Source: an uncultured Pelagibacteraceae bacterium
Lineage (GTDB): Bacteria; Pseudomonadota; Alphaproteobacteria; Pelagibacterales; Pelagibacteraceae
Length of the DNA: 64,000 nucleotides
Reading direction: 5' to 3'
NCBI GenBank assembly: GCA_902521355.1
Contig: CABYRT010000006.1
Location: 1-64,000, forward strand
The translations under genes were made by a program, and so were the position numbers. The notes under the pieces were generated by a model that saw only the letters and a program-made list of their open reading frames with translations, had not been told where the DNA came from and made no database searches. Within the stretch, counting starts at the first letter, position 1; each line of letters opens with the position of its first letter. Shown one piece after another: positions 1 to 64,000 of this stretch.

Positions 1-98
1 TGGTCTTTTCTGTACTTTTCTAGATATTTCTCTGAGAAAAGCTGATTTCCAAGTAGAAAAAATAATTTCATTAACTATATATAACCCTTTAAAAATTT
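1..98. other. Left-edge sequence, unassigned
   Basis: No gene can be assigned to these 98 bases. One plus-strand frame is open from base 1 and stops at base 45, so this may be the 3' end of an upstream gene. A second frame stays open into the following SDR gene. Neither fragment is long enough to recognise. Confidence 0.3.
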
Positions 99-809
99 AT
101 GTCAGAAAAATATTTAGTAGTAGGTGCGACAGGATCTATCGGATCTAATTTAGCCGAACAGTTATACGCAGCTGGGAAAGAAGTACATTTAATCGGTAGG
201 GATGAAGAAAGAACAAAATCTTTGTCTGAAAAACTAAATTGTAAATATACAGTCTCTGATGTTTTAGAAAATGGTTTTGTTGAAAAGATTAAGTCCGAAA
301 TAGATGATATCAAAGGTATAGCTTATTGTGTTGGTTCAATTGATTTAAAACCTTTGAGAATGGTTACAGAACAAGATTTTACAAAATGTATGAAACTAAA
401 TTTATATTCTGCAGTAGATTTAATTAAAGGTTATCAAGAAAGTTTAAAAAAAAATAAAGGATCGATTGTTTTGTTTTCAACTGTTGCTGCTCAAAGGGGT
501 TTTACAAATCATGCAATTATAGCTTCAACTAAAGCAGCTGTTGAAGGATTAACTGTTTCTTTAGCAGCAGAATTTGCTCCTAATATAAGAGTAAATTGCA
601 TTGCTCCAAGTTTAACTAATTCAAAAATTGCAGAGCCAATGCTTAAAAATAAAGTTTTAGCTGATGGTATAGCAAAAGCCCATCCATTAAAAAGACTTGG
701 AGAAGGTAAAGACTCAGCTTCGCTTGCAAAATTTCTAATAACTGAAGACAGTTCTTGGGTTACAGGACAAATTATTGCTGTCGATGGTGGTAGATCAAAA
801 CTTTCATAG
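99..809 (+). CDS. Atypical short-chain dehydrogenase/reductase (SDR) lacking the catalytic Tyr
   Basis: A 236-residue protein with the SDR Rossmann fold. The glycine-rich nucleotide-binding motif is at residues 9-15 (GATGSIG), the catalytic-type Ser is near residue 127, and the Lys of the YxxxK motif is at residue 145. The C-terminal segment ending in VDGG is typical of the family. The residue that should be the catalytic Tyr (141) is Ile, codon ATA, so ordinary dehydrogenase chemistry is doubtful. The protein may instead bind a nucleotide or carry out an isomerase-like or epimerase-like reaction. The next gene starts 2 bases after this stop, so the two are probably co-transcribed. The substrate cannot be inferred. 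Confidence 0.85.
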   Translation: MSEKYLVVGATGSIGSNLAEQLYAAGKEVHLIGRDEERTKSLSEKLNCKYTVSDVLENGFVEKIKSEIDDIKGIAYCVGSIDLKPLRMVTEQDFTKCMKLNLYSAVDLIKGYQESLKKNKGSIVLFSTVAAQRGFTNHAIIASTKAAVEGLTVSLAAEFAPNIRVNCIAPSLTNSKIAEPMLKNKVLADGIAKAHPLKRLGEGKDSASLAKFLITEDSSWVTGQIIAVDGGRSKLS

Positions 810-810
810 A

Positions 811-1875
811 GTGAAGAAATTATTATTTCTTTTATCATTAATACTATTCTCAACTAATTCATTTAGTAAAAATTTTAATTTTAATAAAATTATTGAATTA
901 GAAGCACCTTGGGGTTCGTCGTTCGTTAATGAAAATGAAATGATTGTTACCGAGAAAGGTGGCAAAATAAAATTTGTAAACATTTCTACAAGGGAGATAA
1001 ATGAAATTGATCATAACTTAAATTTTGTAGAATATGGACAGGGAGGATTATTGGATATTCTGTATCATGAAGATTACATTTACATCTCATACACAGAAAA
1101 TAGAAATAATTGGAAGACTAGTACTTCAATTGCACGTGCAAAATTTAATAAAAACAAATTAAATTTTAAAAATATTTTTCAAGCCAATCCACCAATTGAC
1201 TCGCCCTATCATTTTGGTTCAAGACTTGCAATTAAAGACAACTATTTATTTGCTTCTGCAGGTGAAAGAGGCGGGGGAATGATTGCTCAAGATGGAAATA
1301 AACATCCAGGAAGTATAATTAGAATTTATCTAGATGGTGGCATTCCAAAAGACAATCCTCGTTTTGAGGGGAAATCAGACTGGCTACCTGAAATATATCA
1401 AATTGGTGTAAGAAATCCTCAAGGTTTAGCTTTATCACCTTTTGATGGAAAAATTTATATGAGCAATCATGGTGCAAAAGGAGGCGATTGGTTTGGTGAA
1501 GCAAAGAAAGGTGAAAATTATGGTTGGAAAATTCTTGGATGGGGTGGCACAAATTATTCAGGTATACCAATAGGGCCAAAATGGAAACCTGGCTTTACAA
1601 AAGCCATTCAATATTGGGTTCCATCAATAGCCACAAGTGCAATCACAATTTATAAAGGTAATGAATTTAAAGATTGGAATGGTCATGCATTAATTACTTC
1701 TCTTAAAGATAAGTCTCTAAGAAAATTAGAGTTTAATGATTTATCAAACGTAAAAGAGGAAATAATATTTAAAGATAAAATTGGAAGAATCAGAGACATA
1801 CAAATTCATCCTATAAATGGTAAACTATATTTTTTAAATCAAGATGGATTGTGGTTGATGGAAAATTCTAGTTAG
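811..1875 (+). CDS. PQQ-dependent sugar dehydrogenase family protein (YliI/aldose sugar dehydrogenase-like), exported
   Basis: A six-bladed beta-propeller protein of the soluble glucose/sorbosone dehydrogenase family, which oxidises aldose sugars with PQQ in the periplasm. Family signatures include the early propeller segments GGLLDILYH and FGSRLAI, followed by the IGVRNPQGLA and GENYGWK motifs. I chose the GTG at 811 because it gives a clean signal peptide of about 19 residues (KKLLFLLSLILF core). The ATG at 775 would overlap the SDR gene by 35 bases and bury the signal. The protein is 354 residues, a usual length. It ends with an 8-base convergent overlap with the next gene. PQQ synthesis genes are not visible here, so cofactor supply is unknown. 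Confidence 0.85.
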   Translation: MKKLLFLLSLILFSTNSFSKNFNFNKIIELEAPWGSSFVNENEMIVTEKGGKIKFVNISTREINEIDHNLNFVEYGQGGLLDILYHEDYIYISYTENRNNWKTSTSIARAKFNKNKLNFKNIFQANPPIDSPYHFGSRLAIKDNYLFASAGERGGGMIAQDGNKHPGSIIRIYLDGGIPKDNPRFEGKSDWLPEIYQIGVRNPQGLALSPFDGKIYMSNHGAKGGDWFGEAKKGENYGWKILGWGGTNYSGIPIGPKWKPGFTKAIQYWVPSIATSAITIYKGNEFKDWNGHALITSLKDKSLRKLEFNDLSNVKEEIIFKDKIGRIRDIQIHPINGKLYFLNQDGLWLMENSS

Positions 1876-2869
1876 TATCAAAAAGCTCTTTAAGTAATTT
1901 AAATTCACCAATTTTAAAAATAATTGCATCATCTTTTTTAAATCCAAATTTTTCTGCATTTTGCTTAAACCTTAAAGGGGGCTCTAATATTGGTTCAAGT
2001 GATAAGACAAAAGTTCCCCAATGCATTCCAATTACTTTTTTACTTTTTAAATCTTTAGCAATTCCAAGGGCTTCTTCAGGGTTAGTGTGGTAAGCAGAAG
2101 AATCTTTAATTGAAGCCATAGGATAAAAATTATATGCGCCAATGTTAATAAATGTTAAATCAATTGGACCATACTTATCTCCCAATTCTTTATATATTTT
2201 TCCAACACCAGTATCACATGAAAATAATATTTTTTTTCCTTTGTATTCAATCAAATAGCTGCCCCATAAAGTTTTGTTAGTATCCGTTAAACTCCTTTTT
2301 GACCAGTGGACTGATGGCAAAAAAGTAATATTTAAATTCTGATTTATTCTTATTTGATCATACCAATCCATTTCATTTACATCTTTAAATCTATTAATTT
2401 TAAAATATTTTTTTAGTCCTAAAGGTAACAGGACTTTAGATTCTTTATAAGGAAATCTCATTATTGTTTTCATATCTTGATGATCGTAGTGATTGTGAGT
2501 TAGTAGAAAAATATCTGTTCTTGGTATCTCATTAAGTTTTAATGCTGGTTCGGTAAATCTCTTTGGCCCAAAAAATAAAGGTCCTACATTTTTTGAAAAA
2601 ACTGGATCTGTTATTATTGTTATTCCCCCTAATTTTAATAAAAATGTTGCATGACCTATCCACGCTACATAATCTTCTTTTTGGAAATTATTTAAATCCA
2701 ATAAAACTTTTTCTTTTTTAATGATATTACTTTCAGGAAAAGTCATATCTAATTTTTTTTTTTCTTGATTAAAGACCTTAAACGACCAGTTGAAATTCAT
2801 ATCAATCACCTTTGATCCTTCAGGATTACGAAATGTGCCATTTGCTAAATGATGATATTTTTTTTTCAT
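1868..2869 (-). CDS. Metallo-beta-lactamase-fold hydrolase, NAPE-PLD/UlaG-like
   Basis: A 333-residue metal-dependent hydrolase. The metal-binding HxHxDH motif is at residues 125-130 (HNHYDH), preceded by the family segment WIGHATFLLKLGG near residue 70. Later metal ligands are suggested by SVHWSKRS, FSCDTG and GMHWGTF. This arrangement matches the bacterial homologues of N-acyl-phosphatidylethanolamine phospholipase D, but the substrate in bacteria is usually unknown. There is no signal peptide, so it is probably cytoplasmic. It lies 6 bases downstream of the arylesterase gene on the same strand, so both may be read from one promoter and could act on lipids. The lipid role is inference. Confidence 0.85.
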   Translation of the reverse strand: MKKKYHHLANGTFRNPEGSKVIDMNFNWSFKVFNQEKKKLDMTFPESNIIKKEKVLLDLNNFQKEDYVAWIGHATFLLKLGGITIITDPVFSKNVGPLFFGPKRFTEPALKLNEIPRTDIFLLTHNHYDHQDMKTIMRFPYKESKVLLPLGLKKYFKINRFKDVNEMDWYDQIRINQNLNITFLPSVHWSKRSLTDTNKTLWGSYLIEYKGKKILFSCDTGVGKIYKELGDKYGPIDLTFINIGAYNFYPMASIKDSSAYHTNPEEALGIAKDLKSKKVIGMHWGTFVLSLEPILEPPLRFKQNAEKFGFKKDDAIIFKIGEFKLLKELFDTN

Positions 2870-2875
2870 ATCCGA

Positions 2876-3484
2876 TTAATAATTTTTTGAAATAATATCT
2901 TGAATTGTATTACTAATCACTATTGTTCCAGCTTTGTTAGGATGTATGCCATCTTGTTGATTTAGATTTGGATCAAGAGCAACACCCTCTAGCAAAAATG
3001 GAATTAAAGGTAAATTATATTTTTTTGACAATTTAGGATAAATAGCATCAAAATTTTTTTTATATTTAGTTCCATGAGTTGTTGGCGCAACCATCCCAGC
3101 TATTATAATTTTTATTTTTTTACTGTTAGCGATTTTAATTATTTCTTCTAAATTTCTCTCGGTTTCATCTGGTTGAATTCCTCTAAGCATATCATTTGCC
3201 CCAAGACCAAGGATGATTAGATCAATACCGGGTTCTGATAAACTCCATTCTGCTCTATTCAATCCACCAGAAGAAGTACTTCCTGACACACTTCCATTTA
3301 TTACCTTAATATTTAAACCACTCCTAACGAGATTACTTTCTAAAACCAAAGATAAGTGTTGTTCTTTAGGTAGACCATAACCCGCCATTAAACTATCGCC
3401 GAATAATATAACCTTTTCTATTGCACTTGCATTTATGTGCACTAGAAAGAATAACAATATTTTTATAAATAAACTTTTATTCAT
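2876..3484 (-). CDS. tesA: SGNH/GDSL arylesterase, TesA-like, periplasmic
   Basis: A 202-residue lysophospholipase/thioesterase-type hydrolase. With the start at 3484 the protein begins with a signal peptide of about 20 residues. The four SGNH blocks follow: FGDS at residues 28-31 with the nucleophilic Ser, SVSGSTSSGG with the oxyanion Gly, GLGANDM with the Asn, and DGIHPN with the Asp/His pair. An in-frame upstream ATG at 3547 would give a longer N-terminus but would run through the divergent ABC gene. The CAT of this start codon overlaps the ATG of the divergent ybbA gene. The tesA/ybbA-ybbP divergent arrangement is the same as in E. coli, which supports the symbol. Confidence 0.88.
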   Translation of the reverse strand: MNKSLFIKILLFFLVHINASAIEKVILFGDSLMAGYGLPKEQHLSLVLESNLVRSGLNIKVINGSVSGSTSSGGLNRAEWSLSEPGIDLIILGLGANDMLRGIQPDETERNLEEIIKIANSKKIKIIIAGMVAPTTHGTKYKKNFDAIYPKLSKKYNLPLIPFLLEGVALDPNLNQQDGIHPNKAGTIVISNTIQDIISKNY

Positions 3485-4148
3485 GAACACACTTCTTAAA
3501 TTAAAAAAAATAAATCTCAAATACCAAACTGGAAAGGACAATATCAATGTTTTAAAAAATATTGATTTAACTATAAAAAAAAAAGAAACTGTATCTGTGG
3601 TTGGAGAAAGTGGGTCAGGAAAAACAAGCTTAATTATGCTTATTGGTGGACTAGAACGTCCAACCTCAGGGAAAATTATATTTCAAGACAGGGAAATAAC
3701 AAATCTTAATGAAGACGAAGTATCTGAAATTAGAAAGCAAAATATAGGAATTATATTTCAATCTTTCTATTTAATTCCAAATTATACAGCTGTTGAAAAT
3801 GTAGCTTTAACACTTGAACTTAATGAATTTAAAAATCCAGAGAAAGAAGCAAAAAGTTTATTAGATCGATTTGGTCTAAAACATAGATTCAATAATCTTC
3901 CAAGTCAATTATCTGGCGGCGAGCAACAACGTGTGGCGATTGCAAGAGCTATTGCAATGAAACCAGATTTGATTTTAGCTGATGAACCAACTGGTAATCT
4001 AGATACCGAAAATTCAATAATGATCTCTGAAATTTTATTTAAATACGTCAAAGAAGAAGGATCTTCTTTAATAATGGTCACACATGATCCAAAATTAGCA
4101 GACAAAGCAAAACGAAAAATTAAAATCAAAGATGGAAAAATTAAATAA
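3483..4148 (+). CDS. ybbA: ABC transporter ATP-binding protein, YbbA/LolD family
   Basis: A 221-residue ATPase of the LolD/MacB type. It has Walker A (GESGSGKTS), a Q-loop (FQSFYLIP), the signature LSGGEQQRVAIARA, Walker B (LILADEPTGNLD) and the H-loop (VTHDP). It should power the large permease encoded directly downstream, with which it overlaps by 17 bases. I start it at the ATG at 3483. An upstream in-frame start at 3435 adds a non-conserved tail inside the opposing esterase gene. With the chosen start the gene shares its start codon bases with tesA, so the promoter must lie within tesA or the transcript is leaderless. The substrate of YbbAP systems is not firmly established. Confidence 0.92.
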   Translation: MNTLLKLKKINLKYQTGKDNINVLKNIDLTIKKKETVSVVGESGSGKTSLIMLIGGLERPTSGKIIFQDREITNLNEDEVSEIRKQNIGIIFQSFYLIPNYTAVENVALTLELNEFKNPEKEAKSLLDRFGLKHRFNNLPSQLSGGEQQRVAIARAIAMKPDLILADEPTGNLDTENSIMISEILFKYVKEEGSSLIMVTHDPKLADKAKRKIKIKDGKIK

Positions 4149-6669
4149 TTCTTCGAAGTTAAGTTTAATATTCAAGTATGCTTTAAAGGATTTAAGCAGA
4201 AATTATAAAAAAATTTCAAGCATTATTGTAACGCTGTTTATCAGTCTTTTTATTTTAAGTGCCATCTTTACAATCGAAGATAGTTTAAAAAAAGAGCTTA
4301 ATGATAATGCAAAAGTTCTTTTGGGTGGAGATCTCGAAATCGATTATAACCGTAATCAGGGGGATCTTAATTTAGTCAATAAAGTAAAGGAATTTTCAAC
4401 TGTCTCACAAATGATAGAGTTCAGTACAATGCTTTCAACGACAGGCAGAGAAAAAAATAAATCATTATTTACAAGAATTAAAACAGTTGATGAAAAATAT
4501 CCACTTTACGGTGAAGTTGTTTATGAGCCAGAAGATGCTTATGAAAGAATGCAAAAAGAAACCAAGACAATTTTGATTAATGAAAGTTTATCAAAAACTT
4601 TAAAGATAAGAATAAATGACAAAGTTAAGGTACAAGATCAAATTTTCATAGTTGTTGGAATTATAAAATCTGTACCTGATGTCAGTGGGTTTGTAGCTTT
4701 TGGAGATTGGGCGTTAGCAGGAAAACAAACTTTGGAGATATTAAAACTAAATGGAATAGGTAGTTTTTTAAATTATGAATATAAAGTAAAGTTTAAACCA
4801 GGTGATGATCCAGAAAAAATAGAAAGTAAGATCAAAGATATTTTTAAAGATGACCAAAAAGTAAAGCTTAGATTTCCAGAAAATTCAGCTAGTGGCTTAA
4901 AAAGGATAATTAATAATTTTTCACAATTTCTATCTTTAGTTTCAATTAGTGCAATGTTAATAGCTGGAATAGGTATCGCTAATACATTGTTGTCATTTAT
5001 AAACCAGAATAATATGTCTATAGCTGTAAGAAAAGCTGTAGGATTTTATTCAGGGAATATAAAGACACTTTATTATCTTCAATTATTAATATTATTATTT
5101 ATTATTACTGTAATTTCTTATGGCTCAAGTTTTCTAATTGTACCAATTGCAGATAAATATTTGTCTGATGGGTTGGGATTAAATGTTTATCCAAAATTCT
5201 CTTTAATAAATTTTATAAAAATATTTATTGTAGGTTTGTTAATTCTTATAATTTTTTCAATACCAACAATAAGTTCAATTGATCAAGTTAAAGCATCAAA
5301 CTTATTTAGAAATGTATTCCAAAACCTACAATTTTATTACTCAAAAAAGTCGGTTATTTTGAGTTTTATCTTGTTATCATTTTTAGTTTTATTGTTTACA
5401 CTAGGATCTGAAAGGCCTTCTTATAGCTTGGGTTATTTTCTGGCTTTTTTTGTATGTCTAATTGTATTTTTTTTACTTTCGAAATTTATAATTTATTTAC
5501 TGAAAAAATTTAATTTTATTTCAAATATATCTTTAAAAGTATCGATAAAAAATATAACTCAAACAAAAAGTATCACTCCTATAACAATTATGTCTTTAGG
5601 CTTAGGTGTAACATTATTATTAACTTTAGCTTTAGTTGGAACAAATTTTAAAAGAGAAATTTCAAGATCTATTCCAGATATTGCACCTGATTATTTTTTT
5701 GTTGGAATTCAAAAAGGTGAAAAGAAAAAATTCGAACAAGGTGTTTACAAAATGAATCCTGATGCGAACATTGAAATAGTACCTATGGTTTCTTCCGGAA
5801 TAGTAAAAATTAATGGTGTGAGTCCAAATAGCTATATTAAACCAGATAATGATAGTTATTGGGTAATTGGAAGTGAAAGAAGATCTTCTTGGGTTGAAAA
5901 TATACCTAAAGATAACCCAATTTTAAAAGGAGAATGGTGGGATTTATCTAAACCTAACCAACTTCAGATATCACTTGATGCAAAAGTAGCTAAAGATTTT
6001 AATATTGAGTTGGGAGATATTTTTACTTTAAATATTTATGGTCGTGAAATTGATGGAGAAATAGTTAATTTTAGAGAAGTTGATTATCGTGATCTAAGTA
6101 TTAATTTTGCCATGTTATTTAATCCACAATTTGCAAAAAAAATTCCTCATGAATATTTAGCAACTGCTAAATTTAAAAATCTAGATAATTTTGATGAAAC
6201 TAAAATGTTAGAAGTATTACCGAGTTTGTCTATGATAAAAATTGCTGATTACTTAAACAAAGTAACATCAGTTTTAAATAAAGTCTTCATAGCTGTAACC
6301 CTAATTTCTGGTGTAACAATTGTCATTGGATTAATTGTTATCTCAAGTGCTATAATGGTCCAAGGAAAAGTAAAAGAGTACCAAAATCTTGTATTTAAAA
6401 TTTTAGGTTTTTCAAAAAAAGAAATTATATTTTCGTCTTTGATAGAATTTATAATTATTTTTATCTCGGTAATATTAATTGCAATTTTTTTTGCAGTAAT
6501 TGGATCAAAATTTATTATGGAGAATATTTTTGAATTAGTTTGGCAATTAGATTTTAAAGTTTTAATTTACCTTGGTGCCTCTATAGGAATTGTGACTTTG
6601 ATTTTAATTATGCTAACTAATCTTAAGTACTTAAGTCCTAAAGTTTATCCATTAATAAGAAATCAATAG
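4132..6669 (+). CDS. ybbP: FtsX-like ABC permease, YbbP family
   Basis: An 845-residue permease with the duplicated MacB/FtsX layout. It has an N-terminal helix near residue 30, a first periplasmic domain, three helices at about residues 270-380, a central helix pair near 410-460, a second periplasmic domain at about 510-710, and three final helices. This is the YbbP/LolE-like double architecture of an inner-membrane protein that handles lipophilic or envelope substrates. It is the partner of the preceding ATPase, with which it overlaps by 17 bases. It ends 6 bases before the convergent folD stop. The length is normal for the family. Confidence 0.92.
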   Translation: MEKLNNSSKLSLIFKYALKDLSRNYKKISSIIVTLFISLFILSAIFTIEDSLKKELNDNAKVLLGGDLEIDYNRNQGDLNLVNKVKEFSTVSQMIEFSTMLSTTGREKNKSLFTRIKTVDEKYPLYGEVVYEPEDAYERMQKETKTILINESLSKTLKIRINDKVKVQDQIFIVVGIIKSVPDVSGFVAFGDWALAGKQTLEILKLNGIGSFLNYEYKVKFKPGDDPEKIESKIKDIFKDDQKVKLRFPENSASGLKRIINNFSQFLSLVSISAMLIAGIGIANTLLSFINQNNMSIAVRKAVGFYSGNIKTLYYLQLLILLFIITVISYGSSFLIVPIADKYLSDGLGLNVYPKFSLINFIKIFIVGLLILIIFSIPTISSIDQVKASNLFRNVFQNLQFYYSKKSVILSFILLSFLVLLFTLGSERPSYSLGYFLAFFVCLIVFFLLSKFIIYLLKKFNFISNISLKVSIKNITQTKSITPITIMSLGLGVTLLLTLALVGTNFKREISRSIPDIAPDYFFVGIQKGEKKKFEQGVYKMNPDANIEIVPMVSSGIVKINGVSPNSYIKPDNDSYWVIGSERRSSWVENIPKDNPILKGEWWDLSKPNQLQISLDAKVAKDFNIELGDIFTLNIYGREIDGEIVNFREVDYRDLSINFAMLFNPQFAKKIPHEYLATAKFKNLDNFDETKMLEVLPSLSMIKIADYLNKVTSVLNKVFIAVTLISGVTIVIGLIVISSAIMVQGKVKEYQNLVFKILGFSKKEIIFSSLIEFIIIFISVILIAIFFAVIGSKFIMENIFELVWQLDFKVLIYLGASIGIVTLILIMLTNLKYLSPKVYPLIRNQ

Positions 6670-6675
6670 TAAATT

Positions 6676-7521
6676 TTATTTATTTGCTCTTTTAAAACAT
6701 TCGATTGTATTTTTAAGTAAACATGCAATAGTCATAGGTCCAACTCCACCTGGAACTGGAGTTAAAGCTTTTGCAACTTTTGATACTTCTTCAAATGCAA
6801 CATCGCCAACTAGGCCGTTTTCAGTTTTATTAATACCAACGTCAATCACAATTGCATCTTTTTTAACCCAATCACCTTTTACAAGCTCAGGGATCCCAAC
6901 AGCAGCAACTATAATGTCTCCTTTTAAACATTCACCTTTAAGATCATTTGTTTTTGAATGAGTAATTGTAACTGTGCAATTTTCTTTCAACAATAACTGC
7001 GTCATTGGCTTACCATTTAAATTTGATCTTCCAACAATTACAGCCTTTTTTCCATTAAGGTTTGGTTCAATTTTTTTTATTAATAAATAACAACCTAAAG
7101 GAGTACATGGGATAGAACTTTCATAACCTGACGACAGATTACCAACATTCATGGGATGAAATCCATCTACATCTTTCTCTGGCCTAATTGCCTCTATAAC
7201 TTTTTGTTTATCAATATGTTTTGGAAGTGGGAGCTGGACTAAAATTCCTGAGACAGAATCGTCATTATTAAGTTCATCGATTTTTTTTAAAACTTCACTT
7301 TCTTCAACACTGTCAGGGTATCTAATCACCTCTGATTTAAGGCCTACTTCATTGGCAGATTTCTCTTTATTTCTAACATAAATTTGACTAGGTGCTAAAT
7401 CACCAATCAATACGACTGTTAAACCTGGTACTTTATTGTGCTTATCTTTTAAAGATAAGACTTCTTTCTTGAGCTCTTCTCTTAAATCAGCAGCAGCTTT
7501 TTTTCCATCAATTAAAATCAT
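6676..7521 (-). CDS. folD: Bifunctional methylenetetrahydrofolate dehydrogenase/cyclohydrolase FolD
   Basis: A 281-residue cytoplasmic enzyme that interconverts 5,10-methylene-THF and 10-formyl-THF using NADP. Visible family motifs are YVRNKEKSA with the catalytic Lys, GILVQLPLPKHID, the nucleotide-binding segment VIVGRSNLNGKP, and the C-terminal PVPGGVGPMTIACLL. Length and motifs are complete. It lies 3 bases downstream of a yggT gene in a minus-strand run that reaches back to hemC. One-carbon folate metabolism is prominent in SAR11, which oxidises methyl groups, so this enzyme is likely central there; that last point is clade knowledge rather than sequence evidence. Confidence 0.97.
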   Translation of the reverse strand: MILIDGKKAAADLREELKKEVLSLKDKHNKVPGLTVVLIGDLAPSQIYVRNKEKSANEVGLKSEVIRYPDSVEESEVLKKIDELNNDDSVSGILVQLPLPKHIDKQKVIEAIRPEKDVDGFHPMNVGNLSSGYESSIPCTPLGCYLLIKKIEPNLNGKKAVIVGRSNLNGKPMTQLLLKENCTVTITHSKTNDLKGECLKGDIIVAAVGIPELVKGDWVKKDAIVIDVGINKTENGLVGDVAFEEVSKVAKALTPVPGGVGPMTIACLLKNTIECFKRANK

Positions 7522-7524
7522 TTA

Positions 7525-7815
7525 TTAAAATATTAGTGGTGCAATGTAGAGCTTCATACACATTTCTATAAACCATATCAACAAAAGAAGTACAATTGGT
7601 GAAATATCAAAAGCTCCAAGGTTAGGTAAAAATCTCCTAATTCTAATTAAAATAGGTTCTGTCATTTTATAAGTGAAATCCAATATTAAATATACAAACC
7701 GATTACTAGTATTTAATACATTAAAACCAACTAACCAACTTATAACGACATTGGCAATTACAACATATGAATAAAGTTTTAAAATTTGAAGAGCTAAATA
7801 AAATATAGCAATCAT
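7525..7815 (-). CDS. YggT family integral membrane protein
   Basis: A 96-residue membrane protein with two hydrophobic segments, one at about residues 3-25 and one at about 68-92. Between them is the family's conserved cytoplasmic stretch (TEPILIRIRRFLPNLGAFDISPIV). YggT proteins are linked to osmotic or potassium stress in some bacteria and to cell-shape or division functions in others; the precise role here is not known. It overlaps the stop of the upstream mechanosensitive channel gene by 4 bases, which suggests translational coupling and a shared osmotic role. Confidence 0.88.
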   Translation of the reverse strand: MIAIFYLALQILKLYSYVVIANVVISWLVGFNVLNTSNRFVYLILDFTYKMTEPILIRIRRFLPNLGAFDISPIVLLLLIWFIEMCMKLYIAPLIF

Positions 7816-8897
7816 TTTTTTTCAACATAAATAGACTGACTCGGAAAAGCAAAAGCAGCTCCCTTGCCTTCAACAATTTTTTTTATTTCAAGTGCCAAAT
7901 TTTCTTTTACTTGTAAATAATTAGTCCAACTATTTGTTTTTGTAAAACATCTAACATACATATCAATCGAGCTATCTGAAAACTTATCAACTCTTACAGC
8001 GACTCCTACAGATTGGTCATAATCATCGCCTTTATTTATGTGATCTTCAATTTCGTCTCTTATTGTTTTCAATTGATCAATTGTGGTGTCGTATTGAAGA
8101 GTTATTATCCAACTAATAGCCCAGTTAGTCTTTCTTGTATTATTAATCACTGCATTTTCTGCAAATTGAAAATTAGGAATAATTGCCAGTGATTTATCAA
8201 ATTTTCTTATAACAGTTGATCTAAATCCAATGTTCTCGACAACTCCTTCAATAACTCCCTCAACTTTAATCCAATCACCAATTCTAAATCTTTTTTCAAC
8301 TAATACTAAAATTCCAGATATTAAATTTTTAAATAAATCCTGTGCACCTAATGCTACTGCTACTCCAAATAAACCTAATCCTGCAATTATTGGTCCAATT
8401 TTAATTCCCCATAACTCAAGAACAGCAGCTGCACCTAAAATAAAAATTAAAATTTTAAGAGACTTTATAATCCAGCCTATTAATTCTTTTGTCAGGACTT
8501 TATCTAATCCACTTAATATATATGATATAGGCTCAATTATCTGATGTATTATCCAAAATATTAAAATTGTTATTAAAGTTCTATTAACGTTATCTATGAA
8601 CCCCCTAGTCTCATTATCAAATGACATATAGTAACTGGCAAAAAAGACACCAAGAACAATTGGAAGAAACCTAGCAGGACCCTCCATAGATTTCACAAAA
8701 GTATCATCTAATTTATTGGTTGTCCTTTTTGAAATTAATTCTAATTTTTTTATTACAAGTTTGCTAATTAGACCTCTAAATATTAAAAATAATACAAATA
8801 TTCCAAGACCTATTATTATCTGAAAGAAATCTACCCCAAGAATTCCCTGTTTCCATACAGATAAAAACAACTCATTCAGTTTATTTAAAACGTCCAT
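7812..8897 (-). CDS. Small-conductance mechanosensitive channel, MscS family
   Basis: A 361-residue inner-membrane channel. About five hydrophobic segments occupy the first 180 residues. The pore-lining TM3 has the typical small-residue pattern (GLGLFGVAVALGAQDLFKN), followed by the conserved beta-domain (FRIGDWIKVEGVIEGVVENIGFRST) and an alpha/beta C-terminal domain. Such channels open on hypo-osmotic shock to release solutes. It overlaps yggT by 4 bases and starts 2 bases after hemD ends. It is longer than minimal MscS because of extra N-terminal helices. Confidence 0.92.
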   Translation of the reverse strand: MDVLNKLNELFLSVWKQGILGVDFFQIIIGLGIFVLFLIFRGLISKLVIKKLELISKRTTNKLDDTFVKSMEGPARFLPIVLGVFFASYYMSFDNETRGFIDNVNRTLITILIFWIIHQIIEPISYILSGLDKVLTKELIGWIIKSLKILIFILGAAAVLELWGIKIGPIIAGLGLFGVAVALGAQDLFKNLISGILVLVEKRFRIGDWIKVEGVIEGVVENIGFRSTVIRKFDKSLAIIPNFQFAENAVINNTRKTNWAISWIITLQYDTTIDQLKTIRDEIEDHINKGDDYDQSVGVAVRVDKFSDSSIDMYVRCFTKTNSWTNYLQVKENLALEIKKIVEGKGAAFAFPSQSIYVEKK

Positions 8898-8899
8898 AT

Positions 8900-9598
8900 T
8901 TAAATTTTATATAGCAAAAACTCTTCTTCACCAGAGTTAAATAGAAAAATTTTTTTCCATTTAATATCATTTAATGCCGAGGATGCTTTTTCACCCATAC
9001 ACATAAGATTGGTCTCCATCCAAATGCTATCCAAGTTATGTTTTTTTATGATTTTATAGAAAGTTCTCGCGCTGTTTTCAGAATATATAAATACAACATC
9101 TGGCACTGAAGATTTAATATTAATTAAAAAATTATCATCCAGATTTTCATTTGGTATTGCTGTATAATTTTTGACTCTCTTAACTATATAATTTTCTGAA
9201 ATTAAATCTTTATCAAGATCATAAGATACTATTTCACCACTAACATATAGCATTGATCCAGTTTTTGGATTAAAATTTTGCAAAATTAATTCTTTAAGAT
9301 TATTAACATTTCCTTCAGCACAAAAGATATTTTGAAAACCTAGTTCTTTTGCTTTTCTCTCTGTTGCGTTACCAACACAAAAACAGATTATATTTTTATC
9401 AATTTTTGATGTATCTAAATTTTTTATAGCATTGGCACTAGTAAAAATAATTGCTTTAAATTGTTCAAATATTGGGTCTTCTATTTCTTTTTTTTTAATT
9501 TGTAACAGAGGTAAGTGTGAAACTTTATGTTTCATAGAACTAAATTTTAAAATTAGTTCTTTGCTATCTTCCATTGGTCTAGTTAATAAAATATGCAT
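8900..9598 (-). CDS. hemD: Uroporphyrinogen-III synthase
   Basis: A 232-residue protein of the HemD fold. The start ILLTRPMEDS, the central FTSANAIKNL segment, VYFYSENSARTF-like region (seen as VFIYSENSARTF) and the C-terminal MCMGEKASSAL stretch fit the family. HemD sequences are poorly conserved, so part of the confidence comes from context: it begins 2 bases after the hemC stop on the same strand. The enzyme closes hydroxymethylbilane to uroporphyrinogen III, the substrate of HemE encoded at 59.2 kb in this window. Confidence 0.88.
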   Translation of the reverse strand: MHILLTRPMEDSKELILKFSSMKHKVSHLPLLQIKKKEIEDPIFEQFKAIIFTSANAIKNLDTSKIDKNIICFCVGNATERKAKELGFQNIFCAEGNVNNLKELILQNFNPKTGSMLYVSGEIVSYDLDKDLISENYIVKRVKNYTAIPNENLDDNFLINIKSSVPDVVFIYSENSARTFYKIIKKHNLDSIWMETNLMCMGEKASSALNDIKWKKIFLFNSGEEEFLLYKI

Positions 9599-9599
9599 A

Positions 9600-10511
9600 C
9601 TAATTTTTATAAGAACCTTTTGATTGTAATTTAAGTTTTTCTCCGATCATTCTACTAACAGTTTCTATTTTATCTTTTTTTACTGTTTCTCTAATAAAAT
9701 ACCTCATTTTGCCATCGACAGAAAAGAGCTCTGTTACCAAGTCTACATTTTCACCAGTGATTTTTGCAAATACCCCTACTGCGGTATCGCAATCTCCTTC
9801 TAGAACTTTCAAAACCTCTCTTTCGGCATTTGCTACAATTCTAGACTCAATATCATTAATCTTTTCTAGCAAATCTATAATATCACTATCATTTTTTTTA
9901 CACTGTATTGCAATAATTCCTTGTCCAGCACAAGGTATGAGTTCATCAACACTAAATTCTTGTGTGATTTTATTTTGTAATTTTAATGAATCTATGCCAG
10001 CTTTAGAAAGTAGTATTGCATCAAATTCACCATTTTCTAATTTTTGAATTCTTGTATCTACATTTCCTCTGATTAATTTATATTTTAAATCAGATCTTTT
10101 TTTCTTTAATTGAAATTCCCTTCTGAAGGAAGAGGTGCCAATTATAGAGTTAGGTGCTAGATCCTCAAATTTTGTATTGTTTTTGCTAATTAATATTTCA
10201 TTTGGTGAATTTCTTTTTAAAAAATTGTTTGTCAAAAGACTTTCTGTTTCGATTGTTGGCATATCTTTTAGTGCATGCACAGCAATATCAATATCTTCAT
10301 TAAGTAATTCTTTTTCAATTTGCTCTGCAAATAATCCTTTGCCACCTATATCAGACAACCGTTGGTCTTGTTTTTGATCTCCTGTTGTTACTATTTTTTT
10401 TAGTTTTATTTCATTTGGAAAAATTTTATTTAATTCATTTTTTACTTTTTCCGCGTAAATTAATGCTAACTTGCTACCTCTAGTTCCAATTGTTAGAGTA
10501 TTTTTTTTCAT
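9600..10511 (-). CDS. hemC: Hydroxymethylbilane synthase (porphobilinogen deaminase)
   Basis: A 303-residue enzyme that polymerises four porphobilinogens. It begins with TIGTRGSKLAL, contains the DIAVHALKDMPT active-site segment and TSSFRR, and has the cofactor-attachment Cys in EGDCDTAVG. All are hallmarks of the family and the length is normal. It is the first gene of a minus-strand run hemC-hemD-mscS-yggT-folD with gaps of a few bases or overlaps. It is divergent from tsaD across a 58-base AT-rich gap that should hold both promoters. Confidence 0.97.
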   Translation of the reverse strand: MKKNTLTIGTRGSKLALIYAEKVKNELNKIFPNEIKLKKIVTTGDQKQDQRLSDIGGKGLFAEQIEKELLNEDIDIAVHALKDMPTIETESLLTNNFLKRNSPNEILISKNNTKFEDLAPNSIIGTSSFRREFQLKKKRSDLKYKLIRGNVDTRIQKLENGEFDAILLSKAGIDSLKLQNKITQEFSVDELIPCAGQGIIAIQCKKNDSDIIDLLEKINDIESRIVANAEREVLKVLEGDCDTAVGVFAKITGENVDLVTELFSVDGKMRYFIRETVKKDKIETVSRMIGEKLKLQSKGSYKN

Positions 10512-10569
10512 AAAACTTATTTTTATTACAATCTTATAGATTAATTGTAATAATTATAAAAAATAATTT

Positions 10570-11643
10570 ATGACCAAAAAATCAATAATTCTAGGAATAG
10601 AAACTAGTTGTGATGAAACTGCTGTTGCATTAGTTCAGGATACCGGTAATGATATCCCAAAAATACTATCAAACATAGTATCTAGTCAATTTGATATTCA
10701 TAGAGAATTTGGTGGAGTTGTTCCTGAACTGGCTGCGCGATCACATGTAGAAAAAATAAATTTAATTGCAAATAAAGCTATTCTTGAAAGTAAAATAAAG
10801 ATTAATGAAATTTCTGGAGTAGCATGCACATCTGGTCCTGGATTAATAATATGTCTTAGTGTTGGTTTAAATTTTGCAAAGGGTATGGCATCTACTCTAA
10901 AAATTCCTTTCATTGGTATTAACCATTTGGAGGGGCATGCACTTAGTCCAAAATTACACACAAAACTAGAATATCCTTATTTACTTTTACTAATATCTGG
11001 AGGTCATTCTCAATATTTAAGTGTAAATGGCTTAGGAAATTATAAAAGATTAGGTACAACCATTGATGATGCGCTAGGAGAAGCTTATGATAAAACAGCA
11101 AAGATTTTAGGGATAGAATTTCCGGGGGGTCCTAAGTTAGAAGAATTTGTAAAAAGAGGTGATCCTAATAAATTTAAATTACCAAAACCTATTCTAGATA
11201 AAGGGGGTTGCAACTTGTCTTTCGCAGGACTTAAAACAGCTATTTTAAGAACATCAAAAGAGATAAAAAATGAACAAGAGAAATTTGATCTTGCCGCTTC
11301 ATTCCAGAAAACCATAGAAGAAATATTACATGTTAAAACTGAAAATGCATTTAAAGAATTTAAGCAAATAAATAAGACAGATAAATATAATTTTGTTGTA
11401 GCTGGTGGTGTAGCTGCAAATAGTGGAATAAGAAATAAGTTAACAAAAGTCAGTGAAGAGAATAATTTTAAACCAATATTTCCAGACCTAAAGTTATGTG
11501 GAGATAATGCAGCAATGATTGCGATGGTAGGGTTAGAAAAATACAAGGTAAAAAATTTTGATAGTTTAAATTTAATTGCTAATCCAAGATTGGCCTTAGA
11601 TAAGAACGCAAAATTTTTAAAAGGTGCTGGGGTAAAACTTTAG
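10570..11643 (+). CDS. tsaD: tRNA N6-threonylcarbamoyladenosine transferase subunit TsaD
   Basis: A 357-residue ASKHA-fold protein that attaches threonylcarbamoyl to A37 of ANN-decoding tRNAs. It has the opening GIETSCDETAVALV, the metal-binding NHLEGHAL motif (HxxxH) near residue 118, ISGGHSQ, DDALGEAYDKTAK and the late VAGGVAANSGIR and GDNAAMIA motifs. It is complete. Divergence from hemC is the usual alphaproteobacterial arrangement. The stop TAG overlaps the GTG start of the next gene by one base, so the downstream gene is probably coupled to it. Confidence 0.97.
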   Translation: MTKKSIILGIETSCDETAVALVQDTGNDIPKILSNIVSSQFDIHREFGGVVPELAARSHVEKINLIANKAILESKIKINEISGVACTSGPGLIICLSVGLNFAKGMASTLKIPFIGINHLEGHALSPKLHTKLEYPYLLLLISGGHSQYLSVNGLGNYKRLGTTIDDALGEAYDKTAKILGIEFPGGPKLEEFVKRGDPNKFKLPKPILDKGGCNLSFAGLKTAILRTSKEIKNEQEKFDLAASFQKTIEEILHVKTENAFKEFKQINKTDKYNFVVAGGVAANSGIRNKLTKVSEENNFKPIFPDLKLCGDNAAMIAMVGLEKYKVKNFDSLNLIANPRLALDKNAKFLKGAGVKL

Positions 11644-12548
11644 TGAAAATTTATAAAGAAAATAAATTAGAAGTTGAAGACTTTCTTATAGTAAGTTTTT
11701 TTACCCAAAATTATAAAGATAAGGCTGATAGATTAATAAATTCTCTTAATAATTTTAATCTTAATTATAAAATATTTGAAGTTCCAACTATTCATTATTC
11801 TAAAAGCGATAAAGGATCTAATGATATTAATTATTGTATGCCTAAACTAATACTAGATATGCTAAAACAATTTAAAGTACCAATTATTTTTTTAGATTGT
11901 GATTTGGTTGTAATGAAAGAGCCAAAATTATTTTATTCACTAAAAGAAAAAAATATAGATTTTGCTATATATAACTGGTTAGAAGACCCTGAGAATGATG
12001 GATACTTGCCACTAAAACTCAAAATTAATTCCGAGAGAGGCGAGATAGAGGAAACTTATTATATAAATAGTGTGAACGTAAAACTTTTAAATAATCCAAA
12101 AAAAGAAGTACAACTTTTCTCAAGTGGAGGGGTAGCTTATTTCTCAGAAAATAATTCATCCATCAACGTTTTAAATGAATGGTTAGAAAATATAATTAAA
12201 TACCCTAAAGCACCAGATGATCAATTATTAGACCACACTTTTAATTATTCATCTACTGTAAGAAAAAATTTAAAAGTTGAATGGTTAGATAAAAGTTATT
12301 GTAGAGTGTTCTGGTGGATTTTTTCTCAACCAATTATTGACCACCCCGGACAAATGTCTCATAGAGTAAATGATAATTTTTTTAAAATAACTGGAAAAGA
12401 AAGATTTAAAATTGAAAACACAATTAAGAGAAATAGTAGTAAAGTTTCAAAAGAATTTATAATTGATGCTAAAAATAAAAAAATATTAAAAGTAGAAAAA
12501 GGAAAAATATTTGTTGTAAGAAGCTTTACAGAAAGCGTGTATGTTTAA
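11643..12548 (+). CDS. Putative GT-A-fold glycosyltransferase-like protein
   Basis: A 301-residue protein beginning at a GTG that overlaps the tsaD stop (TAGTG). The segment VPIIFLDCDLVVMKEP at about residues 78-93 looks like the DxD metal/nucleotide-sugar-binding strand of GT-A enzymes. SSGGVAYF and a later Asp-Asp pair (PDDQLLDH) are also like nucleotide-diphospho-sugar transferases that handle short sugar chains. I do not recognise a specific family. There is no signal peptide. It sits where many alphaproteobacteria have gpsA after tsaD, so this is a local replacement. Function is inferred from motifs only. Confidence 0.6.
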   Translation: MKIYKENKLEVEDFLIVSFFTQNYKDKADRLINSLNNFNLNYKIFEVPTIHYSKSDKGSNDINYCMPKLILDMLKQFKVPIIFLDCDLVVMKEPKLFYSLKEKNIDFAIYNWLEDPENDGYLPLKLKINSERGEIEETYYINSVNVKLLNNPKKEVQLFSSGGVAYFSENNSSINVLNEWLENIIKYPKAPDDQLLDHTFNYSSTVRKNLKVEWLDKSYCRVFWWIFSQPIIDHPGQMSHRVNDNFFKITGKERFKIENTIKRNSSKVSKEFIIDAKNKKILKVEKGKIFVVRSFTESVYV

Positions 12549-12557
12549 TTTGAAAAT

Positions 12558-12971
12558 ATGAATTATTGGTTATTAAAATCAGAACCAAATGTTTGGTCTA
12601 TTGATCAACAAATTAAAGCTGGAACCAAAGGTGCTGACTGGGATGGAGTAAGAAATTATCAAGCAGCAAATAATTTAAAAAAAATGGAGAAGGGAGATCT
12701 TTGTTTTTTTTATCATTCAAACATTGGTAAAGAAATCGTTGGAATTGTTGAAGTAATTAAAACAGCATTTATCGACCCAACAGATGAAGAGAAGCGATTT
12801 GTAGCAGTGAGAGTTAAGTATAAAAGTAAAATAAAAACACCAGTTTCTCTTGAAAACATTAAAAAAAATAAAGATTTAAAAGATATTGCACTAATAAAAC
12901 AAAGCAGACTGTCTGTCATGCCAATTGACACTAAATGCTGGAAAATTATTTTGAAGATGGGTAGTATCTGA
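12558..12971 (+). CDS. EVE domain-containing protein
   Basis: A 137-residue protein that is one EVE domain of the PUA-like superfamily. Family features are the start YWLLKSEPNVWSIDQQ, WDGVRNYQAANNLKKM, the strand GDLCFFYHS and GIVEVIKTAFIDP. EVE domains form a pocket for modified bases in DNA or RNA. The stand-alone, roughly 140-residue version is widespread in Proteobacteria and is treated as housekeeping with an uncertain role. It follows the glycosyltransferase-like gene by 9 bases and precedes acs by 14. It is far from the methyltransferase island, so I do not link the two. Confidence 0.93.
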   Translation: MNYWLLKSEPNVWSIDQQIKAGTKGADWDGVRNYQAANNLKKMEKGDLCFFYHSNIGKEIVGIVEVIKTAFIDPTDEEKRFVAVRVKYKSKIKTPVSLENIKKNKDLKDIALIKQSRLSVMPIDTKCWKIILKMGSI

Positions 12972-12985
12972 GAAATTTATAACCC

Positions 12986-15007
12986 ATGCCAAAAAAAAAA
13001 GCTAAAAAAAAAAAGAGAAAAATAATCACTAGAAAGAAATCTAAGGTAAAATCTTTTGCACCAAAGCAAGAAAAAGAACTTATATATAAAACAAAAAAAG
13101 ATTGGATTAGTAAAGCTCTAGTAAATAAATCTCAGTACGAGAAAAAATATAAAGCTTCAATAAAAGATAATGACGGCTTCTGGAAAAAAGAAGGAAAAAG
13201 AATTAATTGGATAAAACCATATACAAAAATTAAAGATATCAAATATAGTAAATCTGATGTTAAGATAAAATGGTTTTATGATGGTACTCTTAATGCATCG
13301 GCAAATTGTATTGATAGACACTTAAAGAAGAATAAAGACAAAACTGCGATTATATGGGTTGGAGATGATCCTAAGGTTCAAAAGAAAATTTCTTATAAAG
13401 AATTGCACAAAGAAGTTTCTAAAGCTGCAAATGGTCTTAAAGAATTAGGAGTAAAAAAAGGTGATAGAGTAACAATTTATTTAACTATGATACCAGAACT
13501 TGCATATACCATGTTAGCTTGTGCAAGAATAGGGGCGGTACATTCAATAATCTTTGGTGGCTTTTCTCCAGATAGTATTTCTGGAAGAATAAATGATTGT
13601 GAATCAGATTATCTAATTACAGCCGATGAAGGTGTAAGAGGTGGAAAAATAATACCTTTAAAATCAATTGCTGACGAAGCTTTAGTAAATTGTCCAAATG
13701 TAAAAAAATGTATAGTTGTTAAAAGAACGGGAAATAGAATAAATTGGGATGAACGAAGAGATGTTTGGTACCACGAGTTAACAAAAAAAGTTTCAAATAA
13801 ATGTGAACCAGAAGAAATGAATGCAGAGGATCCCTTATTTATTTTATATACTTCAGGATCAACAGGAAAACCGAAAGGGGTGATGCATACAACTGGTGGG
13901 TATATGGTTTACGCATCAATGACCCATCAATATATATTCAATTATAAACCTAAAGATATTTATTGGTGTACAGCTGACATTGGTTGGGTAACAGGACATA
14001 GCTATATAATTTATGGACCATTATCCAATGGAGCAACAACAATAATGTTCGAAGGGATTCCAACTTATCCTGACAGTTCACGATGGTGGCAAATTGTTGA
14101 TAAGTATAAAGTAAACATTTTTTATACCGCTCCAACTGCAATAAGAGCTTTAATGAGAGAAGGTGATAAACCTGTTAAAAAAACATCAAGAAAATCTTTG
14201 AAATTATTAGGAACAGTAGGTGAACCAATCAATCCTGAAGCATGGGAATGGTATTATAAAATAATTGGAGATTCTAATTGTCCAATCGTTGACACTTGGT
14301 GGCAAACTGAAACTGGTGGAATATTAATTAGTCCACAAACAGGAGCTATAAATTTAAAACCAGGTTCAGCAACAAAACCATTCTATGGAATTAAACCAGT
14401 AATAGTCAGTAAAGATGGAAAAGTTTTAAAGGGTGAAGCAGAGGGTCGTTTGTGTATCGCACAATCTTGGCCTGGTCAAATGCGGACGGTTTACGGAGAT
14501 CATCAAAGGTTTATTGATACATATTTTTCTCAATTTGATGGTAAATATTTTACAGGAGATGGATGCAGGAGAGATAAAGATGGATATTATTGGATCACAG
14601 GAAGAGTTGATGATGTAATTATTGTTTCAGGACACAATCTTGGAACTGCCGAAATAGAAAGTGCCTTTGTTGCTCATCCAAAAGTAGCAGAAGCTGCTGT
14701 TGTTGGATATCCACATGATATTAAAGGTAATGGTTTGTATTGTTATGTAACTTTAAATGTAGGTGAAAAATCAACTTTAGATTTAGAGAGAGATTTAAAG
14801 CTTTGGGTAAGAAAACAAATTGGTCCAATAGCTACACCAGATCTAATTCAATTTTCACCTGGACTTCCAAAAACTAGATCGGGCAAAATTATGAGAAGAA
14901 TTCTTAGAAAAATTGCAGCAAATGAACATGATCAATTAGGTGATACAACAACTTTGGCAGATCCAAGTGTAGTAAAAAGCTTAGTTGAGAATAGAAAAAA
15001 TACTTAA
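12986..15007 (+). CDS. acs: Acetyl-CoA synthetase (AMP-forming)
   Basis: A 673-residue cytoplasmic enzyme that turns acetate, CoA and ATP into acetyl-CoA. It has the adenylate-forming signature [22 protein letters not shown], the hinge and ATP-contact block [23 protein letters not shown], and the C-terminal [11 protein letters not shown] that carries the regulatory acetylated Lys in other bacteria. It is odd at the N-terminus. The first 22 residues contain 12 Lys and 2 Arg, and no alternative Met start occurs before the conserved region, so the basic tail appears genuine. The sodium/solute symporter encoded about 0.7 kb downstream is of a type that often carries acetate or similar acids. Confidence 0.95.
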
Positions 15008-15633
15008 AAATTTATCAATTCGATAAATTCCTTTTTGACATTATCCCATTTTAAGATCATAGAATTCAAAACTATTTTTTTGTCTAAAGATTTTAATTCT
15101 TCAGCGATTGGAGACCATTCATATAATGAAAGAGCACTAGTATTAAATGGTAATGACTCATGATATTCATTCCAATTAATTTTTTCATATCTTTCAAGAA
15201 AATTTTTTTTTGCGTTTTCATAGAATTCCTTTGGCATTTCATTTTTATTAAGCTCATTATCTAAAATTTCAAAATAAATTTCTTTTGCTTTTTCAGTATC
15301 ATGTTGATTTCTGATATTTTTTAAAAAAGAGATTGTATAAAAAGTTAAATCTTGTAAGGCGGTTGAGTAAATATTCCATTTAGCTTTGTTAATTGAACCT
15401 AGAAATATCTCATCTTCAAACATCAATACATATTTTGCTCCCATTCTTGTTTTAAGATATCCATATAGTGTAACTTGGCTTACCCATGCAGATTTCTTTT
15501 GAATGAAATCTTTTAAATCAGAATAATTTTCGATTTTTTTTGTTTTTTTGAAGTATTTTAAAAATGGAATGAAATATTCCTTTAAATACTCAAATTTCAA
15601 ATCTTTGAGCTTTAGTTTGTATTTAATGCCCAT
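15004..15633 (-). CDS. Hypothetical protein, convergent with acs
   Basis: A 209-residue protein I do not recognise. It is soluble, rich in aromatic and charged residues, and predicted mostly helical, with no signal peptide or clear motif. It begins at an ATG at 15633 and its stop overlaps the acs stop by 4 bases on the opposite strand. Its codon use looks like its neighbours, and an intact reading frame of this length is good evidence that it is real. The 111-base gap upstream probably contains its promoter back-to-back with that of the symporter operon. Confidence 0.7.
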
Positions 15634-15744
15634 TTAAAACCAATATTACCACTTTTGCTATAAATATATGCCATTTTTTACTCTTTAATTATTACTTTAA
15701 ATGAGTATGAATTATATCTTTAACCTATAGGGAGGATTAAAATA

Positions 15745-16002
15745 ATGTCAAACAAAGAAAAGCACTGGGAAAAAACTAAAGGATTAATGATTATTACATT
15801 AATTATTTGGTTTGTTTTCGGTTATCTGATCTTCATGTTTGGTTCTGACCTAAACACTTCAAGTTTTATGGGATATCCATTAGCGTATTACATGTGTGCG
15901 CAAGGTTCCATCATTGCATTTGTGGTCCTTATTTTTTGGTTTGCAAATCGACAGGAAAAAATCGATGAAGAGTTTGGTTTTACCGAAAAGGAGGATGATT
16001 AA
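15745..16002 (+). CDS. DUF4212 sodium/substrate symporter small subunit
   Basis: An 85-residue membrane protein with two transmembrane segments, at about residues 13-33 and 45-67. The family pattern HWEKTKGLMIITLIIWFVFG near the start and WFANRQEKIDEEFGF near the end identify DUF4212. Members are always encoded directly upstream of a solute:sodium symporter and are thought to form a small subunit. A strong ribosome-binding site (GGGAGG, 10 bases before the ATG) is unusual in this window and suggests high expression. Its stop TAA overlaps the ATG of the large subunit (TAATG). Confidence 0.95.
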   Translation: MSNKEKHWEKTKGLMIITLIIWFVFGYLIFMFGSDLNTSSFMGYPLAYYMCAQGSIIAFVVLIFWFANRQEKIDEEFGFTEKEDD

Positions 16003-17840
16003 TGTTTAAAGGCAATTTTATTGACAACCTACCAAAAATTTACGGAACATATACTGGGGGCTTCATTGTATTCATCATATTGATGGCGATAGCGGAGCAA
16101 GCAGGTATGACTGCTAAAACGATTGGTATTTTGTTTGTCGCCTTTACAGTTTGTATATATGCCTTGATTGGGTATTTATCTAGAACTGTTCAGGTCGATG
16201 CTTATTATGTTGCTGGAAGACAGGTGCCAACAGTATTTAACGGAATGGCAACTGCAGCTGATTGGATGTCAGGTGCATCATTCGTTGCAATGGCTGGAGG
16301 TATTTACTTTGGTGGTTATACTTATATGGCTTTCTTAGTCGGATGGACTGGGGGATACGTTTTAGTATCATCACTTTTAGCACCATACTTAAGAAAATTT
16401 GGATGTTACACTGTGCCAGATTTCATTGGAACAAGATATGGCGGAAACTTTGCAAGATTCTGCGCTGTAGTTGTTTTAACATTGGCATCTTTCACTTATG
16501 TGACAGCTCAAATTAATGCAACAGGAACAATCGCATCAAGAGCACTAAGTATTCCATTTGAATTAGGAGTTTGGGTTGGACTAGTAAGTATTTTACTTTG
16601 TTCAATGCTAGGCGGAATGAGAGCAGTAACTTGGACACAGGTTGCTCAATACATAGTATTGATTATTGCTTATCTAATTCCAGTATTCTGGATTAGTAAC
16701 AAATCAGGCTTTGGTTTCTTTCCACACTTTATGTTAGGTGAGGAAGTAGCTAGATTAGGTGAACTTGAATCGCAATTTGGATTAGTTAAAAATGCTGCTG
16801 CAGACGTCAAAGCTGCAGGCGTACCAGGTGGTCTAAAATCTATCGCTGTATCACACGCAGGTGTGCCAGAAGGTGGAATGGCTGCATGGAAGTTTATTTC
16901 ATTAGCACTATGTATGATGGTAGGAACTGCTTCTTTACCACACATTTTAATGAGATACTTCACTACTCCAAGTGTTAAAGCTGCAAGAAAATCAGTGGCA
17001 TGGTCACTATTCTTTATTGCATTGCTTTATACTTCAGCGCCAATGCTTGCAACATTATCCAAGATCTCACTAATAGATCCAAACTTACCAACAGGTATCA
17101 TTGGAAAACCAATTGCTGAAATTATGCAAATTGAGTGGGTAAATGCTTGGATTAATGTAAAACAAGCCTTCATAGCAGACTTTAACGGAGATGGTATTCT
17201 TCAGTTAAATGAGTGGTTTATGAGAGGTGACGTAGTTGTACTAGCAACTCCTGAAGTTGCTGGATTACCATACGTAATCTCTGGACTAGTTGCTGCAGGA
17301 GGAATGGCTGCTGCGATGTCAACTGCTGATGGTCTAATTCTTGCTATCGCAAATGCTTTATCACATGATATTTATTACAAAATCATTGATCCAAAAGCGG
17401 ATGTAAGAAAAAGATTGTTAGTTGCTAGAGCACTTCTAATAGTTATTGGTGCCGCTGGAGCATACATTGCATCGATGAGGATCACTAGTATCCTTGGTGC
17501 AGTTGCTTGGGCATTTGACTTTGCAATGTCAGGATTGTTCTTCCCATTAATACTTGGTGTATGGTGGAAGAGAGCGACAAGACAAGGAGCAATTGCAGGT
17601 ATGATTGCAGGTCTTGCATCAGGAACAGCTTATCTAATTTATGTGTATCCTAAGTTTATGGGCAATGCACCTTGGTTAGGTATTGACCATTTACGTTTCG
17701 GTATAATCGGAGCGTCAGTCTGTTTAGTTGTAATGGTTGTAGTAAGTCTAATGACTGAAGAACCAGACAAAGCTACACAACAAATGGTAGATGAAGTACG
17801 TGTTCCATCAGGTAAGACAATACTTGGTAAACAACACTAA
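16002..17840 (+). CDS. Sodium:solute symporter large subunit (SSS family, ActP-like)
   Basis: A 612-residue inner-membrane carrier with about 13 transmembrane segments of the LeuT-type SSS fold. Diagnostic stretches are DAYYVAGRQVPTVFNGMATAADWMSG (positions about 66-91), SLPHILMRYFTTP and AAAMSTADGLILAIANALSHDIYY. An inserted hydrophilic segment at about 255-290, with Ala- and Gly-rich repeats, separates two helices. It is the partner of the DUF4212 subunit in the VC_2705-type subfamily, members of which take up acetate, propionate or related short acids. The nearby acs gene makes acetate plausible, but the substrate is inference. Expression ends at the GC-rich hairpin right after the stop. 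Confidence 0.94.
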   Translation: MFKGNFIDNLPKIYGTYTGGFIVFIILMAIAEQAGMTAKTIGILFVAFTVCIYALIGYLSRTVQVDAYYVAGRQVPTVFNGMATAADWMSGASFVAMAGGIYFGGYTYMAFLVGWTGGYVLVSSLLAPYLRKFGCYTVPDFIGTRYGGNFARFCAVVVLTLASFTYVTAQINATGTIASRALSIPFELGVWVGLVSILLCSMLGGMRAVTWTQVAQYIVLIIAYLIPVFWISNKSGFGFFPHFMLGEEVARLGELESQFGLVKNAAADVKAAGVPGGLKSIAVSHAGVPEGGMAAWKFISLALCMMVGTASLPHILMRYFTTPSVKAARKSVAWSLFFIALLYTSAPMLATLSKISLIDPNLPTGIIGKPIAEIMQIEWVNAWINVKQAFIADFNGDGILQLNEWFMRGDVVVLATPEVAGLPYVISGLVAAGGMAAAMSTADGLILAIANALSHDIYYKIIDPKADVRKRLLVARALLIVIGAAGAYIASMRITSILGAVAWAFDFAMSGLFFPLILGVWWKRATRQGAIAGMIAGLASGTAYLIYVYPKFMGNAPWLGIDHLRFGIIGASVCLVVMVVVSLMTEEPDKATQQMVDEVRVPSGKTILGKQH

Positions 17841-17852
17841 ATTAAACTTTTT

Positions 17853-17879
17853 GGGGGCGGGTACCGCCCCCATTTTTTT
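17853..17879 (+). terminator. Rho-independent terminator after the symporter operon
   Basis: A perfect 8-base-pair GC stem (GGGGGCGG / CCGCCCCC) with a GTA loop at 17853-17871 is followed by A and seven T. It begins 12 bases after the symporter stop. This is the clearest intrinsic terminator in the window and stands out sharply against the AT-rich background. Confidence 0.95.
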
Positions 17880-17886
17880 CAGGTAA

Positions 17887-18222
17887 ATGCCTATATATAT
17901 TTTAGTAATAGACTACATTTTAGGTATCATTATGTGGACTTTAATTGGAAGATCTGCAATGAATATTTTTCAAAAAGAAGATTCTGAATTCTTTTTTATG
18001 AAAGTATTTGTTAAATACACAAATCCAATTATTAAAATTTTTAAATTCATAACTCCTAGCTTCATTATAGGACCGTTAGTGCCACTTTATGTTGCATGGT
18101 TTTTTTACATGTTTAGATTTTATTTAATGCCTTATTTAATGGGTTATTCTGTTATGGGAATGTTATCGTTTCCATTAGAAAGTGAAATAGCTGCAGAAAT
18201 TTATAAAGTATTTGGTAAATAA
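17887..18222 (+). CDS. Small YggT-like or unknown membrane protein
   Basis: A 111-residue protein with hydrophobic segments at about residues 3-22, 55-80 and 85-105. The pattern of a first helix, a stretch with NPIIKIFKFITPSFIIGPLVP, then a second hydrophobic region is reminiscent of YggT proteins, but I would not assign it to that family. It starts 7 bases after the U-tract of the preceding terminator, so it needs its own promoter or read-through. It precedes rpe by 47 bases. Function is unknown. Confidence 0.7.
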   Translation: MPIYILVIDYILGIIMWTLIGRSAMNIFQKEDSEFFFMKVFVKYTNPIIKIFKFITPSFIIGPLVPLYVAWFFYMFRFYLMPYLMGYSVMGMLSFPLESEIAAEIYKVFGK

Positions 18223-18269
18223 TAATTCAAATATATTCAAAAATTGATAGTACTAGTTTTTATTTATTA

Positions 18270-18929
18270 ATGAAAAATATACAAATTTCACCTTCAATAC
18301 TTTCAGCAGATTTTAGTCAATTGGGTAGGGAGATTAAAAGATTAGAAGAAGGTGGTGCAGACTTAATTCATGTTGATGTAATGGATGGACACTTTGTTCC
18401 CAATATAACAATTGGGCCCCCAGTGATAAAAACTCTCAGAAATTATACAAAATTACCTTTTGATGTACATTTAATGATCTCACCGGTACACAAATATATT
18501 AAAAATTTTGCTGATGCTGGATCTGATATAATAACAATTCACCCTGAGGCCACTGATGATTTGATTGAGACAATTAATCTAATAAAACAATTAAAGAAAA
18601 AAGTAGGTATATCTTTAAATCCTAATACAGAAATAGATGTCATAGAAAAAACTTTAAAAGATATTGATTTAGTTTTAATAATGAGTGTATACCCAGGTTT
18701 TGGTGGTCAAAAATTTATACCGGAAGTCATTGGAAAAATAAAAAAACTATATCAAATAAAAAAAGCTAACAGCTTAAAATTTGATATTGAGGTTGATGGT
18801 GGAATAAATTTTTCCAATTCGAAGGAAGTTATATCAGCAGGAGCAAATATATTAGTTTCTGGAACAACCATATTCAAAGAAAACGACGGTGATATTAAAA
18901 AAAATATAGAAACTTTAAAATCAATGTAA
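18270..18929 (+). CDS. rpe: Ribulose-phosphate 3-epimerase
   Basis: A 219-residue TIM-barrel enzyme interconverting ribulose-5-phosphate and xylulose-5-phosphate in the pentose phosphate pathway. It begins ISPSILSADFSQLG and has HVDVMDGHFVPNITIGP with metal-binding His/Asp, DVHLMI, MSVYPGFGGQKF, and VDGGIN followed by the phosphate-binding SGTTIF. All active-site blocks are present and the length is standard. The heparinase-family gene begins 1 base after its stop, so the two are probably an operon with purH. Confidence 0.97.
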   Translation: MKNIQISPSILSADFSQLGREIKRLEEGGADLIHVDVMDGHFVPNITIGPPVIKTLRNYTKLPFDVHLMISPVHKYIKNFADAGSDIITIHPEATDDLIETINLIKQLKKKVGISLNPNTEIDVIEKTLKDIDLVLIMSVYPGFGGQKFIPEVIGKIKKLYQIKKANSLKFDIEVDGGINFSNSKEVISAGANILVSGTTIFKENDGDIKKNIETLKSM

Positions 18930-18930
18930 A

Positions 18931-20556
18931 ATGCATTTAAAAAATTCTTTAATTTCAATAAATGAATTTTTTTACTCTTCTAGAAATCAAATAAGAAAAA
19001 TATACCTAAAATCAAATCTCTATAATAATAAAATTTCAAAAATTGAAATTAACAACATTTCCTACAGACCCAGCCTAAGTGTTCTTAGCTGCTTAGTAAA
19101 ATATGATAAAAAAAAGGTTAAAATTGAGGAATTAGATAAAGAGAATATTTGGGAAAATAAAAAATTAAGTGGAAATAATTTAAATAAACTAAATAATTTT
19201 TATTGGTTGTTTAGCATTGATTTAAAGTCTTCCGCGAATATTACACAGTCAATAATTGAAAAGTGGATAGAAAAAAATGAAAATTATAATTCATTAACAT
19301 GGCAGCTTGATATTTTATCAAAAAGAATAATATCTTGGATATCAAACTCTAAGTTAACTTATGATAAAAGTGGCAACGAATATAAAAAAAAATTTAATTT
19401 TTCTATAAACAAACAAATTAATCATTTAATAAATGAGATAAGTAAATCACAATCTGTTGATGATAAATTATTGGGCTGTACTGCAATAATAATCACCGGA
19501 CTGTCATATGAAAATGAAAAATTTTTAAATTATGGTCTAGAATTGTTAAGAAAAATTATTATTACCTCTTTTGACGACGAGTACTTTCCAAAAACAAGGA
19601 GTATAAGACAGTTAAATTTTTATTTAAAATATTTTGTTCTTGTTAGAGAATTATTAAAGGAATCTTTTAATAATATACCTGAGTACCTTGATGAAATAAT
19701 TTTCTATCTCGGAAAATCTTATGCGATTTTCACAAAACCTGAAGAAAGTTTACTTTTTAATGGAAATCATCAAAACGACTTAAAAGAATTTAATAAATAT
19801 CTATCGCTATATAAATATAAATTTGAAAATTCGAATAATGAAGTTGGAGGATACGCAATTTTAAAAAATAAAAATTGCACTCTTGCTATGGATATTGGAA
19901 ATTCCCCCCAAAAAAAATTTTCACATAATTATCAAAGTGGAGCTCTTTCATTTGAATTCTTTTATAAAAGTAAAAAACTGATTTCAAATTCTGGTTATTT
20001 TCAAGATTATAAAAGTAAACTAAATCTAATTTCAAAATCCACTGCAGCTCATTCAACCCTTATAATAGATAATCATTCAAGTTGTTCATTTACAAATAGC
20101 AGAAGCAATAATTTATTAGCAAATGGTTTGAAAATTAGTAACAAAAATATTGTTAATGAAAAAAACTATTGGTTAATAAAAGCATCCCATAATGGTTATT
20201 TAAAAAAATTAGGAATTTTGCATGAAAGATCTTTAGAATATTTTGCAGAAAAAGATAAATTGATAGGATTAGATAAAATAATTTCAAAAAATAAGTTAGA
20301 GTCAAAAAAATATGATATCAGGTTCCATATGGAGCCAGGTGTTAAATTAACAAAAACTTTAGATAACAAAACGATACTAATTGAAATTGAAAATTCTGGA
20401 TGGAGATTTTCAAGTAACTGCGAGAATATTAATATTGAATCAGGTATATATTTCGGTAATAAAAATTTATCTAGTGAAAACCAAAATATATGTTTATCAG
20501 GCAAAACAAACGATATAAGTTTAGAAATTAAATGGGTATTCGAAAAAATACAGTAA
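18931..20556 (+). CDS. Heparinase II/III family protein
   Basis: A 541-residue protein of the alphaproteobacterial heparinase II/III-like family, whose gene usually lies just before purH. The N-terminal half is an all-helical toroid-like domain. The C-terminal half is a beta-sandwich containing family segments such as GGYAILKNKNCTLAMDIG, HNYQSGALSFEFFYKSKKLISNSG and AAHSTLIIDNHSS. True heparinases are secreted polysaccharide lyases, but these homologues usually lack a signal peptide, as here, and probably act on cell-wall or intracellular material. It starts 1 base after rpe and overlaps purH by 25 bases. Confidence 0.85.
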   Translation: MHLKNSLISINEFFYSSRNQIRKIYLKSNLYNNKISKIEINNISYRPSLSVLSCLVKYDKKKVKIEELDKENIWENKKLSGNNLNKLNNFYWLFSIDLKSSANITQSIIEKWIEKNENYNSLTWQLDILSKRIISWISNSKLTYDKSGNEYKKKFNFSINKQINHLINEISKSQSVDDKLLGCTAIIITGLSYENEKFLNYGLELLRKIIITSFDDEYFPKTRSIRQLNFYLKYFVLVRELLKESFNNIPEYLDEIIFYLGKSYAIFTKPEESLLFNGNHQNDLKEFNKYLSLYKYKFENSNNEVGGYAILKNKNCTLAMDIGNSPQKKFSHNYQSGALSFEFFYKSKKLISNSGYFQDYKSKLNLISKSTAAHSTLIIDNHSSCSFTNSRSNNLLANGLKISNKNIVNEKNYWLIKASHNGYLKKLGILHERSLEYFAEKDKLIGLDKIISKNKLESKKYDIRFHMEPGVKLTKTLDNKTILIEIENSGWRFSSNCENINIESGIYFGNKNLSSENQNICLSGKTNDISLEIKWVFEKIQ

Positions 20557-22091
20557 AAATCAAGACTGCTTTAATTTCCTTGTCAGATAAATCTAATTTA
20601 ATGTCGTTATTAACTTTATTAAAAAAATATAATATTAAAATAATAAGCTCAGGTGGAACATACAAAAAAATTAAAGCCATGGGTTTTAGATGTTTAGAGG
20701 TATCTAAATTTACAAATTCAAAAGAGTTATTAGATGGTAGAGTAAAAACCTTACATCCAAAAATTCATGCTGGAATTTTAAATATTAGACGGAACCAAAA
20801 ACATCAAAAAGAAATGAAAATTAATAATTATGAAAATATAGATTTAGTAGTCACAAATTTTTATCCATTTGAAAAGGTTTTGTTAAGTAAGTTTGGTCAC
20901 AAAAATATAATAGAAAATATAGATATTGGAGGACCAACAATAGTTAGATCAGCTGCAAAAAATTATAATGATGTGGTAGTTTTGAGCAACTCAAAACAGT
21001 ATGAGGATTTAGCTAATGAATTAAATAAAAATAGAGGATCGACAAATTTAGATTTTAGAGAAAAATTAGCTGAAGAAGCATTTATGGAAACCGCATATTA
21101 TGAGTCAAAAATTTTTAATTATTTTAATCAGAAATCTGAAAACTTTTTCCCAATCAAGAATATATTTTCCGGAAAATTAATTGAGAAGACAAGATATGGA
21201 GAAAACCCACATCAAAAGGCCGCAATATATTCACAAAATAACAAACAGGAAATTTTTCAAATCAGTGGAAAGCAACTAAGTTACAACAACTATAACGATC
21301 TTTATTCAGCTATTAGTGTATCTAAAACTTTACCAAAAAATAATGGCGTAGCAATAATTAAGCATGCAAATCCTTGTGGAGTTTCTATTAATCCAAACAA
21401 AATCAAATCTTTTAAAGAGGCTTTAGAAAGTGACCCTATCAGTGCCTACGGTGGTATTGTATCATGTAATTTTAAATTAAATATTAGTTTAGCTAAAGAG
21501 ATTAATAAAATATTTTTTGAGGTAATAGTTGCAAATGGATTTGACAAAAAATCTGTTAAACTTTTAAAAAAGAAAAAAAAACTAAGGCTAATTGATTCTA
21601 GTAAAGTTGAAAAAAACTTTAAATTTAATTTTATAAATAAATTTAATTCTATTTTAGTTCAAGATCCGGATACTCATTATTTTTCTAGGAAAGATTTTAA
21701 AATTGTGTCAAAATTAAAACCTACAAATAAAACTTTAGATAAACTTATCTTTGCATTTAATATATGCAGAAGTGTTAAATCGAATGCGATAGTCATTACA
21801 AAAGATTACAAAACAATAGGCATAGGCTCTGGTCAACCGAGTAGATTAGACAGTTGTAAAATAGCAATTGATAAAATGAAAAAGTTTCAGAAAATAAACG
21901 ATAGTGATGAAATATTAGCAGCTTCTGATGCATTTTTCCCATTTGTGGATGGTATAGAAAAATTGGTACAAGCAGGAATTTCAGCAGTCATTCAACCGTC
22001 GGGTTCAATTAATGATAAAGAAATTATTAAATTTGCTAACCAGACAAATACTATTTTAGTATTTTCCAAAACAAGACACTTTAATCACTGA
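20532..22091 (+). CDS. purH: Bifunctional AICAR formyltransferase/IMP cyclohydrolase
   Basis: A 519-residue enzyme for the last two steps of IMP synthesis. The N-terminal cyclohydrolase domain has LISLSDKSNLM, SSGGTYKKI and LDGRVKTLHPKIHAG. The formyltransferase domain has RYGENPHQKAA, the catalytic KHANPCGV block and the C-terminal SDAFFPFVDGIEKLVQAG and QPSGSINDKE. The start overlaps the preceding gene by 25 bases; the first residues are few enough that a slightly later start is possible, but the motif LISLSDKSN begins close to it. It ends convergently, one base from the next gene's stop. Confidence 0.96.
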   Translation: MGIRKNTVKIKTALISLSDKSNLMSLLTLLKKYNIKIISSGGTYKKIKAMGFRCLEVSKFTNSKELLDGRVKTLHPKIHAGILNIRRNQKHQKEMKINNYENIDLVVTNFYPFEKVLLSKFGHKNIIENIDIGGPTIVRSAAKNYNDVVVLSNSKQYEDLANELNKNRGSTNLDFREKLAEEAFMETAYYESKIFNYFNQKSENFFPIKNIFSGKLIEKTRYGENPHQKAAIYSQNNKQEIFQISGKQLSYNNYNDLYSAISVSKTLPKNNGVAIIKHANPCGVSINPNKIKSFKEALESDPISAYGGIVSCNFKLNISLAKEINKIFFEVIVANGFDKKSVKLLKKKKKLRLIDSSKVEKNFKFNFINKFNSILVQDPDTHYFSRKDFKIVSKLKPTNKTLDKLIFAFNICRSVKSNAIVITKDYKTIGIGSGQPSRLDSCKIAIDKMKKFQKINDSDEILAASDAFFPFVDGIEKLVQAGISAVIQPSGSINDKEIIKFANQTNTILVFSKTRHFNH

Positions 22092-22430
22092 TCAATTTAT
22101 TTTATCTATTTTAGCAGCTAAAATAAAGTCGCTCTCAGCAAGACCTTTAATTGCATGGGTAAATATTTTAATCCTTGCGTAACCCCATCCAAACCATAAA
22201 TCGGGATGATGTCCTTCTGCTTCAGCAAGCTCACCCACTTTATTTACAAATGCTAGACTTTCTAAAAAATTGTTAAATTTATAATCTTTAATTAAATGAA
22301 AACCATCTATCTTGTCGTCAATAACTTTCCATCCATCGACTTGTTTTAGATATTTGTGAATTTCATTTGTATTAAAAGGTGGTATATTTCCTTCACAAGG
22401 AACACATTTTTTGTTTGCTAAATCACTCAT
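22092..22430 (-). CDS. 4a-hydroxytetrahydrobiopterin dehydratase (pterin-4a-carbinolamine dehydratase)
   Basis: A 112-residue member of the PCD/DCoH family. The active-site block AEAEGHHPDLWFGWGYARIKIFTHAIKGL contains the paired His residues and the WGYARIKIFTH strand. Pterin-binding enzymes of this family recycle carbinolamine pterins or act in molybdopterin-linked roles. No aromatic amino acid hydroxylase is visible in the window. Its start overlaps the end of the FkbM methyltransferase gene by 8 bases on the same strand. Confidence 0.93.
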   Translation of the reverse strand: MSDLANKKCVPCEGNIPPFNTNEIHKYLKQVDGWKVIDDKIDGFHLIKDYKFNNFLESLAFVNKVGELAEAEGHHPDLWFGWGYARIKIFTHAIKGLAESDFILAAKIDKIN

Positions 22431-23337
22431 TTGAGAGAAATTCCTCCATAGTTTTACTCGAGTTTTTTATTAAGTAATAGTTACCAATCGTTTTGTAGTT
22501 TTTTTTTAATTGTTTTAATTTAACAAGAATAATATCAAAACTTAACATCTCATTTTTATCGTTGTAAATTGAATAATCATATTTAACTAAAAAATCTTTT
22601 AAATAATTAATATTAAACTGAATGTCAAATGTAAATTTAGAAAATTCAATTATAATTAATGGCGACGTATTTTTAATGAAATTTAGTGCTCCATCTATTA
22701 CATTAATTTCATTACCTTCAACATCTAACTTAATAATAGGCATAAAATTTTTAAAATCATAATTTTTTATTAAAGTATCAATTTTTAAAGTTTTAACTTT
22801 TATAACTGAATAATTTTTAAAATCATTGTGTGTTTGTGAACTTTCCCAATCATTTAAACTTTCATTAAACGAAATTATATCATCATCTGTATTCGAAAGT
22901 GCTCTATTTTTGAAATATACATTTTTAAAATAATTTAGGTCTAAGTTTTTTAAAAATTGTATTGATGTATTTTTTGATGCTTCAATAGAAATAATCAAGT
23001 TATCAGGTGACAATGAAGCAGTATAAAATGAATAAAAACCATAGTTACAACCACAATCTAATAAAAATATTTTGTTCTTTTTTGAAAATTTTTTAATGAC
23101 ACTCAATTCGTGAAAATCTCCAAATTCACATTTTTTTAACAAAAAGTAAGAAGTTTTATTTTTATTTATACTTCCAAAAATATAAAAATTATAAATTTTA
23201 ATAATAATGTCAAAAGCTAAGAAATTTCTAACTAATCTAAAAATAATATAGTAAAAAACTTTACCTCTAAATGATCGTATATCTTTATCTTTAACAAACT
23301 TTTGAAAAAATAAGGTTAATAGTTTTGATTTAATCAC
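22423..23337 (-). CDS. FkbM family methyltransferase
   Basis: A 304-residue protein with an FkbM methyltransferase core. The S-adenosylmethionine-binding strand is IFLLDCGCNYGFYSF, followed by the acidic SIEAS and later the DVEGNEINVIDGA block typical of FkbM. I place the start at the GTG at 23337. An open frame continues to 23388, but those upstream codons are the antisense-oriented tRNA-Gly itself and give the well-known false peptide RSWVQVPLPAP. Such enzymes usually O-methylate sugars or lipids of the cell surface. It is very AT-rich. A second, distinct FkbM gene lies on the other side of the tRNA. Confidence 0.85.
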   Translation of the reverse strand: MIKSKLLTLFFQKFVKDKDIRSFRGKVFYYIIFRLVRNFLAFDIIIKIYNFYIFGSINKNKTSYFLLKKCEFGDFHELSVIKKFSKKNKIFLLDCGCNYGFYSFYTASLSPDNLIISIEASKNTSIQFLKNLDLNYFKNVYFKNRALSNTDDDIISFNESLNDWESSQTHNDFKNYSVIKVKTLKIDTLIKNYDFKNFMPIIKLDVEGNEINVIDGALNFIKNTSPLIIIEFSKFTFDIQFNINYLKDFLVKYDYSIYNDKNEMLSFDIILVKLKQLKKNYKTIGNYYLIKNSSKTMEEFLSNE

Positions 23338-23343
23338 ATTATT

Positions 23344-23418
23344 TGGAGCGGGCAATGGGACTTGAACCCACGACCTTCTCGTTGGCAACGAGACGCTCTA
23401 CCACTGAGCTATGCCCGC
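23344..23418 (-). tRNA. tRNA-Gly (GCC anticodon), CCA encoded
   Basis: The minus strand gives a full cloverleaf. The 7-base acceptor GCGGGCA pairs with TGCCCGC. The D-arm contains AGCTCAGTGGTAGAGC, the anticodon stem TCTCG/CGAGA encloses loop TTGCCAA (anticodon GCC), and the T-arm loop is GTTCAAGTC. The discriminator is T and CCA is encoded. It reads codons GGC and GGU. Confidence 0.97.
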
Positions 23419-23565
23419 TTGTTCTATTAGTACAGAAAATATTAGCTTTTTAGTAATTAAGCAAGTAACAATTTTGATCAGTCAGATTTAAAATTGTCTC
23501 CTTTAATCAAAAAGTTTTATCAATTTTATAATTTTTATATTAAGTAATATTGTATTAACTAAGAC

Positions 23566-24390
23566 ATGAAAAATATAAAAAAACAAAAATATAAACACGG
23601 TATTTTTTCTTATTACGAAAATGATAAATATATTGGAAAAAGTCTATCAGAATATGGGGAATGGTCAGAAGCTGAGGTAAATTTAATTAAACAATTAGTA
23701 AATAATAACGAAAATATAATTGAAGTTGGATCAAATATAGGCACGCACACTATCCCTTTAGCAAAACATGTTTCGAATGGTGGTCAAATATTTGCATTTG
23801 AACCACAATCACAGAATTATAAATTATTACTAGATAATATTAATGACAACGAGATAAAAAATGTAGAGGTTTCAAAATTAGCACTATCTTCAAAAGAAGG
23901 TGAAGCATTTATGAATAAATTTGATGAAAATAAAACAAGTAACTTTGGAGATGCCAGAATTTTTAGTGATAATAATGAGAACTATGAAAAAGTACCAGTT
24001 AAAACTTTAGATCAAATATATTATGATAAAACTAAAGAAAATTTCTCTGTTAAATTAATTAAGTGCGATACACAAGGTCAAGAATTAAATATTATTATTG
24101 GAGCAAAAAAAATTATAGATAAATATAAACCTTATTTATACGTTGAAAATGACGACGTTTACACATCAAAAAATTTAATAGAAAAAATCAAAAGTATGGG
24201 ATATGTCATGTTTTGGCATAAACCGCCGTTGTTCAATCCAAACAATTTTTTAAAAAATCCAAATAACATATTTTCAAATATAGTTTCATTTAATATGCTT
24301 TGTATTCATGATAGTGTAAGAATTCAACTTAATGAAATTTGGAAAAAATTTGAGGTAAAAGATAGTAATTTCCATCCACTAAAAAAATAA
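23566..24390 (+). CDS. FkbM family methyltransferase
   Basis: A 274-residue protein with an FkbM core: the SAM-binding NIIEVGSNIGTHTIPLA, then IFAFEPQSQNY with the acidic ribose contact, and LIKCDTQGQELNIIIGA matching the conserved D-x-(E/Q)-G block. It probably methylates a surface polysaccharide or glycolipid, judging from family behaviour. It lies 147 bases from the tRNA-Gly on the opposite strand, mirroring the other FkbM gene. The two proteins share only the family core, so they are not a recent duplication. Confidence 0.88.
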   Translation: MKNIKKQKYKHGIFSYYENDKYIGKSLSEYGEWSEAEVNLIKQLVNNNENIIEVGSNIGTHTIPLAKHVSNGGQIFAFEPQSQNYKLLLDNINDNEIKNVEVSKLALSSKEGEAFMNKFDENKTSNFGDARIFSDNNENYEKVPVKTLDQIYYDKTKENFSVKLIKCDTQGQELNIIIGAKKIIDKYKPYLYVENDDVYTSKNLIEKIKSMGYVMFWHKPPLFNPNNFLKNPNNIFSNIVSFNMLCIHDSVRIQLNEIWKKFEVKDSNFHPLKK

Positions 24391-24491
24391 ATAAAAGATT
24401 TAATAATTTAAAAAGTTTTTAATTAATGGATGCGACTATGAATTCATTTTAACTCTGTTGTATCTTTATGTATAATAATTATAATAAAAAT

Positions 24492-25133
24492 ATGAACGTA
24501 GATAAATTACCTAAAACTATTCCAATATTTCCACTGTCCAACTTTATAATGTTTCCAGGAACTACTGTTCCTTTAAATATTTTTGAACCCAGATATTTGC
24601 AGATGGTAAATGATAGTATGAAAAAGCACAGAATAATTGGAATGATACAACCAAAAAAAACTGGAAAGCTTGAAAAACCAGACTTATATAATATTGGATG
24701 TATTGGAAAAATAACAAGTTTTAACGAAACAGAAGATGGTAGAATATTAATTATTCTAAATGGGATTTGTAGATTTAAAATTGAGTCAGAGATACAAACT
24801 GACAAATTATACCGTGAATGTGACGTACAGTATAATAATTTTTCTGATGATGTTTCAAATAGCATAGGAAATTTAAATTTTTCTGACTTAAATATAATAA
24901 TGGAAAATATGCAAAAATTTTTTAAAAAACAGGGATACATTGTAAATTTAAAAGAATTAAATAAAAAAGACCTGACCCAGACTTTAAATGATCTATCAAT
25001 GGCATCGCCTTTTTCATTAGAAGAAAAACAAATTTTATTGGAGAGCAGAGATATTAATATTCGTAAAGAAAAAATGGAACAGATTTTAAATAATTATATT
25101 AAAGATGAATTCGAAAATACTACACTTCAATAG
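24492..25133 (+). CDS. Lon-protease substrate-binding (LON-N) domain protein
   Basis: A 213-residue protein made of the N-terminal substrate-binding domain of Lon, without its ATPase and protease parts. It starts with the usual KTIPIFPLSNFIMFPGTTVPLNIFEPRY and has IGMIQP, GCIGKI and ILNGICRFKI strands followed by helices. An in-frame ATG at 24468 would add 8 residues; homologues normally begin close to the first strand, so I use 24492. The family is common in alphaproteobacteria but its function is not settled. It ends 1 base before the convergent UbiH-like gene. Confidence 0.9.
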   Translation: MNVDKLPKTIPIFPLSNFIMFPGTTVPLNIFEPRYLQMVNDSMKKHRIIGMIQPKKTGKLEKPDLYNIGCIGKITSFNETEDGRILIILNGICRFKIESEIQTDKLYRECDVQYNNFSDDVSNSIGNLNFSDLNIIMENMQKFFKKQGYIVNLKELNKKDLTQTLNDLSMASPFSLEEKQILLESRDINIRKEKMEQILNNYIKDEFENTTLQ

Positions 25134-25134
25134 A

Positions 25135-26217
25135 TCATAAATTTAATCCTCTATCTGATAGAATACTAGAATATTTTTTAAATTTTAAATTTTTATTTAG
25201 AACCTTAAACAAAGATTTAGAAATTAAACTGTTAAATTGACTATCAAATTTGAAAAATTCATAAATTCCATCAATAGCTTTTCCATATAAATAATTTAGA
25301 TGTTTATTAGATTTTTGAAATTCTTCTGCTACAGAAATATCTACTGGTAGACCCAAATAAAGCTTTTGATCAATGATATTTGACAATGATTTGATATCTC
25401 TAATTGTCATATTAAATCCTTGACCTGCGAGAGGATGAATTCTGTGTATTAGATCACCAAATGCTAATATATTTTTGTGTATATAGTTTCTTAACATTAT
25501 GAAGTTTATAGGGAATTTTTCGATATTGCTTATTCTATTTATATTATAAAGTGAATTATACTTCTTAAATAAATCTAAAATTTTTTCATCACTTATATTT
25601 TTTCCAAGATAAGAAAAAACAATTGATGTTTGTTTTCTTGAAATTGGTAAGAAAGCTAAAGGTCCAAATTTTGTAAATATTTGAGAAGCAATATAATTTT
25701 CAATTTTATTGTGATCTATTATAAAAGTATAAGCATAGCTTTTATAATCTTTCTTTATTTTATTATAAAAAAATTTTTTAGATATTATATTATCGTTTTC
25801 ACTATTAATAACTAAATCATAACTCTTTGTTTTATTAATTAAATTTGAATATGATGTGTTGATATTAATTATATTTACATATTTAGATTTTTTTATCTTG
25901 TTTATAAGTGATTTTTTAAACTTAAAATAACTTATAAGATTAAACGTTTCTTTTTTTTTTGTCTTAAAATTTATTATCTCTTGTGATTTTAAATTCTCTA
26001 CGTAAATTTTAATTTCTTTTGACTTCCAAAATGAAACTGGTTGTATTTTTAAATCATTTAAGTATTTAAAATTATCAGCAGATATAGCTATGGTTCTATT
26101 TGTCTTATGATTGAGAAAATTATTCTTTAGATACAAATCAACTTTAAGTTTTTTTTTTGTAAATAACGATGCGAGAATTAAATTAGTGAGATTTTGACCA
26201 ATTAGACAAATTTTCAT
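25135..26217 (-). CDS. UbiH/UbiF-type FAD-dependent monooxygenase-like protein
   Basis: A 360-residue protein of the flavin aromatic-hydroxylase family that acts on ubiquinone precursors. The second FAD-binding block is well kept (AFGDLIHRIHPLAGQGFNMTIRDIKSL), as is the helical C-terminus typical of UbiH-like proteins. The N-terminal dinucleotide motif is degenerate: instead of GxGxxG the residues at 7-12 are GQNLTN, so two of three glycines are Asn. It may still bind FAD, as some UbiH relatives tolerate changes, but the enzyme could also be impaired or altered. It is divergent from ftsK. Confidence 0.75.
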   Translation of the reverse strand: MKICLIGQNLTNLILASLFTKKKLKVDLYLKNNFLNHKTNRTIAISADNFKYLNDLKIQPVSFWKSKEIKIYVENLKSQEIINFKTKKKETFNLISYFKFKKSLINKIKKSKYVNIININTSYSNLINKTKSYDLVINSENDNIISKKFFYNKIKKDYKSYAYTFIIDHNKIENYIASQIFTKFGPLAFLPISRKQTSIVFSYLGKNISDEKILDLFKKYNSLYNINRISNIEKFPINFIMLRNYIHKNILAFGDLIHRIHPLAGQGFNMTIRDIKSLSNIIDQKLYLGLPVDISVAEEFQKSNKHLNYLYGKAIDGIYEFFKFDSQFNSLISKSLFKVLNKNLKFKKYSSILSDRGLNL

Positions 26218-26278
26218 AACAAATTAATTTTAACAATAAAAATTAAATGATACAAAGTGACAAATAAATATTTGATTC

Positions 26279-28363
26279 GTGATTATTAAAAATTATCTCA
26301 ATAAAATAGCTGATTTTGCATTAAGAAGATTTACTGAGCTAATTGGCATCATATTAGTTTTTGTATCTATTTTACTTTTTATATCTTTAATAAGTTATTC
26401 TCCAAATGATCCAAATTTTATATTCCCAGAAAGTCAGCAGATAGAAAATTTGTTAGGATTGAAGGGAAGTTTAATTGCAGATATGTTTTATCAATCAATA
26501 GGAATAATTTCTTTATTGGTACCCTTTTCGCTTTTTTTTACAGGTATATCAATTACTATTAATAAAAGATTAGTTATAGTAATCGAAAATATTTTTTTTG
26601 TTATTCTTTACATTATTATTGCCACTTCCTTTTTTAGTATTTTCAATATTGATAGTTATTGGTTAATAATAAATGGTAATGAAGGTTTTGTAGGAGACTT
26701 TATTTCGAAAACATTTGTTGCTGACTTTTTAAAAATTAACGAAAAAATAAGTTATTATTTTCTAATCTTATTAACTTTATTATTCTTTTTACTAAGTAGT
26801 AATTTTAAAATATCTCATATTTATAAAATATTTTTATTATTCAAAAAAATATTTTTATCTAAAGAAAAAAAGATTAAATCTGATGAAAGTTTAGAAAAGA
26901 ATAATCTAATTAATACTAATTTAGTAGAAACACGCCAACAGGAAGATTTATTTAATAATTATAAAAAAAATAATTCAATAAATAATTTTAAAATTAAATT
27001 ACCTTTAGTTGATTTTTTGAAGAAACCAGAAAAATTATCAAATAAAAAAGATGAAATTAAAGTTGATGGTGAAAGTTTAGAAAAAATTCTACTTGATTTT
27101 GGTGTTGAAGGAAAAATAAAAAGAATAAGTCATGGACCAGTTGTTTCATTAAATGAATTTGAACCAGCAGCTGGTGTTAAAGTTTCAAAAATTATTAATT
27201 TATCAGAGGATATTGCTAGGAATACTAGTTCAGAGACTGCAAGAATATCTACTATCCCCGGCAGTAGTACAATCGGAATAGAATTACCAAAAATTTCAAG
27301 GGAAAACGTTTATTTACGGGAGATAATTGATGATAAAAATTTTAAAAATAAAAATATTAAATTGCCTATTGCATTAGGAAAAAGTATTTCCGGAGAACCA
27401 ATTACTAGTGATTTAAGTTCTATGCCTCATTTACTAATTGCTGGAACAACTGGTTCAGGAAAATCTGTATGTATAAATACAATAATACTTTCATTAATAT
27501 ATAGACATACACCTGAAATTTGTAAATTTATTTTAATTGATCCAAAGATGCTTGAACTATCAACATATGAGGGAATTCCCCATTTATTATGTCCTGTAAT
27601 TACTGAAGCTAAAAAAGCTGCTAGTGTATTGGGATGGGTGGTAAAAGAAATGGAAAGTAGGTACAGACTTATGACAAAAGTTGGGGTTAAGAATATTGAC
27701 GGATATAATGAAAAAAACAGAATTAAGATGCCATATATTGTTGTAATAGTTGACGAAATGTCTGACTTAATGTTGGTGGCTGGAAAAGAAATCGAAAATT
27801 ACATTCAAAAATTATCTCAAATGGCACGAGCCGCTGGTATACATATAATAATGGCTACGCAACGACCTAGTGTTGACGTTATAACAGGGACAATAAAAGC
27901 AAATTTTCCAACTAGGATATCTTTCCAAGTAACATCTAAAATTGACAGCCGAACAATATTAGGCGAACAGGGAGCAGAACAATTGCTAGGCAAAGGAGAC
28001 ATGTTATTTATGTCTTCTGCGAATAGAATAACTAGAATACATGCCCCATACGTTTCAGAGATAGAAATAGACAAGGTTAATAATTTTTTAAGAAATCAAG
28101 CAGAGCCTGATTATGTTAATGAAATATTAAATTTTGTAGATGAAAAAGAAATTAACGCAAAAAATAATGAAAATAATGATATTGATGAATTGTATAACAC
28201 AGCATTAGAAATAGTTAAATCAGAAAGAAAAGCATCCACATCCTTTTTACAAAGAAAACTCCAAATTGGATATAATAGAGCAGCTAGAATTATTGACCAA
28301 ATGGAAGCTAATGGAGAAGTTAGTAAAGCTAATCATGTGGGAAAAAGAGAAGTTTTAAGTTAG
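26279..28363 (+). CDS. ftsK: DNA translocase FtsK/SpoIIIE family
   Basis: A 694-residue septal DNA pump for chromosome segregation. About four N-terminal transmembrane segments lie within residues 15-180. They are followed by a short linker, the motor with Walker A (GTTGSGKSVCINT) and the DPKMLELSTYEGIPHLL and VVIVDEMSDLM blocks, and a C-terminal winged-helix gamma domain (FLQRKLQIGYNRAARIIDQME) that reads orienting sequences. It is short for FtsK because the linker is reduced, as expected for a streamlined genome. The start is GTG at 26279. The stop overlaps the GTG of the lolA gene. Confidence 0.95.
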   Translation: MIIKNYLNKIADFALRRFTELIGIILVFVSILLFISLISYSPNDPNFIFPESQQIENLLGLKGSLIADMFYQSIGIISLLVPFSLFFTGISITINKRLVIVIENIFFVILYIIIATSFFSIFNIDSYWLIINGNEGFVGDFISKTFVADFLKINEKISYYFLILLTLLFFLLSSNFKISHIYKIFLLFKKIFLSKEKKIKSDESLEKNNLINTNLVETRQQEDLFNNYKKNNSINNFKIKLPLVDFLKKPEKLSNKKDEIKVDGESLEKILLDFGVEGKIKRISHGPVVSLNEFEPAAGVKVSKIINLSEDIARNTSSETARISTIPGSSTIGIELPKISRENVYLREIIDDKNFKNKNIKLPIALGKSISGEPITSDLSSMPHLLIAGTTGSGKSVCINTIILSLIYRHTPEICKFILIDPKMLELSTYEGIPHLLCPVITEAKKAASVLGWVVKEMESRYRLMTKVGVKNIDGYNEKNRIKMPYIVVIVDEMSDLMLVAGKEIENYIQKLSQMARAAGIHIIMATQRPSVDVITGTIKANFPTRISFQVTSKIDSRTILGEQGAEQLLGKGDMLFMSSANRITRIHAPYVSEIEIDKVNNFLRNQAEPDYVNEILNFVDEKEINAKNNENNDIDELYNTALEIVKSERKASTSFLQRKLQIGYNRAARIIDQMEANGEVSKANHVGKREVLS

Positions 28364-28917
28364 TGAAATATATAATTTTGTCTATAATTTTTTTTCTGCC
28401 AGCATATTCGTATGCTTCAGTAAAAGATGAGATAAAAAAAAAACTTGAAAATACTAATAGTATTTATTTTAGATTTTATCAAAAAATAAATGATAAAATT
28501 GAAAAAGGAAATTGCAAACTATCTTATCCAAAAAAAATTTATTGTAAGTATGACGATGTATACAATAAAATATTAGTTTCTAATGGCCGATCTTTAATTA
28601 TAAACAGTGATAAAATCAAAAATTATTTAAAATACAAATTAAAAGATACAGCACTTGATTTGATTTTAGATAAAAGTTTTTTGATAAAAAAAATAGCAGA
28701 AGTTGAAAATATAGACGAAAATATTGAGACTTATTCAGTTAAGTTGAAACACAAAGATAATATTATAACTATATATTTTGACAAAGATAATTTTGATGTC
28801 CAAGGTTGGAAAACTATAGATATTTATCAAAATGAAGTTGAAACAAAATTATTTGATATAAAATCAAACATAATGATTGATGAAAACATTTTTAAAATTC
28901 AAAAATATATTAATTAA
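28363..28917 (+). CDS. lolA: Outer-membrane lipoprotein carrier protein LolA-like
   Basis: A 184-residue periplasmic protein with a signal peptide (KYIILSIIFFLPAYSYA, cleavage near residue 18) and a LolA-like beta-sheet pattern. Visible elements are INDKIEKGNCKLSYPKKIYCKY, SNGRSLIINSDK, and a hydrophobic C-terminal block NIMIDENIFKI. It should carry lipoproteins from the inner membrane to the outer membrane. Sequence identity to model LolA is low, but position right after ftsK is the usual context. The start GTG overlaps the ftsK stop; the stop overlaps the convergent GNAT gene by 8 bases. Confidence 0.8.
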   Translation: MKYIILSIIFFLPAYSYASVKDEIKKKLENTNSIYFRFYQKINDKIEKGNCKLSYPKKIYCKYDDVYNKILVSNGRSLIINSDKIKNYLKYKLKDTALDLILDKSFLIKKIAEVENIDENIETYSVKLKHKDNIITIYFDKDNFDVQGWKTIDIYQNEVETKLFDIKSNIMIDENIFKIQKYIN

Positions 28918-29422
28918 TATCAATACTTATTGTTTCCGACTTAAATATTTTCATTCCTCTATCTAAATAGTTTTTTAAAGCATGCTTATGATCCAATGAA
29001 CAAGTATGAAGCCAGACTTTATTCGTATTTTTTCTAAAACCCAGTTTTAAAGCTTCGGATAAAAGATATGATCCATATTTTTTGCCAATATATTGATCGA
29101 GTATTCCAAAATATGCTAATTCACATTTATTTAAATCTGGATGGAATAAGAGCTCAAAAAAGCCTATTAATTCCTCACTTTCCGACAAAATATACGTTTC
29201 TAAATTTGAATTATTAGTGTAATTCATCCATGCATTATCATCCCAAATGAGCCTATCAATCCAACGATAACTTTTTCCAATTTGTTTATAAAAAAATTTG
29301 TTTATTTGAAAGTCAGGAGGATTTTTAATTTCTATTTTGCAATTACTTTTAGGCTTATTAGATAATTTGATTTGGTCTGGAGAATTAATTTCTAAATAAT
29401 TTCTATGAACTTTAGTTCTCAC
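28910..29422 (-). CDS. GNAT family N-acetyltransferase
   Basis: A 170-residue acetyltransferase. The fold's central segments are ELIGFFELLFHPDLNKCELAYFGIL, then the acetyl-CoA-binding loop QYIGKKYGSYLLSEALKLGF (the R/QxxGxG/A-type P-loop), followed by VWLHTCSLDHKHALKNYLDRGM. The substrate is unknown. The start overlaps the stop of the HIT gene by 4 bases, so the two are translated together. Confidence 0.88.
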   Translation of the reverse strand: MRTKVHRNYLEINSPDQIKLSNKPKSNCKIEIKNPPDFQINKFFYKQIGKSYRWIDRLIWDDNAWMNYTNNSNLETYILSESEELIGFFELLFHPDLNKCELAYFGILDQYIGKKYGSYLLSEALKLGFRKNTNKVWLHTCSLDHKHALKNYLDRGMKIFKSETISIDIN

Positions 29423-29784
29423 GAAACCATTTTTCCAACTTTTTCACCACCAAATAAATGAAAATGTAAATGAGGCACTTCTTGACCACCATAGTCACTA
29501 ATGTTAGCAAGTGCTCTATAGCCTTTGCCATCAATCGATGAAATTCCTAGTTTTTTTGAAACTGTTGTTATTCCTTTCATTAACCCTACTATTTCATCAT
29601 TAGAAGCATTTAAATTGAAATCATCTAAATCAATATATTTTCCTTTTGGAATTACTAAAGCATGTATTTTTTTTTGAGGGTTAATGTCATAAAAAGATAA
29701 AACATAATTATCCTCATAGATTTTATTACAAGGGATTTCTCCTCTTAAAATTTTTGCAAATATATTATTATCATCGTATGACAT
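29419..29784 (-). CDS. HIT family protein (HinT-like nucleotide hydrolase)
   Basis: A 121-residue protein of the histidine-triad superfamily. The start NIFAKILRGEIPCNKIYEDN and the catalytic triad block VPHLHFHLFGG are diagnostic. HinT proteins hydrolyse adenosine 5'-phosphoramidates and aminoacyl adenylates. It is complete and of normal length. It heads a two-gene unit with the GNAT gene. Confidence 0.95.
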   Translation of the reverse strand: MSYDDNNIFAKILRGEIPCNKIYEDNYVLSFYDINPQKKIHALVIPKGKYIDLDDFNLNASNDEIVGLMKGITTVSKKLGISSIDGKGYRALANISDYGGQEVPHLHFHLFGGEKVGKMVS

Positions 29785-29850
29785 AGTTAAAATTTTCTTA
29801 TCAATATATAACTTTAAATTAACATTAAAAATACTAATTTGTCTTATCAG

Positions 29851-30333
29851 TTAATTTATTAAGTCTTCAGTAATTACTTTATCTCGACATTTAGTCTGAA
29901 TTTTTATTCTATTTGGATTTCCATAATACGACCAGACTGTCGTATAACCATTTTTAGGAGGTGAGCCATTATAAGACATTACAGCATAAGGCCACGCTTC
30001 ATTATTATATGGATCATTTAAATAGTTAGTCATACTAGTAGCAGTAGCATATCCAATTGTATAAAAACCTCTGGAACATGGAACATCTACCTCTTGACCT
30101 TTGGTATTATTTTGCCAGTCAAAAGAATTACGAATTTTTATTGATGACTCGAATTCACACAACGTTTGGTTTGCTTTTACTTTATTAATTATTTGTTTGT
30201 GATTAGCTTTACAAGCACTTTCTTTCGCACCTGTAGTATAACCACTATAAGCAACAACACCAACTGCAGCTAAGATACCTATTATTGCTACTACAACAAG
30301 TAATTCGATTAATGTGAAACCATTTCGCTTCAT
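29851..30333 (-). CDS. Type IV pilin-like protein (prepilin)
   Basis: A 160-residue protein with a textbook class-III prepilin leader: basic N-terminus, cleavage site after Gly5, then FTLIE with Glu at mature position 5, and a hydrophobic helix to about residue 27. The globular part has four cysteines that could form two disulfides, and is rich in Tyr, Asn and Gly. It could be a pseudopilin for DNA uptake or secretion, or a pilus subunit. No assembly ATPase, secretin or prepilin peptidase gene is nearby. It stands alone, divergent from the TRAP operon. Confidence 0.92.
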   Translation of the reverse strand: MKRNGFTLIELLVVVAIIGILAAVGVVAYSGYTTGAKESACKANHKQIINKVKANQTLCEFESSIKIRNSFDWQNNTKGQEVDVPCSRGFYTIGYATATSMTNYLNDPYNNEAWPYAVMSYNGSPPKNGYTTVWSYYGNPNRIKIQTKCRDKVITEDLIN

Positions 30334-30423
30334 TTTAAAAATATTCTATTAAATTTTTTTAAATTTTGCATTGTTAAAATATATGCAACTAATAAGATCA
30401 ATTTTTAAAAAAAGAGAGGAAAA

Positions 30424-31440
30424 ATGAATAAATTTAAATCAATTTATAAAGCTATTATTAGCTTAACATTTATTTTTTCATTTGTTCTTACTTCAACAGC
30501 TGCTTTTTCAGAGATAGTTGGACGATTATCTGTTCACTGGAGCCCGAAGCATCATAGTGCAAAACATGCACAAATATTTGCTGATGAAGTCAATAAAAGA
30601 GCAAAAGGAAAACTAAAAATAGAAGTTTATCCATCTAAACAATTGTTTGGAATTAGAGAAGTAATGGGAGCAGTTACTTCTGGTGCAGTTGAACTTGGAG
30701 GAATTGTTGGTGTGGTAAGTTTTCCACCAATCAACAAGAACTTTAATGTTGCTTCATTTCCAGGGCTATTTAATTCTTGGGAACAACAAAGAGGTTTTTT
30801 TCAAAACTCACCAAAAGGAAAAGAAATTTGGGGTGAATTAACTAAAAAAACTAATTCAACATTAGTTATGTATAACCCAGTTGGACCTGTAATGACTTTT
30901 TCAAGTGCTAAAGAATTAACAGGTATTGATGCTATGAAAGGTCTGAAGGCTAGAAGACTTTTAAAAAGTGAAGAGCCTATGTGGGATGCTTTAGGAGCAA
31001 ATAGAGTATCGCTGCCTACAGGTGAAGTTTACACATCTTTACAAACTGGAATGATTGATACGATAAATAGTCCTCCAGGAAGTATTGAGGCATATAGCTG
31101 GTGGGAGTTTTTAAAATACGCTCAAAAGCCTTATCAATATTATGCTGATGCATATATTATGGCAAACTCAACTTGGTTTAATAGTCTATCTCCAGACTTA
31201 CAAAAAATCATAATGGATGTTGGTAAAGAAATTGGAAAAAGATCAACTGACTTAATTATGGATACTGGAGAAAGTACTCTTAAAAAATTCCAAGAAAGAG
31301 GTGGGGTTGTTACTACACTTTCAGGGGCTGAAAAAGCTAAGTTTGATAAGCTTATGAAAGATGAAGTAATGCCAGCAATGGCCAAAATGATTGATGCTGA
31401 TGCGTTAGAGGCAGCACAAGCATATGCTAAGAGCAATTAG
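30424..31440 (+). CDS. TRAP transporter substrate-binding protein, DctP family
   Basis: A 338-residue periplasmic receptor. A signal peptide covers about 30 residues and ends near TSTAAFS. The DctP core has LSVHWSPKHHSAKHAQIFADEV, PSKQLFG, GAVELGG, KGLKARRL, EVYTSLQTGMIDTINSP and the C-terminal helices. The conserved Arg that binds substrate carboxylates is likely in KARRLL. Substrates of this branch cannot be told from sequence. A good ribosome-binding site (AGAGGA) precedes the ATG. It is the first gene of a three-gene TRAP set. Confidence 0.95.
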   Translation: MNKFKSIYKAIISLTFIFSFVLTSTAAFSEIVGRLSVHWSPKHHSAKHAQIFADEVNKRAKGKLKIEVYPSKQLFGIREVMGAVTSGAVELGGIVGVVSFPPINKNFNVASFPGLFNSWEQQRGFFQNSPKGKEIWGELTKKTNSTLVMYNPVGPVMTFSSAKELTGIDAMKGLKARRLLKSEEPMWDALGANRVSLPTGEVYTSLQTGMIDTINSPPGSIEAYSWWEFLKYAQKPYQYYADAYIMANSTWFNSLSPDLQKIIMDVGKEIGKRSTDLIMDTGESTLKKFQERGGVVTTLSGAEKAKFDKLMKDEVMPAMAKMIDADALEAAQAYAKSN

Positions 31441-31468
31441 AAGAAGTTAAACTTTTTCTAAAAAGATT

Positions 31469-31963
31469 ATGAGGGCATTGCGAGCTATTAACAATTTGCT
31501 AGCAAAAGCTGCGATTTCGCTCGCAATGTTCATTGTCTTTTTAATGGTGGCAGCTTTAGCTTTAAGCGCCACAACAAGATTTATTACAGGCACAGGATTT
31601 GCGTGGTTTATTGAATTACCGCCTGTAATGGTGAGTTGGTTGGTTTTTCCATTACTTGGTCCATTACTAAAACAGGGACAACATATTAAAGTAGATTTTT
31701 TAAGTCATTATTTATCTGAAAAATCCAAAAATATTATTGGAACAATTGTAAATTTAATAGCTCTAATTTCTGCGTGTGTCTTCTTTAAAGCAGGAGTTGA
31801 TGCAACAACAATGTATTACAATTTAGGACAGATGATGGAATTAGAAATTAACATTCCTATCTGGTGGATGTTTTTAGCTTTCCCAGTTGGTTTTTTAATT
31901 TTAGCCTTAACATCATTAGAGCTAATTTTAGATAATTTTAAAAAACTTTTAGGGAAAGAATAA
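31469..31963 (+). CDS. TRAP transporter small permease, DctQ family
   Basis: A 164-residue inner-membrane protein with four transmembrane helices, at about 15-40, 50-70, 90-110 and 130-155. The family motif is FAWFIELPPVMVSWLVFPLLGPLLKQGQHIKVDFL. It stabilises the large permease and helps dock the receptor. It lies 28 bases after the receptor gene, and its stop is immediately followed by the ATG of the large subunit. Confidence 0.94.
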   Translation: MRALRAINNLLAKAAISLAMFIVFLMVAALALSATTRFITGTGFAWFIELPPVMVSWLVFPLLGPLLKQGQHIKVDFLSHYLSEKSKNIIGTIVNLIALISACVFFKAGVDATTMYYNLGQMMELEINIPIWWMFLAFPVGFLILALTSLELILDNFKKLLGKE

Positions 31964-33229
31964 ATGTTTGGATTGGCTTTTATTATTTCTCTTGTAACAT
32001 TAGTTATTTCAGTTCCAATTTTTTTAGTTTTTGGCTTAGGAAGTTCTTTAGCTGCAATCGCTGGATTAAATTTACCGTGGTCAGTTCTTATTCAAGTTTC
32101 ATTTGGTGCATTAACTAAACACGTTTTAATAGCTGTTCCATTATTCATATTTACTGGTATGGCTATGTTAAAAGGTGGAGCAGCATCAAGATTAGTTAAG
32201 TTTACAACAACACTAGTTGGTCATTGGCCTGGTGGATTGGGAGTTGCGATGGTTATTGCGATGGGGTTCTTTGCGGCTTTTTGTGGATCTATCTTAGCTG
32301 CAATTACTGCGGTTGGAACTATCATGATGCCAAAGATGATTGAACAAGGTTACCCAACCCCATTTGTGGTAGTCCTAGCAGCCTCTGCGGCTCTATTAGA
32401 GGCATTGATACCTCCATCCAATGCTGCAATATTATTTAGTGCTCTAACTAATGTTCCAGTATCTAAAACTTTTGCAGCAGGCGTTATTCCAGGGCTTGTT
32501 CTACTTGTTTTGATGGTTCTTCTAGTTTTGTTTAAATGCAGGCATATTAGAACAGATGAGAAGGCATCTTTTAAAGAAAGAGTAAGTTCTTTCATAGCTG
32601 CATTACCAGCATTGATAACACCTGTGATAATTTTAGGTGGAATTTATGCAGGGATATTAACTCCATCTGAATCTGCTGCCGTTGCAGGGGTTTATGCAGT
32701 GCTTATAGGATTTTTAATTTACCGTGAACTAACTTTTTCATCTTTGATGAGCTGTCTAAGAGAAACTGCAATCATAACAGCTGTTATTTTTGCAATTATT
32801 GCAACTGCAACATTCTTAAGTGTAGTTTTAACCTACACTCAAGCTCCTCAAAAAATTATTACATTCTTCACAGATAAAGGTGTGAGTGTAAATCTGTTCT
32901 GGATAATGCTTGGAGCAATTTGTTTAATTCTTGGAACGTTTATAGAAATCGTTCCAGTATTTTATTTGACTGTTCCAATTTTTGCAGCAATCACATTATC
33001 ATTCAATCAAAGTTTACTTCATCTTTATGTGGTGTTTGTTGCATTTGCCGGAATTGGAATGATCACACCCCCCGTATGCGTTGGTATTTATACAGCTGCA
33101 GGTGTGATCAAAGAAAATCCAGCCAAAGCTTTTAAAGAAGTTCCTTTATTTACAATTGTTGGAATAATTTATGGGATACTAATGATACTCTTTCCAATAT
33201 TTTCAACCTGGTTACCTGGTAAATTATAA
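31964..33229 (+). CDS. TRAP transporter large permease, DctM family
   Basis: A 421-residue sodium-coupled permease with about 11-12 membrane helices. Conserved blocks are VPLFIFTGMAMLKGGAA, GFFAAFCGSILAAITAVGTIMMPKM, EALIPPSNAAILFSALTNVPVSKTFAAGVIPG, ILTPSESAAVAGVYA and GMITPPVCVGIY. The SNAAI/TPSES-like re-entrant loops are the sodium and substrate sites of the fold. It completes a P-Q-M system for organic acids or amino-acid-like substrates, a common feature of SAR11. Confidence 0.96.
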   Translation: MFGLAFIISLVTLVISVPIFLVFGLGSSLAAIAGLNLPWSVLIQVSFGALTKHVLIAVPLFIFTGMAMLKGGAASRLVKFTTTLVGHWPGGLGVAMVIAMGFFAAFCGSILAAITAVGTIMMPKMIEQGYPTPFVVVLAASAALLEALIPPSNAAILFSALTNVPVSKTFAAGVIPGLVLLVLMVLLVLFKCRHIRTDEKASFKERVSSFIAALPALITPVIILGGIYAGILTPSESAAVAGVYAVLIGFLIYRELTFSSLMSCLRETAIITAVIFAIIATATFLSVVLTYTQAPQKIITFFTDKGVSVNLFWIMLGAICLILGTFIEIVPVFYLTVPIFAAITLSFNQSLLHLYVVFVAFAGIGMITPPVCVGIYTAAGVIKENPAKAFKEVPLFTIVGIIYGILMILFPIFSTWLPGKL

Positions 33230-33240
33230 TATGACATTAA

Positions 33241-34176
33241 ATGAAAAAACATAACAAAAATCTTCAATGGCATACTAACGTTCATATCTATGGTCTATCT
33301 TTAGCAATTGGAGATGCTCATTTCATGATAGATAAAATAAAAGCTGGAGAAGCTTATACAGAATATTTTTATAATATTGATGGGGAAAGAGAAGGTGAAC
33401 CTGAGGGTTTTGTTAATGAAGTTGATAATATATTAGGAAAAACAGTTAATTGTTTCACACTAAATATAAGTGGTTTAGGTTGGTTTCCAGTTTTTGATTC
33501 ATATTCCCCAGGAAAAGAGTATTTAGAAATAGATGGTTACTATATTGATTATGGAGGTGCTGTAACAACTCCTTGGTTTCAAAGACCTAAGTGTTTTTTT
33601 GAAAAAGAACATATTAAAATTATCAATAGTCTAATTGAAAAATCTTTAGAGAAAAAACCATTATTTACTCTAAGTTTTCCTTCAAAAAAAATTTTGTTTA
33701 TGGAAACAAAGGACCAGGTTCAATTTTATACCGAAAAAAAATTAAAAGTAGATTATTCAAAACCATCCAGTAAAGTATTTGATCAGTTACTCAAAATTTA
33801 TGAAAATGAAAAACTAGGTTTTATTAACGCAGATGTTAAAACTACAGAATACTGTTATGATTTTCATCTTGATCAATTATCTTCAGATAAGTTTGAAGTT
33901 TATAAAGTTGAAAGTTTAGTAAAAGATGTAGATTGGTATGCAGCTTATTATGCTAAATTTCATACAGATCAAAAAGATATTTATAAAAGAAAAATAACTT
34001 CTGAAGAAGATCAGAATAAAATGGATGAATGGTTATCAAAACAACCGTTGGCTAATGAAATGAAAGAGATCTTAGATCTTGCTAATTATGATCCGAACGC
34101 TCCTGAAATTGAAAGTTTTAAAACTACTATTGATCTACATGGTTATTTACATGGGTATTATTTAAAAGCAGTGTAA
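33241..34176 (+). CDS. Conserved hypothetical protein downstream of the TRAP genes
   Basis: A 311-residue soluble protein I do not recognise. It has no signal peptide or membrane helix and is rich in aromatic residues (Tyr, Phe, Trp) and acidic residues. Notable segments are the start NLQWHTNVHIYGLSLAIGDAHF, VNCFTLNISGLGWFPVFDSYSPGKEY, and the end TIDLHGYLHGYYLKAV. It starts 11 bases after the large permease and ends just before the accessory region, so it is probably part of the TRAP operon. It could be an enzyme acting on the imported substrate, but that is only positional inference. Confidence 0.7.
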   Translation: MKKHNKNLQWHTNVHIYGLSLAIGDAHFMIDKIKAGEAYTEYFYNIDGEREGEPEGFVNEVDNILGKTVNCFTLNISGLGWFPVFDSYSPGKEYLEIDGYYIDYGGAVTTPWFQRPKCFFEKEHIKIINSLIEKSLEKKPLFTLSFPSKKILFMETKDQVQFYTEKKLKVDYSKPSSKVFDQLLKIYENEKLGFINADVKTTEYCYDFHLDQLSSDKFEVYKVESLVKDVDWYAAYYAKFHTDQKDIYKRKITSEEDQNKMDEWLSKQPLANEMKEILDLANYDPNAPEIESFKTTIDLHGYLHGYYLKAV

Positions 34177-34228
34177 ATTATATATGAAAAAATCTGTTAA
34201 CTACTGTTCAAAATTATTTTTTAGTCTT

Positions 34229-34816
34229 TTACCTTCTATTATCCTCTATAGTCTTTTTTATAAGTTTTAGACTATCATCATTTGGAGGGTATGAATTGTC
34301 TGATATCTTAAAAAATTCTCCACCAGTTTTAAGTCTTAGTGTGTTCCCACCTCTTTGTGTAACTTCTATATATAAATAAACACCAGGCTCTCTAAGTTTT
34401 TTTAATTTCTCCCTAAACTCATTAGAAATTTTGACATCATATGGAGCTGTTTTAGATACTTGGTTATCTAGTGTTTGAGGTTTTAAATTATTAGTGTTGA
34501 AAGACTTATCTTTCAGTCTGTTATAAATAATTGTTTCTCCAATTATTATTCCTTTTGGTAATTCTTTTTGTATTTGATTAGCTGCACCCTCGACACTTAT
34601 AAAGCTATCTTTAGGTTGTTTATCAAAATATTTTTTTATTTCTTTGTTTTTAATTTCAGTGACTGATCCAAACTGAAATTTATTTTCGTACTCTTTTAAA
34701 ACTCTTACTGTATGACCACTTTGAGTACTTCCTGATGCACGAATAATTTCACTTCTACTTTCCCAACTTGTATTCCCTTTTTTTATTTGATCATCTAAAA
34801 AATCTCTAAACTTCAT
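34229..34816 (-). CDS. Hypothetical protein, last gene of the left accessory operon
   Basis: A 195-residue protein without recognisable homologues. It is hydrophilic and mixed alpha/beta; residues 1-60 contain RDFLDDQIKKGNTSWESRSEII and a basic patch. The segment SFISVEGAANQIQKELPKGIIIGETIIYNRLKDKSF at about 73-108 looks like a small helix-turn-helix-type fold with a P-K-G-I turn. Its ATG overlaps the stop of the previous gene (TAATG). It may be phage-derived or a DNA-binding helper of the nuclease operon, but there is no motif to prove this. Confidence 0.65.
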   Translation of the reverse strand: MKFRDFLDDQIKKGNTSWESRSEIIRASGSTQSGHTVRVLKEYENKFQFGSVTEIKNKEIKKYFDKQPKDSFISVEGAANQIQKELPKGIIIGETIIYNRLKDKSFNTNNLKPQTLDNQVSKTAPYDVKISNEFREKLKKLREPGVYLYIEVTQRGGNTLRLKTGGEFFKISDNSYPPNDDSLKLIKKTIEDNRR

Positions 34817-35172
34817 TAAATAATATTCAAATCTCTTTGTTTTTTAGTTCTTGCTCTATTTCTAAAAGTATCCTCATCTATTTGTTTATTCTCAAACTCT
34901 TTAATACTTTCCTCAGTTGAATGCTTATAAATTTCATTAATTGCTACTTTCCTTTTTCCATAATGACCAAACTTTAATCCAGGTCTTTCAGTTTCTTTTC
35001 TGGTTAATAAAGCATTTTCTTTTTTGGGATTTAATTTACCTTCACCACGAAAATCCTTTTTAGTCCACGTTGGATGTCTATCAATTATTTTCTGAATTTC
35101 TTCAATACTTCTGAGGACCCACTGGTTTGATCCATTGGGGTTTCTATTAAAATCTTTATTATTTTTTTTCAT
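34816..35172 (-). CDS. Hypothetical basic protein
   Basis: A 118-residue, very basic, hydrophilic protein rich in Lys, Arg, Asn and Glu with no membrane segment. There is a possible short helical repeat around residues 20-60 (IIDRHPTWTKKDFRGEGKLNPKKENALLTRKE). I do not recognise it. Its start overlaps the stop of the previous gene by 14 bases, and its stop overlaps the ATG of the next (TAATG). High charge suggests nucleic-acid contact, but that is a guess. Confidence 0.65.
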   Translation of the reverse strand: MKKNNKDFNRNPNGSNQWVLRSIEEIQKIIDRHPTWTKKDFRGEGKLNPKKENALLTRKETERPGLKFGHYGKRKVAINEIYKHSTEESIKEFENKQIDEDTFRNRARTKKQRDLNII

Positions 35173-35434
35173 CTTTATTTTCTTGTAACATTTTTATTTC
35201 AGTTTCAATCATTTCAAATTTATGACGATCACAAATATAACTAAAATACTTTATAGTGTTATAAGGAAGAAAATATAATTTTAAAATAAGATCCAAAACA
35301 GGTTTATCTTTATAAAATTCTTTTTTAGCACTTCTATATAAATCTCTGTGAGTCAAAGACCATCCAAGATAATTACGCCACTCGAGTCTATTTTCTAATC
35401 TTTCTTTGATTATTTCATCTAATTTATTTTTCAT
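35159..35434 (-). CDS. Hypothetical small protein
   Basis: A 91-residue protein with a start at the ATG at 35434, chosen because a GGGAG ribosome-binding sequence lies 10 bases upstream. A TTG at 35455 in the same frame is less likely. The product is helical and charged, with a more hydrophobic stretch near residues 45-58 (PVLDLILKLYFLPYNTIKYF). It overlaps the nuclease stop by 11 bases and the next gene by 14. No family is recognised. Confidence 0.65.
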   Translation of the reverse strand: MKNKLDEIIKERLENRLEWRNYLGWSLTHRDLYRSAKKEFYKDKPVLDLILKLYFLPYNTIKYFSYICDRHKFEMIETEIKMLQENKDEKK

Positions 35435-36134
35435 TTCGATGTTCTCCCAAATCAATTTGTTTTTTGGTAAAATTGCAAAAATTACAATCTTTGTTAAAGC
35501 TTGGAATAGTAGGTTGCTCCAATAAATCTATTAACTTAGTTATATAATTATAAAAACCACTCTCATCTCTATTGAGTGTAGAATAAGATGTTTTCATTTT
35601 TAAATCACAATCATGATCAGTATGGCTTGTGATTTCTTTTGGATAAAATTGCAAAATACCCATGTGAGTTATAGGACTTAGTTTTGGTGTTTTGGCCTTT
35701 TTGGTTGATCCAGGGCTTGAAAATATTTGCGCATAAGCCTCCAGTTGAAACCTATAATTTTCTGCTTTATCTAAAGAAATTACTGTTGTCTTAAAATCAA
35801 CTATTCCGAAACTTTTATCTTTAAATTTTATAACAATATCAGGATTACCAGCTAAGATAAATTTACGTTTTTTATCATCAACTAAACCATCAGATACTAT
35901 TTTGCCCGGTAGTTCATTACTATCCATAATCTCACCATCTGGAAGGTCGTCACACCAAGACTTTGTATTTGTTTTTTTAAAATAAGGTTTTTGAACTGCA
36001 TCAAAACTTGAAAAAACTGGAGGTGGTCTATCTCCAGGATTAATTTTGTTATGCTTATGAATATAAAAACATCTTGAGCATTTCTTGGCTTTATAATCAA
36101 GTTCAGAAGGTGAAAATGAATATTCTATAGTCAT
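35424..36134 (-). CDS. PD-(D/E)XK (RecB/Cas4-like) nuclease with two CxxC pairs
   Basis: A 236-residue nuclease-fold protein. The catalytic core is AGNPDIVIKF (Asp99), IVDFKTT (Asp113, Lys115) and the RecB-type QxxxY motif FQLEAYAQ (Gln130, Tyr134). These match the PDDEXK_1/RecB family. Cys19 and Cys22 (CSRC), together with Cys217 and Cys220 (CNFC), bracket the core and resemble the Fe-S or zinc clasp of Cas4 and AddB nucleases. It is the third gene of the left accessory operon. No other CRISPR gene is present, so it is not a CRISPR Cas4 in context. A role in phage or plasmid DNA processing is inference. Confidence 0.8.
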   Translation of the reverse strand: MTIEYSFSPSELDYKAKKCSRCFYIHKHNKINPGDRPPPVFSSFDAVQKPYFKKTNTKSWCDDLPDGEIMDSNELPGKIVSDGLVDDKKRKFILAGNPDIVIKFKDKSFGIVDFKTTVISLDKAENYRFQLEAYAQIFSSPGSTKKAKTPKLSPITHMGILQFYPKEITSHTDHDCDLKMKTSYSTLNRDESGFYNYITKLIDLLEQPTIPSFNKDCNFCNFTKKQIDLGEHRNEK

Positions 36135-36292
36135 TAATATACCTCCGATATGTATCTGATTAATTGAGGTTTTGTTTCTGACTCTCCTATAATCTTAATT
36201 GTTTCATTTATCTCCATATAAACTCTATAGTAATGTCTACCTTCCTCGATGTCCCTTACTTCTTCAACTCTAATCTCATGTATTTTGTCCAT
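36134..36292 (-). CDS. Small 52-residue protein between the regulator and the nuclease
   Basis: This is a short reading frame with both ends coupled. Its ATG overlaps the stop of the upstream regulator (TAATG), and its TAA overlaps the nuclease ATG in the same way. The product begins MDKIHEIRVEEVRDIEEG and contains a strand-rich, strongly acidic segment (HYYRVYMEINETIKIIGES). A GAGG-like ribosome-binding sequence precedes the nuclease start inside its end. The coupling on both sides is strong evidence that it is translated. It could be a nuclease inhibitor or cofactor; function is unknown. Confidence 0.6.
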   Translation of the reverse strand: MDKIHEIRVEEVRDIEEGRHYYRVYMEINETIKIIGESETKPQLIRYISEVY

Positions 36293-36507
36293 TAGTTAAC
36301 CTCCCACTTTTGGTCGGCCGCTATATGAGGATTAAGTTCTTCTATTACTTCTTGTTTATATTTATCGTTTGCAAGATTAACTAACATTCTAACTACTTGT
36401 GCTCTCGAGATTGCTACTCCTGGTACAAGAGTTTTTGTTAGTTCATCTATTTTTTTGTAACAATCAATATGGATAGAAATTGATTTATATTTTAATGGGT
36501 TTGCCAT
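36292..36507 (-). CDS. Small ribbon-helix-helix-like DNA-binding protein (putative regulator)
   Basis: A 71-residue protein. The first part, KYKSISIHIDCYKKIDELTKTLVPGVAISRAQVVRMLVNLAN, has the strand-helix-helix pattern of small ribbon-helix-helix repressors: a basic strand, then a helix with KKID, a turn, and a helix with SRAQVVRMLV. It heads the left operon and has a good ribosome-binding site (AGAAAGGA). The untranslated leader carries a triplicated TAGAT/CAGAT repeat and a 12-base dyad that could be its operator. Autoregulation is inference. Confidence 0.65.
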   Translation of the reverse strand: MANPLKYKSISIHIDCYKKIDELTKTLVPGVAISRAQVVRMLVNLANDKYKQEVIEELNPHIAADQKWEVN

Positions 36508-36530
36508 TTCTTTTATCCTTTCTAAACCAA

Positions 36531-36545
36531 TAGATCAGATTAGAT
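36531..36545. repeat. Three tandem 5-mers (TAGAT CAGAT TAGAT), candidate operator
   Basis: Three adjacent 5-base units lie 24 bases upstream of the ribbon-helix-helix-like gene. Ribbon-helix-helix regulators are known to bind short direct or inverted repeats. In an AT-rich leader this could arise by chance. Confidence 0.35.
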
Positions 36546-36588
36546 AAAATGAAATTAATATTATTTTTATACTTTCTTTTTACCATTT

Positions 36589-36600
36589 GAACCTTGGTTC
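36589..36600. promoter_or_regulatory. 12-base dyad GAACC-TT-GGTTC, candidate operator or -35 element
   Basis: A perfect 5-base inverted repeat with a 2-base spacer lies about 82 bases upstream of the regulator start. On the minus strand its right arm ends as GGTTCA, followed 16 bases later by TATAAA, a plausible promoter pair for the left operon. The dyad would then overlap the -35. Confidence 0.4.
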
Positions 36601-36711
36601 TATTTATTTTAATTGGAAAAAGAAAAAAGAAATCACATCTGGTCTACTAGTTCTTACATACGGCTTAGATAAGGCGCTTTCTGCACTAGTTTCAGGCGAT
36701 GTAATTTTTTA

Positions 36712-36786
36712 TAGCGGTTAGCAATATAAATTTAAAGAAAGTAAAAAAAGAATTTATATAACAAACCGCTACAAACTTACTTTCTT
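36712..36786. other. Nested hairpin with loop-tail complementarity (possible pseudoknot)
   Basis: TAGCGGTT (36712-36719) pairs with AACCGCTA (36764-36771). Inside it, ATATAAATT (36724-36732) pairs with AATTTATAT (36751-36759), leaving a 4x4 internal loop. The apical loop contains AAGAAAGTAA (36735-36744), which is exactly complementary to TTACTTTCTT (36777-36786) just outside the hairpin. This is the layout of an H-type pseudoknot. No U-run follows on either strand, so it is not an intrinsic terminator. Confidence 0.45.
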
Positions 36787-36837
36787 CTTAAGCCATATAC
36801 ATCATATAATAATCACATTACATTTTGCAAGATAATA

Positions 36838-37119
36838 TTATTTTTTTTTATCTTTTATTACAAAACCATTTTTTTCTAAAACTTTTATAAGGTTTTTAAG
36901 CATAACATCTCTTGGTGTCTTATGATTTCCTATACTTTCTAGGAATAAAAGTTTTTTTTTACTGTTACCGTTAAACCATTTAACTTTATTTTTGTCTAAT
37001 TTTAGTTGCTTTTCTTTTTCGTTCATTTTTTCTCCTTTTTTTGATTTGGAGAAAGTCATAAAACTACCTTTAAAAATTGGATCTCTTTTACTTAAAGGTT
37101 TAAGATTGATTATGGCCAT
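36838..37119 (-). CDS. Hypothetical 93-residue basic protein
   Basis: A small Lys-rich protein (about a quarter Lys) of unknown family. Two starts are possible. The ATG at 37119 follows AAAGGAG, and an internal in-frame ATG at 37026 (62 residues) follows AAGGAG, so both have strong ribosome-binding sites. The C-terminal part, VKWFNGNSKKKLLFLESIGNHKTPRDVMLKNLIKVLEKNGFV, is predicted helical. It is divergent from the methyltransferase gene with a 120-base gap between them. It may regulate the methyltransferase or be an unrelated accessory gene. Confidence 0.6.
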   Translation of the reverse strand: MAIINLKPLSKRDPIFKGSFMTFSKSKKGEKMNEKEKQLKLDKNKVKWFNGNSKKKLLFLESIGNHKTPRDVMLKNLIKVLEKNGFVIKDKKK

Positions 37120-37239
37120 ATTTCTCCTTTAGCGTTATTTTTTTATGTCTGAAGCAAGTAGAGTAATTCTAAATCACAGACAAATTACTTATAACATCTA
37201 TTTTTCGCTTAGCAAATAGTTATAATTTATAATTGATTC

Positions 37240-38253
37240 GTGAAAAAAATAACCTCAATTGACTTGTTTGCTGGTGTTGGTGGTATGAGAATATCATTAA
37301 TTAGAGCTGCTAGAAAATTAGGATTAAATGATGAATGTAAGCTATATTCTGAAATTGATGAACATTGCAAAAAAACTTACGAAAAGAACTTTCCAAATAC
37401 AAAACTCATAAAAGATATTAAATCTATCAAAAAAAAAGAAATAAATGAAAGAATATCAAATCATGATATTTTACTTGCAGGATTTCCATGCCAACCCTTC
37501 TCAAAAGCAGGTGTTTCTAATAGAAAATTCCTAAAAAGAGCACATGGCTTTGATGACAAAGATCAAGGTGATCTTTTTTTTAATATATATGAAATTCTTA
37601 AAGTAAAAAAACCTAGAGCATTTATTTTAGAAAATGTTCAAAATTTACAAAGTTACTCAAATGGCAAAGTCCTTGATGAAATGCTTAAAAAATTGAGAAA
37701 GTATTATTATGTTCCTGATCCAAAAATTTTAGATGCACAAGATTTCGGTTTGGCACAAAGAAGAAGAAGAATATATATTGTTGGATTTTTGGAGTACCAT
37801 GAAAAGTTTATTTATCCTGAACCAACGCTAAAAAAGGTACAAGTTAAAGATTTTTTAGACAGAACAGTAGATAAAAAATATGTAATTTCAGATAAATTAT
37901 GGATTAGTCATCAAAATAGAAGGAGAAGGAATAGAAAAAATGGGAAAGGATTTGGATTTAAGCTTACTGATCCCAGTGAAAAATGTACCAGAACGATTTC
38001 TTCAAGATACTATAAAGATGGAAGTGAGTGTTTAATTTTTAGAGGTGAAAATAGAAATCCAAGAAAACTAACGCCAAGAGAGGTTTTTAGACTTCAAGGT
38101 TTTCCAGAAAGTTTCAAATTTCCAGTATCTGATCTTCAAGCGTATAAACAAGCAGGAAATGCTGTTCCTATAAATGTTGTTGAAAAAGTTTGTTTTGAAG
38201 TATTAAAGTATTTAATTAAATCAGATAAATTTTGGTTAGGAAAAGTTAGTTAA
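37240..38253 (+). CDS. C5-cytosine DNA methyltransferase
   Basis: A 337-residue methyltransferase with every core motif in order: I DLFAGVGGM (residues 8-16), IV AGFPCQPFS with catalytic Cys84, VI ENVQ (131-134), VIII QRRRRIYIVG (173-182), IX RKLTPREVFRLQGFP and X QAGNAVP (304-310). The target-recognition region between VIII and IX is short, about 95 residues. The start is a GTG at 37240 with no ribosome-binding site and TATAAT 14 bases upstream, so translation may be leaderless. It converges with the AIPR gene with a 4-base overlap. It would mark host DNA for the neighbouring restriction-type operon. The target sequence is unknown. Confidence 0.93.
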   Translation: MKKITSIDLFAGVGGMRISLIRAARKLGLNDECKLYSEIDEHCKKTYEKNFPNTKLIKDIKSIKKKEINERISNHDILLAGFPCQPFSKAGVSNRKFLKRAHGFDDKDQGDLFFNIYEILKVKKPRAFILENVQNLQSYSNGKVLDEMLKKLRKYYYVPDPKILDAQDFGLAQRRRRIYIVGFLEYHEKFIYPEPTLKKVQVKDFLDRTVDKKYVISDKLWISHQNRRRRNRKNGKGFGFKLTDPSEKCTRTISSRYYKDGSECLIFRGENRNPRKLTPREVFRLQGFPESFKFPVSDLQAYKQAGNAVPINVVEKVCFEVLKYLIKSDKFWLGKVS

Positions 38254-40298
38254 ATTATATCTGCTTCTTCAGCTTTATTTATCATTTTCAGAGCACTTTT
38301 CGCTTGTTTTGGTGATGGTTGCCTTTTCCAATTTGTAAGTGATTGCATCCACAAACTTGTAGCTATTTGTAACTGAATATAATGAAAGTCATCTGTTTCG
38401 TGCGCCCAAGCTATCATCTTCTCCCAATCTCTTGTACTTAAATTTTTACATTTTTTTATATTATCCATATCCTCTGGTGAAAAAATCTCTTTAGCTATTT
38501 TCACTGGCTTGCCAGCAACTTTTTTTAAATTTGTAAACTCAGGCGGTGTATTTGAAAAAGAAAAGGTGCGATCAGTTATATCTTTCCAACATTCCTCTTT
38601 TTTGCACCATTCAGAAATATTTTTTCCGCTAGCTGTTTTTTGAATAATTTCATAAATTTTAAAACTCCATTTATTTATCAAATCTTGAAATTGATTTGAT
38701 ATGTCTTGATCGGCCCAAATCAAGTCGAAGTTTATTTTTCTACTTGTATGATAAGATATCAAAGATATGGTATAATTTAAAACTTGGGACCTGTAGCCTG
38801 CTATTGAAACATTATCTTTTATTATTTTGGTTGTTTTATCGAATAATATTGCGATGGTGCAATATTTAATGAAAAAGTCGTCATCAATTTTTTCATGAAA
38901 TTTTTTATCATTTAATAAATTCATAAATGTAACAAAACTTTTTTGTGCTCCAGTACAAGCAACATGTGGATCTAAGTAATGCCAACAATTTATAAATTTG
39001 CCTAGGTCCTCTTTTGTAAACTTCATATTTGAAGGTGATAATTCAAGAAATCTGGATTTTTTCTTTTTTCCAAGATCTTTTTGCTTCATTTTCTGCATTT
39101 GGTACTCTCCACGCATTCTTTCATAAAACCATTGCTTTCCTTCAGAAGTTCTTATTTTATTTGAAAGATTTTTTATATTAATATGAAAAGGGTGCCTTGA
39201 TGAAAAATCAGCTTTTTTCACTACATTTTGAGTGTTAGCGAATTCAGATATTTTAGGAACAACTTCGCTAAGGCTTTCTTTTTTTACTAATGTTATTTTT
39301 GCTGGAACAACCACATTATCATAACGTATTTTATGATCTTGTTTTTTTGTTCTAAATAATGTTGCTGTGGTTTGTCCACCATTAACTATTTGAAATCCGT
39401 TAGCACTTTTTATAAAGAGACCATTTTTATCATGACCAATATCTATATTGTCTACAACTACAACTATCCCATTATTATACGAAAAAAATCTCTCTGGCTC
39501 ATTTATTAATGTATCTCTAATTCCTTTGTTAATTTTTGTTCCAAGTTGTAAAAATGATCTAACATTAAGATTTAACAATCTTTGACCGAACAATCGGTAG
39601 ATGTTGTATAATACTTCTCCTGGTATAAAAGCCATATAACTACTAATTTTGTCAAATGTTTTATGAGCTAACATACATCTGACCTTTTCCTTAAATTTAG
39701 TGAAATCAATCCTTATATTTGTAGTGTCTGGTCCTCCTAAGCTTGAACTATAGATTCTTCTAGTATCTAAAAGATAATTTTGAAATTCTATCTTTCCTTC
39801 TCTTTCTATATTTGGATTTTTTTCACATAAAGCGTTCGTCAAAACAAAAATTCTTACCGTAGAAATATCTTTTGAATTCTTATAGATATTTTTTGATATA
39901 TCGTAAGCATCTTCTTTTTTATTTATTTTTTCATATAATTTTTTTGTTGAATAAATATAAAAGTTCTTAGCTGCATTAATTAATTCTTGAACTTTATTAT
40001 ATTTAATTTCTTGAATGTTATCTGATGGATCATAATGAGTAACGAAAAGATCTAGTCGTAAATCTTCCTCACTAAAAGAAAAGCCATTTACTTTTATATC
40101 AATTTTATTGGAAATGTGTTTTTCAAAATACAAAAGTTCGTAATCTGATATTGTTCCATTATCATATAATATGTCTGTATATATTTTAGTTAAGATTGCA
40201 GCTGGTTGATCATCAGACTCTTCTACTTCATTTTTGACTCTATGAAAAAAGTTTTTTATATAGGCATCTTTAATATTTTGCTTTAATTCAGACTTCAT
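38250..40298 (-). CDS. AIPR family protein (abortive infection phage resistance)
   Basis: A 682-residue protein. The AIPR signature is at about residues 247-310: RSFLQLGTKINKGIRDTL, FFSYNNGIVVVVDNI and NGFQIVNGGQTTATLF. These segments define the family (PF10592-type). AIPR proteins are recurrent in phage-resistance loci and in methyltransferase-Z1 clusters, where their biochemical role is not settled. An N-terminal region (DLRLDLFVTHYDP) could be nuclease-like but I cannot confirm catalytic residues. It is the last gene of the operon and its start overlaps the PD-(D/E)XK stop by 4 bases. Confidence 0.9.
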   Translation of the reverse strand: MKSELKQNIKDAYIKNFFHRVKNEVEESDDQPAAILTKIYTDILYDNGTISDYELLYFEKHISNKIDIKVNGFSFSEEDLRLDLFVTHYDPSDNIQEIKYNKVQELINAAKNFYIYSTKKLYEKINKKEDAYDISKNIYKNSKDISTVRIFVLTNALCEKNPNIEREGKIEFQNYLLDTRRIYSSSLGGPDTTNIRIDFTKFKEKVRCMLAHKTFDKISSYMAFIPGEVLYNIYRLFGQRLLNLNVRSFLQLGTKINKGIRDTLINEPERFFSYNNGIVVVVDNIDIGHDKNGLFIKSANGFQIVNGGQTTATLFRTKKQDHKIRYDNVVVPAKITLVKKESLSEVVPKISEFANTQNVVKKADFSSRHPFHINIKNLSNKIRTSEGKQWFYERMRGEYQMQKMKQKDLGKKKKSRFLELSPSNMKFTKEDLGKFINCWHYLDPHVACTGAQKSFVTFMNLLNDKKFHEKIDDDFFIKYCTIAILFDKTTKIIKDNVSIAGYRSQVLNYTISLISYHTSRKINFDLIWADQDISNQFQDLINKWSFKIYEIIQKTASGKNISEWCKKEECWKDITDRTFSFSNTPPEFTNLKKVAGKPVKIAKEIFSPEDMDNIKKCKNLSTRDWEKMIAWAHETDDFHYIQLQIATSLWMQSLTNWKRQPSPKQAKSALKMINKAEEADII

Positions 40299-41287
40299 AA
40301 TTTTTGTAACATTGTATCAGTATTTATTCTAAATTCTTCACATTTATCTAAATCAATTTTATATGTAATTGAGAGATCAAATATAGGCTCATGTTCCACG
40401 ACCCTTTTAATATGTGGAAATTTTTCAGATACAAAATAAAATATTTTTTCGTTTAATGAATATTTATCGTTATATTCATCTTCGTGAATATTATAATAAC
40501 CAGATTGCCTTAATTTCAAATAAAAGTTATTTAATAAAACCTCAGAGTTTTTTGAAAACTTTTCACTTAATTCATGAACCAACATATTTAAAGATTTACC
40601 GTTTATATTTTTTTCAATTTTGACGTAAGCTAAATATAATGGTTTATCAAAAATTGGAGATAATTGATCAGTGCTAGATGTGCTCACAATTTTTTTTTCT
40701 CTATTTTTTGATGTCTTTGTTTCTAACAACATATTTGGCAAAGTAAAATCATGCTTTTGAGATGGTCCTGTCCAAAAATCTAAATTAATACTATCTGAAT
40801 TTTTTTTAATTATTTCATCTAATATTATTAACTCTCCAAATAAACCAGTTTCTTTTTCTGGTGAAAGCTTTCTAGGTAATTCTTCTGTATCAAAAAAATT
40901 TTTAGCAGACAAAAGTTCTTCAAAAAAATATTGTATACTTTCTTGTTCATTAAAATCATTCAGATAAATTTTCGTTAATATTAAATTTATAATATCTTTA
41001 AAAAAATCGCTAAAATCATTATTTTTTAAAGTCATAATAATATTTTTATCGATAATTTCTATACTCCAACCTTTGCATTGAGGAATTGAGTCTTTATCAA
41101 CTTTTTTTATATTATTTGTTACTATTAACAATCCAGGAGTATTATTTGTATCTAATGTAATTATAAAAACTTCAGAGATTCTAATTTTACCTTTTCCAGC
41201 CTTTTTAAAATCTTCATCATCTTTTATTCTTTGTTCTATTTGTTTCCATTGGTTGTTAAGATATTTTTGATAATCTATAAAATCCAT
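40295..41287 (-). CDS. PD-(D/E)XK motif protein (DUF4420-type putative endonuclease)
   Basis: A 330-residue protein with the nuclease core ETGLFGELIILDEII (Glu152), FWTGPSQKHDF (Asp180) and MLLETKTSK (Glu189, Lys191), which fits the PD-(D/E)XK arrangement. Such proteins are always found beside Z1 and GHKL ATPase genes in restriction-modification-like loci, so this is the probable DNA-cutting subunit. All catalytic residues are present. It is coupled to AIPR by a 4-base overlap and lies 15 bases after the Z1 gene. Confidence 0.88.
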   Translation of the reverse strand: MDFIDYQKYLNNQWKQIEQRIKDDEDFKKAGKGKIRISEVFIITLDTNNTPGLLIVTNNIKKVDKDSIPQCKGWSIEIIDKNIIMTLKNNDFSDFFKDIINLILTKIYLNDFNEQESIQYFFEELLSAKNFFDTEELPRKLSPEKETGLFGELIILDEIIKKNSDSINLDFWTGPSQKHDFTLPNMLLETKTSKNREKKIVSTSSTDQLSPIFDKPLYLAYVKIEKNINGKSLNMLVHELSEKFSKNSEVLLNNFYLKLRQSGYYNIHEDEYNDKYSLNEKIFYFVSEKFPHIKRVVEHEPIFDLSITYKIDLDKCEEFRINTDTMLQKL

Positions 41288-41302
41288 AGAATAAATTAAT
41301 TT

Positions 41303-44300
41303 TTAAGCAGCATCCTCTTCTTTTTCTATATTTAAAAAATCTAACAAATTTTGTTTTCTGTGTTCTAGGGCAACTCTATTCAGTGCAACATTATAAACTA
41401 GATCATCATTATCACCCTCTTCTTTTGTGGGTGGTATAATAATCTCCCAACCTACATGAAGATCTTGCTCTAAACGTAATTTTGAATCTTTATCATTCAT
41501 AATATTAACTCCATCTGGTTTGATTAGCCAAGGTGTTAAAATAAAAATTCCTTCTTTTCTTTTCTGTCTTATTTTACTTTTGAAACCGTATGGTAATTTA
41601 TTATCTTTTTTTTCCTCTGTTTTGCCTGTTGCTTTATACATGCTTATCCAATTATCTAATCCTTGATCAAAAATTTCTTTTTCTATATCCACAAACTCTG
41701 CCCTCGGATCTGATTGTACTCCTATTGAAAATTCGTTATTTTGAAGATACTTTTTTTTACTAGGAGCTGATAATCCACGCTCACTAAGTTTTATGTCTAT
41801 TTTGGACTTATTGCCGACCGTAAAATCTATTTTTTCTTTATCTCCTAAGGACCATATTGCAAAATTCCACTTTATTCTGGGTCTATGATTTTTTAATTCT
41901 CTAATTCTAAAAGCTATATCATGTGGATGACTATCGGTAAAAGCTCGTCTTGGCATTTTGTATTTCAATAAAAATTTTACAATTTCATCTGGATCCACAT
42001 CTTTCCATAAGTGTCCTTTAGTAATACTTTTCTTAGTGTCTTTAGGAATTTTTTTTAAGATTTCCTCTTTTTCTAAACTTGGATCAATTTTTTCTTTAAT
42101 TTTTTTTGGCAACCATATATTTGCATTTTTTAATCTTCTATTAATCTCATTTTCAGTTTCGTCACATTTTCCAAATTTATCAATTAAATTATGAAATAAA
42201 TTTATATTTGTTTCCCTAGAATTTTTATCTTTATGAAATACAATATTCTGATGATGTCTTGAGCTATAAGAATAAAGTGGCTCTGGTAATTCTACTAAAT
42301 CTTTTGATTTTGATGCTGCAATTAAATTCCATCCATCAAAAGTTGGAATTTCCATAGAAAATTCAATTGGTGTCTTTGGAGGTTCTGCGGTTTGCATTTC
42401 TCTAAACTTTTCTCTTGCAAATTCCATTGCATAAGTAAATTGTCTAAATAAAATGTGCAAAATTTTAGGAACATAAATTCTATATAAATCCTCGTAGCCT
42501 TGTCGATAACCAAACCAACGACCCATTTGTGTTAAAGTATCTGAAACAGGTGTTTTAGCAATTCTTAAAAAATAACTAACACTTAATCCTTCTAAAGTTA
42601 TTCCTCTTGATATAGCTGCTCCACCAATGACTATAACATTCCAACCATTTTTTTTATTTTCATAATCTAAAATATCTGTCGAATTACTATTAATTTGAAT
42701 CACATCAAATTTTTCTTCATCATTTATCTCTTTTACTAAATTTTTCCATACATCTTCAAATTTTAGTTCTTTTGAGTCTTTATTTTTTGTATTGTCCAAA
42801 TTTTTTGAAATATCTTCATTCCATATCTTGAGGAACTTATTTTTTATAAATTCGACTTTTTTTTTGTCAATTTCATTTGTAAATATATTATTTAAATCTT
42901 TAACATAATTCTTTATTTGTTTAATAACCGTGTTTTGAACACTCACAAACCTTGAAACATGTATTAGCATTGAGTTATGTTGTATTTCATCACTCCTTAA
43001 AGATTTGATACCGATGTTTATTAGGAAAGTAATAATTGCATCTTCAAGACTATTTGGAATTTTATCCTCATCTTTATATAAACATGGATGATGTTGTTTA
43101 TGATACAAAGGAACCCAACCTTTGGGTTCATCGTACCCTCTTTTACCCTCATTTCTATAGGCTTCATCCCTTTTTTCTTCATCAATTTCACCAGTATCTA
43201 AATTTGTAAATTCATCAAAATCGTCTCGGTAGTCATAAACCCATTTAATCTGAGGATAATCATTTTGATCAATGTCTTCAGATAAGCTTACTATTTCGTT
43301 ATCATCATCAAAATTTCTTTCTGCCTTACCGAAAATTTTTCTTGGGCTCTGATATGAGTCATATCGTTTTAAAAGTTTAACAAAATCTCTAGGAAATAAA
43401 TCTCTACCTTCTTGTTTCTTAATAGAAGTATAATCAATAAAAATGTTTGCTAAAGGAGTGGCAGTATATCCTATATATGCATTTCTTTTAAAACACGCCA
43501 TAATTCTTCTTATTAATAAATTTGTTTTTGAAGGATCAGCTAGTCTGAATGCTTCTAACTCATCAGTATCATCAATATTTGATAAAGCAGTTTTGCGCTT
43601 ACTGATATCTATTGATGCACTATCACACTCATCATCAATTATTAATAAAGGAAGATCACATTCAATTTTATTTTTAGGTAAATTTTCAGAAACATATTCT
43701 TTAAAACCATTCCAACTCCATGGGACTTTTGGGTCATACTTAATGCCTGGCTGACTATTAAGCCATACTAAAATGTTAGAAAGTACAGGTACATTTTTTT
43801 TTATGACAAATATGGCTGGATCTAAATTTGGAAGCAATGCAACAGTTTTTGCAGTTTTAGCATTGAAGTCACCATTGAATTCCATAACTTTTATACCGTC
43901 TATATATTTGTACTTAGGTTTTTGTGTCATAAAATTGACTGCGTACACATCTTCACCTTTTCTTGGATCTGAAGTTGAAATTAAGTTATCCATCAACCTA
44001 GTTTGAGTCTGAGCTCTTAGACTATTGTAAATCCCACTCATGACAATTATCATTTTGTATCCACAATCTATTGCTTTGGCGATTAAAGCGTTATAATTAG
44101 AGGTTTTTCCAGATTGAACATCACCTACAACCATGCCTTTCGTTTCCCAATTTCCTTGTCTTCCAGGTCTTTCTAAATCTTGCAATATTTCATTTGTGGA
44201 AACATCAATGTCATTTGAAACTATTTTCCCTAATTTATTCTCAAGATTTTTTTTGTAATAAGCATATTGTGAACTTGTATAAATTTTATTTTCCCATAAT

Positions 44301-44581
44301 TTTTTTGTATTATCATTAAACCATGGTTCATGATTTCTATCTTTGGCTTTTGCTCTCAACGTCATGTCATTTTCCATTGTTGTTGCAAAAGTTTTTTCTA
44401 TAAAAACAATTATTTGTGCCTTAACTTTTTTTGCTTCGGGATATGTTTTGAATAAATCCTCTAAAAATTCATCTATATCTTTTTTATTTTTTGGATACCA
44501 TGACTTGGAATTTTTTTTTTTAATACCAAAATAATCTATATGTCCATTGATAACTGGAATAAAAGCTTCTAAATCATTCAT
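41303..44581 (-). CDS. Z1 domain-containing helicase-like ATPase
   Basis: A 1092-residue superfamily-II-like ATPase. Walker A is GDVQSGKT (residues 153-160), followed by the Ia-like SGIYNSLRAQTQ. The DEAD-like box is IDDECD (315-320), motif III-like GYTATPLANIF lies near 370, and the C-terminal half has GGAAISRGITLEGL and the arginine-finger motif QMGRWFGYR. The Z1 domain is the middle to C-terminal part. In this family of systems the Z1 protein is thought to translocate or remodel DNA for the nuclease. Its start overlaps the GHKL gene stop by 4 bases. It is the largest gene of the island. Confidence 0.92.
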   Translation of the reverse strand: MNDLEAFIPVINGHIDYFGIKKKNSKSWYPKNKKDIDEFLEDLFKTYPEAKKVKAQIIVFIEKTFATTMENDMTLRAKAKDRNHEPWFNDNTKKLWENKIYTSSQYAYYKKNLENKLGKIVSNDIDVSTNEILQDLERPGRQGNWETKGMVVGDVQSGKTSNYNALIAKAIDCGYKMIIVMSGIYNSLRAQTQTRLMDNLISTSDPRKGEDVYAVNFMTQKPKYKYIDGIKVMEFNGDFNAKTAKTVALLPNLDPAIFVIKKNVPVLSNILVWLNSQPGIKYDPKVPWSWNGFKEYVSENLPKNKIECDLPLLIIDDECDSASIDISKRKTALSNIDDTDELEAFRLADPSKTNLLIRRIMACFKRNAYIGYTATPLANIFIDYTSIKKQEGRDLFPRDFVKLLKRYDSYQSPRKIFGKAERNFDDDNEIVSLSEDIDQNDYPQIKWVYDYRDDFDEFTNLDTGEIDEEKRDEAYRNEGKRGYDEPKGWVPLYHKQHHPCLYKDEDKIPNSLEDAIITFLINIGIKSLRSDEIQHNSMLIHVSRFVSVQNTVIKQIKNYVKDLNNIFTNEIDKKKVEFIKNKFLKIWNEDISKNLDNTKNKDSKELKFEDVWKNLVKEINDEEKFDVIQINSNSTDILDYENKKNGWNVIVIGGAAISRGITLEGLSVSYFLRIAKTPVSDTLTQMGRWFGYRQGYEDLYRIYVPKILHILFRQFTYAMEFAREKFREMQTAEPPKTPIEFSMEIPTFDGWNLIAASKSKDLVELPEPLYSYSSRHHQNIVFHKDKNSRETNINLFHNLIDKFGKCDETENEINRRLKNANIWLPKKIKEKIDPSLEKEEILKKIPKDTKKSITKGHLWKDVDPDEIVKFLLKYKMPRRAFTDSHPHDIAFRIRELKNHRPRIKWNFAIWSLGDKEKIDFTVGNKSKIDIKLSERGLSAPSKKKYLQNNEFSIGVQSDPRAEFVDIEKEIFDQGLDNWISMYKATGKTEEKKDNKLPYGFKSKIRQKRKEGIFILTPWLIKPDGVNIMNDKDSKLRLEQDLHVGWEIIIPPTKEEGDNDDLVYNVALNRVALEHRKQNLLDFLNIEKEEDAA

Positions 44582-45768
44582 TTAATTTTATTTACTAATT
44601 CTCCTATTTTACTCAGTTCCTCTTCATTAATTAATTTATTTTTTAACATTCTAATTATTTCATTTTTTCTTTTCAATGTTTCGTTAATAGGCTCTTTTTC
44701 TTTATCTCTTAATTGATTTATTTTTTCAATATAATCCCTCCTAATATGAATAAGACTTTTGCGGATTTTATTTATTGCATAACTTGGGATTATTACTTTG
44801 TTTTTTGAATAAGTTATCCAATCTTTACTTGTTTCAATTGGTATATCAACTTCAATTCTAAGCCTATTATATCTTTCATTGTTACTCCAAAATCTATCTT
44901 CATTTTTATCACCAAGTCCGAACCAACCACCATAGTCAATTACTCTTCTATTTCTTAAAAAATATAAACCTTGCAAATCATTTTTGTTTTTTCCAAGATT
45001 CTCTTTAGTTGTCTCAAGGGGAATTATATATGGTTTTAAAATTGTCTGCCCTCCTTTAAGAAAACTAATTTCAGTATTCTCCAGTTTAATTGTCTCTGGA
45101 TTTTTTTTATAAAATGGATCAATAGATTTAGTTTTGTTAATTTCGTTAGTGCCTTGAAAATAAATATTAATTTTATTATCTAATAAATATTTATGATAAA
45201 TTAATTTAAAATGCTTTTTTGATTTATCACAATCTTCATAAAAATTCGGCCCTCTATCACTTGCTCTCATTTCTGAGATTTTATCTAGGTTTGATAGAAT
45301 AATAACCGTTCCATTTTCTCTAAATTTGAAATCATCTATATGCTTTTTTATAAATTTATGATTAATGCAGTCTGGCATCTTGTCTGTTAATCCATCTTCA
45401 AAATTTAAAGTTTTTTTTAACAATTTCTTTTTTTTTGTAATAATAGTTATTGAGGTACAATGGTTAAAAGAACCAGTTTTTAGACCTAAACCATAAACAG
45501 AATGACCTTCTTTTTTTTGATCGATTATGTCATCTTTTGGTATTGTTAATGCTTTATTTAAAAGTTCATTTTCATTCATGCCATCCCCATCATCAACAAC
45601 CATAATGAATGAATCCTTTCCGGTATCATCGCTCCAATACATGTAAACCCAAATATTATTTGCATTATGAGTTATGCTATTATCCGCTAACTCAGCTAGC
45701 GATTGTTCTAATGTATAACCTTGCGATCTTAGTTTTTTAAAATAAAAAGCATCGAAATTTTTACTCAT
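44578..45768 (-). CDS. GHKL ATPase (MutL/MORC-like), restriction-system type
   Basis: A 396-residue ATPase of the HSP90/MutL/histidine-kinase superfamily. The N box is SLAELADNSITHNA (Glu26, Asn30), the G1 box DDGDGMN (59-65) and the G2 box YGLGLKTGS (92-100), so all ATP-binding motifs are intact. Bacterial relatives of eukaryotic MORC ATPases (paraMORC group) are known from restriction-modification-like operons with exactly these partners. Such ATPases act as ATP-gated dimeric clamps. The C-terminal half is charged and helical. The gene overlaps the TerB-like gene by 8 bases and the Z1 gene by 4. Confidence 0.92.
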   Translation of the reverse strand: MSKNFDAFYFKKLRSQGYTLEQSLAELADNSITHNANNIWVYMYWSDDTGKDSFIMVVDDGDGMNENELLNKALTIPKDDIIDQKKEGHSVYGLGLKTGSFNHCTSITIITKKKKLLKKTLNFEDGLTDKMPDCINHKFIKKHIDDFKFRENGTVIILSNLDKISEMRASDRGPNFYEDCDKSKKHFKLIYHKYLLDNKINIYFQGTNEINKTKSIDPFYKKNPETIKLENTEISFLKGGQTILKPYIIPLETTKENLGKNKNDLQGLYFLRNRRVIDYGGWFGLGDKNEDRFWSNNERYNRLRIEVDIPIETSKDWITYSKNKVIIPSYAINKIRKSLIHIRRDYIEKINQLRDKEKEPINETLKRKNEIIRMLKNKLINEEELSKIGELVNKIK

Positions 45769-46105
45769 GTTCTAAATACATTCCCCATTCATCAGCAATA
45801 ATTTGAAAAGCAAATAACTCTTTTTGATGAACAATTTTATCCTTAGTGATCATTTCTGATAACAGCTCAATAGTTTTTTCCCTATCCTCCTTATTGATTA
45901 TTTTGTTAGCTGTTTCTCTACATTCTTTAGTAATATTTTTTGATTGTTCGACTTCTTCTATTATCTGTTGTTTTTTGCGATCTGGGATTGTCAATTTTTC
46001 AGATATTTCATTTATAAGTTCTTTTTCCTCCTCCATATAAACTTTGTCTGCGAAAGCCATTAGAAGTAATAATTTTAGGATTAATAAATTATTTTCGCTG
46101 CTCAT
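45761..46105 (-). CDS. TerB-like helical protein heading the defence operon
   Basis: A 114-residue all-helical protein. LLLLMAFADKVYMEEEKELINEI and LLSEMITKDKIVHQKELFAFQIIADEWGM form two similar helix-D-helix-E units, the layout of the TerB/DUF533 family, whose members have acidic metal-binding sites. It is the first gene of a five-gene operon, overlaps the GHKL gene by 8 bases, and has no obvious ribosome-binding site. TerB-like domains often occur with ATPases or restriction genes, but a direct role in this type of cluster is not something I can cite. Family assignment is moderate confidence. Confidence 0.65.
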   Translation of the reverse strand: MSSENNLLILKLLLLMAFADKVYMEEEKELINEISEKLTIPDRKKQQIIEEVEQSKNITKECRETANKIINKEDREKTIELLSEMITKDKIVHQKELFAFQIIADEWGMYLEHE

Positions 46106-46180
46106 TATTAATTTTTATTATACAAAATTAAGACAAATTTGGGACCAATTATTAACTAGCTTTTATGCAATACTTTAATA

Positions 46181-46738
46181 ATGCATTGGAAACCATTTCT
46201 CATTTTGCAGATAGCAGCTTTTTTCCTTAATCTCCTTTCAAATGCTTATGCGGATGAGAAATGGACCATAAAAAAATTTAAAAGTGTGTCTTATGCAATA
46301 GTGTCTGGAGAAGTTCAAAGTGAAGATAAACTGGGGTTTTTTATTAGTAACGAAGATAATTGCAAAAAGGTTTGGCAAACATTCTCTTTTCTAACATTTG
46401 AGCAACCTGGAGATATAAAACAACTTTTACACAAACATTTACCTATAAAACTAAATGGTAATGAACTCACAGCCAAAGTTGAGGAGATACTGCCTCATTC
46501 AAGAGGATATAAAATTATTTTTAGTTTAGGAGAATTTCCAATAGGTGAGTATGTGCAATATCTTTATGATTTTTATGGAGTAGAAAAAAAATTTGAAATA
46601 GAAATTATTGATGGAATAGACTTTAAAGTTAAAAAATATTTTGATATTCCAATTAATAACTGGAAACTTGAGAACTTGGCGCCATCTATAACTAGAGCCA
46701 CAAAACTCTGTTTAGATATTAATCAGACAAAATCTTAA
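46181..46738 (+). CDS. Hypothetical exported protein
   Basis: A 185-residue protein with a signal peptide of about 24 residues (KPFLILQIAAFFLNLLSNAYA, cleavage near DEKW). The mature part is predicted beta-rich with some helices and has two cysteines. It begins 75 bases from the TerB-like start, on the opposite strand, so it marks the right boundary of the accessory region. I do not recognise a family; a periplasmic or envelope role is inferred from the signal peptide only. Confidence 0.7.
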   Translation: MHWKPFLILQIAAFFLNLLSNAYADEKWTIKKFKSVSYAIVSGEVQSEDKLGFFISNEDNCKKVWQTFSFLTFEQPGDIKQLLHKHLPIKLNGNELTAKVEEILPHSRGYKIIFSLGEFPIGEYVQYLYDFYGVEKKFEIEIIDGIDFKVKKYFDIPINNWKLENLAPSITRATKLCLDINQTKS

Positions 46739-46752
46739 ATTGATTAGTTTCC

Positions 46753-46896
46753 TTAAAAAAAGAAATGATAAATTAATAATCCAACCAAAATTCCCTTAAT
46801 GAAAGATATCCATGCAAGTCCATGCTCAGAAAGTCCAAGTTTTTTCTTCCACCACTGAATTTGTTTTTTTTCCCAATTTATGTAACCTTGCATCAT
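46753..46896 (-). CDS. Small membrane protein downstream of hisE
   Basis: A 47-residue protein (ATG at 46896; a second ATG at 46893 is equally possible). Its first half is amphipathic with several Trp and Lys (WEKKQIQWWKKKLGLSEHGL), and its second half is a single hydrophobic helix (AWISFIKGILVGLLIYHFF). It starts 2 bases after the hisE stop on the same strand. The frame is intact and its composition fits a small inner-membrane protein. Function is unknown. Confidence 0.65.
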   Translation of the reverse strand: MMQGYINWEKKQIQWWKKKLGLSEHGLAWISFIKGILVGLLIYHFFF

Positions 46897-46898
46897 TA

Positions 46899-47171
46899 TT
46901 ATTTCTTTCTACTCTTCAGCTCTTCCATTACTTCTTCAATTTTTATACCACTTTTTTCAAGGTACATAATTAAGTGATATAGAACATCAGCAGCTTCATG
47001 GATTTTATTAGAGTCTTGCTCAACAGCTTCTATAAGTTCATTAATTTCTTCTAAAACTTTTTCTTTTGCTAAAGATTTATCTTCTAAAAGCTTATTCGTG
47101 TATGAGCCTTCGACAGGATTATTTTTTCGCTCTCTTGCAAGTGTAACGAGATCTTCTAAAATCTTTAACAT
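46899..47171 (-). CDS. hisE: Phosphoribosyl-ATP pyrophosphatase
   Basis: A 90-residue enzyme that removes pyrophosphate from phosphoribosyl-ATP in histidine synthesis. The motifs SYTNKLLEDKSLAKEKVLEE and EAADVLYHLIMYL contain the conserved metal-binding acidic residues of the MazG-like fold. I start at the ATG at 47171, 2 bases after the hisF stop. A longer frame to 47222 would add residues coded within hisF. HisE is separate from HisI here; hisI is not in the window. Confidence 0.94.
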   Translation of the reverse strand: MLKILEDLVTLARERKNNPVEGSYTNKLLEDKSLAKEKVLEEINELIEAVEQDSNKIHEAADVLYHLIMYLEKSGIKIEEVMEELKSRKK

Positions 47172-47172
47172 T

Positions 47173-47925
47173 CTAAATCCTAACAGGTATATCTTTTGAA
47201 GCCAAATATTGCTTAGCTTCATTTACTGAATAAGTCCCATAATGGAATATAGATGCAGCTAAAACAGCACTAGCACCTGATTTTATTCCATCTACTAAAT
47301 GATCTAATGTACCAACACCACCTGAGGCAATAACTGGAATATTAACCATAGACGATATCTTTTGCATCAATTCAATATCATATCCAGATTGAGTGCCATC
47401 TTTATCCATGGATGTCACAAGAAGCTCTCCCGCGCCACATTTTTCCATTTTAGATGCAAATTCTAAAGCATTTACGCCAGTTGGATTTCTCCCGCCATGA
47501 GTGAAGATTTCCCATCCATCGTCTTTTCTCTTTGCATCAATTGCAACAACAATGCATTGTGATCCAAATTTTCTAGAACTATCCTCAACTACTTTTGAAT
47601 TTTGAACAGCTGCTGTATTGATTGATACTTTATCAGCTCCACAATTAAGTAATTTATTAATATCATCAATACTTCTAACACCACCGCCAACTGTTAAAGG
47701 AACAAAACATTTTTTAGATGTTTTCTCTACCACTTCATAAATAGTATCTCTATTTTCATTAGAAGCAGTAATATCTAAAAAACAAATTTCATCTGCACCA
47801 CCATCGCTATAAATTTTTGCTTGTTCAACAGGATCTCCTGCATCTTTTAGATCAACAAAGTTAATACCTTTTACAACACGACCATTTTTGACATCTAAAC
47901 AGGGTATTATTCTATTTTTGAGCAT
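47173..47925 (-). CDS. hisF: Imidazole glycerol phosphate synthase cyclase subunit
   Basis: A 250-residue TIM-barrel enzyme that uses ammonia from HisH to form imidazole glycerol phosphate and AICAR. It begins [16 protein letters not shown], has LTVGGGVRS, the catalytic Asp in VVAIDAKR, and VIASGGVG. It is complete and overlaps hisA by 14 bases, a normal his-operon spacing. AICAR released here feeds PurH encoded at 20.5 kb. Confidence 0.97.
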
Positions 47926-48637
47926 CTATTTCTTTTGCAAGTTCATCTAACTTTATATCTCCATCGTATATAGCTTTTCCAACTATTACTCCTTCAATAT
48001 TATTTAATTTTTTTGCTCTTTTAATATCATCAATTGATGAAACACCTCCAGATATAACTACTGGACAATTTGAAATATCTGCCACCTTTTGTGTTTCCTC
48101 AAAATTTGGGCTTTGCTTAGTTCCATCTCTATTGATATCTGTATAAATAATCCTACTAACCCCATAATTATTTACTTTTTTAAGATATTCTGCTGTTAGT
48201 TTATCCAACTCTTCAGTCCACCCTGAAATTGCAAGATGGCCATCTTTGGCATCCAAACCTAATGCAATTTGGTTTGGAAATTTATTACAAGCTTCTTCTA
48301 AAAATCTTCTATCTTTTATGGCAGCACTTCCCAAAATTACTTTTTCAACACCAGTATCAATATATTTTTGAATAGTCTCAAAATTTCTGATCCCACCTCC
48401 TATTTCAATTTTAAGATCAAATTTTCCAACAATATCATGAATAATATCAATATTAATCGGATCTCCAGTTAATGCACCGTCCAGATCGACTATATGTAAA
48501 TTTTTAAATCCATTATCTTTATATTTTCTTGCTTGCTCTACTGGAGACATGTCGTATTCAGTTTTATTTTCGAAGTCTCCTTTGATTAATCTAACGCATT
48601 TTTTATCTTTAATATCTATTGCTGGAAATATTTTCAC
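47912..48637 (-). CDS. hisA: Phosphoribosylformimino-5-aminoimidazole carboxamide ribotide isomerase
   Basis: A 241-residue TIM-barrel isomerase of histidine synthesis. It begins [20 protein letters not shown] and has LHIVDLDGA with the catalytic Asp, EIGGGIR and DINRDGT, and VISGGVSS. The start is a GTG at 48637 that overlaps the TGA of the upstream lipoprotein gene (GTGA). It overlaps hisF by 14 bases. Confidence 0.97.
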
Positions 48638-48765
48638 TTTGATTTTATTTTTCCTTCAGTTGTTATGTTCATATTTTTTAAATTATCTGAACTATTTCTT
48701 TTAATTTCATAAGGGCTTTGGCAAGAAGTCAAAACACAAAAAGTAATAAGTAGAATTTTTTTCAT
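48634..48765 (-). CDS. Small lipoprotein inside the histidine operon
   Basis: A 43-residue protein with a lipoprotein signal. The start is KKILLITFCVLTSC, where Cys15 sits in a good lipobox (VLTSC), followed by a short polar tail of about 28 residues. Its TGA overlaps the GTG of hisA by two bases, so it is likely translated with the operon. It is too short to classify. It begins 2 bases after the stop of the SHOCT protein gene. Confidence 0.65.
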   Translation of the reverse strand: MKKILLITFCVLTSCQSPYEIKRNSSDNLKNMNITTEGKIKSK

Positions 48766-48766
48766 T

Positions 48767-49705
48767 TTAGTTTAGAATTTTTTTCTTAGCTTTTTCAAAT
48801 TCTTCTTTTGTTAAAACACCTGATTTATATAGACTATTTAGCTGGTCCAACTGTTCAACAATATTAGAATTTATATCATTACTATTATTTATTTTTACTT
48901 TAGTGATTTTAGTATTACTGAAAGAATTTTTTTTCATTTTATCAAATTTAGCATTAAATTTTGAGCAATTTACATAACACGCCGAAATTAACATAATTGC
49001 TTTATCATTATGCTCGGTTAAAAAGAGATTTAAATCTATATCTAATTTCATAGGACCGAATATATAAATAAAATCACCAGCAGATCTTAAATATAATTGG
49101 TTATTTTTATTTTTAGATATTTTAAATTTTGATAAATTTATCGTCATATCTTCATTAATTGGAATACTTTTATTATTACCTGATAAACTTGTAATCATTT
49201 TTCTAATCTCTTTTGTTTGATCGGCCAATTCAGTAGAGTTCATCTGATTTAACTCATCAATAATTCCTGAAAAATCGTTGTCAGAAAAAGTTTTTTTTAA
49301 ATTTTGGTCTGAAAATATTACATAAGATATGAAATCAATTTTCTCTTTTTTCATTATTTTTTTTACTTCCGACATTACCCACTTAGAAGCTTGAACCTCG
49401 TCTTTAAAATTTTTTTTTTCCATTTTTTTCATGATTGACTTTGCATATTGATTATTCATAACATCTTCGCCATTTAAAATAGCTCTTTCTAAATCAACAT
49501 ATTTCTTAGGTCCCATAAGATACATTTTAATATTTGCTGAATTCATAAACTCCTGGAAAAAATCTTCAACTTCATCATTCGTATACTCAATGGAAATATG
49601 ACTCTTAGGAACTTCGAAATTAATATCTTCAATACTAATATTTTTAGAATTTGCACTACCAAAGATTAAAATGGTCAAAAAAATAATAAGATTAATTAAT
49701 TTCAT
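48767..49705 (-). CDS. Exported protein with C-terminal SHOCT domain
   Basis: A 312-residue protein. It has a signal peptide of about 20 residues (KLINLIIFLTILIFGSANS), a central domain of unknown family, and a C-terminal SHOCT motif at about 284-312 (VEQLDQLNSLYKSGVLTKEEFEKAKKKI). SHOCT is a short oligomerisation module found at protein ends. The mature protein has a pair of Cys in SACYVNCSKF. It lies between hisH and the small lipoprotein with gaps of 1-4 bases, so it is co-transcribed with the histidine genes although unrelated in function. Confidence 0.8.
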   Translation of the reverse strand: MKLINLIIFLTILIFGSANSKNISIEDINFEVPKSHISIEYTNDEVEDFFQEFMNSANIKMYLMGPKKYVDLERAILNGEDVMNNQYAKSIMKKMEKKNFKDEVQASKWVMSEVKKIMKKEKIDFISYVIFSDQNLKKTFSDNDFSGIIDELNQMNSTELADQTKEIRKMITSLSGNNKSIPINEDMTINLSKFKISKNKNNQLYLRSAGDFIYIFGPMKLDIDLNLFLTEHNDKAIMLISACYVNCSKFNAKFDKMKKNSFSNTKITKVKINNSNDINSNIVEQLDQLNSLYKSGVLTKEEFEKAKKKILN

Positions 49706-49709
49706 TGTT

Positions 49710-50336
49710 TTATAAATTTATAAAATTATCAATTATTTTTAGACCAGTCTTATCACTTTTTTCGGGATGAAACTGAGTTCCAAATATATTTTCTTTTTCA
49801 ACTGCACAAACTATATTCGATGAATAATCAGTTGTTGCAGATGTAACCGACTTATCTTTTGGAATAAATTCATAACTATGGACGAAATACATATGTGAGT
49901 TATTTTCTATATCTTTAAAAATTTTACTATCTTTAACAATATTTATTTGATTCCATCCGATGTGGGGTAGTTTATATTTTCCATTTTGATTATCAATTTT
50001 AGATACTTTGCCAGAGATCCATCCTAAACCTTTTGTTTCGGCCTCCTCATATCCAACATCTGCAAACATTTGAAGACCTACACAAATTCCTAATAGAGGT
50101 TTTTTATTACTTAAAGCGAATTCGCTTAAAGTATCAATCAAACCATTTATGCTATTTAAACCATCAACACAGCTCTTAAAAGATCCCTGCCCCGGCAGAA
50201 CTACTTTATCGCTAGATTTAATTTTATTTAAATCTGAAGTTACTTCGATATTAACTTTATCTTCAGCAACTTCCTTAAAGGAATTAATTACAGAACTAAT
50301 ATTACCCGATTTATAGTCAACAATTGTGACGTCCAT
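49710..50336 (-). CDS. hisH: Imidazole glycerol phosphate synthase glutaminase subunit
   Basis: A 208-residue class-I glutamine amidotransferase. It begins VTIVDYKSGNISSV and has the nucleophile Cys in GICVGLQMFAD, VLPGQGSF, and the catalytic His/Glu in GTQFHPEKSDKTG. I start at the ATG at 50336, 5 bases after the hisB stop. An open frame reaches 50435, but that segment is antisense-free duplication of hisB coding sequence in another frame and would not be conserved. It supplies ammonia to HisF. Confidence 0.96.
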   Translation of the reverse strand: MDVTIVDYKSGNISSVINSFKEVAEDKVNIEVTSDLNKIKSSDKVVLPGQGSFKSCVDGLNSINGLIDTLSEFALSNKKPLLGICVGLQMFADVGYEEAETKGLGWISGKVSKIDNQNGKYKLPHIGWNQINIVKDSKIFKDIENNSHMYFVHSYEFIPKDKSVTSATTDYSSNIVCAVEKENIFGTQFHPEKSDKTGLKIIDNFINL

Positions 50337-50341
50337 TAATC

Positions 50342-50932
50342 TTATAAAGAGCCCTTTGTAGAAGGAATTGTACTTTTGTTCCTTGGATCCAACTCTAATG
50401 CAGTTCTTAAAGTTCTTGCTAAGCCTTTGTAACAAGACTCTATGATGTGGTGACTGTTATCACCATAAATATTTTCAACGTGCAAAGTAATTCCAGCTGC
50501 TTGTGAAAATGCTTGGAACCACTCTTTAAATAATTCAGTATCCATCTCACCAAGTTTCTCAACTTTTAATTTTACATTCCAAATCAAATAAGGTCTGTTT
50601 GAAACATCTATTGCAACTCTTGTTAATGTTTCATCCATTGGTAGCAGAATGTGAGCATATCTTTTAATGCCTACAAATTTTTTTGAAGCTTTCTTTAAAC
50701 ATTCTCCGATAGCAATTCCAGTATCTTCAGTTGTATGGTGAAGATCAATGTGTGTGTCACCTTTAGCTTTAACAGTTAAATCCATAGATGAGTGTTTAGA
50801 TAACTGCTCGAGCATGTGATCTAAGAAACCTATTCCTGTGTCAACTTTGTACTTACCTTTGCCATCAATATTAAGGTCCACGCTGATATTGGTTTCTTTT
50901 GTTTTTCTAGCTATTTTTGCTTTTCTTTTCAT
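50342..50932 (-). CDS. hisB: Imidazoleglycerol-phosphate dehydratase
   Basis: A 196-residue manganese enzyme of histidine synthesis. It shows [18 protein letters not shown], the metal-binding [12 protein letters not shown], and the second repeat with [16 protein letters not shown] and [16 protein letters not shown]. It is monofunctional (no phosphatase domain), as usual outside gamma-proteobacteria. It is the first histidine gene of this run and is divergent from hslV across 90 bases. Confidence 0.97.
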
Positions 50933-50987
50933 AATTTAAATTAGGTATATAGGTATTTTTGATTATATCAATAATACTAAACCTGGG

Positions 50988-51016
50988 CTTGAACTATTTA
51001 AATTCATATCCATCTA
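50988..51016 (+). promoter_or_regulatory. Sigma-32-like heat-shock promoter before hslVU
   Basis: CTTGAA at 50988-50993 is followed, after 14 bases, by ATCCATCTA at 51008-51016. This resembles the RpoH consensus of CTTGAA and CCCCATTTA. The expected transcription start is at or within a few bases of the hslV ATG at 51023. There is no ribosome-binding site, consistent with a leaderless mRNA. Confidence 0.5.
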
Positions 51017-51022
51017 TAGACC

Positions 51023-51538
51023 ATGACAACAATTGTGCTTGTAAGAAAAAATAATGACGTAGTTGTGGCCAGTGACGGTCAGGTTAGCATGGGTAATACT
51101 GTAATTAAAAAAACTGCTAACAAAGTTCGTAAAATTGAGAAAAGAAATGTGATCGCAGGTTTTGCTGGATCAACAGCTGATGCTTTAACATTGTTTGAGA
51201 GATTAGAGTCAAAGCTTGAAAAGCACGCAGGAAACCTGACGAGAGCAGCTGTAGAATTAGCAAAAGATTGGCGTACAGATAAATATTTGAGAAGATTAGA
51301 GGCCTTAATGGCAATAGGTGATAAAGAAAAGAGTTTTATAATTTCGGGAACAGGTGATGTTCTCGAACCTGAGGGAGATGTTATTGGGATTGGTTCGGGT
51401 GGAAATTATGCTTTGGCAGCTGCAAAGGTATTAATAGATACTAATATGTCTGCAGAAGAAATTGCAAAAAAATCAATTAAAGTTGCGTCTGATATTTGTG
51501 TTTTTACTAACGACAATTTGAGTATGGAGAAAATATAA
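51023..51538 (+). CDS. hslV: ATP-dependent protease proteolytic subunit HslV
   Basis: A 171-residue N-terminal-nucleophile protease of the bacterial proteasome-like HslUV. The mature protein would start at Thr2 (TTIVLVRKN), with [15 protein letters not shown] and the later [16 protein letters not shown] block. The ATG has no ribosome-binding site. Its TAA overlaps the hslU ATG (TAATG). The promoter upstream looks heat-shock responsive. Confidence 0.97.
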
Positions 51539-52905
51539 TGGAAAAATCAAATGTAACATCATTCCCAAAAGGTAAAGTTGCAAAAGAGAAAACTACAATA
51601 GCAAATTCATTATCACCTAGAGAAATTGTTTCAGAGTTAGACAGATTTGTTGTTGGACAAAATAAAGCTAAAAGAGCCGTTGCTATAGCTCTTAGAAATA
51701 GATGGAGAAGACAGGCATTAAAAGATGATATGAAAGATGAAGTTCTTCCAAAGAACATTTTGATGATTGGACCAACTGGTGTTGGTAAAACTGAAATTTC
51801 AAGAAGACTCTCAAAATTGGCAGAAGCACCTTTTGTAAAAGTTGAAGCTACAAGATTTACAGAAGTAGGATATGTGGGACGTGATGTAGAACAAATTGTA
51901 AGAGATTTGTTAGAAATTGCAATTGCAATGGAAAAAGTAAAGAAAAGAAAAGAAGTTCATGCTCAAGCGCAAAAATTAGCAGAGGATAGGGTTTTAGATG
52001 CTTTAGTTGGAAATAAAGCAAGTGTTGCAACTAGAGAAAGTTTTAGAAAAAGATTAAGAGATGGAGATTTAGATGATAATGAAATTGAAATAGCCGTTAG
52101 CGAGTCTAATCAGATGCCATCATTTGAAATACCAGGAATGCCTGGTGCAAATGTTGGAATGATAAATATTTCTGATATGCTTGGAAAATCAATGGGTCAA
52201 AAACCTAAGAAAAAAAAGATGTCAGTTAAAGAGTCACATGAAATTTTAATAAATGAAGAATCTGACAAACTCATAGAACAAGATAAAATTATAAAATCAG
52301 CAAAAGACTCAACTGAAAATAATGGAATAGTTTTTTTAGATGAGATTGACAAAATTTCAGCAAGAACAGATAGAGTTGGTGGAGATGTATCGAGAGAAGG
52401 TGTTCAAAGAGATTTATTACCTTTAATTGAAGGCACAACCGTAAGCACTAAGTATGGTCCAGTTAAAACTGATCATATTTTATTTATTGCTTCAGGTGCG
52501 TTTCAATTAGCAAAACCATCCGATCTTTTACCTGAGCTGCAAGGTAGACTTCCTATTAGAGTTGAACTTGATGCTCTAAACAGTGAGGATTTTATAAGAA
52601 TTTTAAAAGAACCAGATAATAGTCTAATTAAACAGTATAAGGCTCTATTAAAAACTGAAAATGTAGATTTAGAATTTACAGAAGATGGGATCAATACAAT
52701 TGCTCATATTGCAAGTGAGGTAAATTCTTCAGTTGAAAACATTGGCGCGAGAAGATTGCATACTATAATTGAAAGAGTTTTAGATGAGATAAGTTTTACA
52801 GCAACAGATAGAGCTGGTGAAAAAATAACTGTTGATGGAAAATATATCAAAGACAATATTGGTGAATTAGTAAAAGATACTGATTTATCTAAGTTTATTT
52901 TATAA
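51538..52905 (+). CDS. hslU: HslU ATPase of the HslUV protease
   Basis: A 455-residue AAA+ unfoldase. It has [26 protein letters not shown], Walker A ([10 protein letters not shown]), the I-domain insertion (residues about 110-230), Walker B (FLDEIDKI), sensor regions and the C-terminal [17 protein letters not shown]. It hexamerises on HslV and feeds it unfolded substrates. It ends with an 11-base convergent overlap with the Smr gene. Confidence 0.97.
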
Positions 52906-53308
52906 TTTTAAGAAAGATATCGAAATTACCTTTTGAAGGACTATTAACAGAGTCGAAATCAATCTTAATTATTTTTTTCATTAATTCAGAATTATTTTTA
53001 ATATATTCTGGTATAGAATGTTTTAGCATGCTCAAATCTTTAGATTGATAAGGATCATCATAATTTTTAGATCTCATCCCCTTTCCGGTAATCACATTTA
53101 TTTTTTTAACTCCATTTAGAAAAGAGTTCTCAATAAATTTTGAAATTTCTTTATTAGCTTCTTCAAGTGTGTATCCATGTAAATCAATTGATCTAACCAT
53201 AATTTTTTTATTCTGTGGATAATCTATATCTTTATTTTGAAGTTTGTCAGAACTGTTTAGGAAATTCTGCCAATCTTTTTTATCTTTGTCTGTAAGCTTA
53301 TTAGTCAA
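52895..53308 (-). CDS. Smr domain protein
   Basis: A 137-residue protein with a single small MutS-related domain. The core is [16 protein letters not shown] followed by [10 protein letters not shown], the DLHG and GKG motifs of Smr nucleases. The family acts on branched nucleic acids or on mRNA in ribosome rescue; the role of the stand-alone alphaproteobacterial version is not clear. Its start overlaps the Tim44-like stop by 4 bases. Confidence 0.9.
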
Positions 53309-53892
53309 GCCTGTGTATCAATTAATAGCCAATTAGGGTTTGGGGATCTACTATCTTTAGAAAACTTCCAAGTATCTAAAACTTTTTTTATTTTTTCTGG
53401 ATCACCAGATATAACTTTATTATCTTTATCTTTAACGCACGAAATTATCTCACTTACAAATTCAACTGTAACTTCAAGCATGTTTTTATTTTGCTCATGT
53501 TGCTTTACTTCTGCAGAACTTATTCCAATAAATGTTGTCTCAGATGAGAGCTTCTTAGTTTCTCTATCTTTTATTGCATCTTCAAATTGTTTATAAACAC
53601 TTTTATCCAAAAGAGATTTAATATCTTTTAAAGTACCCTTTGCGAAATTAGTTATTATACTTTCGTAAGCAATTTTAGCTCCTTTAACAAATTCTTTTTG
53701 TGCATTATCATCAAATGTATTTGCATTTAAATCTACATTTGGTTTTGCAGGAGGAGCTTCGTGCGCAAAACTTGACTCAATATCTTCTTCAAAACCTGTT
53801 TTTTTTCCTAGAATTCCTCTTAATCTGAGAAAAATAAATCCAGCAATCATCGCAAGAAGTATAATATCAATGTACTCGAAGCTATAACTCAT
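53305..53892 (-). CDS. Tim44-like domain protein, membrane anchored
   Basis: A 195-residue protein. A transmembrane helix covers about residues 8-24, a linker with Asp and Asn follows, and then comes a Tim44 C-terminal-like domain (FVKGAKIAYESIITNFAKGTLKDIKSLLDKSVYKQF ... [22 protein letters not shown]). Such TimA-type proteins are alphaproteobacterial relatives of the mitochondrial import factor, found near secB in the Caulobacter origin region too. It is divergent from fxsA and co-transcribed with the Smr gene. Confidence 0.9.
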   Translation of the reverse strand: MSYSFEYIDIILLAMIAGFIFLRLRGILGKKTGFEEDIESSFAHEAPPAKPNVDLNANTFDDNAQKEFVKGAKIAYESIITNFAKGTLKDIKSLLDKSVYKQFEDAIKDRETKKLSSETTFIGISSAEVKQHEQNKNMLEVTVEFVSEIISCVKDKDNKVISGDPEKIKKVLDTWKFSKDSRSPNPNWLLIDTQA

Positions 53893-53950
53893 ATATGTAT
53901 AATATTTACTATGTTGCTAAATTTCAACCTGGTAATTAAATTATAGACAA

Positions 53951-54376
53951 ATGAACACAGCACTTATTTTAATAATTGGTATTCCACTTGTAGAGATCTA
54001 TCTATTTATAAAAATAGGTTCTCAAATAGGGGCATTTAACACAGTTTTATTAATATTACTTACAGCTGTTGTTGGGGTTGCCTATGCAAGATATGAGGGT
54101 TTTAATACTTTAAAATCAGGTATGGGACAATTATTCAAAAACGAATTGCCTGTATATGAACTAGTTTCTGGAGCAACATTAGCATTTGCAGCATTACTAT
54201 TAATTTTTCCTGGTTTTGCAACTGACTTGATAGGAATTCTTCTTGTAATTCCTTTAACAAGAAAAATTATACTCAACAGATTTGTAAAAAAACAGAATTA
54301 TAAGAAAAAAGTTGATGCAAATTATATTGATGGAGATTATGAAGATATAAGTGACGATAATGACAAAAAAATATGA
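53951..54376 (+). CDS. fxsA: FxsA family membrane protein
   Basis: A 141-residue inner-membrane protein with four hydrophobic segments within the first 115 residues. The family start PLVEIYLFIKIGSQIGAFNTVLLILLTAVVG and the later FPGFATDLIGILLVIPLTR are characteristic. FxsA affects phage exclusion in E. coli, but is widely conserved and its housekeeping role is unclear. It overlaps secB by 17 bases. Confidence 0.93.
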   Translation: MNTALILIIGIPLVEIYLFIKIGSQIGAFNTVLLILLTAVVGVAYARYEGFNTLKSGMGQLFKNELPVYELVSGATLAFAALLLIFPGFATDLIGILLVIPLTRKIILNRFVKKQNYKKKVDANYIDGDYEDISDDNDKKI

Positions 54377-54782
54377 AATTTTAATAAAATATATTAAAGA
54401 TCTTTCAGTAGAAATACCTAACGCAGAAGCATTTATATTTAGTAGAGAATATATAACGAAATACTCATTGGGTATTAATATTACAACAAAACCACTGAAA
54501 GATGAGATGATAGAAATAATAACAAAAATTAATTATAAAGATCCAACTGAAAATAAAAGAAAATCTTATTTTGAAATACAGTATGCAACAGTAATAAAGC
54601 TAAAAGACAAAAAAATAAAAAAAGATGAATTAGAAAGAATTATACTATGCGATGTACAAAATGAAATTTATCCAAGTCTCGAAAAAATTTTTTTAAGTGT
54701 CATTAAAGATTCAGGATTTCCAGATTTAAAACTTGAAAAAAAAGTCGATTTCGAAAAGCTTTATCAACAAAGATTAAATTAG
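54360..54782 (+). CDS. secB: Protein-export chaperone SecB
   Basis: A 140-residue chaperone that keeps preproteins unfolded for SecA. It begins YEILIKYIKDLSVEIPNAEAF and has beta strands and a C-terminal helix (DVQNEIYPSLEKIFLSVIKDSGFPDLKL) typical of SecB. An upstream GTG at 54351 in the same frame is less likely than the ATG at 54360. Its stop overlaps the convergent dnaQ stop by 4 bases. Confidence 0.92.
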   Translation: MTKKYEILIKYIKDLSVEIPNAEAFIFSREYITKYSLGINITTKPLKDEMIEIITKINYKDPTENKRKSYFEIQYATVIKLKDKKIKKDELERIILCDVQNEIYPSLEKIFLSVIKDSGFPDLKLEKKVDFEKLYQQRLN

Positions 54783-55444
54783 TAGAAATTTTTTTTTAGG
54801 TTGGATTTTAAAAAAATTTTATGTTTTTCAAATTCATCATTCGATACTTTAACTATTTTTTTTGAGTAATTTATATTACCTTTGGAATTGGATTTATTAT
54901 TATCACTATCGTTTTTAAATTGAAAGATAGGTTCTTTTTGATCGATTAGATTTACATAAACTTTTGAAAGTAACTCACAATCAATTAATGCTGTATGTTT
55001 CGATCTTTTTGAATTATCTATTTTAAATCTTTTACAAAGTGCGTCCAAACTTAAACTTGATCCCGGAAATTTATTTCTAGCGATTTCTAGGGTGTCAATA
55101 ATATTTTTTTTTGATATATGATCTTTATTTATTAAAGATAACTCGTTATTTAAGTGAGCAATATCAAACTCTGCATTATGAATTATAATTTTTTTACCCT
55201 CAATAAACTCTAAAAAATCTTCGACTATTTCTTTAAATTTTTTCTTATTGGACAAAAAAATATCTGTGTATCCATGAACTTTTAAAGCACTTTCGGAGAC
55301 CTTTCTCTCAGGGTTTAAATAACAATGAAACACTTTTTTTGTTGGTATTAAATCATCTAATTCTATGCATCCAATTTCAACAATTCTATGACCATCTTTT
55401 ACTGATAAACCTGTTGTTTCCGTATCAAGAACAATTTCTTTCAT
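54779..55444 (-). CDS. dnaQ: DNA polymerase III epsilon subunit (3'-5' exonuclease)
   Basis: A 221-residue DEDDh exonuclease that proofreads replication. Motif I is VLDTETTGL, motif II IIIHNAEFDIAHLN, and motif III the HTALIDCELL segment. The C-terminal part is shorter and less conserved than in E. coli. Its start overlaps the end of coaE by 20 bases. The ppsR-maf-aroE-coaE-dnaQ order with secB nearby matches the Caulobacter origin flank. Confidence 0.94.
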   Translation of the reverse strand: MKEIVLDTETTGLSVKDGHRIVEIGCIELDDLIPTKKVFHCYLNPERKVSESALKVHGYTDIFLSNKKKFKEIVEDFLEFIEGKKIIIHNAEFDIAHLNNELSLINKDHISKKNIIDTLEIARNKFPGSSLSLDALCKRFKIDNSKRSKHTALIDCELLSKVYVNLIDQKEPIFQFKNDSDNNKSNSKGNINYSKKIVKVSNDEFEKHKIFLKSNLKKNFY

Positions 55445-56012
55445 ATAAAATTTTTTTTTTTAATATTTTAATTTTTTTTTTCATTATACTGGGTGTAAAA
55501 TTGTTATCGACGATATAATTTGCTAATTTCTTCTTTCTTAACAATCCCAATTGGTTTTGATTAAGATTTTGTAAAACTTTTTTATTGTAATTTTTTCTTT
55601 TTTTTAATCTATTTAAAATTTTTGATTTGTTCGAGTAAACAAATACTAAAACATCATCTTTCTTAAATAATTTATTTTCTATTAAAAGTGGAATATCAAG
55701 AACTACAATTTTTGAAGATTTTTTTTCTTTTAAAAACTTTTTCATATTTCTTCTAACAATTGGGTGTACTATTGACGATATTATTTTTAGACTTTGTTTA
55801 TTTGAACTTATTGCATTTATTAATTCACTTTTCTTTATTGGAAAAGATTTAATATATATTGGTAATTTTTTTCTCAAATCACGAAAGCATTTCTTGTTAT
55901 ATCGATAAATAAAATCTACTTGTTTATCTGCATTGAAAATTGGGCAATTGAACAATTTTGATACAAAAGTTTTTCCTGATCCTATGCCGCCCATAATACC
56001 AACTCTAATCAT
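55425..56012 (-). CDS. coaE: Dephospho-CoA kinase
   Basis: A 195-residue P-loop kinase that performs the last step of coenzyme A synthesis. Its P-loop is GGIGSGKTFVSKLF, followed by NADKQVDFIY, HPIVRRNMKKFL and LDIPLLIENKLFKK. The C-terminus is unusually Lys-rich. Length is normal. It starts 4 bases after the SDR gene's stop on the same strand. Confidence 0.93.
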   Translation of the reverse strand: MIRVGIMGGIGSGKTFVSKLFNCPIFNADKQVDFIYRYNKKCFRDLRKKLPIYIKSFPIKKSELINAISSNKQSLKIISSIVHPIVRRNMKKFLKEKKSSKIVVLDIPLLIENKLFKKDDVLVFVYSNKSKILNRLKKRKNYNKKVLQNLNQNQLGLLRKKKLANYIVDNNFTPSIMKKKIKILKKKILYERNCS

Positions 56013-56016
56013 TTAC

Positions 56017-56757
56017 CTATATACACCTTCCTCCGTCAACTTCTAAAATACTTCCTGTTATCATGCTGGCTTCATCTGAACATAAAAAACATGCGGCATT
56101 TCCCATATCTTGTGGCGTCGAAAATCTACCAATAGGTATGGTTGATAAAAAAGCTTGTTTTTTTTTATCTGAATTTCCACCCATAAATGATTTTAATAAT
56201 GGCGTTACTCCAGCAACGGGCGCAATTGCATTAACTCTGACATTAAAAGGTGCAAGTTCAATAGCCATAGCTTTTGTTGCTGTAATCATCCATCCTTTGC
56301 TAGCATTATACCAGTTTAATTTAGGCCTGGGTGATAGACCTGCCGTTGATGCTACATTTAAAATTACACCTTTTCTTAACTTCTTCATCCTGGGCACAAA
56401 ATATTTAGCACTTAGATAAACAGATTTAGCATTTACATTAAATACTTTATCAAATTCCTTTCCTGTTACAGTTTCCATATTTTTTGGTTTGTGGGTAATT
56501 CCGGCATTATTTACAATTATATCTACTGCCTTATAATTTTTGAGAGTATATTTTAATAAGGATTTAAAATTTGTTTCATTTGATACATCTGCAACAAAGT
56601 GATCTTGGGATAATGATTCTGAAACTTTTTTTAATAAATTTAAATTAATATCAACTAGTATCAATTTTGCTCCTTCATCAGAAAATTTTTTAGCTATTCC
56701 TTTGCCAAAACCTGACGCTGATCCTGTTATTATTGCAACCTTATTTTTTAATCTCAT
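56017..56757 (-). CDS. SDR family oxidoreductase (3-oxoacyl-ACP reductase/glucose dehydrogenase-like)
   Basis: A 246-residue classical SDR. It has the cofactor motif GSASGFGKG, NNAGITH, the Ser in NVASTAG, the intact YNASK active site, and C-terminal MITGSILEVDGGRCI. It probably uses NAD(P) on a short-chain hydroxy or keto substrate; the exact substrate is unknown. It is inserted between coaE and aroE, which are adjacent in many alphaproteobacteria, so it is a local addition. Confidence 0.9.
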   Translation of the reverse strand: MRLKNKVAIITGSASGFGKGIAKKFSDEGAKLILVDINLNLLKKVSESLSQDHFVADVSNETNFKSLLKYTLKNYKAVDIIVNNAGITHKPKNMETVTGKEFDKVFNVNAKSVYLSAKYFVPRMKKLRKGVILNVASTAGLSPRPKLNWYNASKGWMITATKAMAIELAPFNVRVNAIAPVAGVTPLLKSFMGGNSDKKKQAFLSTIPIGRFSTPQDMGNAACFLCSDEASMITGSILEVDGGRCI

Positions 56758-56760
56758 TAT

Positions 56761-57555
56761 TCAATTTTTTAATAAATTTATAGTTTCTTCATCAATATCA
56801 GGTTCAATATTATGCCAAATATTAAAAGCTTTTTGAGCCTGATAAAGAAACATATTTAAACCATTTTCAAAATTATTACCTTTTTGATTTCCTATATTAA
56901 AAAATTTAGTCTCATGTGGATCATAAATTACATCATAGAAAAATTTATTTTTTCCGAATTGACTAAAATCATGCTGAAAATCATCTTCTTTTTTTAGACC
57001 TATACTAGTTGCATTAATTATCATATCAAAATCTACTAGATCGCCCCAATCCAATACTACTAAGTCATTAAATAAATCTTTTAACTCATCAGCCTTACTT
57101 TTTGTTCTGTTGCTCACAATTATTTTTGAAGCGTTCATTCTTTTTAACGCATATATTATTGATGGAACCACACCACCGGCTCCTAGAATAATTATAGTCT
57201 TATTGGTTACATTATAATTTAATTTTTTTATGCTAAGTTCAAAACCATCGATATCAGAATTGTGACCTATTAAATTTCCATTTTCGACAGAAATAGTATT
57301 TATGGATTTTGTTCTCAAAGCATGGCCACTTAAGACATTGATGTAGGGGATAATTTCCTTTTTAAAAGGTACAGTTACATTAAGACCATTTAACTGACCT
57401 TGTTTTAAGTTTTCACATAATTCAGCTAGATCGCTTTTGTGTGTCTCCAATTTTCCATAAATTGCATCTAAATTATATTTTTTTATCCAGAAATTATGCA
57501 ATTTTGGAGATAGTGAGTGATCTATTGGATTTCCAATAACTAAAAATTTTTTCAT
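56761..57555 (-). CDS. aroE: Shikimate dehydrogenase
   Basis: A 264-residue NADP-dependent enzyme of the aromatic amino acid pathway. It begins with GNPIDHSLSPKLHNFWI and has the catalytic Lys in NVTVPFKKEI, GHNSDIDGF, and the cofactor loop ILGAGGVVPSIIYAL. It is complete. It overlaps maf by 4 bases. Confidence 0.95.
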   Translation of the reverse strand: MKKFLVIGNPIDHSLSPKLHNFWIKKYNLDAIYGKLETHKSDLAELCENLKQGQLNGLNVTVPFKKEIIPYINVLSGHALRTKSINTISVENGNLIGHNSDIDGFELSIKKLNYNVTNKTIIILGAGGVVPSIIYALKRMNASKIIVSNRTKSKADELKDLFNDLVVLDWGDLVDFDMIINATSIGLKKEDDFQHDFSQFGKNKFFYDVIYDPHETKFFNIGNQKGNNFENGLNMFLYQAQKAFNIWHNIEPDIDEETINLLKN

Positions 57556-58136
57556 TTGTAATTACCTAGATACTTTTTAATATCAATTATAGGTAATCCC
57601 ATAATAGTATTTTCATCTCCATCAATTGTTATGAATAAATTTTTTCCCTCTCCTTCTATTTGATAAACATTATATGCATAAAGGGCTTCATCTGTTATTT
57701 TTTCTAAATATTCTTTTAATTCTTTATCTGAAAAATTTTTCATTTTGAGGTACGCTTTATCTGTATAATTCCAAATCATTGACCCATTTTTAGATATGCA
57801 AACTGAACTTATCAACGAATGTTTTTTTCCATTCAATTTTTTTAAAATATTAAAAGCTTCTATTCTATTTTCAGGTTTTGAAATTAACTCTCCGTTTAAA
57901 TCAATTACACTATCTGCGCCAAGAACTAATACATCATAATTTTTTTGGCTAACCTTGTTTGCTTTTAGTTCAGCTAAATTTTTTGAAATTATTTCTGGAG
58001 ATGCACCTTCATTTAGTAAACTTTCTTTCACAGGATCCTCATCAATATTCGAGGGAGATACAACACACTGAATTCCATTTTTTTTCAAAATTTCCTCTCT
58101 TACCTTACTCTTTGAAGCTAAAATAATATCAACCAT
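57552..58136 (-). CDS. maf: Maf family nucleotide pyrophosphatase
   Basis: A 194-residue Maf/HAM1-fold protein that hydrolyses non-canonical nucleoside triphosphates. The start IILASKSKVREEIL has the phosphate-binding SxSxxR-like motif, followed by EDPVKESL, LGADSVIDL and YQIEGEGKNLF. I use the ATG at 58136, which gives an 8-base overlap with ppsR; an ATG at 58154 would add 6 residues. Confidence 0.92.
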   Translation of the reverse strand: MVDIILASKSKVREEILKKNGIQCVVSPSNIDEDPVKESLLNEGASPEIISKNLAELKANKVSQKNYDVLVLGADSVIDLNGELISKPENRIEAFNILKKLNGKKHSLISSVCISKNGSMIWNYTDKAYLKMKNFSDKELKEYLEKITDEALYAYNVYQIEGEGKNLFITIDGDENTIMGLPIIDIKKYLGNYK

Positions 58137-58950
58137 TTTTATTTTGTATTTCAAATATTTTAATTATTGATGCTGCAGTTTCCTCAACAGATTTCCTAGT
58201 TACATCTATTGTTGGCCATTTATTCTTTTTAAATATCTTTTTAGATTGTTCCACTTCAATTCTAATTTTCTCCAGATTTGTATAATCTGAAGCTTCATTT
58301 TCTTTTAGTGAATTTAATCTATTCCTTCTTATGTCATATAGCCTTTCAGCTTCTGTGATTAAACCAACAACACATAAAGTTTTTGATTTTACAATACCAT
58401 TTGGAATACTCATATCATTTACGAGTGGAATATTTGAAGTTTTTAAACCCTTATTTGCAAGATATATGGAAGTAGGTGTCTTACTTGTTCTGCTAACACC
58501 AACTAAAATAATATCCGACTCCAAAATGTTTTCAGTATTGTTACCATCATCATGATTCATAGTAAATTGTATTGCTTCAATCCTTTTATAATAATCCTCG
58601 TCTAAGACATGTTGAGCACTAGGTAGGTGGGTTGCTTTTTCATTTAGAATTTTTGAGAAGTTAAGTATTAAATCGCCCAGAACGCCAAAACATGGAATGT
58701 TTTTTTTATTGGCTTCTTCTGCAAGAAATTTTGCTAATTTGCTATTAACAACAGTATATAAAATTATTGGGCTCTCCTGTTTTTTAGCATCATCTAGTAT
58801 TGTAGAAATTTGATTTTCTGTCCTAGTAAATGAATATTGATTTAGGTCATAATCAAAGTTGTTAAATTGTGCTTTAAGAGCCATGAATATTCTATCAAGT
58901 GTCTCACCTGTTGAGTCTGATATTAAATAAACCTGGTGTGTATTCTTCAT
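58129..58950 (-). CDS. ppsR: Pyruvate,water (or phosphate) dikinase regulatory protein, DUF299
   Basis: A 273-residue kinase/phosphorylase that switches PEP synthase or pyruvate phosphate dikinase on and off. It begins with YLISDSTGETLDRI and has the P-loop GVSRTSKTPTSIYLANKG. It is the first gene to the left of the candidate replication origin, the same position as its homologue in Caulobacter and Rickettsia (RP001-type gene). It points away from that origin. Confidence 0.94.
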   Translation of the reverse strand: MKNTHQVYLISDSTGETLDRIFMALKAQFNNFDYDLNQYSFTRTENQISTILDDAKKQESPIILYTVVNSKLAKFLAEEANKKNIPCFGVLGDLILNFSKILNEKATHLPSAQHVLDEDYYKRIEAIQFTMNHDDGNNTENILESDIILVGVSRTSKTPTSIYLANKGLKTSNIPLVNDMSIPNGIVKSKTLCVVGLITEAERLYDIRRNRLNSLKENEASDYTNLEKIRIEVEQSKKIFKKNKWPTIDVTRKSVEETAASIIKIFEIQNKNG

Positions 58951-59231
58951 GTATAAATTGTTTATAAATTACTTATAGAATAAGAAAAACTTTTGATTTA
59001 GCAACCACATCTAACTTTAGTTTTGTTCTTATTGTTTAATTAACATTTTTATAAATGTGAATAAGTTATTAACAATTTTCATATACATGAAAGTAATCAA
59101 ATAATCCCTGTTTTAGAGGTTTTTTTTTTTGAAATAATGAATAAAAAGTGAATAAAGTGTTGAAATTGAGTAATTTACGTTATCAACAATTCATACTAAT
59201 AATAAATCTAAATATAATTATCTTATTATAA
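58951..59231. other. Candidate chromosome replication origin (oriC)
   Basis: This 281-base AT-rich gap lies between ppsR and hemE, the position of the origin in Caulobacter and Rickettsia. DnaA-box-like 9-mers are TGTGAATAA (59056-59064, reverse of TTATTCACA, a full consensus match), TTATTAACA (59066-59074), AGTGAATAA (59147-59155), TTATCAACA (59180-59188) and TGTTTATAA (58959-58967); the last four each differ from consensus. A run of ten T lies at 59121-59130. Flanking genes point away on both sides, as expected at an origin. It must also hold the ppsR and hemE promoters. Confidence 0.7.
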
Positions 59232-60233
59232 ATGACACCAATAAAAGAATGTTTAATAAATAATAAAACAGACCTCATTCCGATTTGGTTAATGAGACAA
59301 GCAGGCAGATATTTGCCTGAATTTAGAGAGATAAGAAAAAACAATCCTAATTTTATAAAACTTTGTTTAAACTCGAAATTATCAAAAGAAATAACTCTTC
59401 AACCAATAAAAAGATTTGGCTTTGATGCGGCAATTATTTTTTCCGACATATTGATGATACCTTACGGCCTTGGTCAGCAAGTCGAGTTTAAAAAAAACTT
59501 CGGACCTAATCTTGCAGATTTTGAAATAGATAAATTACTAGAGATTGAGGAGGAAGAATTTACAAGAAATTTATCTCCAATATATGAACTCTTAGTTGAT
59601 TTAAAAAAAAGTGAGGATTTAAAAAAAAAGGACATAATTGGTTTTGTGGGAGCTCCTTGGACTTTAATTGTATATATGATAAATAAAGTTTCTCCGAAAA
59701 ATGGTTTAGTAAGTAATTTTTTTTCAGATATAGGATTAATTAATAGCTTACTAGAGATTGTAGACAAATTTATTAAGACCCATATCAAAAACCAAGTAAA
59801 TGCTGGGGCAACTATAATTCAAATATTTGATAGCTGGTCTGGTTTGATCAAATCTGATTTTGATAAATATTTATACGATCCAACTTTATCTCTAGTTAAT
59901 TATACTAAGAGCTTAGGGGTGCCAGTGATATGTTTTCCAAGAGGTATAACAGACTACAACCAGTTTTGTAACATCGTTAAACCAAGCATGATTAATATAG
60001 ATTATGACGTTGATCCAAAAAATTTACTTAATAATATAGACATACCCATACAAGGTGGATTACACCCCGAAGTTCTGTTAACAAATAAAGAACACTTAAA
60101 AAAAGAAGTAAATAAATATTTAGAGATTTTTAAAGATCACCCTTATGTATTTAACCTTGGACATGGTATTCTTCCAGAAACAAAAGTTGAAATGGTAGAG
60201 GAATTGGTAAAAATAGTTAGAGACTTCAAATAA
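59232..60233 (+). CDS. hemE: Uroporphyrinogen decarboxylase
   Basis: A 333-residue enzyme converting uroporphyrinogen III to coproporphyrinogen III. It has IWLMRQAGRYLPEF, the active-site FSDILMIPYGLGQ, GFVGAPWTL, FDSWSG and the C-terminal NLGHGILPET. It is the first gene to the right of the candidate origin. Its TAA overlaps the hemH ATG (TAATG). hemC and hemD in the same pathway are at 8.9-10.5 kb. Confidence 0.97.
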   Translation: MTPIKECLINNKTDLIPIWLMRQAGRYLPEFREIRKNNPNFIKLCLNSKLSKEITLQPIKRFGFDAAIIFSDILMIPYGLGQQVEFKKNFGPNLADFEIDKLLEIEEEEFTRNLSPIYELLVDLKKSEDLKKKDIIGFVGAPWTLIVYMINKVSPKNGLVSNFFSDIGLINSLLEIVDKFIKTHIKNQVNAGATIIQIFDSWSGLIKSDFDKYLYDPTLSLVNYTKSLGVPVICFPRGITDYNQFCNIVKPSMINIDYDVDPKNLLNNIDIPIQGGLHPEVLLTNKEHLKKEVNKYLEIFKDHPYVFNLGHGILPETKVEMVEELVKIVRDFK

Positions 60234-61225
60234 TGAAAGATGAACACCCTAAAATTAAATTTGGTAAGACTGGGGTTTTAATTATTAATTTGGGCACCCC
60301 CGACTCAACAAAATGGTTAGACATTAGACGGTATTTAAAAGAGTTTTTGTCTGATAGAAGAGTTATAGAAGTCAACCCAATTCTTTGGCAATTAATATTA
60401 AATCTTGTAATTTTAAATTTGAGACCATCTAAAACTGCAAAAGCTTATAAAGAAATTTGGATGAAAGATATAAACATGTCCCCATTGATGTATTATACAC
60501 AAAGGCAAGCTGAAAAAGTCTCAAATTCAATATCGGAAGAGGATATATTGATTGACTTTGCAATGAGATATGGAAATCCGAGTATTAAAAGTAAAATAAA
60601 AAAATTACATGATAATGGCTGTGAACGTCTTATAATTTTACCTTTATATCCACAATATGCTGCTGCTACTACGGCAACAGTATGTGATGAAGTTTATAGA
60701 ACACTAATGTCCATGAGATGGCAGCCCTCACTTAAAATTATTCCCCATTATGAATCTGACCCTTTGTACATTGATGCTTTGGTGAATTCCATTAATTCTA
60801 AAATAGAAAAAATAAATTGGAAACCAGATTTAATATTAGCTTCTTATCATGGAATACCAAAAAAATATTTTGATAAAGGAGACCCATACCACTGTTATTG
60901 TCATAAAACTACGAGACTTATTTCTGAAAAGTTTAAAGATATCGAAATTAAAACTACTTTTCAATCAAGGTTTGGACCCGAGGAATGGTTGCAACCTTAT
61001 ACTGATAAAACTTTAGAAAGTTTGCCAAAAGAAGGAGTAAAAAATGTTCTAGCAATTTGTCCAGGTTTCTCATCAGATTGTGTTGAAACATTAGAAGAAA
61101 TATTAATTCAAGGAAAAGAAAGTTTTATCGAAGCTGGTGGTGAAAATTTTGATATGGTTTCCTGTCTTAATGATAATGATGATCACATTAAATTACTTAA
61201 TAATTTGATTAAAAGAAATATTTAA
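60233..61225 (+). CDS. hemH: Ferrochelatase
   Basis: A 330-residue enzyme that inserts iron into protoporphyrin IX. It shows GVLIINLGTPDS, LPLYPQYAAATTATVCDEV, the catalytic His in SYHGIPKKYF, TFQSRFGPEEWLQPYTDKTL, and CPGFSSDCVETLEEI. It is complete and coupled to hemE by a TAATG overlap; hemJ starts 3 bases after its stop. Confidence 0.97.
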   Translation: MKDEHPKIKFGKTGVLIINLGTPDSTKWLDIRRYLKEFLSDRRVIEVNPILWQLILNLVILNLRPSKTAKAYKEIWMKDINMSPLMYYTQRQAEKVSNSISEEDILIDFAMRYGNPSIKSKIKKLHDNGCERLIILPLYPQYAAATTATVCDEVYRTLMSMRWQPSLKIIPHYESDPLYIDALVNSINSKIEKINWKPDLILASYHGIPKKYFDKGDPYHCYCHKTTRLISEKFKDIEIKTTFQSRFGPEEWLQPYTDKTLESLPKEGVKNVLAICPGFSSDCVETLEEILIQGKESFIEAGGENFDMVSCLNDNDDHIKLLNNLIKRNI

Positions 61226-61228
61226 TCG

Positions 61229-61663
61229 ATGATTTATTATCTTCTTTTTAAATCTTTGCATTTAATCTCAGTTATCTCATGGATGGCTGGTCTATTGTAT
61301 TTACCAAGAATTTTCGTATATCACGCCGAAAATAGTGACGATAAAAAAATTTCAGATGTATTTAAGATAATGGAAAAAAAATTGTATTTTTACATTATGA
61401 CACCAGCCATGATTTTCTCATGGATATTTGGATTACTTTTAATTCACAGCATAGGATTTCAGCAACTAGGTCATATGTGGATGGTATTAAAAATAATATT
61501 TGTGATATTCCTTACTTTGTATCATTTCTATCTAGGGAAAACCTTAAATCAGTTTAAATTAGATCAGAATACTCATTCTCATAAATTTTACAGATTAATT
61601 AATGAAATTCCTACAATATTGCTTATTTTGATTGTTTTTGTTGTAATATTTAAGCCTTTATAG
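61229..61663 (+). CDS. hemJ: Protoporphyrinogen oxidase HemJ
   Basis: A 144-residue membrane protein with four transmembrane helices. The family pattern is KSLHLISVISWMAGLLYLPRIFVYH, with conserved His and Arg, and FWLLKIIFVI-type later helices (seen as MWMVLKIIFVIFLTLYHFYLGK). It performs the oxidation step between HemE and HemH, so hemE-hemH-hemJ form a functional operon. It precedes rho by 60 bases. Confidence 0.94.
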   Translation: MIYYLLFKSLHLISVISWMAGLLYLPRIFVYHAENSDDKKISDVFKIMEKKLYFYIMTPAMIFSWIFGLLLIHSIGFQQLGHMWMVLKIIFVIFLTLYHFYLGKTLNQFKLDQNTHSHKFYRLINEIPTILLILIVFVVIFKPL

Positions 61664-61723
61664 GCTTGAAATCTTTAAACAGGTTATTATATTAGATGCA
61701 TCTAATTAAAAACCTCCCATAAT

Positions 61724-62995
61724 ATGAATATTCAAGAATTAAAAGAAAAGAGCTCTGAAAAACTTATTAATGAAGCAGAAAATTTAGGAATTGAGAACGC
61801 AAGCACCCTAAGAAGACAGGAAATTTATTTTGCTATATTAAAAAAATTAGCTGAAAAAGGTGAAGAAATAACTGGTGGTGGAGTTCTTCAATTGCTTCAA
61901 GATGGCTTCGGTTTCCTAAGAGCTATTGAGTCAAATTATCTTCCTGGCGCAGACGATATTTATGTAAGTCCAAATCAGATAAGGAGATTTGGATTAAGAA
62001 CAGGAGATACTGTTGAAGGACCAATTAGAGCACCAAAAGAGGGTGAAAGATATTTTGCGCTTCTACAGGTTAGTAAAATAAATTTTGAAGAAACAGATAA
62101 ATTCAAACATAAAATAGCTTTTGATAATTTAACACCTCTTTATCCAAACAAGCAACTAGTAATGGAAGTTGAAACTAGCAAAATTGAAAAAAAAATTGAT
62201 TTAACTCCTAGATTAATTGATTTAGTAAGTCCAATAGGAAAAGGACAAAGGTCATTAATTATATCTCCTCCTAAGGCTGGAAAAACTATGATTTTACAAA
62301 GTATAGCAAACTCGATAACGGCAAACCACCCAGAATGTTATTTAATGGTGTTATTGATCGATGAAAGGCCAGAGGAAGTGACTGATATGCAAAGAACAGT
62401 AAAGGGAGAAGTCATTAGTTCGACATTTGACGAACCTGCTCAAAGACATGTTGCGGTAGCCGAAATGGTAATTGAAAAAGCAAAAAGACTTACAGAGCAC
62501 AAAAAGGATGTAGTTATTTTGCTCGATTCTATTACTAGACTAGGGCGTGCTTACAATGCTGTTGTACCAAGTTCTGGTAAAGTTTTAACTGGTGGTGTTG
62601 ATGCAAACGCTTTGCAAAGGCCCAAAAGGTTTTTTGGAGCAGCTAGAAATATAGAAGAAGGTGGTTCTTTAACAATCATAGCAACAGCATTGATTGATAC
62701 TGGAAGTAGAATGGATGAAGTTATATTTGAAGAATTTAAAGGAACTGGTAATAGCGAAACAATACTTGATAGAAAAATTTCAGAAAAAAGAATATTCCCA
62801 GCTATTGATATAACAAAATCTGGAACAAGGAGAGAGGAGTTAATTTTTGAAAAAAATGATCTTCAAAAAATGAATGTTTTAAGAAGAATAATTGCTCCAA
62901 TGGGATCAATGGATGCTATTGAGTTTATAAATTCAAAATTGAAAGATACAAAAAATAATTCCGATTTCTTTAATTCTATGAATAAACCTTCTTAA
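61724..62995 (+). CDS. rho: Transcription termination factor Rho
   Basis: A 423-residue hexameric RNA helicase. The N-terminal helix bundle begins [20 protein letters not shown], followed by the RNA-binding cold-shock-like domain ([33 protein letters not shown]), then the ATPase with the P-loop [22 protein letters not shown], and [12 protein letters not shown]. It is complete, and follows the hem genes exactly as in other alphaproteobacterial origin regions. Confidence 0.97.
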
Positions 62996-62997
62996 AT

Positions 62998-64000
62998 TTA
63001 AATTACTAAATTTTCGTAAATATTTTCTAAGTCCTTTGTATATTTTTTTGAATCAAATAAAATTTTACTGTTTTCCTCTAGCTTTTTTTTTATACTTTGG
63101 TATTTTGATTTATTAGACGCTAGCTCACATGCTAAAGATATATATTCTTTAATATTTGTTGAAATTAATTCATTCAAGCCAATTCCATTCAGCAAGCTTC
63201 CCGCAACTCTTGACGTAAAAGAATTTCCAGCCAGTGTAATTGGCGGTACACCGCTTCTAATTGCTTCACTTGTAGTTGTATGTCCGTTGTATGGGAAAGT
63301 ATCTAAAGATAAATCCATAAGTTCAAATCTTTTCAAATGTTCATCATAGTAAACTTTTTCAGCAAAAATAATTCTTGATGCTTCAACACCTTGTCGTTTT
63401 GCTTCGTTAATTAAATTACTCGTTGCGATCTGATTATTATCCAATAACCATAAAACAGATTTTTTTGTCAATTTTAGTATACTCATCCAGGCGGTAAAGA
63501 TTTCTGGTGTTATTTTGTAACTATTATTAAAACTACCAAAAACAAAACTTTCTTCAGGTAAATTAACAGTTTTTCTAGAAAATTTTTTTTCAGATACATT
63601 TATTTTATTGGGACCAGGAAAAAAACAATTAGGCATGTTCAGTATTTTTTCAGTGTAAAATTTATAATTTTTTTTAGGAATAAGAAATTTATCACCAATT
63701 ATATAATCCATAAAATTAGTTCCCATAGTTCCAGAATATCCCACAAAACTGATTTGAACTGGTGCCACACGACTTAAATATATAGAATTCTTAGAGTCGG
63801 CTGTATGACCTGTTAAGTTTATTGCTATATTTATTTTTAAAGAGCGACTTAGTTCAACTACTTCTTCAATAGAATTGTTGTTTATATCAAAGAATTTCTT
63901 AAAATATTTTTGTATTTCAAAATGCATTTTGTCTTTGACAGGACCATGAAAAAACCCATACATTTCAAATTTAGATTTATCGTGAGATTTAAATATATCT
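62998..64000 (-). CDS. O-GlcNAc transferase-like/SPINDLY family glycosyltransferase, C-terminal part (5' end outside window)
   Basis: A partial gene: the frame continues to the window edge without a stop or a convincing start. The edge residues KSHDKSKFEMYGFFHGP match the GT41 catalytic domain entrance. Further blocks are INLTGHTADSKNSIYLSRVAPVQISFVGYSGTMG, then SFNNSYKITPEIFTAWMSIL, and the UDP-binding LDTFPYNGHTTTSEAIRSGVPPITLAG. The full protein probably has N-terminal TPR repeats. It likely glycosylates a protein or surface structure. It converges with rho, 2 bases apart. Confidence 0.88.
   Translation of the reverse strand, partial: DIFKSHDKSKFEMYGFFHGPVKDKMHFEIQKYFKKFFDINNNSIEEVVELSRSLKINIAINLTGHTADSKNSIYLSRVAPVQISFVGYSGTMGTNFMDYIIGDKFLIPKKNYKFYTEKILNMPNCFFPGPNKINVSEKKFSRKTVNLPEESFVFGSFNNSYKITPEIFTAWMSILKLTKKSVLWLLDNNQIATSNLINEAKRQGVEASRIIFAEKVYYDEHLKRFELMDLSLDTFPYNGHTTTSEAIRSGVPPITLAGNSFTSRVAGSLLNGIGLNELISTNIKEYISLACELASNKSKYQSIKKKLEENSKILFDSKKYTKDLENIYENLVI

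Follow-up and report, generated by a model that had tools for sequence, protein, structure and literature searches.

The window, a 64,000-nucleotide stretch of DNA from an uncultured Pelagibacteraceae bacterium, contains six intact open reading frames (ORFs) that, by an ORF check, fill positions 37240 to 46105 exactly. A gene for a C5-cytosine DNA methyltransferase with a Dcm-like target-recognition region (37240..38253, plus strand; 337 amino acids [aa]; identified by Pfam and alignment) converges on a tight minus-strand operon. The operon begins with a gene for a TerB-like protein (45761..46105; 114 aa) and continues through a MORC-type GHKL ATPase that lacks the C-terminal tail seen in most relatives (44578..45768; 396 aa), a Z1 superfamily 2 helicase-like ATPase (41303..44581; 1092 aa), and a DUF4420 PD-(D/E)XK nuclease, the NRE of Iyer 2008 (40295..41287; 330 aa), to an AIPR protein (38250..40298; 682 aa; Pfam, PADLOC, NCBIfam, and AlphaFold). 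The TerB and MORC genes overlap by 8 nt, the MORC and Z1 genes by 4 nt, and the DUF4420 and AIPR genes by 4 nt, while a 15-nt gap separates Z1 from DUF4420; the convergent methyltransferase and AIPR genes share 4 nt. The families proposed in the initial annotation hold, as all Pfam matches of the six proteins exceed curated cutoffs (E values of 1.8e-80 for DNA_methylase, 8.4e-79 for AIPR, 9.8e-29 for AIPR_N, 9.8e-45 for DUF4420, 1.2e-61 for Z1, 7.8e-20 for HATPase_c_3, and 3e-07 for TerB). The TerB match, to PF05099, scores 31.2 bits against a cutoff of 24.4. For the MORC, Z1, DUF4420, and AIPR proteins, the best PADLOC and NCBIfam matches are MzaB, MzaC, MzaD, and MzaE, respectively.

The catalytic motifs named in that annotation are intact too. 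Methyltransferase C84 is conserved in 77/77 aligned rows; E152, D180, E189, and K191 of DUF4420 in 92/92; and D29, N30, D59, G93, G95, and K97 of the GHKL ATPase in 101/101. In Z1, the Walker A motif (Q156 to T160) with G153 and V155, as well as D316, D317, E318, and D320, is invariant in 14/14 rows. At the usual place of the catalytic Glu, the window MORC has E26, compared with Asp in 94/101 rows. Its profile matches are MORC4, MORC3, and MORC2, and the structural model of a relative's MORC protein best matches MORC3 and MORC2 (Z scores of 24.7 and 24.4). A profile search for solved structures of Z1 or AIPR gave none at an E value of 0.1. The three Pelagibacter-type copies of the locus are all open, and dN is lower than dS in 18/18 pairwise comparisons among them, although in 16 of these dS exceeds 1 and is hence unreliable. 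Thus, the earlier judgment that the locus is likely functional is consistent with its motifs, but activity is only predicted.

The methyltransferase is 41% identical to E. coli Dcm and 25 to 27% identical to three methyltransferases from other loci. L075, a locus from a distant alphaproteobacterium, combines this methyltransferase subtype with genes for Vsr and EcoRII-C. Judging by sequence resemblance, the enzyme probably targets a site like that of Dcm, for example CCWGG or something close to it. The window shows no avoidance of CCWGG (44 observed versus 32.4 expected).

Across many phyla, the five-gene core occurs together in one stretch in 81/91 distinct loci, and a methyltransferase gene lies within the stretch in 85/91, counting any such gene, adjacent or not. 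The expectation of a conserved neighborhood is therefore borne out for this core, while TerB is present in only 4/91 loci, so that the set of six genes is an uncommon form of it. Vsr, Mrr, or EcoRII-C restriction genes lie near some related loci. The locus had been portrayed as a heavy load for this type of genome; however, Z1 restriction loci are no exception in this genus, since 5/60 other same-genus genomes searched carry one. The window Z1 is 88% identical to that of L064, a Pelagibacteraceae single-cell contig, and the apparent kinship of the genome to SAR11 rests on this resemblance. Many same-order Z1 matches were treated as spurious because they cover only about residues 39 to 153 of Z1 and the one inspected (L008) is acyltransferase-like. 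Among viral contigs, a single-protein query, which reaches close relatives only, confirmed no Z1 relatives. Phage records gave 3 weak MORC matches, and 42 plasmid records have a Z1 match, none at 60% identity. The distribution of the locus is patchy and mobile.

The six genes are part of a larger unit than first described. Flank comparison with relatives delimits a 13.5-kb island at about 33230..46742, between a TRAP-transporter gene, whose stop codon ends at 33229, and hisI/hisF. Among 13 close relatives holding both flanks, 6 have an empty site with the flanks joined within about 0 to 50 nt, 6 have other DNA of 0.8 to 3.6 kb between them, and 1 has joined flanks and a further 2.7 kb before hisI. 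The island also encodes a Cas4/RecB-like PDDEXK_1 protein (35424..36134, minus strand; 236 aa), with a homologue in 13/201 same-genus genomes, and a protein of no Pfam family with, by eye, a signal-peptide-like start (46181..46738, plus strand; 185 aa), with a homologue in 22/201, both counts including the genome itself. Homologues of these two proteins also adjoin the locus in genome G583 (L146), where the same locus sits on a different contig from hisF. The island and the empty site in relatives indicate that the locus was apparently acquired horizontally.

The locus is likely an ATP-driven MORC/Z1 defense module of the restriction-modification type, acquired horizontally; its biochemical steps are our inference. 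The best reading of its function is that the module would act on DNA without the host cytosine mark, by restriction-modification or abortive defense. The cytosine methyltransferase would label host DNA as self, probably at a site resembling that of Dcm. On unmarked DNA, the Z1 motor would hydrolyze ATP and translocate, as proposed for the Z1-containing N-subunits of CglI and NgoAVII; a MORC dimer may clamp or loop the DNA; and the DUF4420 nuclease would cleave it. AIPR might form a second, nucleotide-gated module. TerB, the first product of the operon, would fill the slot held in many relatives by MzaA, a protein with ankyrin and sigma-70 regions, and probably gates or localizes the MORC ATPase, as Shango-type TerB proteins might. 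The restriction-modification reading draws on the protein families, motifs, and conservation, the empty site, dN below dS, and the Dcm-like recognition region, and also on the Vsr and EcoRII-C context in L075, the precedent of Z1 motors, and TerB in other defense systems. Against it stand the unavoided CCWGG and the absence of TerB profile kinship with the MORC tail or MzaA.

TerB immediately precedes a shortened MORC gene in 4/91 distinct loci, three of them Pelagibacter type, and it occurs in 2/201 same-genus genomes, the genome itself included. In an AIPR tree made by a quick method, the four TerB loci form one group (99), with a warning from the tool of long branches meeting. That TerB might be a split-off piece of MzaA or of the missing MORC tail was considered and rejected, since profile comparison with a TerB alignment of 4 rows gave no kinship. 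There is perhaps one chance in a few that this is an ordinary MZA-like system in which TerB is a chance passenger, as the MzaB to MzaE matches and the rarity of TerB would suggest. Nevertheless, the locus has no mzaA, and the only MzaA match that PADLOC gives in the genome, an assembly 84.85% complete, lies on contig 12 and is a sigma factor. Moreover, the position of TerB before MORC is kept in L075 at 27% TerB identity, and, of the complete MORC proteins encoded next to Z1, the shortest are those of the four TerB loci (394 to 442 aa; the next has 482 aa).

A HEPN toxin domain is helical and carries a conserved R-x4-6-H motif. The AlphaFold model of AIPR (mean pLDDT, 85.6; pTM, 0.52) has strands through residues 54 to 177, and structure comparison matched residues 1 to 188 to the restriction-enzyme fold. 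Only 46/86 rows contain R-x4-6-H at any place within their first 200 residues, and the alignment has no well-filled column with more than 60% histidine. An E97-x-K99 nuclease motif was also discarded, as E is found at its column in 6/86 rows. Residues 214 to 360 weakly match ParB/Srx proteins (pNOB8 ParB, Z score of 6.4; SspE, 5.0), below the Z score of 8 taken as telling, and matches below 6.6 mix nucleases with unrelated chains. Foldseek gave no match to the model at an E value of 0.001 or better. By eye, IVNGGQTT of AIPR resembles IDGQQRLTT of GQQR-type proteins. A relationship to DUF262 (GmrSD_N) was dropped after hhalign against 17 proteins with a GQQR-type pattern, one of which (L205) is probably a false ORF, gave nothing; support for the ParB/Srx idea thus comes from structure, from this visual resemblance, and from a published DndB link (PMC3506569). 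According to the available text of the same paper, AIPR is often found with restriction systems and is predicted to have a toxic HEPN part; the first domain in our model appears restriction-enzyme-like and not helical HEPN, which speaks against that assignment for this branch.

That prediction, with the naming of AIPR after abortive infection, would suit an abortive or dormancy system, which we regard as rather unlikely. The methyltransferase would then be a self-mark or a bystander, AIPR a toxin-like effector, and TerB and MORC a switch, with the cell shut down once infection is detected by the subunits that handle DNA. Regulator-like proteins do often occupy the slot before MORC, where PADLOC finds MzaA in 23/51 proteins scanned and TerB is found in 4. 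However, the AIPR model starts with an alpha/beta restriction-enzyme-like domain, and the methyltransferase in 85/91 stretches fits self/non-self marking. An epigenetic or phase regulator combining the methyltransferase with a DNA-condensing or remodeling MORC/Z1 pair, as the resemblance to eukaryotic MORCs might suggest, is very improbable given the patchy, mobile distribution, the intact nuclease motif in 92/92 rows, and the restriction genes near some related loci.

We tentatively propose a marine alphaproteobacterial subtype of the MORC/Z1 defense system, for which the odds are well short of even. In it, TerB, not MzaA, would control a trimmed MORC paired with a Dcm-like methyltransferase, and AIPR would be SspE/DndB-like, joining a ParB/Srx-fold nucleotide switch to a restriction-enzyme-fold domain in which the usual catalytic residues are not kept. 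If this is true, TerB would be a common trigger for helicase/ATPase defense in several systems. The chromatin MORCs of eukaryotes are proposed to derive from bacterial MORC proteins (Iyer 2008, PMC2292703), yet little experimental work on MORC-bearing restriction systems was found in the literature searched. The complete locus and its three Pelagibacter-type copies permit comparison and link MORC to TerB, and the roles of AIPR and TerB become testable by deletion. The island further supports a view of streamlined SAR11-type genomes as acquiring and losing entire defense islands.

Among known systems, the MZA of Gao 2020 reportedly consists of mzaABCDE, in an operon order of B-C-D-E, which we take to be matched by the MzaB to MzaE relatives here. 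The window locus differs in having a methyltransferase and TerB and in being without MzaA. Its MzaB, MzaC, MzaD, and MzaE relatives score 120, 461, 102, and 368 bits against NCBIfam cutoffs of 850, 1500, 420, and 1050, all below the equivalog level, so that results on MZA may not carry over.

CglI and NgoAVII likewise combine a C5-methyltransferase, a Z1-containing ATPase motor, and a separate nuclease; since these systems have been studied biochemically (PMC4267653), the statement in the initial annotation that the role of Z1 is largely untested was too strong. Site-stimulated ATP hydrolysis and cleavage characterize CglI-type systems. Their nuclease is PLD-B3, compared with DUF4420 in the window, and the available text describes no MORC, AIPR, or TerB partner (PMC4267653). 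Shango also places a TerB-like protein, an ATPase, and a DEAD/DEAH helicase in one defense locus (PMC10250203), and the window TerB belongs to PF05099; the likeness is an analogy only, and Shango has three genes, unlike the six found here (PMC10250203). No Shango model was among the PADLOC matches listed, and the version used may hold none.

The closest precedents are two. First, Iyer 2008 described a third type of MORC restriction-modification operon with the same MORC ATPase, DThhQXuRhFG superfamily 2 helicase, E-D-ExK nuclease, DCM, and AIPR, and "Candidatus Pelagibacter" is named in a figure legend for such operons (PMC2292703). The link to this work made at the outset is confirmed by its defining motifs. 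Z1 carries DTLTQMGRWFG at residue 681, a pattern present in 82/91 loci when Thr is allowed in one hydrophobic place, as in the window; MORC carries GLYFLRNRRVI at residue 267, with the strict GhXhhpXXRhl pattern in 88/91; E152, D180, and E189xK191 of DUF4420 supply E-D-ExK; and Pfam places the cytosine methylase and AIPR alongside. Judged by these motifs, five of the six genes are this operon. Second, a "type II" putative defense system has the same Z1, PD-(D/E)XK (printed as DUF4220), cytosine methyltransferase, AIPR, and MORC, with mzaA present only in a few (PMC9523054); the set was thus already described as a putative defense system. Unlike the window locus, neither has TerB mentioned in the available text (PMC2292703, PMC9523054), and no description of a TerB-bearing MORC/Z1 locus was found among the literature matches listed, from a search with most subscription journals outside its coverage. 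Hence, the five-gene core is already known, and what sets this locus apart is TerB before a trimmed MORC, together with a Dcm-like methyltransferase.

The window carries a real, intact restriction-type defense locus. The initial annotation had named six genes at 37240-46105; their positions proved exact, all ORFs are open, and each family name was confirmed by Pfam above its curated cut-off (C5-cytosine methyltransferase, AIPR with AIPR_N, DUF4420, Z1, GHKL ATPase, and TerB). The five minus-strand genes overlap or almost touch their neighbors and therefore look like a single operon, with TerB first, starting at 46105. The methyltransferase gene lies in the opposite orientation and overlaps the end of the AIPR gene by 4 nt. 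Scans for promoters (44 versus 55.4 in shuffled sequence) and terminators (3 versus 2.6) gave no enrichment and were uninformative. A profile of 37 relatives of the GHKL protein, compared with solved structures, ranked MORC4, MORC3, and MORC2 first, and a model of one relative (from stretch L143, not the window protein itself) matched MORC3 (Z 24.7) and MORC2 (Z 24.4) better than Hsp90 (Z 19.8).

To place the locus among its relatives, 108 neighborhoods were examined: 20 stretches at MORC matches from 398 genomes (21 genomes matched, own included), 6 at Z1 matches in relatives, the best 80 Z1 loci among the matches listed in a genome-contig scan, one from genome G583, and the window. Adjacent MORC and Z1 genes occurred in 98, and the remaining 10 were left out; dropping identical Z1 proteins left 95, and omitting four loci of relatives with a short Z1 type left 91. 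All five core genes are present, at any position within the stretch, in 81 of the 91 loci, a fraction that, like the others here, is not a population frequency because the sample is biased to close Z1 matches. Seven of the 10 incomplete loci lie on stretches shorter than 14 kb, so genes may merely be cut off. Counted gene by gene, 85 loci contain a methyltransferase (accepted anywhere in the stretch, at distances of up to about 10 kb), 87 contain DUF4420, 83 contain AIPR, and 4 contain TerB. Loci of this set come from Pseudomonadota, Actinomycetota, Cyanobacteriota, Bacteroidota, Chloroflexota, Bacillota, methanogens, and others.

In an Acidimicrobiaceae metagenome-assembled genome (L141:6133-14058), the AIPR gene precedes MORC, Z1, and DUF4420 rather than following them. 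A second Z1 restriction class occurs in the same genus (L039, L040, L041, and L042 from G022, G059, G046, and G053). Its Z1 protein measures 835 to 872 aa and is accompanied by one cytosine methyltransferase gene or two; three of the four stretches also contain MORC, and two contain a DUF4420 gene. An acyltransferase-like protein (L008:1444-2322) gave a tblastn match to Z1 residues 39 to 153; this match, and those at similar sites in other same-order genomes, are probably spurious via composition, as judged from L008, the one site inspected.

Besides the window, TerB occurs in L064 (from the Pelagibacteraceae single cell AG-461-A11), L146 (G583, of the same genus as the window), and L075 (alphaproteobacterium AG-915-O06), and in all four TerB immediately precedes MORC. 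These loci also encode the shortest complete Z1-adjacent MORC proteins (394 to 442 aa; others are at least 482 aa, apart from a 249-aa protein located at a contig end). Elsewhere the slot before MORC is variable, with a methyltransferase gene in many loci. A scan of 51 upstream proteins, comprising the 4 TerB proteins and 47 of 131 family-less upstream ORFs picked by nearness, gave matches to MzaA (23), sigma-70 region 4 (24), ankyrin (21), and Vsr (3). L075 combines TerB with a sigma-70 region 4 protein. TerB was considered as kin of the missing MORC tail or of MzaA and had no recognizable relationship to either. Within the genus, TerB was found in 2 of 201 genomes, own included. The DNA upstream of TerB in L075 (3931-8173) encodes an AAA_15 ATPase, a protein of 381 aa that matches no Pfam family, and a sigma-70 region 4 protein of 292 aa, perhaps part of the MORC/Z1 system or a separate second system.

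The locus is apparently mobile. It sits in an island at about 33230-46742, whose G+C content is 0.278, compared with 0.286 and 0.290 in the surrounding sequence. Same-genus relatives provided 16 stretches adjoining hisF (hisF proteins 96 to 100% identical), of which 13 matched both flanks over at least 150 nt; L178, L186, and L187 include no TRAP-transporter end within the stretch. The TRAP gene joins the hisI side within about 0 to 50 nt in six (L176, L177, L179, L180, L181, and L185), 0.8 to 3.6 kb separates the flanks in six more (L172, L173, L175, L182, L183, and L184), and L174 has a direct joint and then 2.7 kb extra before hisI. In G583, the locus and hisF are on different contigs, and the locus adjoins homologs of two island genes, the Cas4-like gene (35424-36134, minus strand) and the 185-aa gene (46181-46738, plus strand). 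In L064, it adjoins a membrane-protein gene that, judged by eye, resembles the one flanking another Z1/methyltransferase locus in genome G037. Homologs of the Cas4-like and 185-aa genes also lie about 1 kb apart in same-genus genome G544 (contig 2, 18537-20505), which gave no match in the same-genus TerB search. Two small protein families without a Pfam match, recognized by eye, stand beside Z1 restriction loci in the window (34816-35172 and 35159-35434) and in G037 (L038:2708-3103 and 4145-4435), the first also in L075 (18516-18968), and are possible island genes of marine alphaproteobacteria.

The methyltransferase has 41% identity to E. coli Dcm, with which it shares a GxGFG...RYYKDG stretch, but only 25 to 27% to three aligned methyltransferases of other loci; its top solved-structure match is the cytosine methyltransferase 3me5. 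Of the 103 methyltransferases encoded in the surveyed stretches, 5 contain RYYKDG, namely those of the four TerB loci and L083. The L075 enzyme, of the same subtype and 53% identical, is accompanied by Vsr and EcoRII-C genes. Given this company and the Dcm likeness, a CCWGG-like target is a reasonable guess; CCWGG is not depleted within the window.

The AIPR protein was modeled with AlphaFold on a 45-sequence alignment (mean pLDDT, 85.6); the pTM of 0.52 leaves the packing of the domains uncertain. Modeled residues 1 to 188 resemble restriction-enzyme folds (1y88, Z 10.0; FokI, Z 9.0; MspJI, 7.5; HamA, 7.4), with further matches including Can2, McrC, and Shedu; at Z 6.5 and lower, unrelated chains also appear among the matches. 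Alignment columns show that the PD-(D/E)XK triad is not kept in this domain, where the charged columns are D83 (76%), D178 (97%), and R181 (93%). Residues 214 to 360 gave weaker matches (ParB, Z 6.4; SspE, Z 5.0). Conservation peaks in this second domain (N275, N276, G277, V305, N306, G307, Q309, and T310 in 86 of 86 sequences), and an active or ligand site is therefore more likely there. DndB has a ParB/Srx-like fold. Published work ties AIPR to DndB, a link that fits the model, and assigns it an N-terminal HEPN domain, which does not agree with the model for the window branch (PMC3506569).

Selection seems to have kept these proteins, as dN was smaller than dS in all 18 pairwise comparisons among three Pelagibacter-type copies; dS exceeded 1 in 16 of the 18, one of them infinite. 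We infer all mechanistic steps beyond gene content: the methyltransferase would mark DNA, Z1 would act as a motor, MORC as a clamp, and DUF4420 as the cutting subunit, with AIPR and TerB as a switch or second effector. The nearest studied motor found for Z1 is the Z1-containing subunit of CglI/NgoAVII, whose ATPase acts on nonmethylated DNA, with translocation proposed before cutting by a separate nuclease (PMC4267653). DNA looping by the MORC part has also been proposed (Iyer 2008; PMC2292703).

This kind of locus is already known, as published gene sets and kinship to MzaB-E show. A MORC-specific motif is present in the GHKL protein (GLYFLRNRRVI, residue 267) and DTLTQMGRWFG in the Z1 protein, published marks of MORC restriction-modification operons and of their third type, respectively; a figure legend in the same paper names AIPR, DCM, NRE, and Candidatus Pelagibacter, and TerB goes unmentioned there (PMC2292703). 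PADLOC and NCBIfam identified four window proteins as relatives of MzaB-E, but all four fall far under the NCBIfam cut-offs for MZA, and the sole MzaA-model match in the source genome is a sigma factor outside the locus. Z1, PD-(D/E)XK, cytosine methyltransferase, AIPR, and MORC together have been described as a putative defense system in which few members have mzaA (PMC9523054), and a Corynebacterium island combines Z1, DUF4420, and a Dcm-like methylase (PMC5379612). The parts of most interest for specialist testing are the replacement of MzaA by TerB and the fold of AIPR. TerB itself is common to the window locus and to the defense systems Shango (PMC10250203), Bunzi (as tabulated in PMC10952713), and Dionysus (according to a review, PMC12926258).
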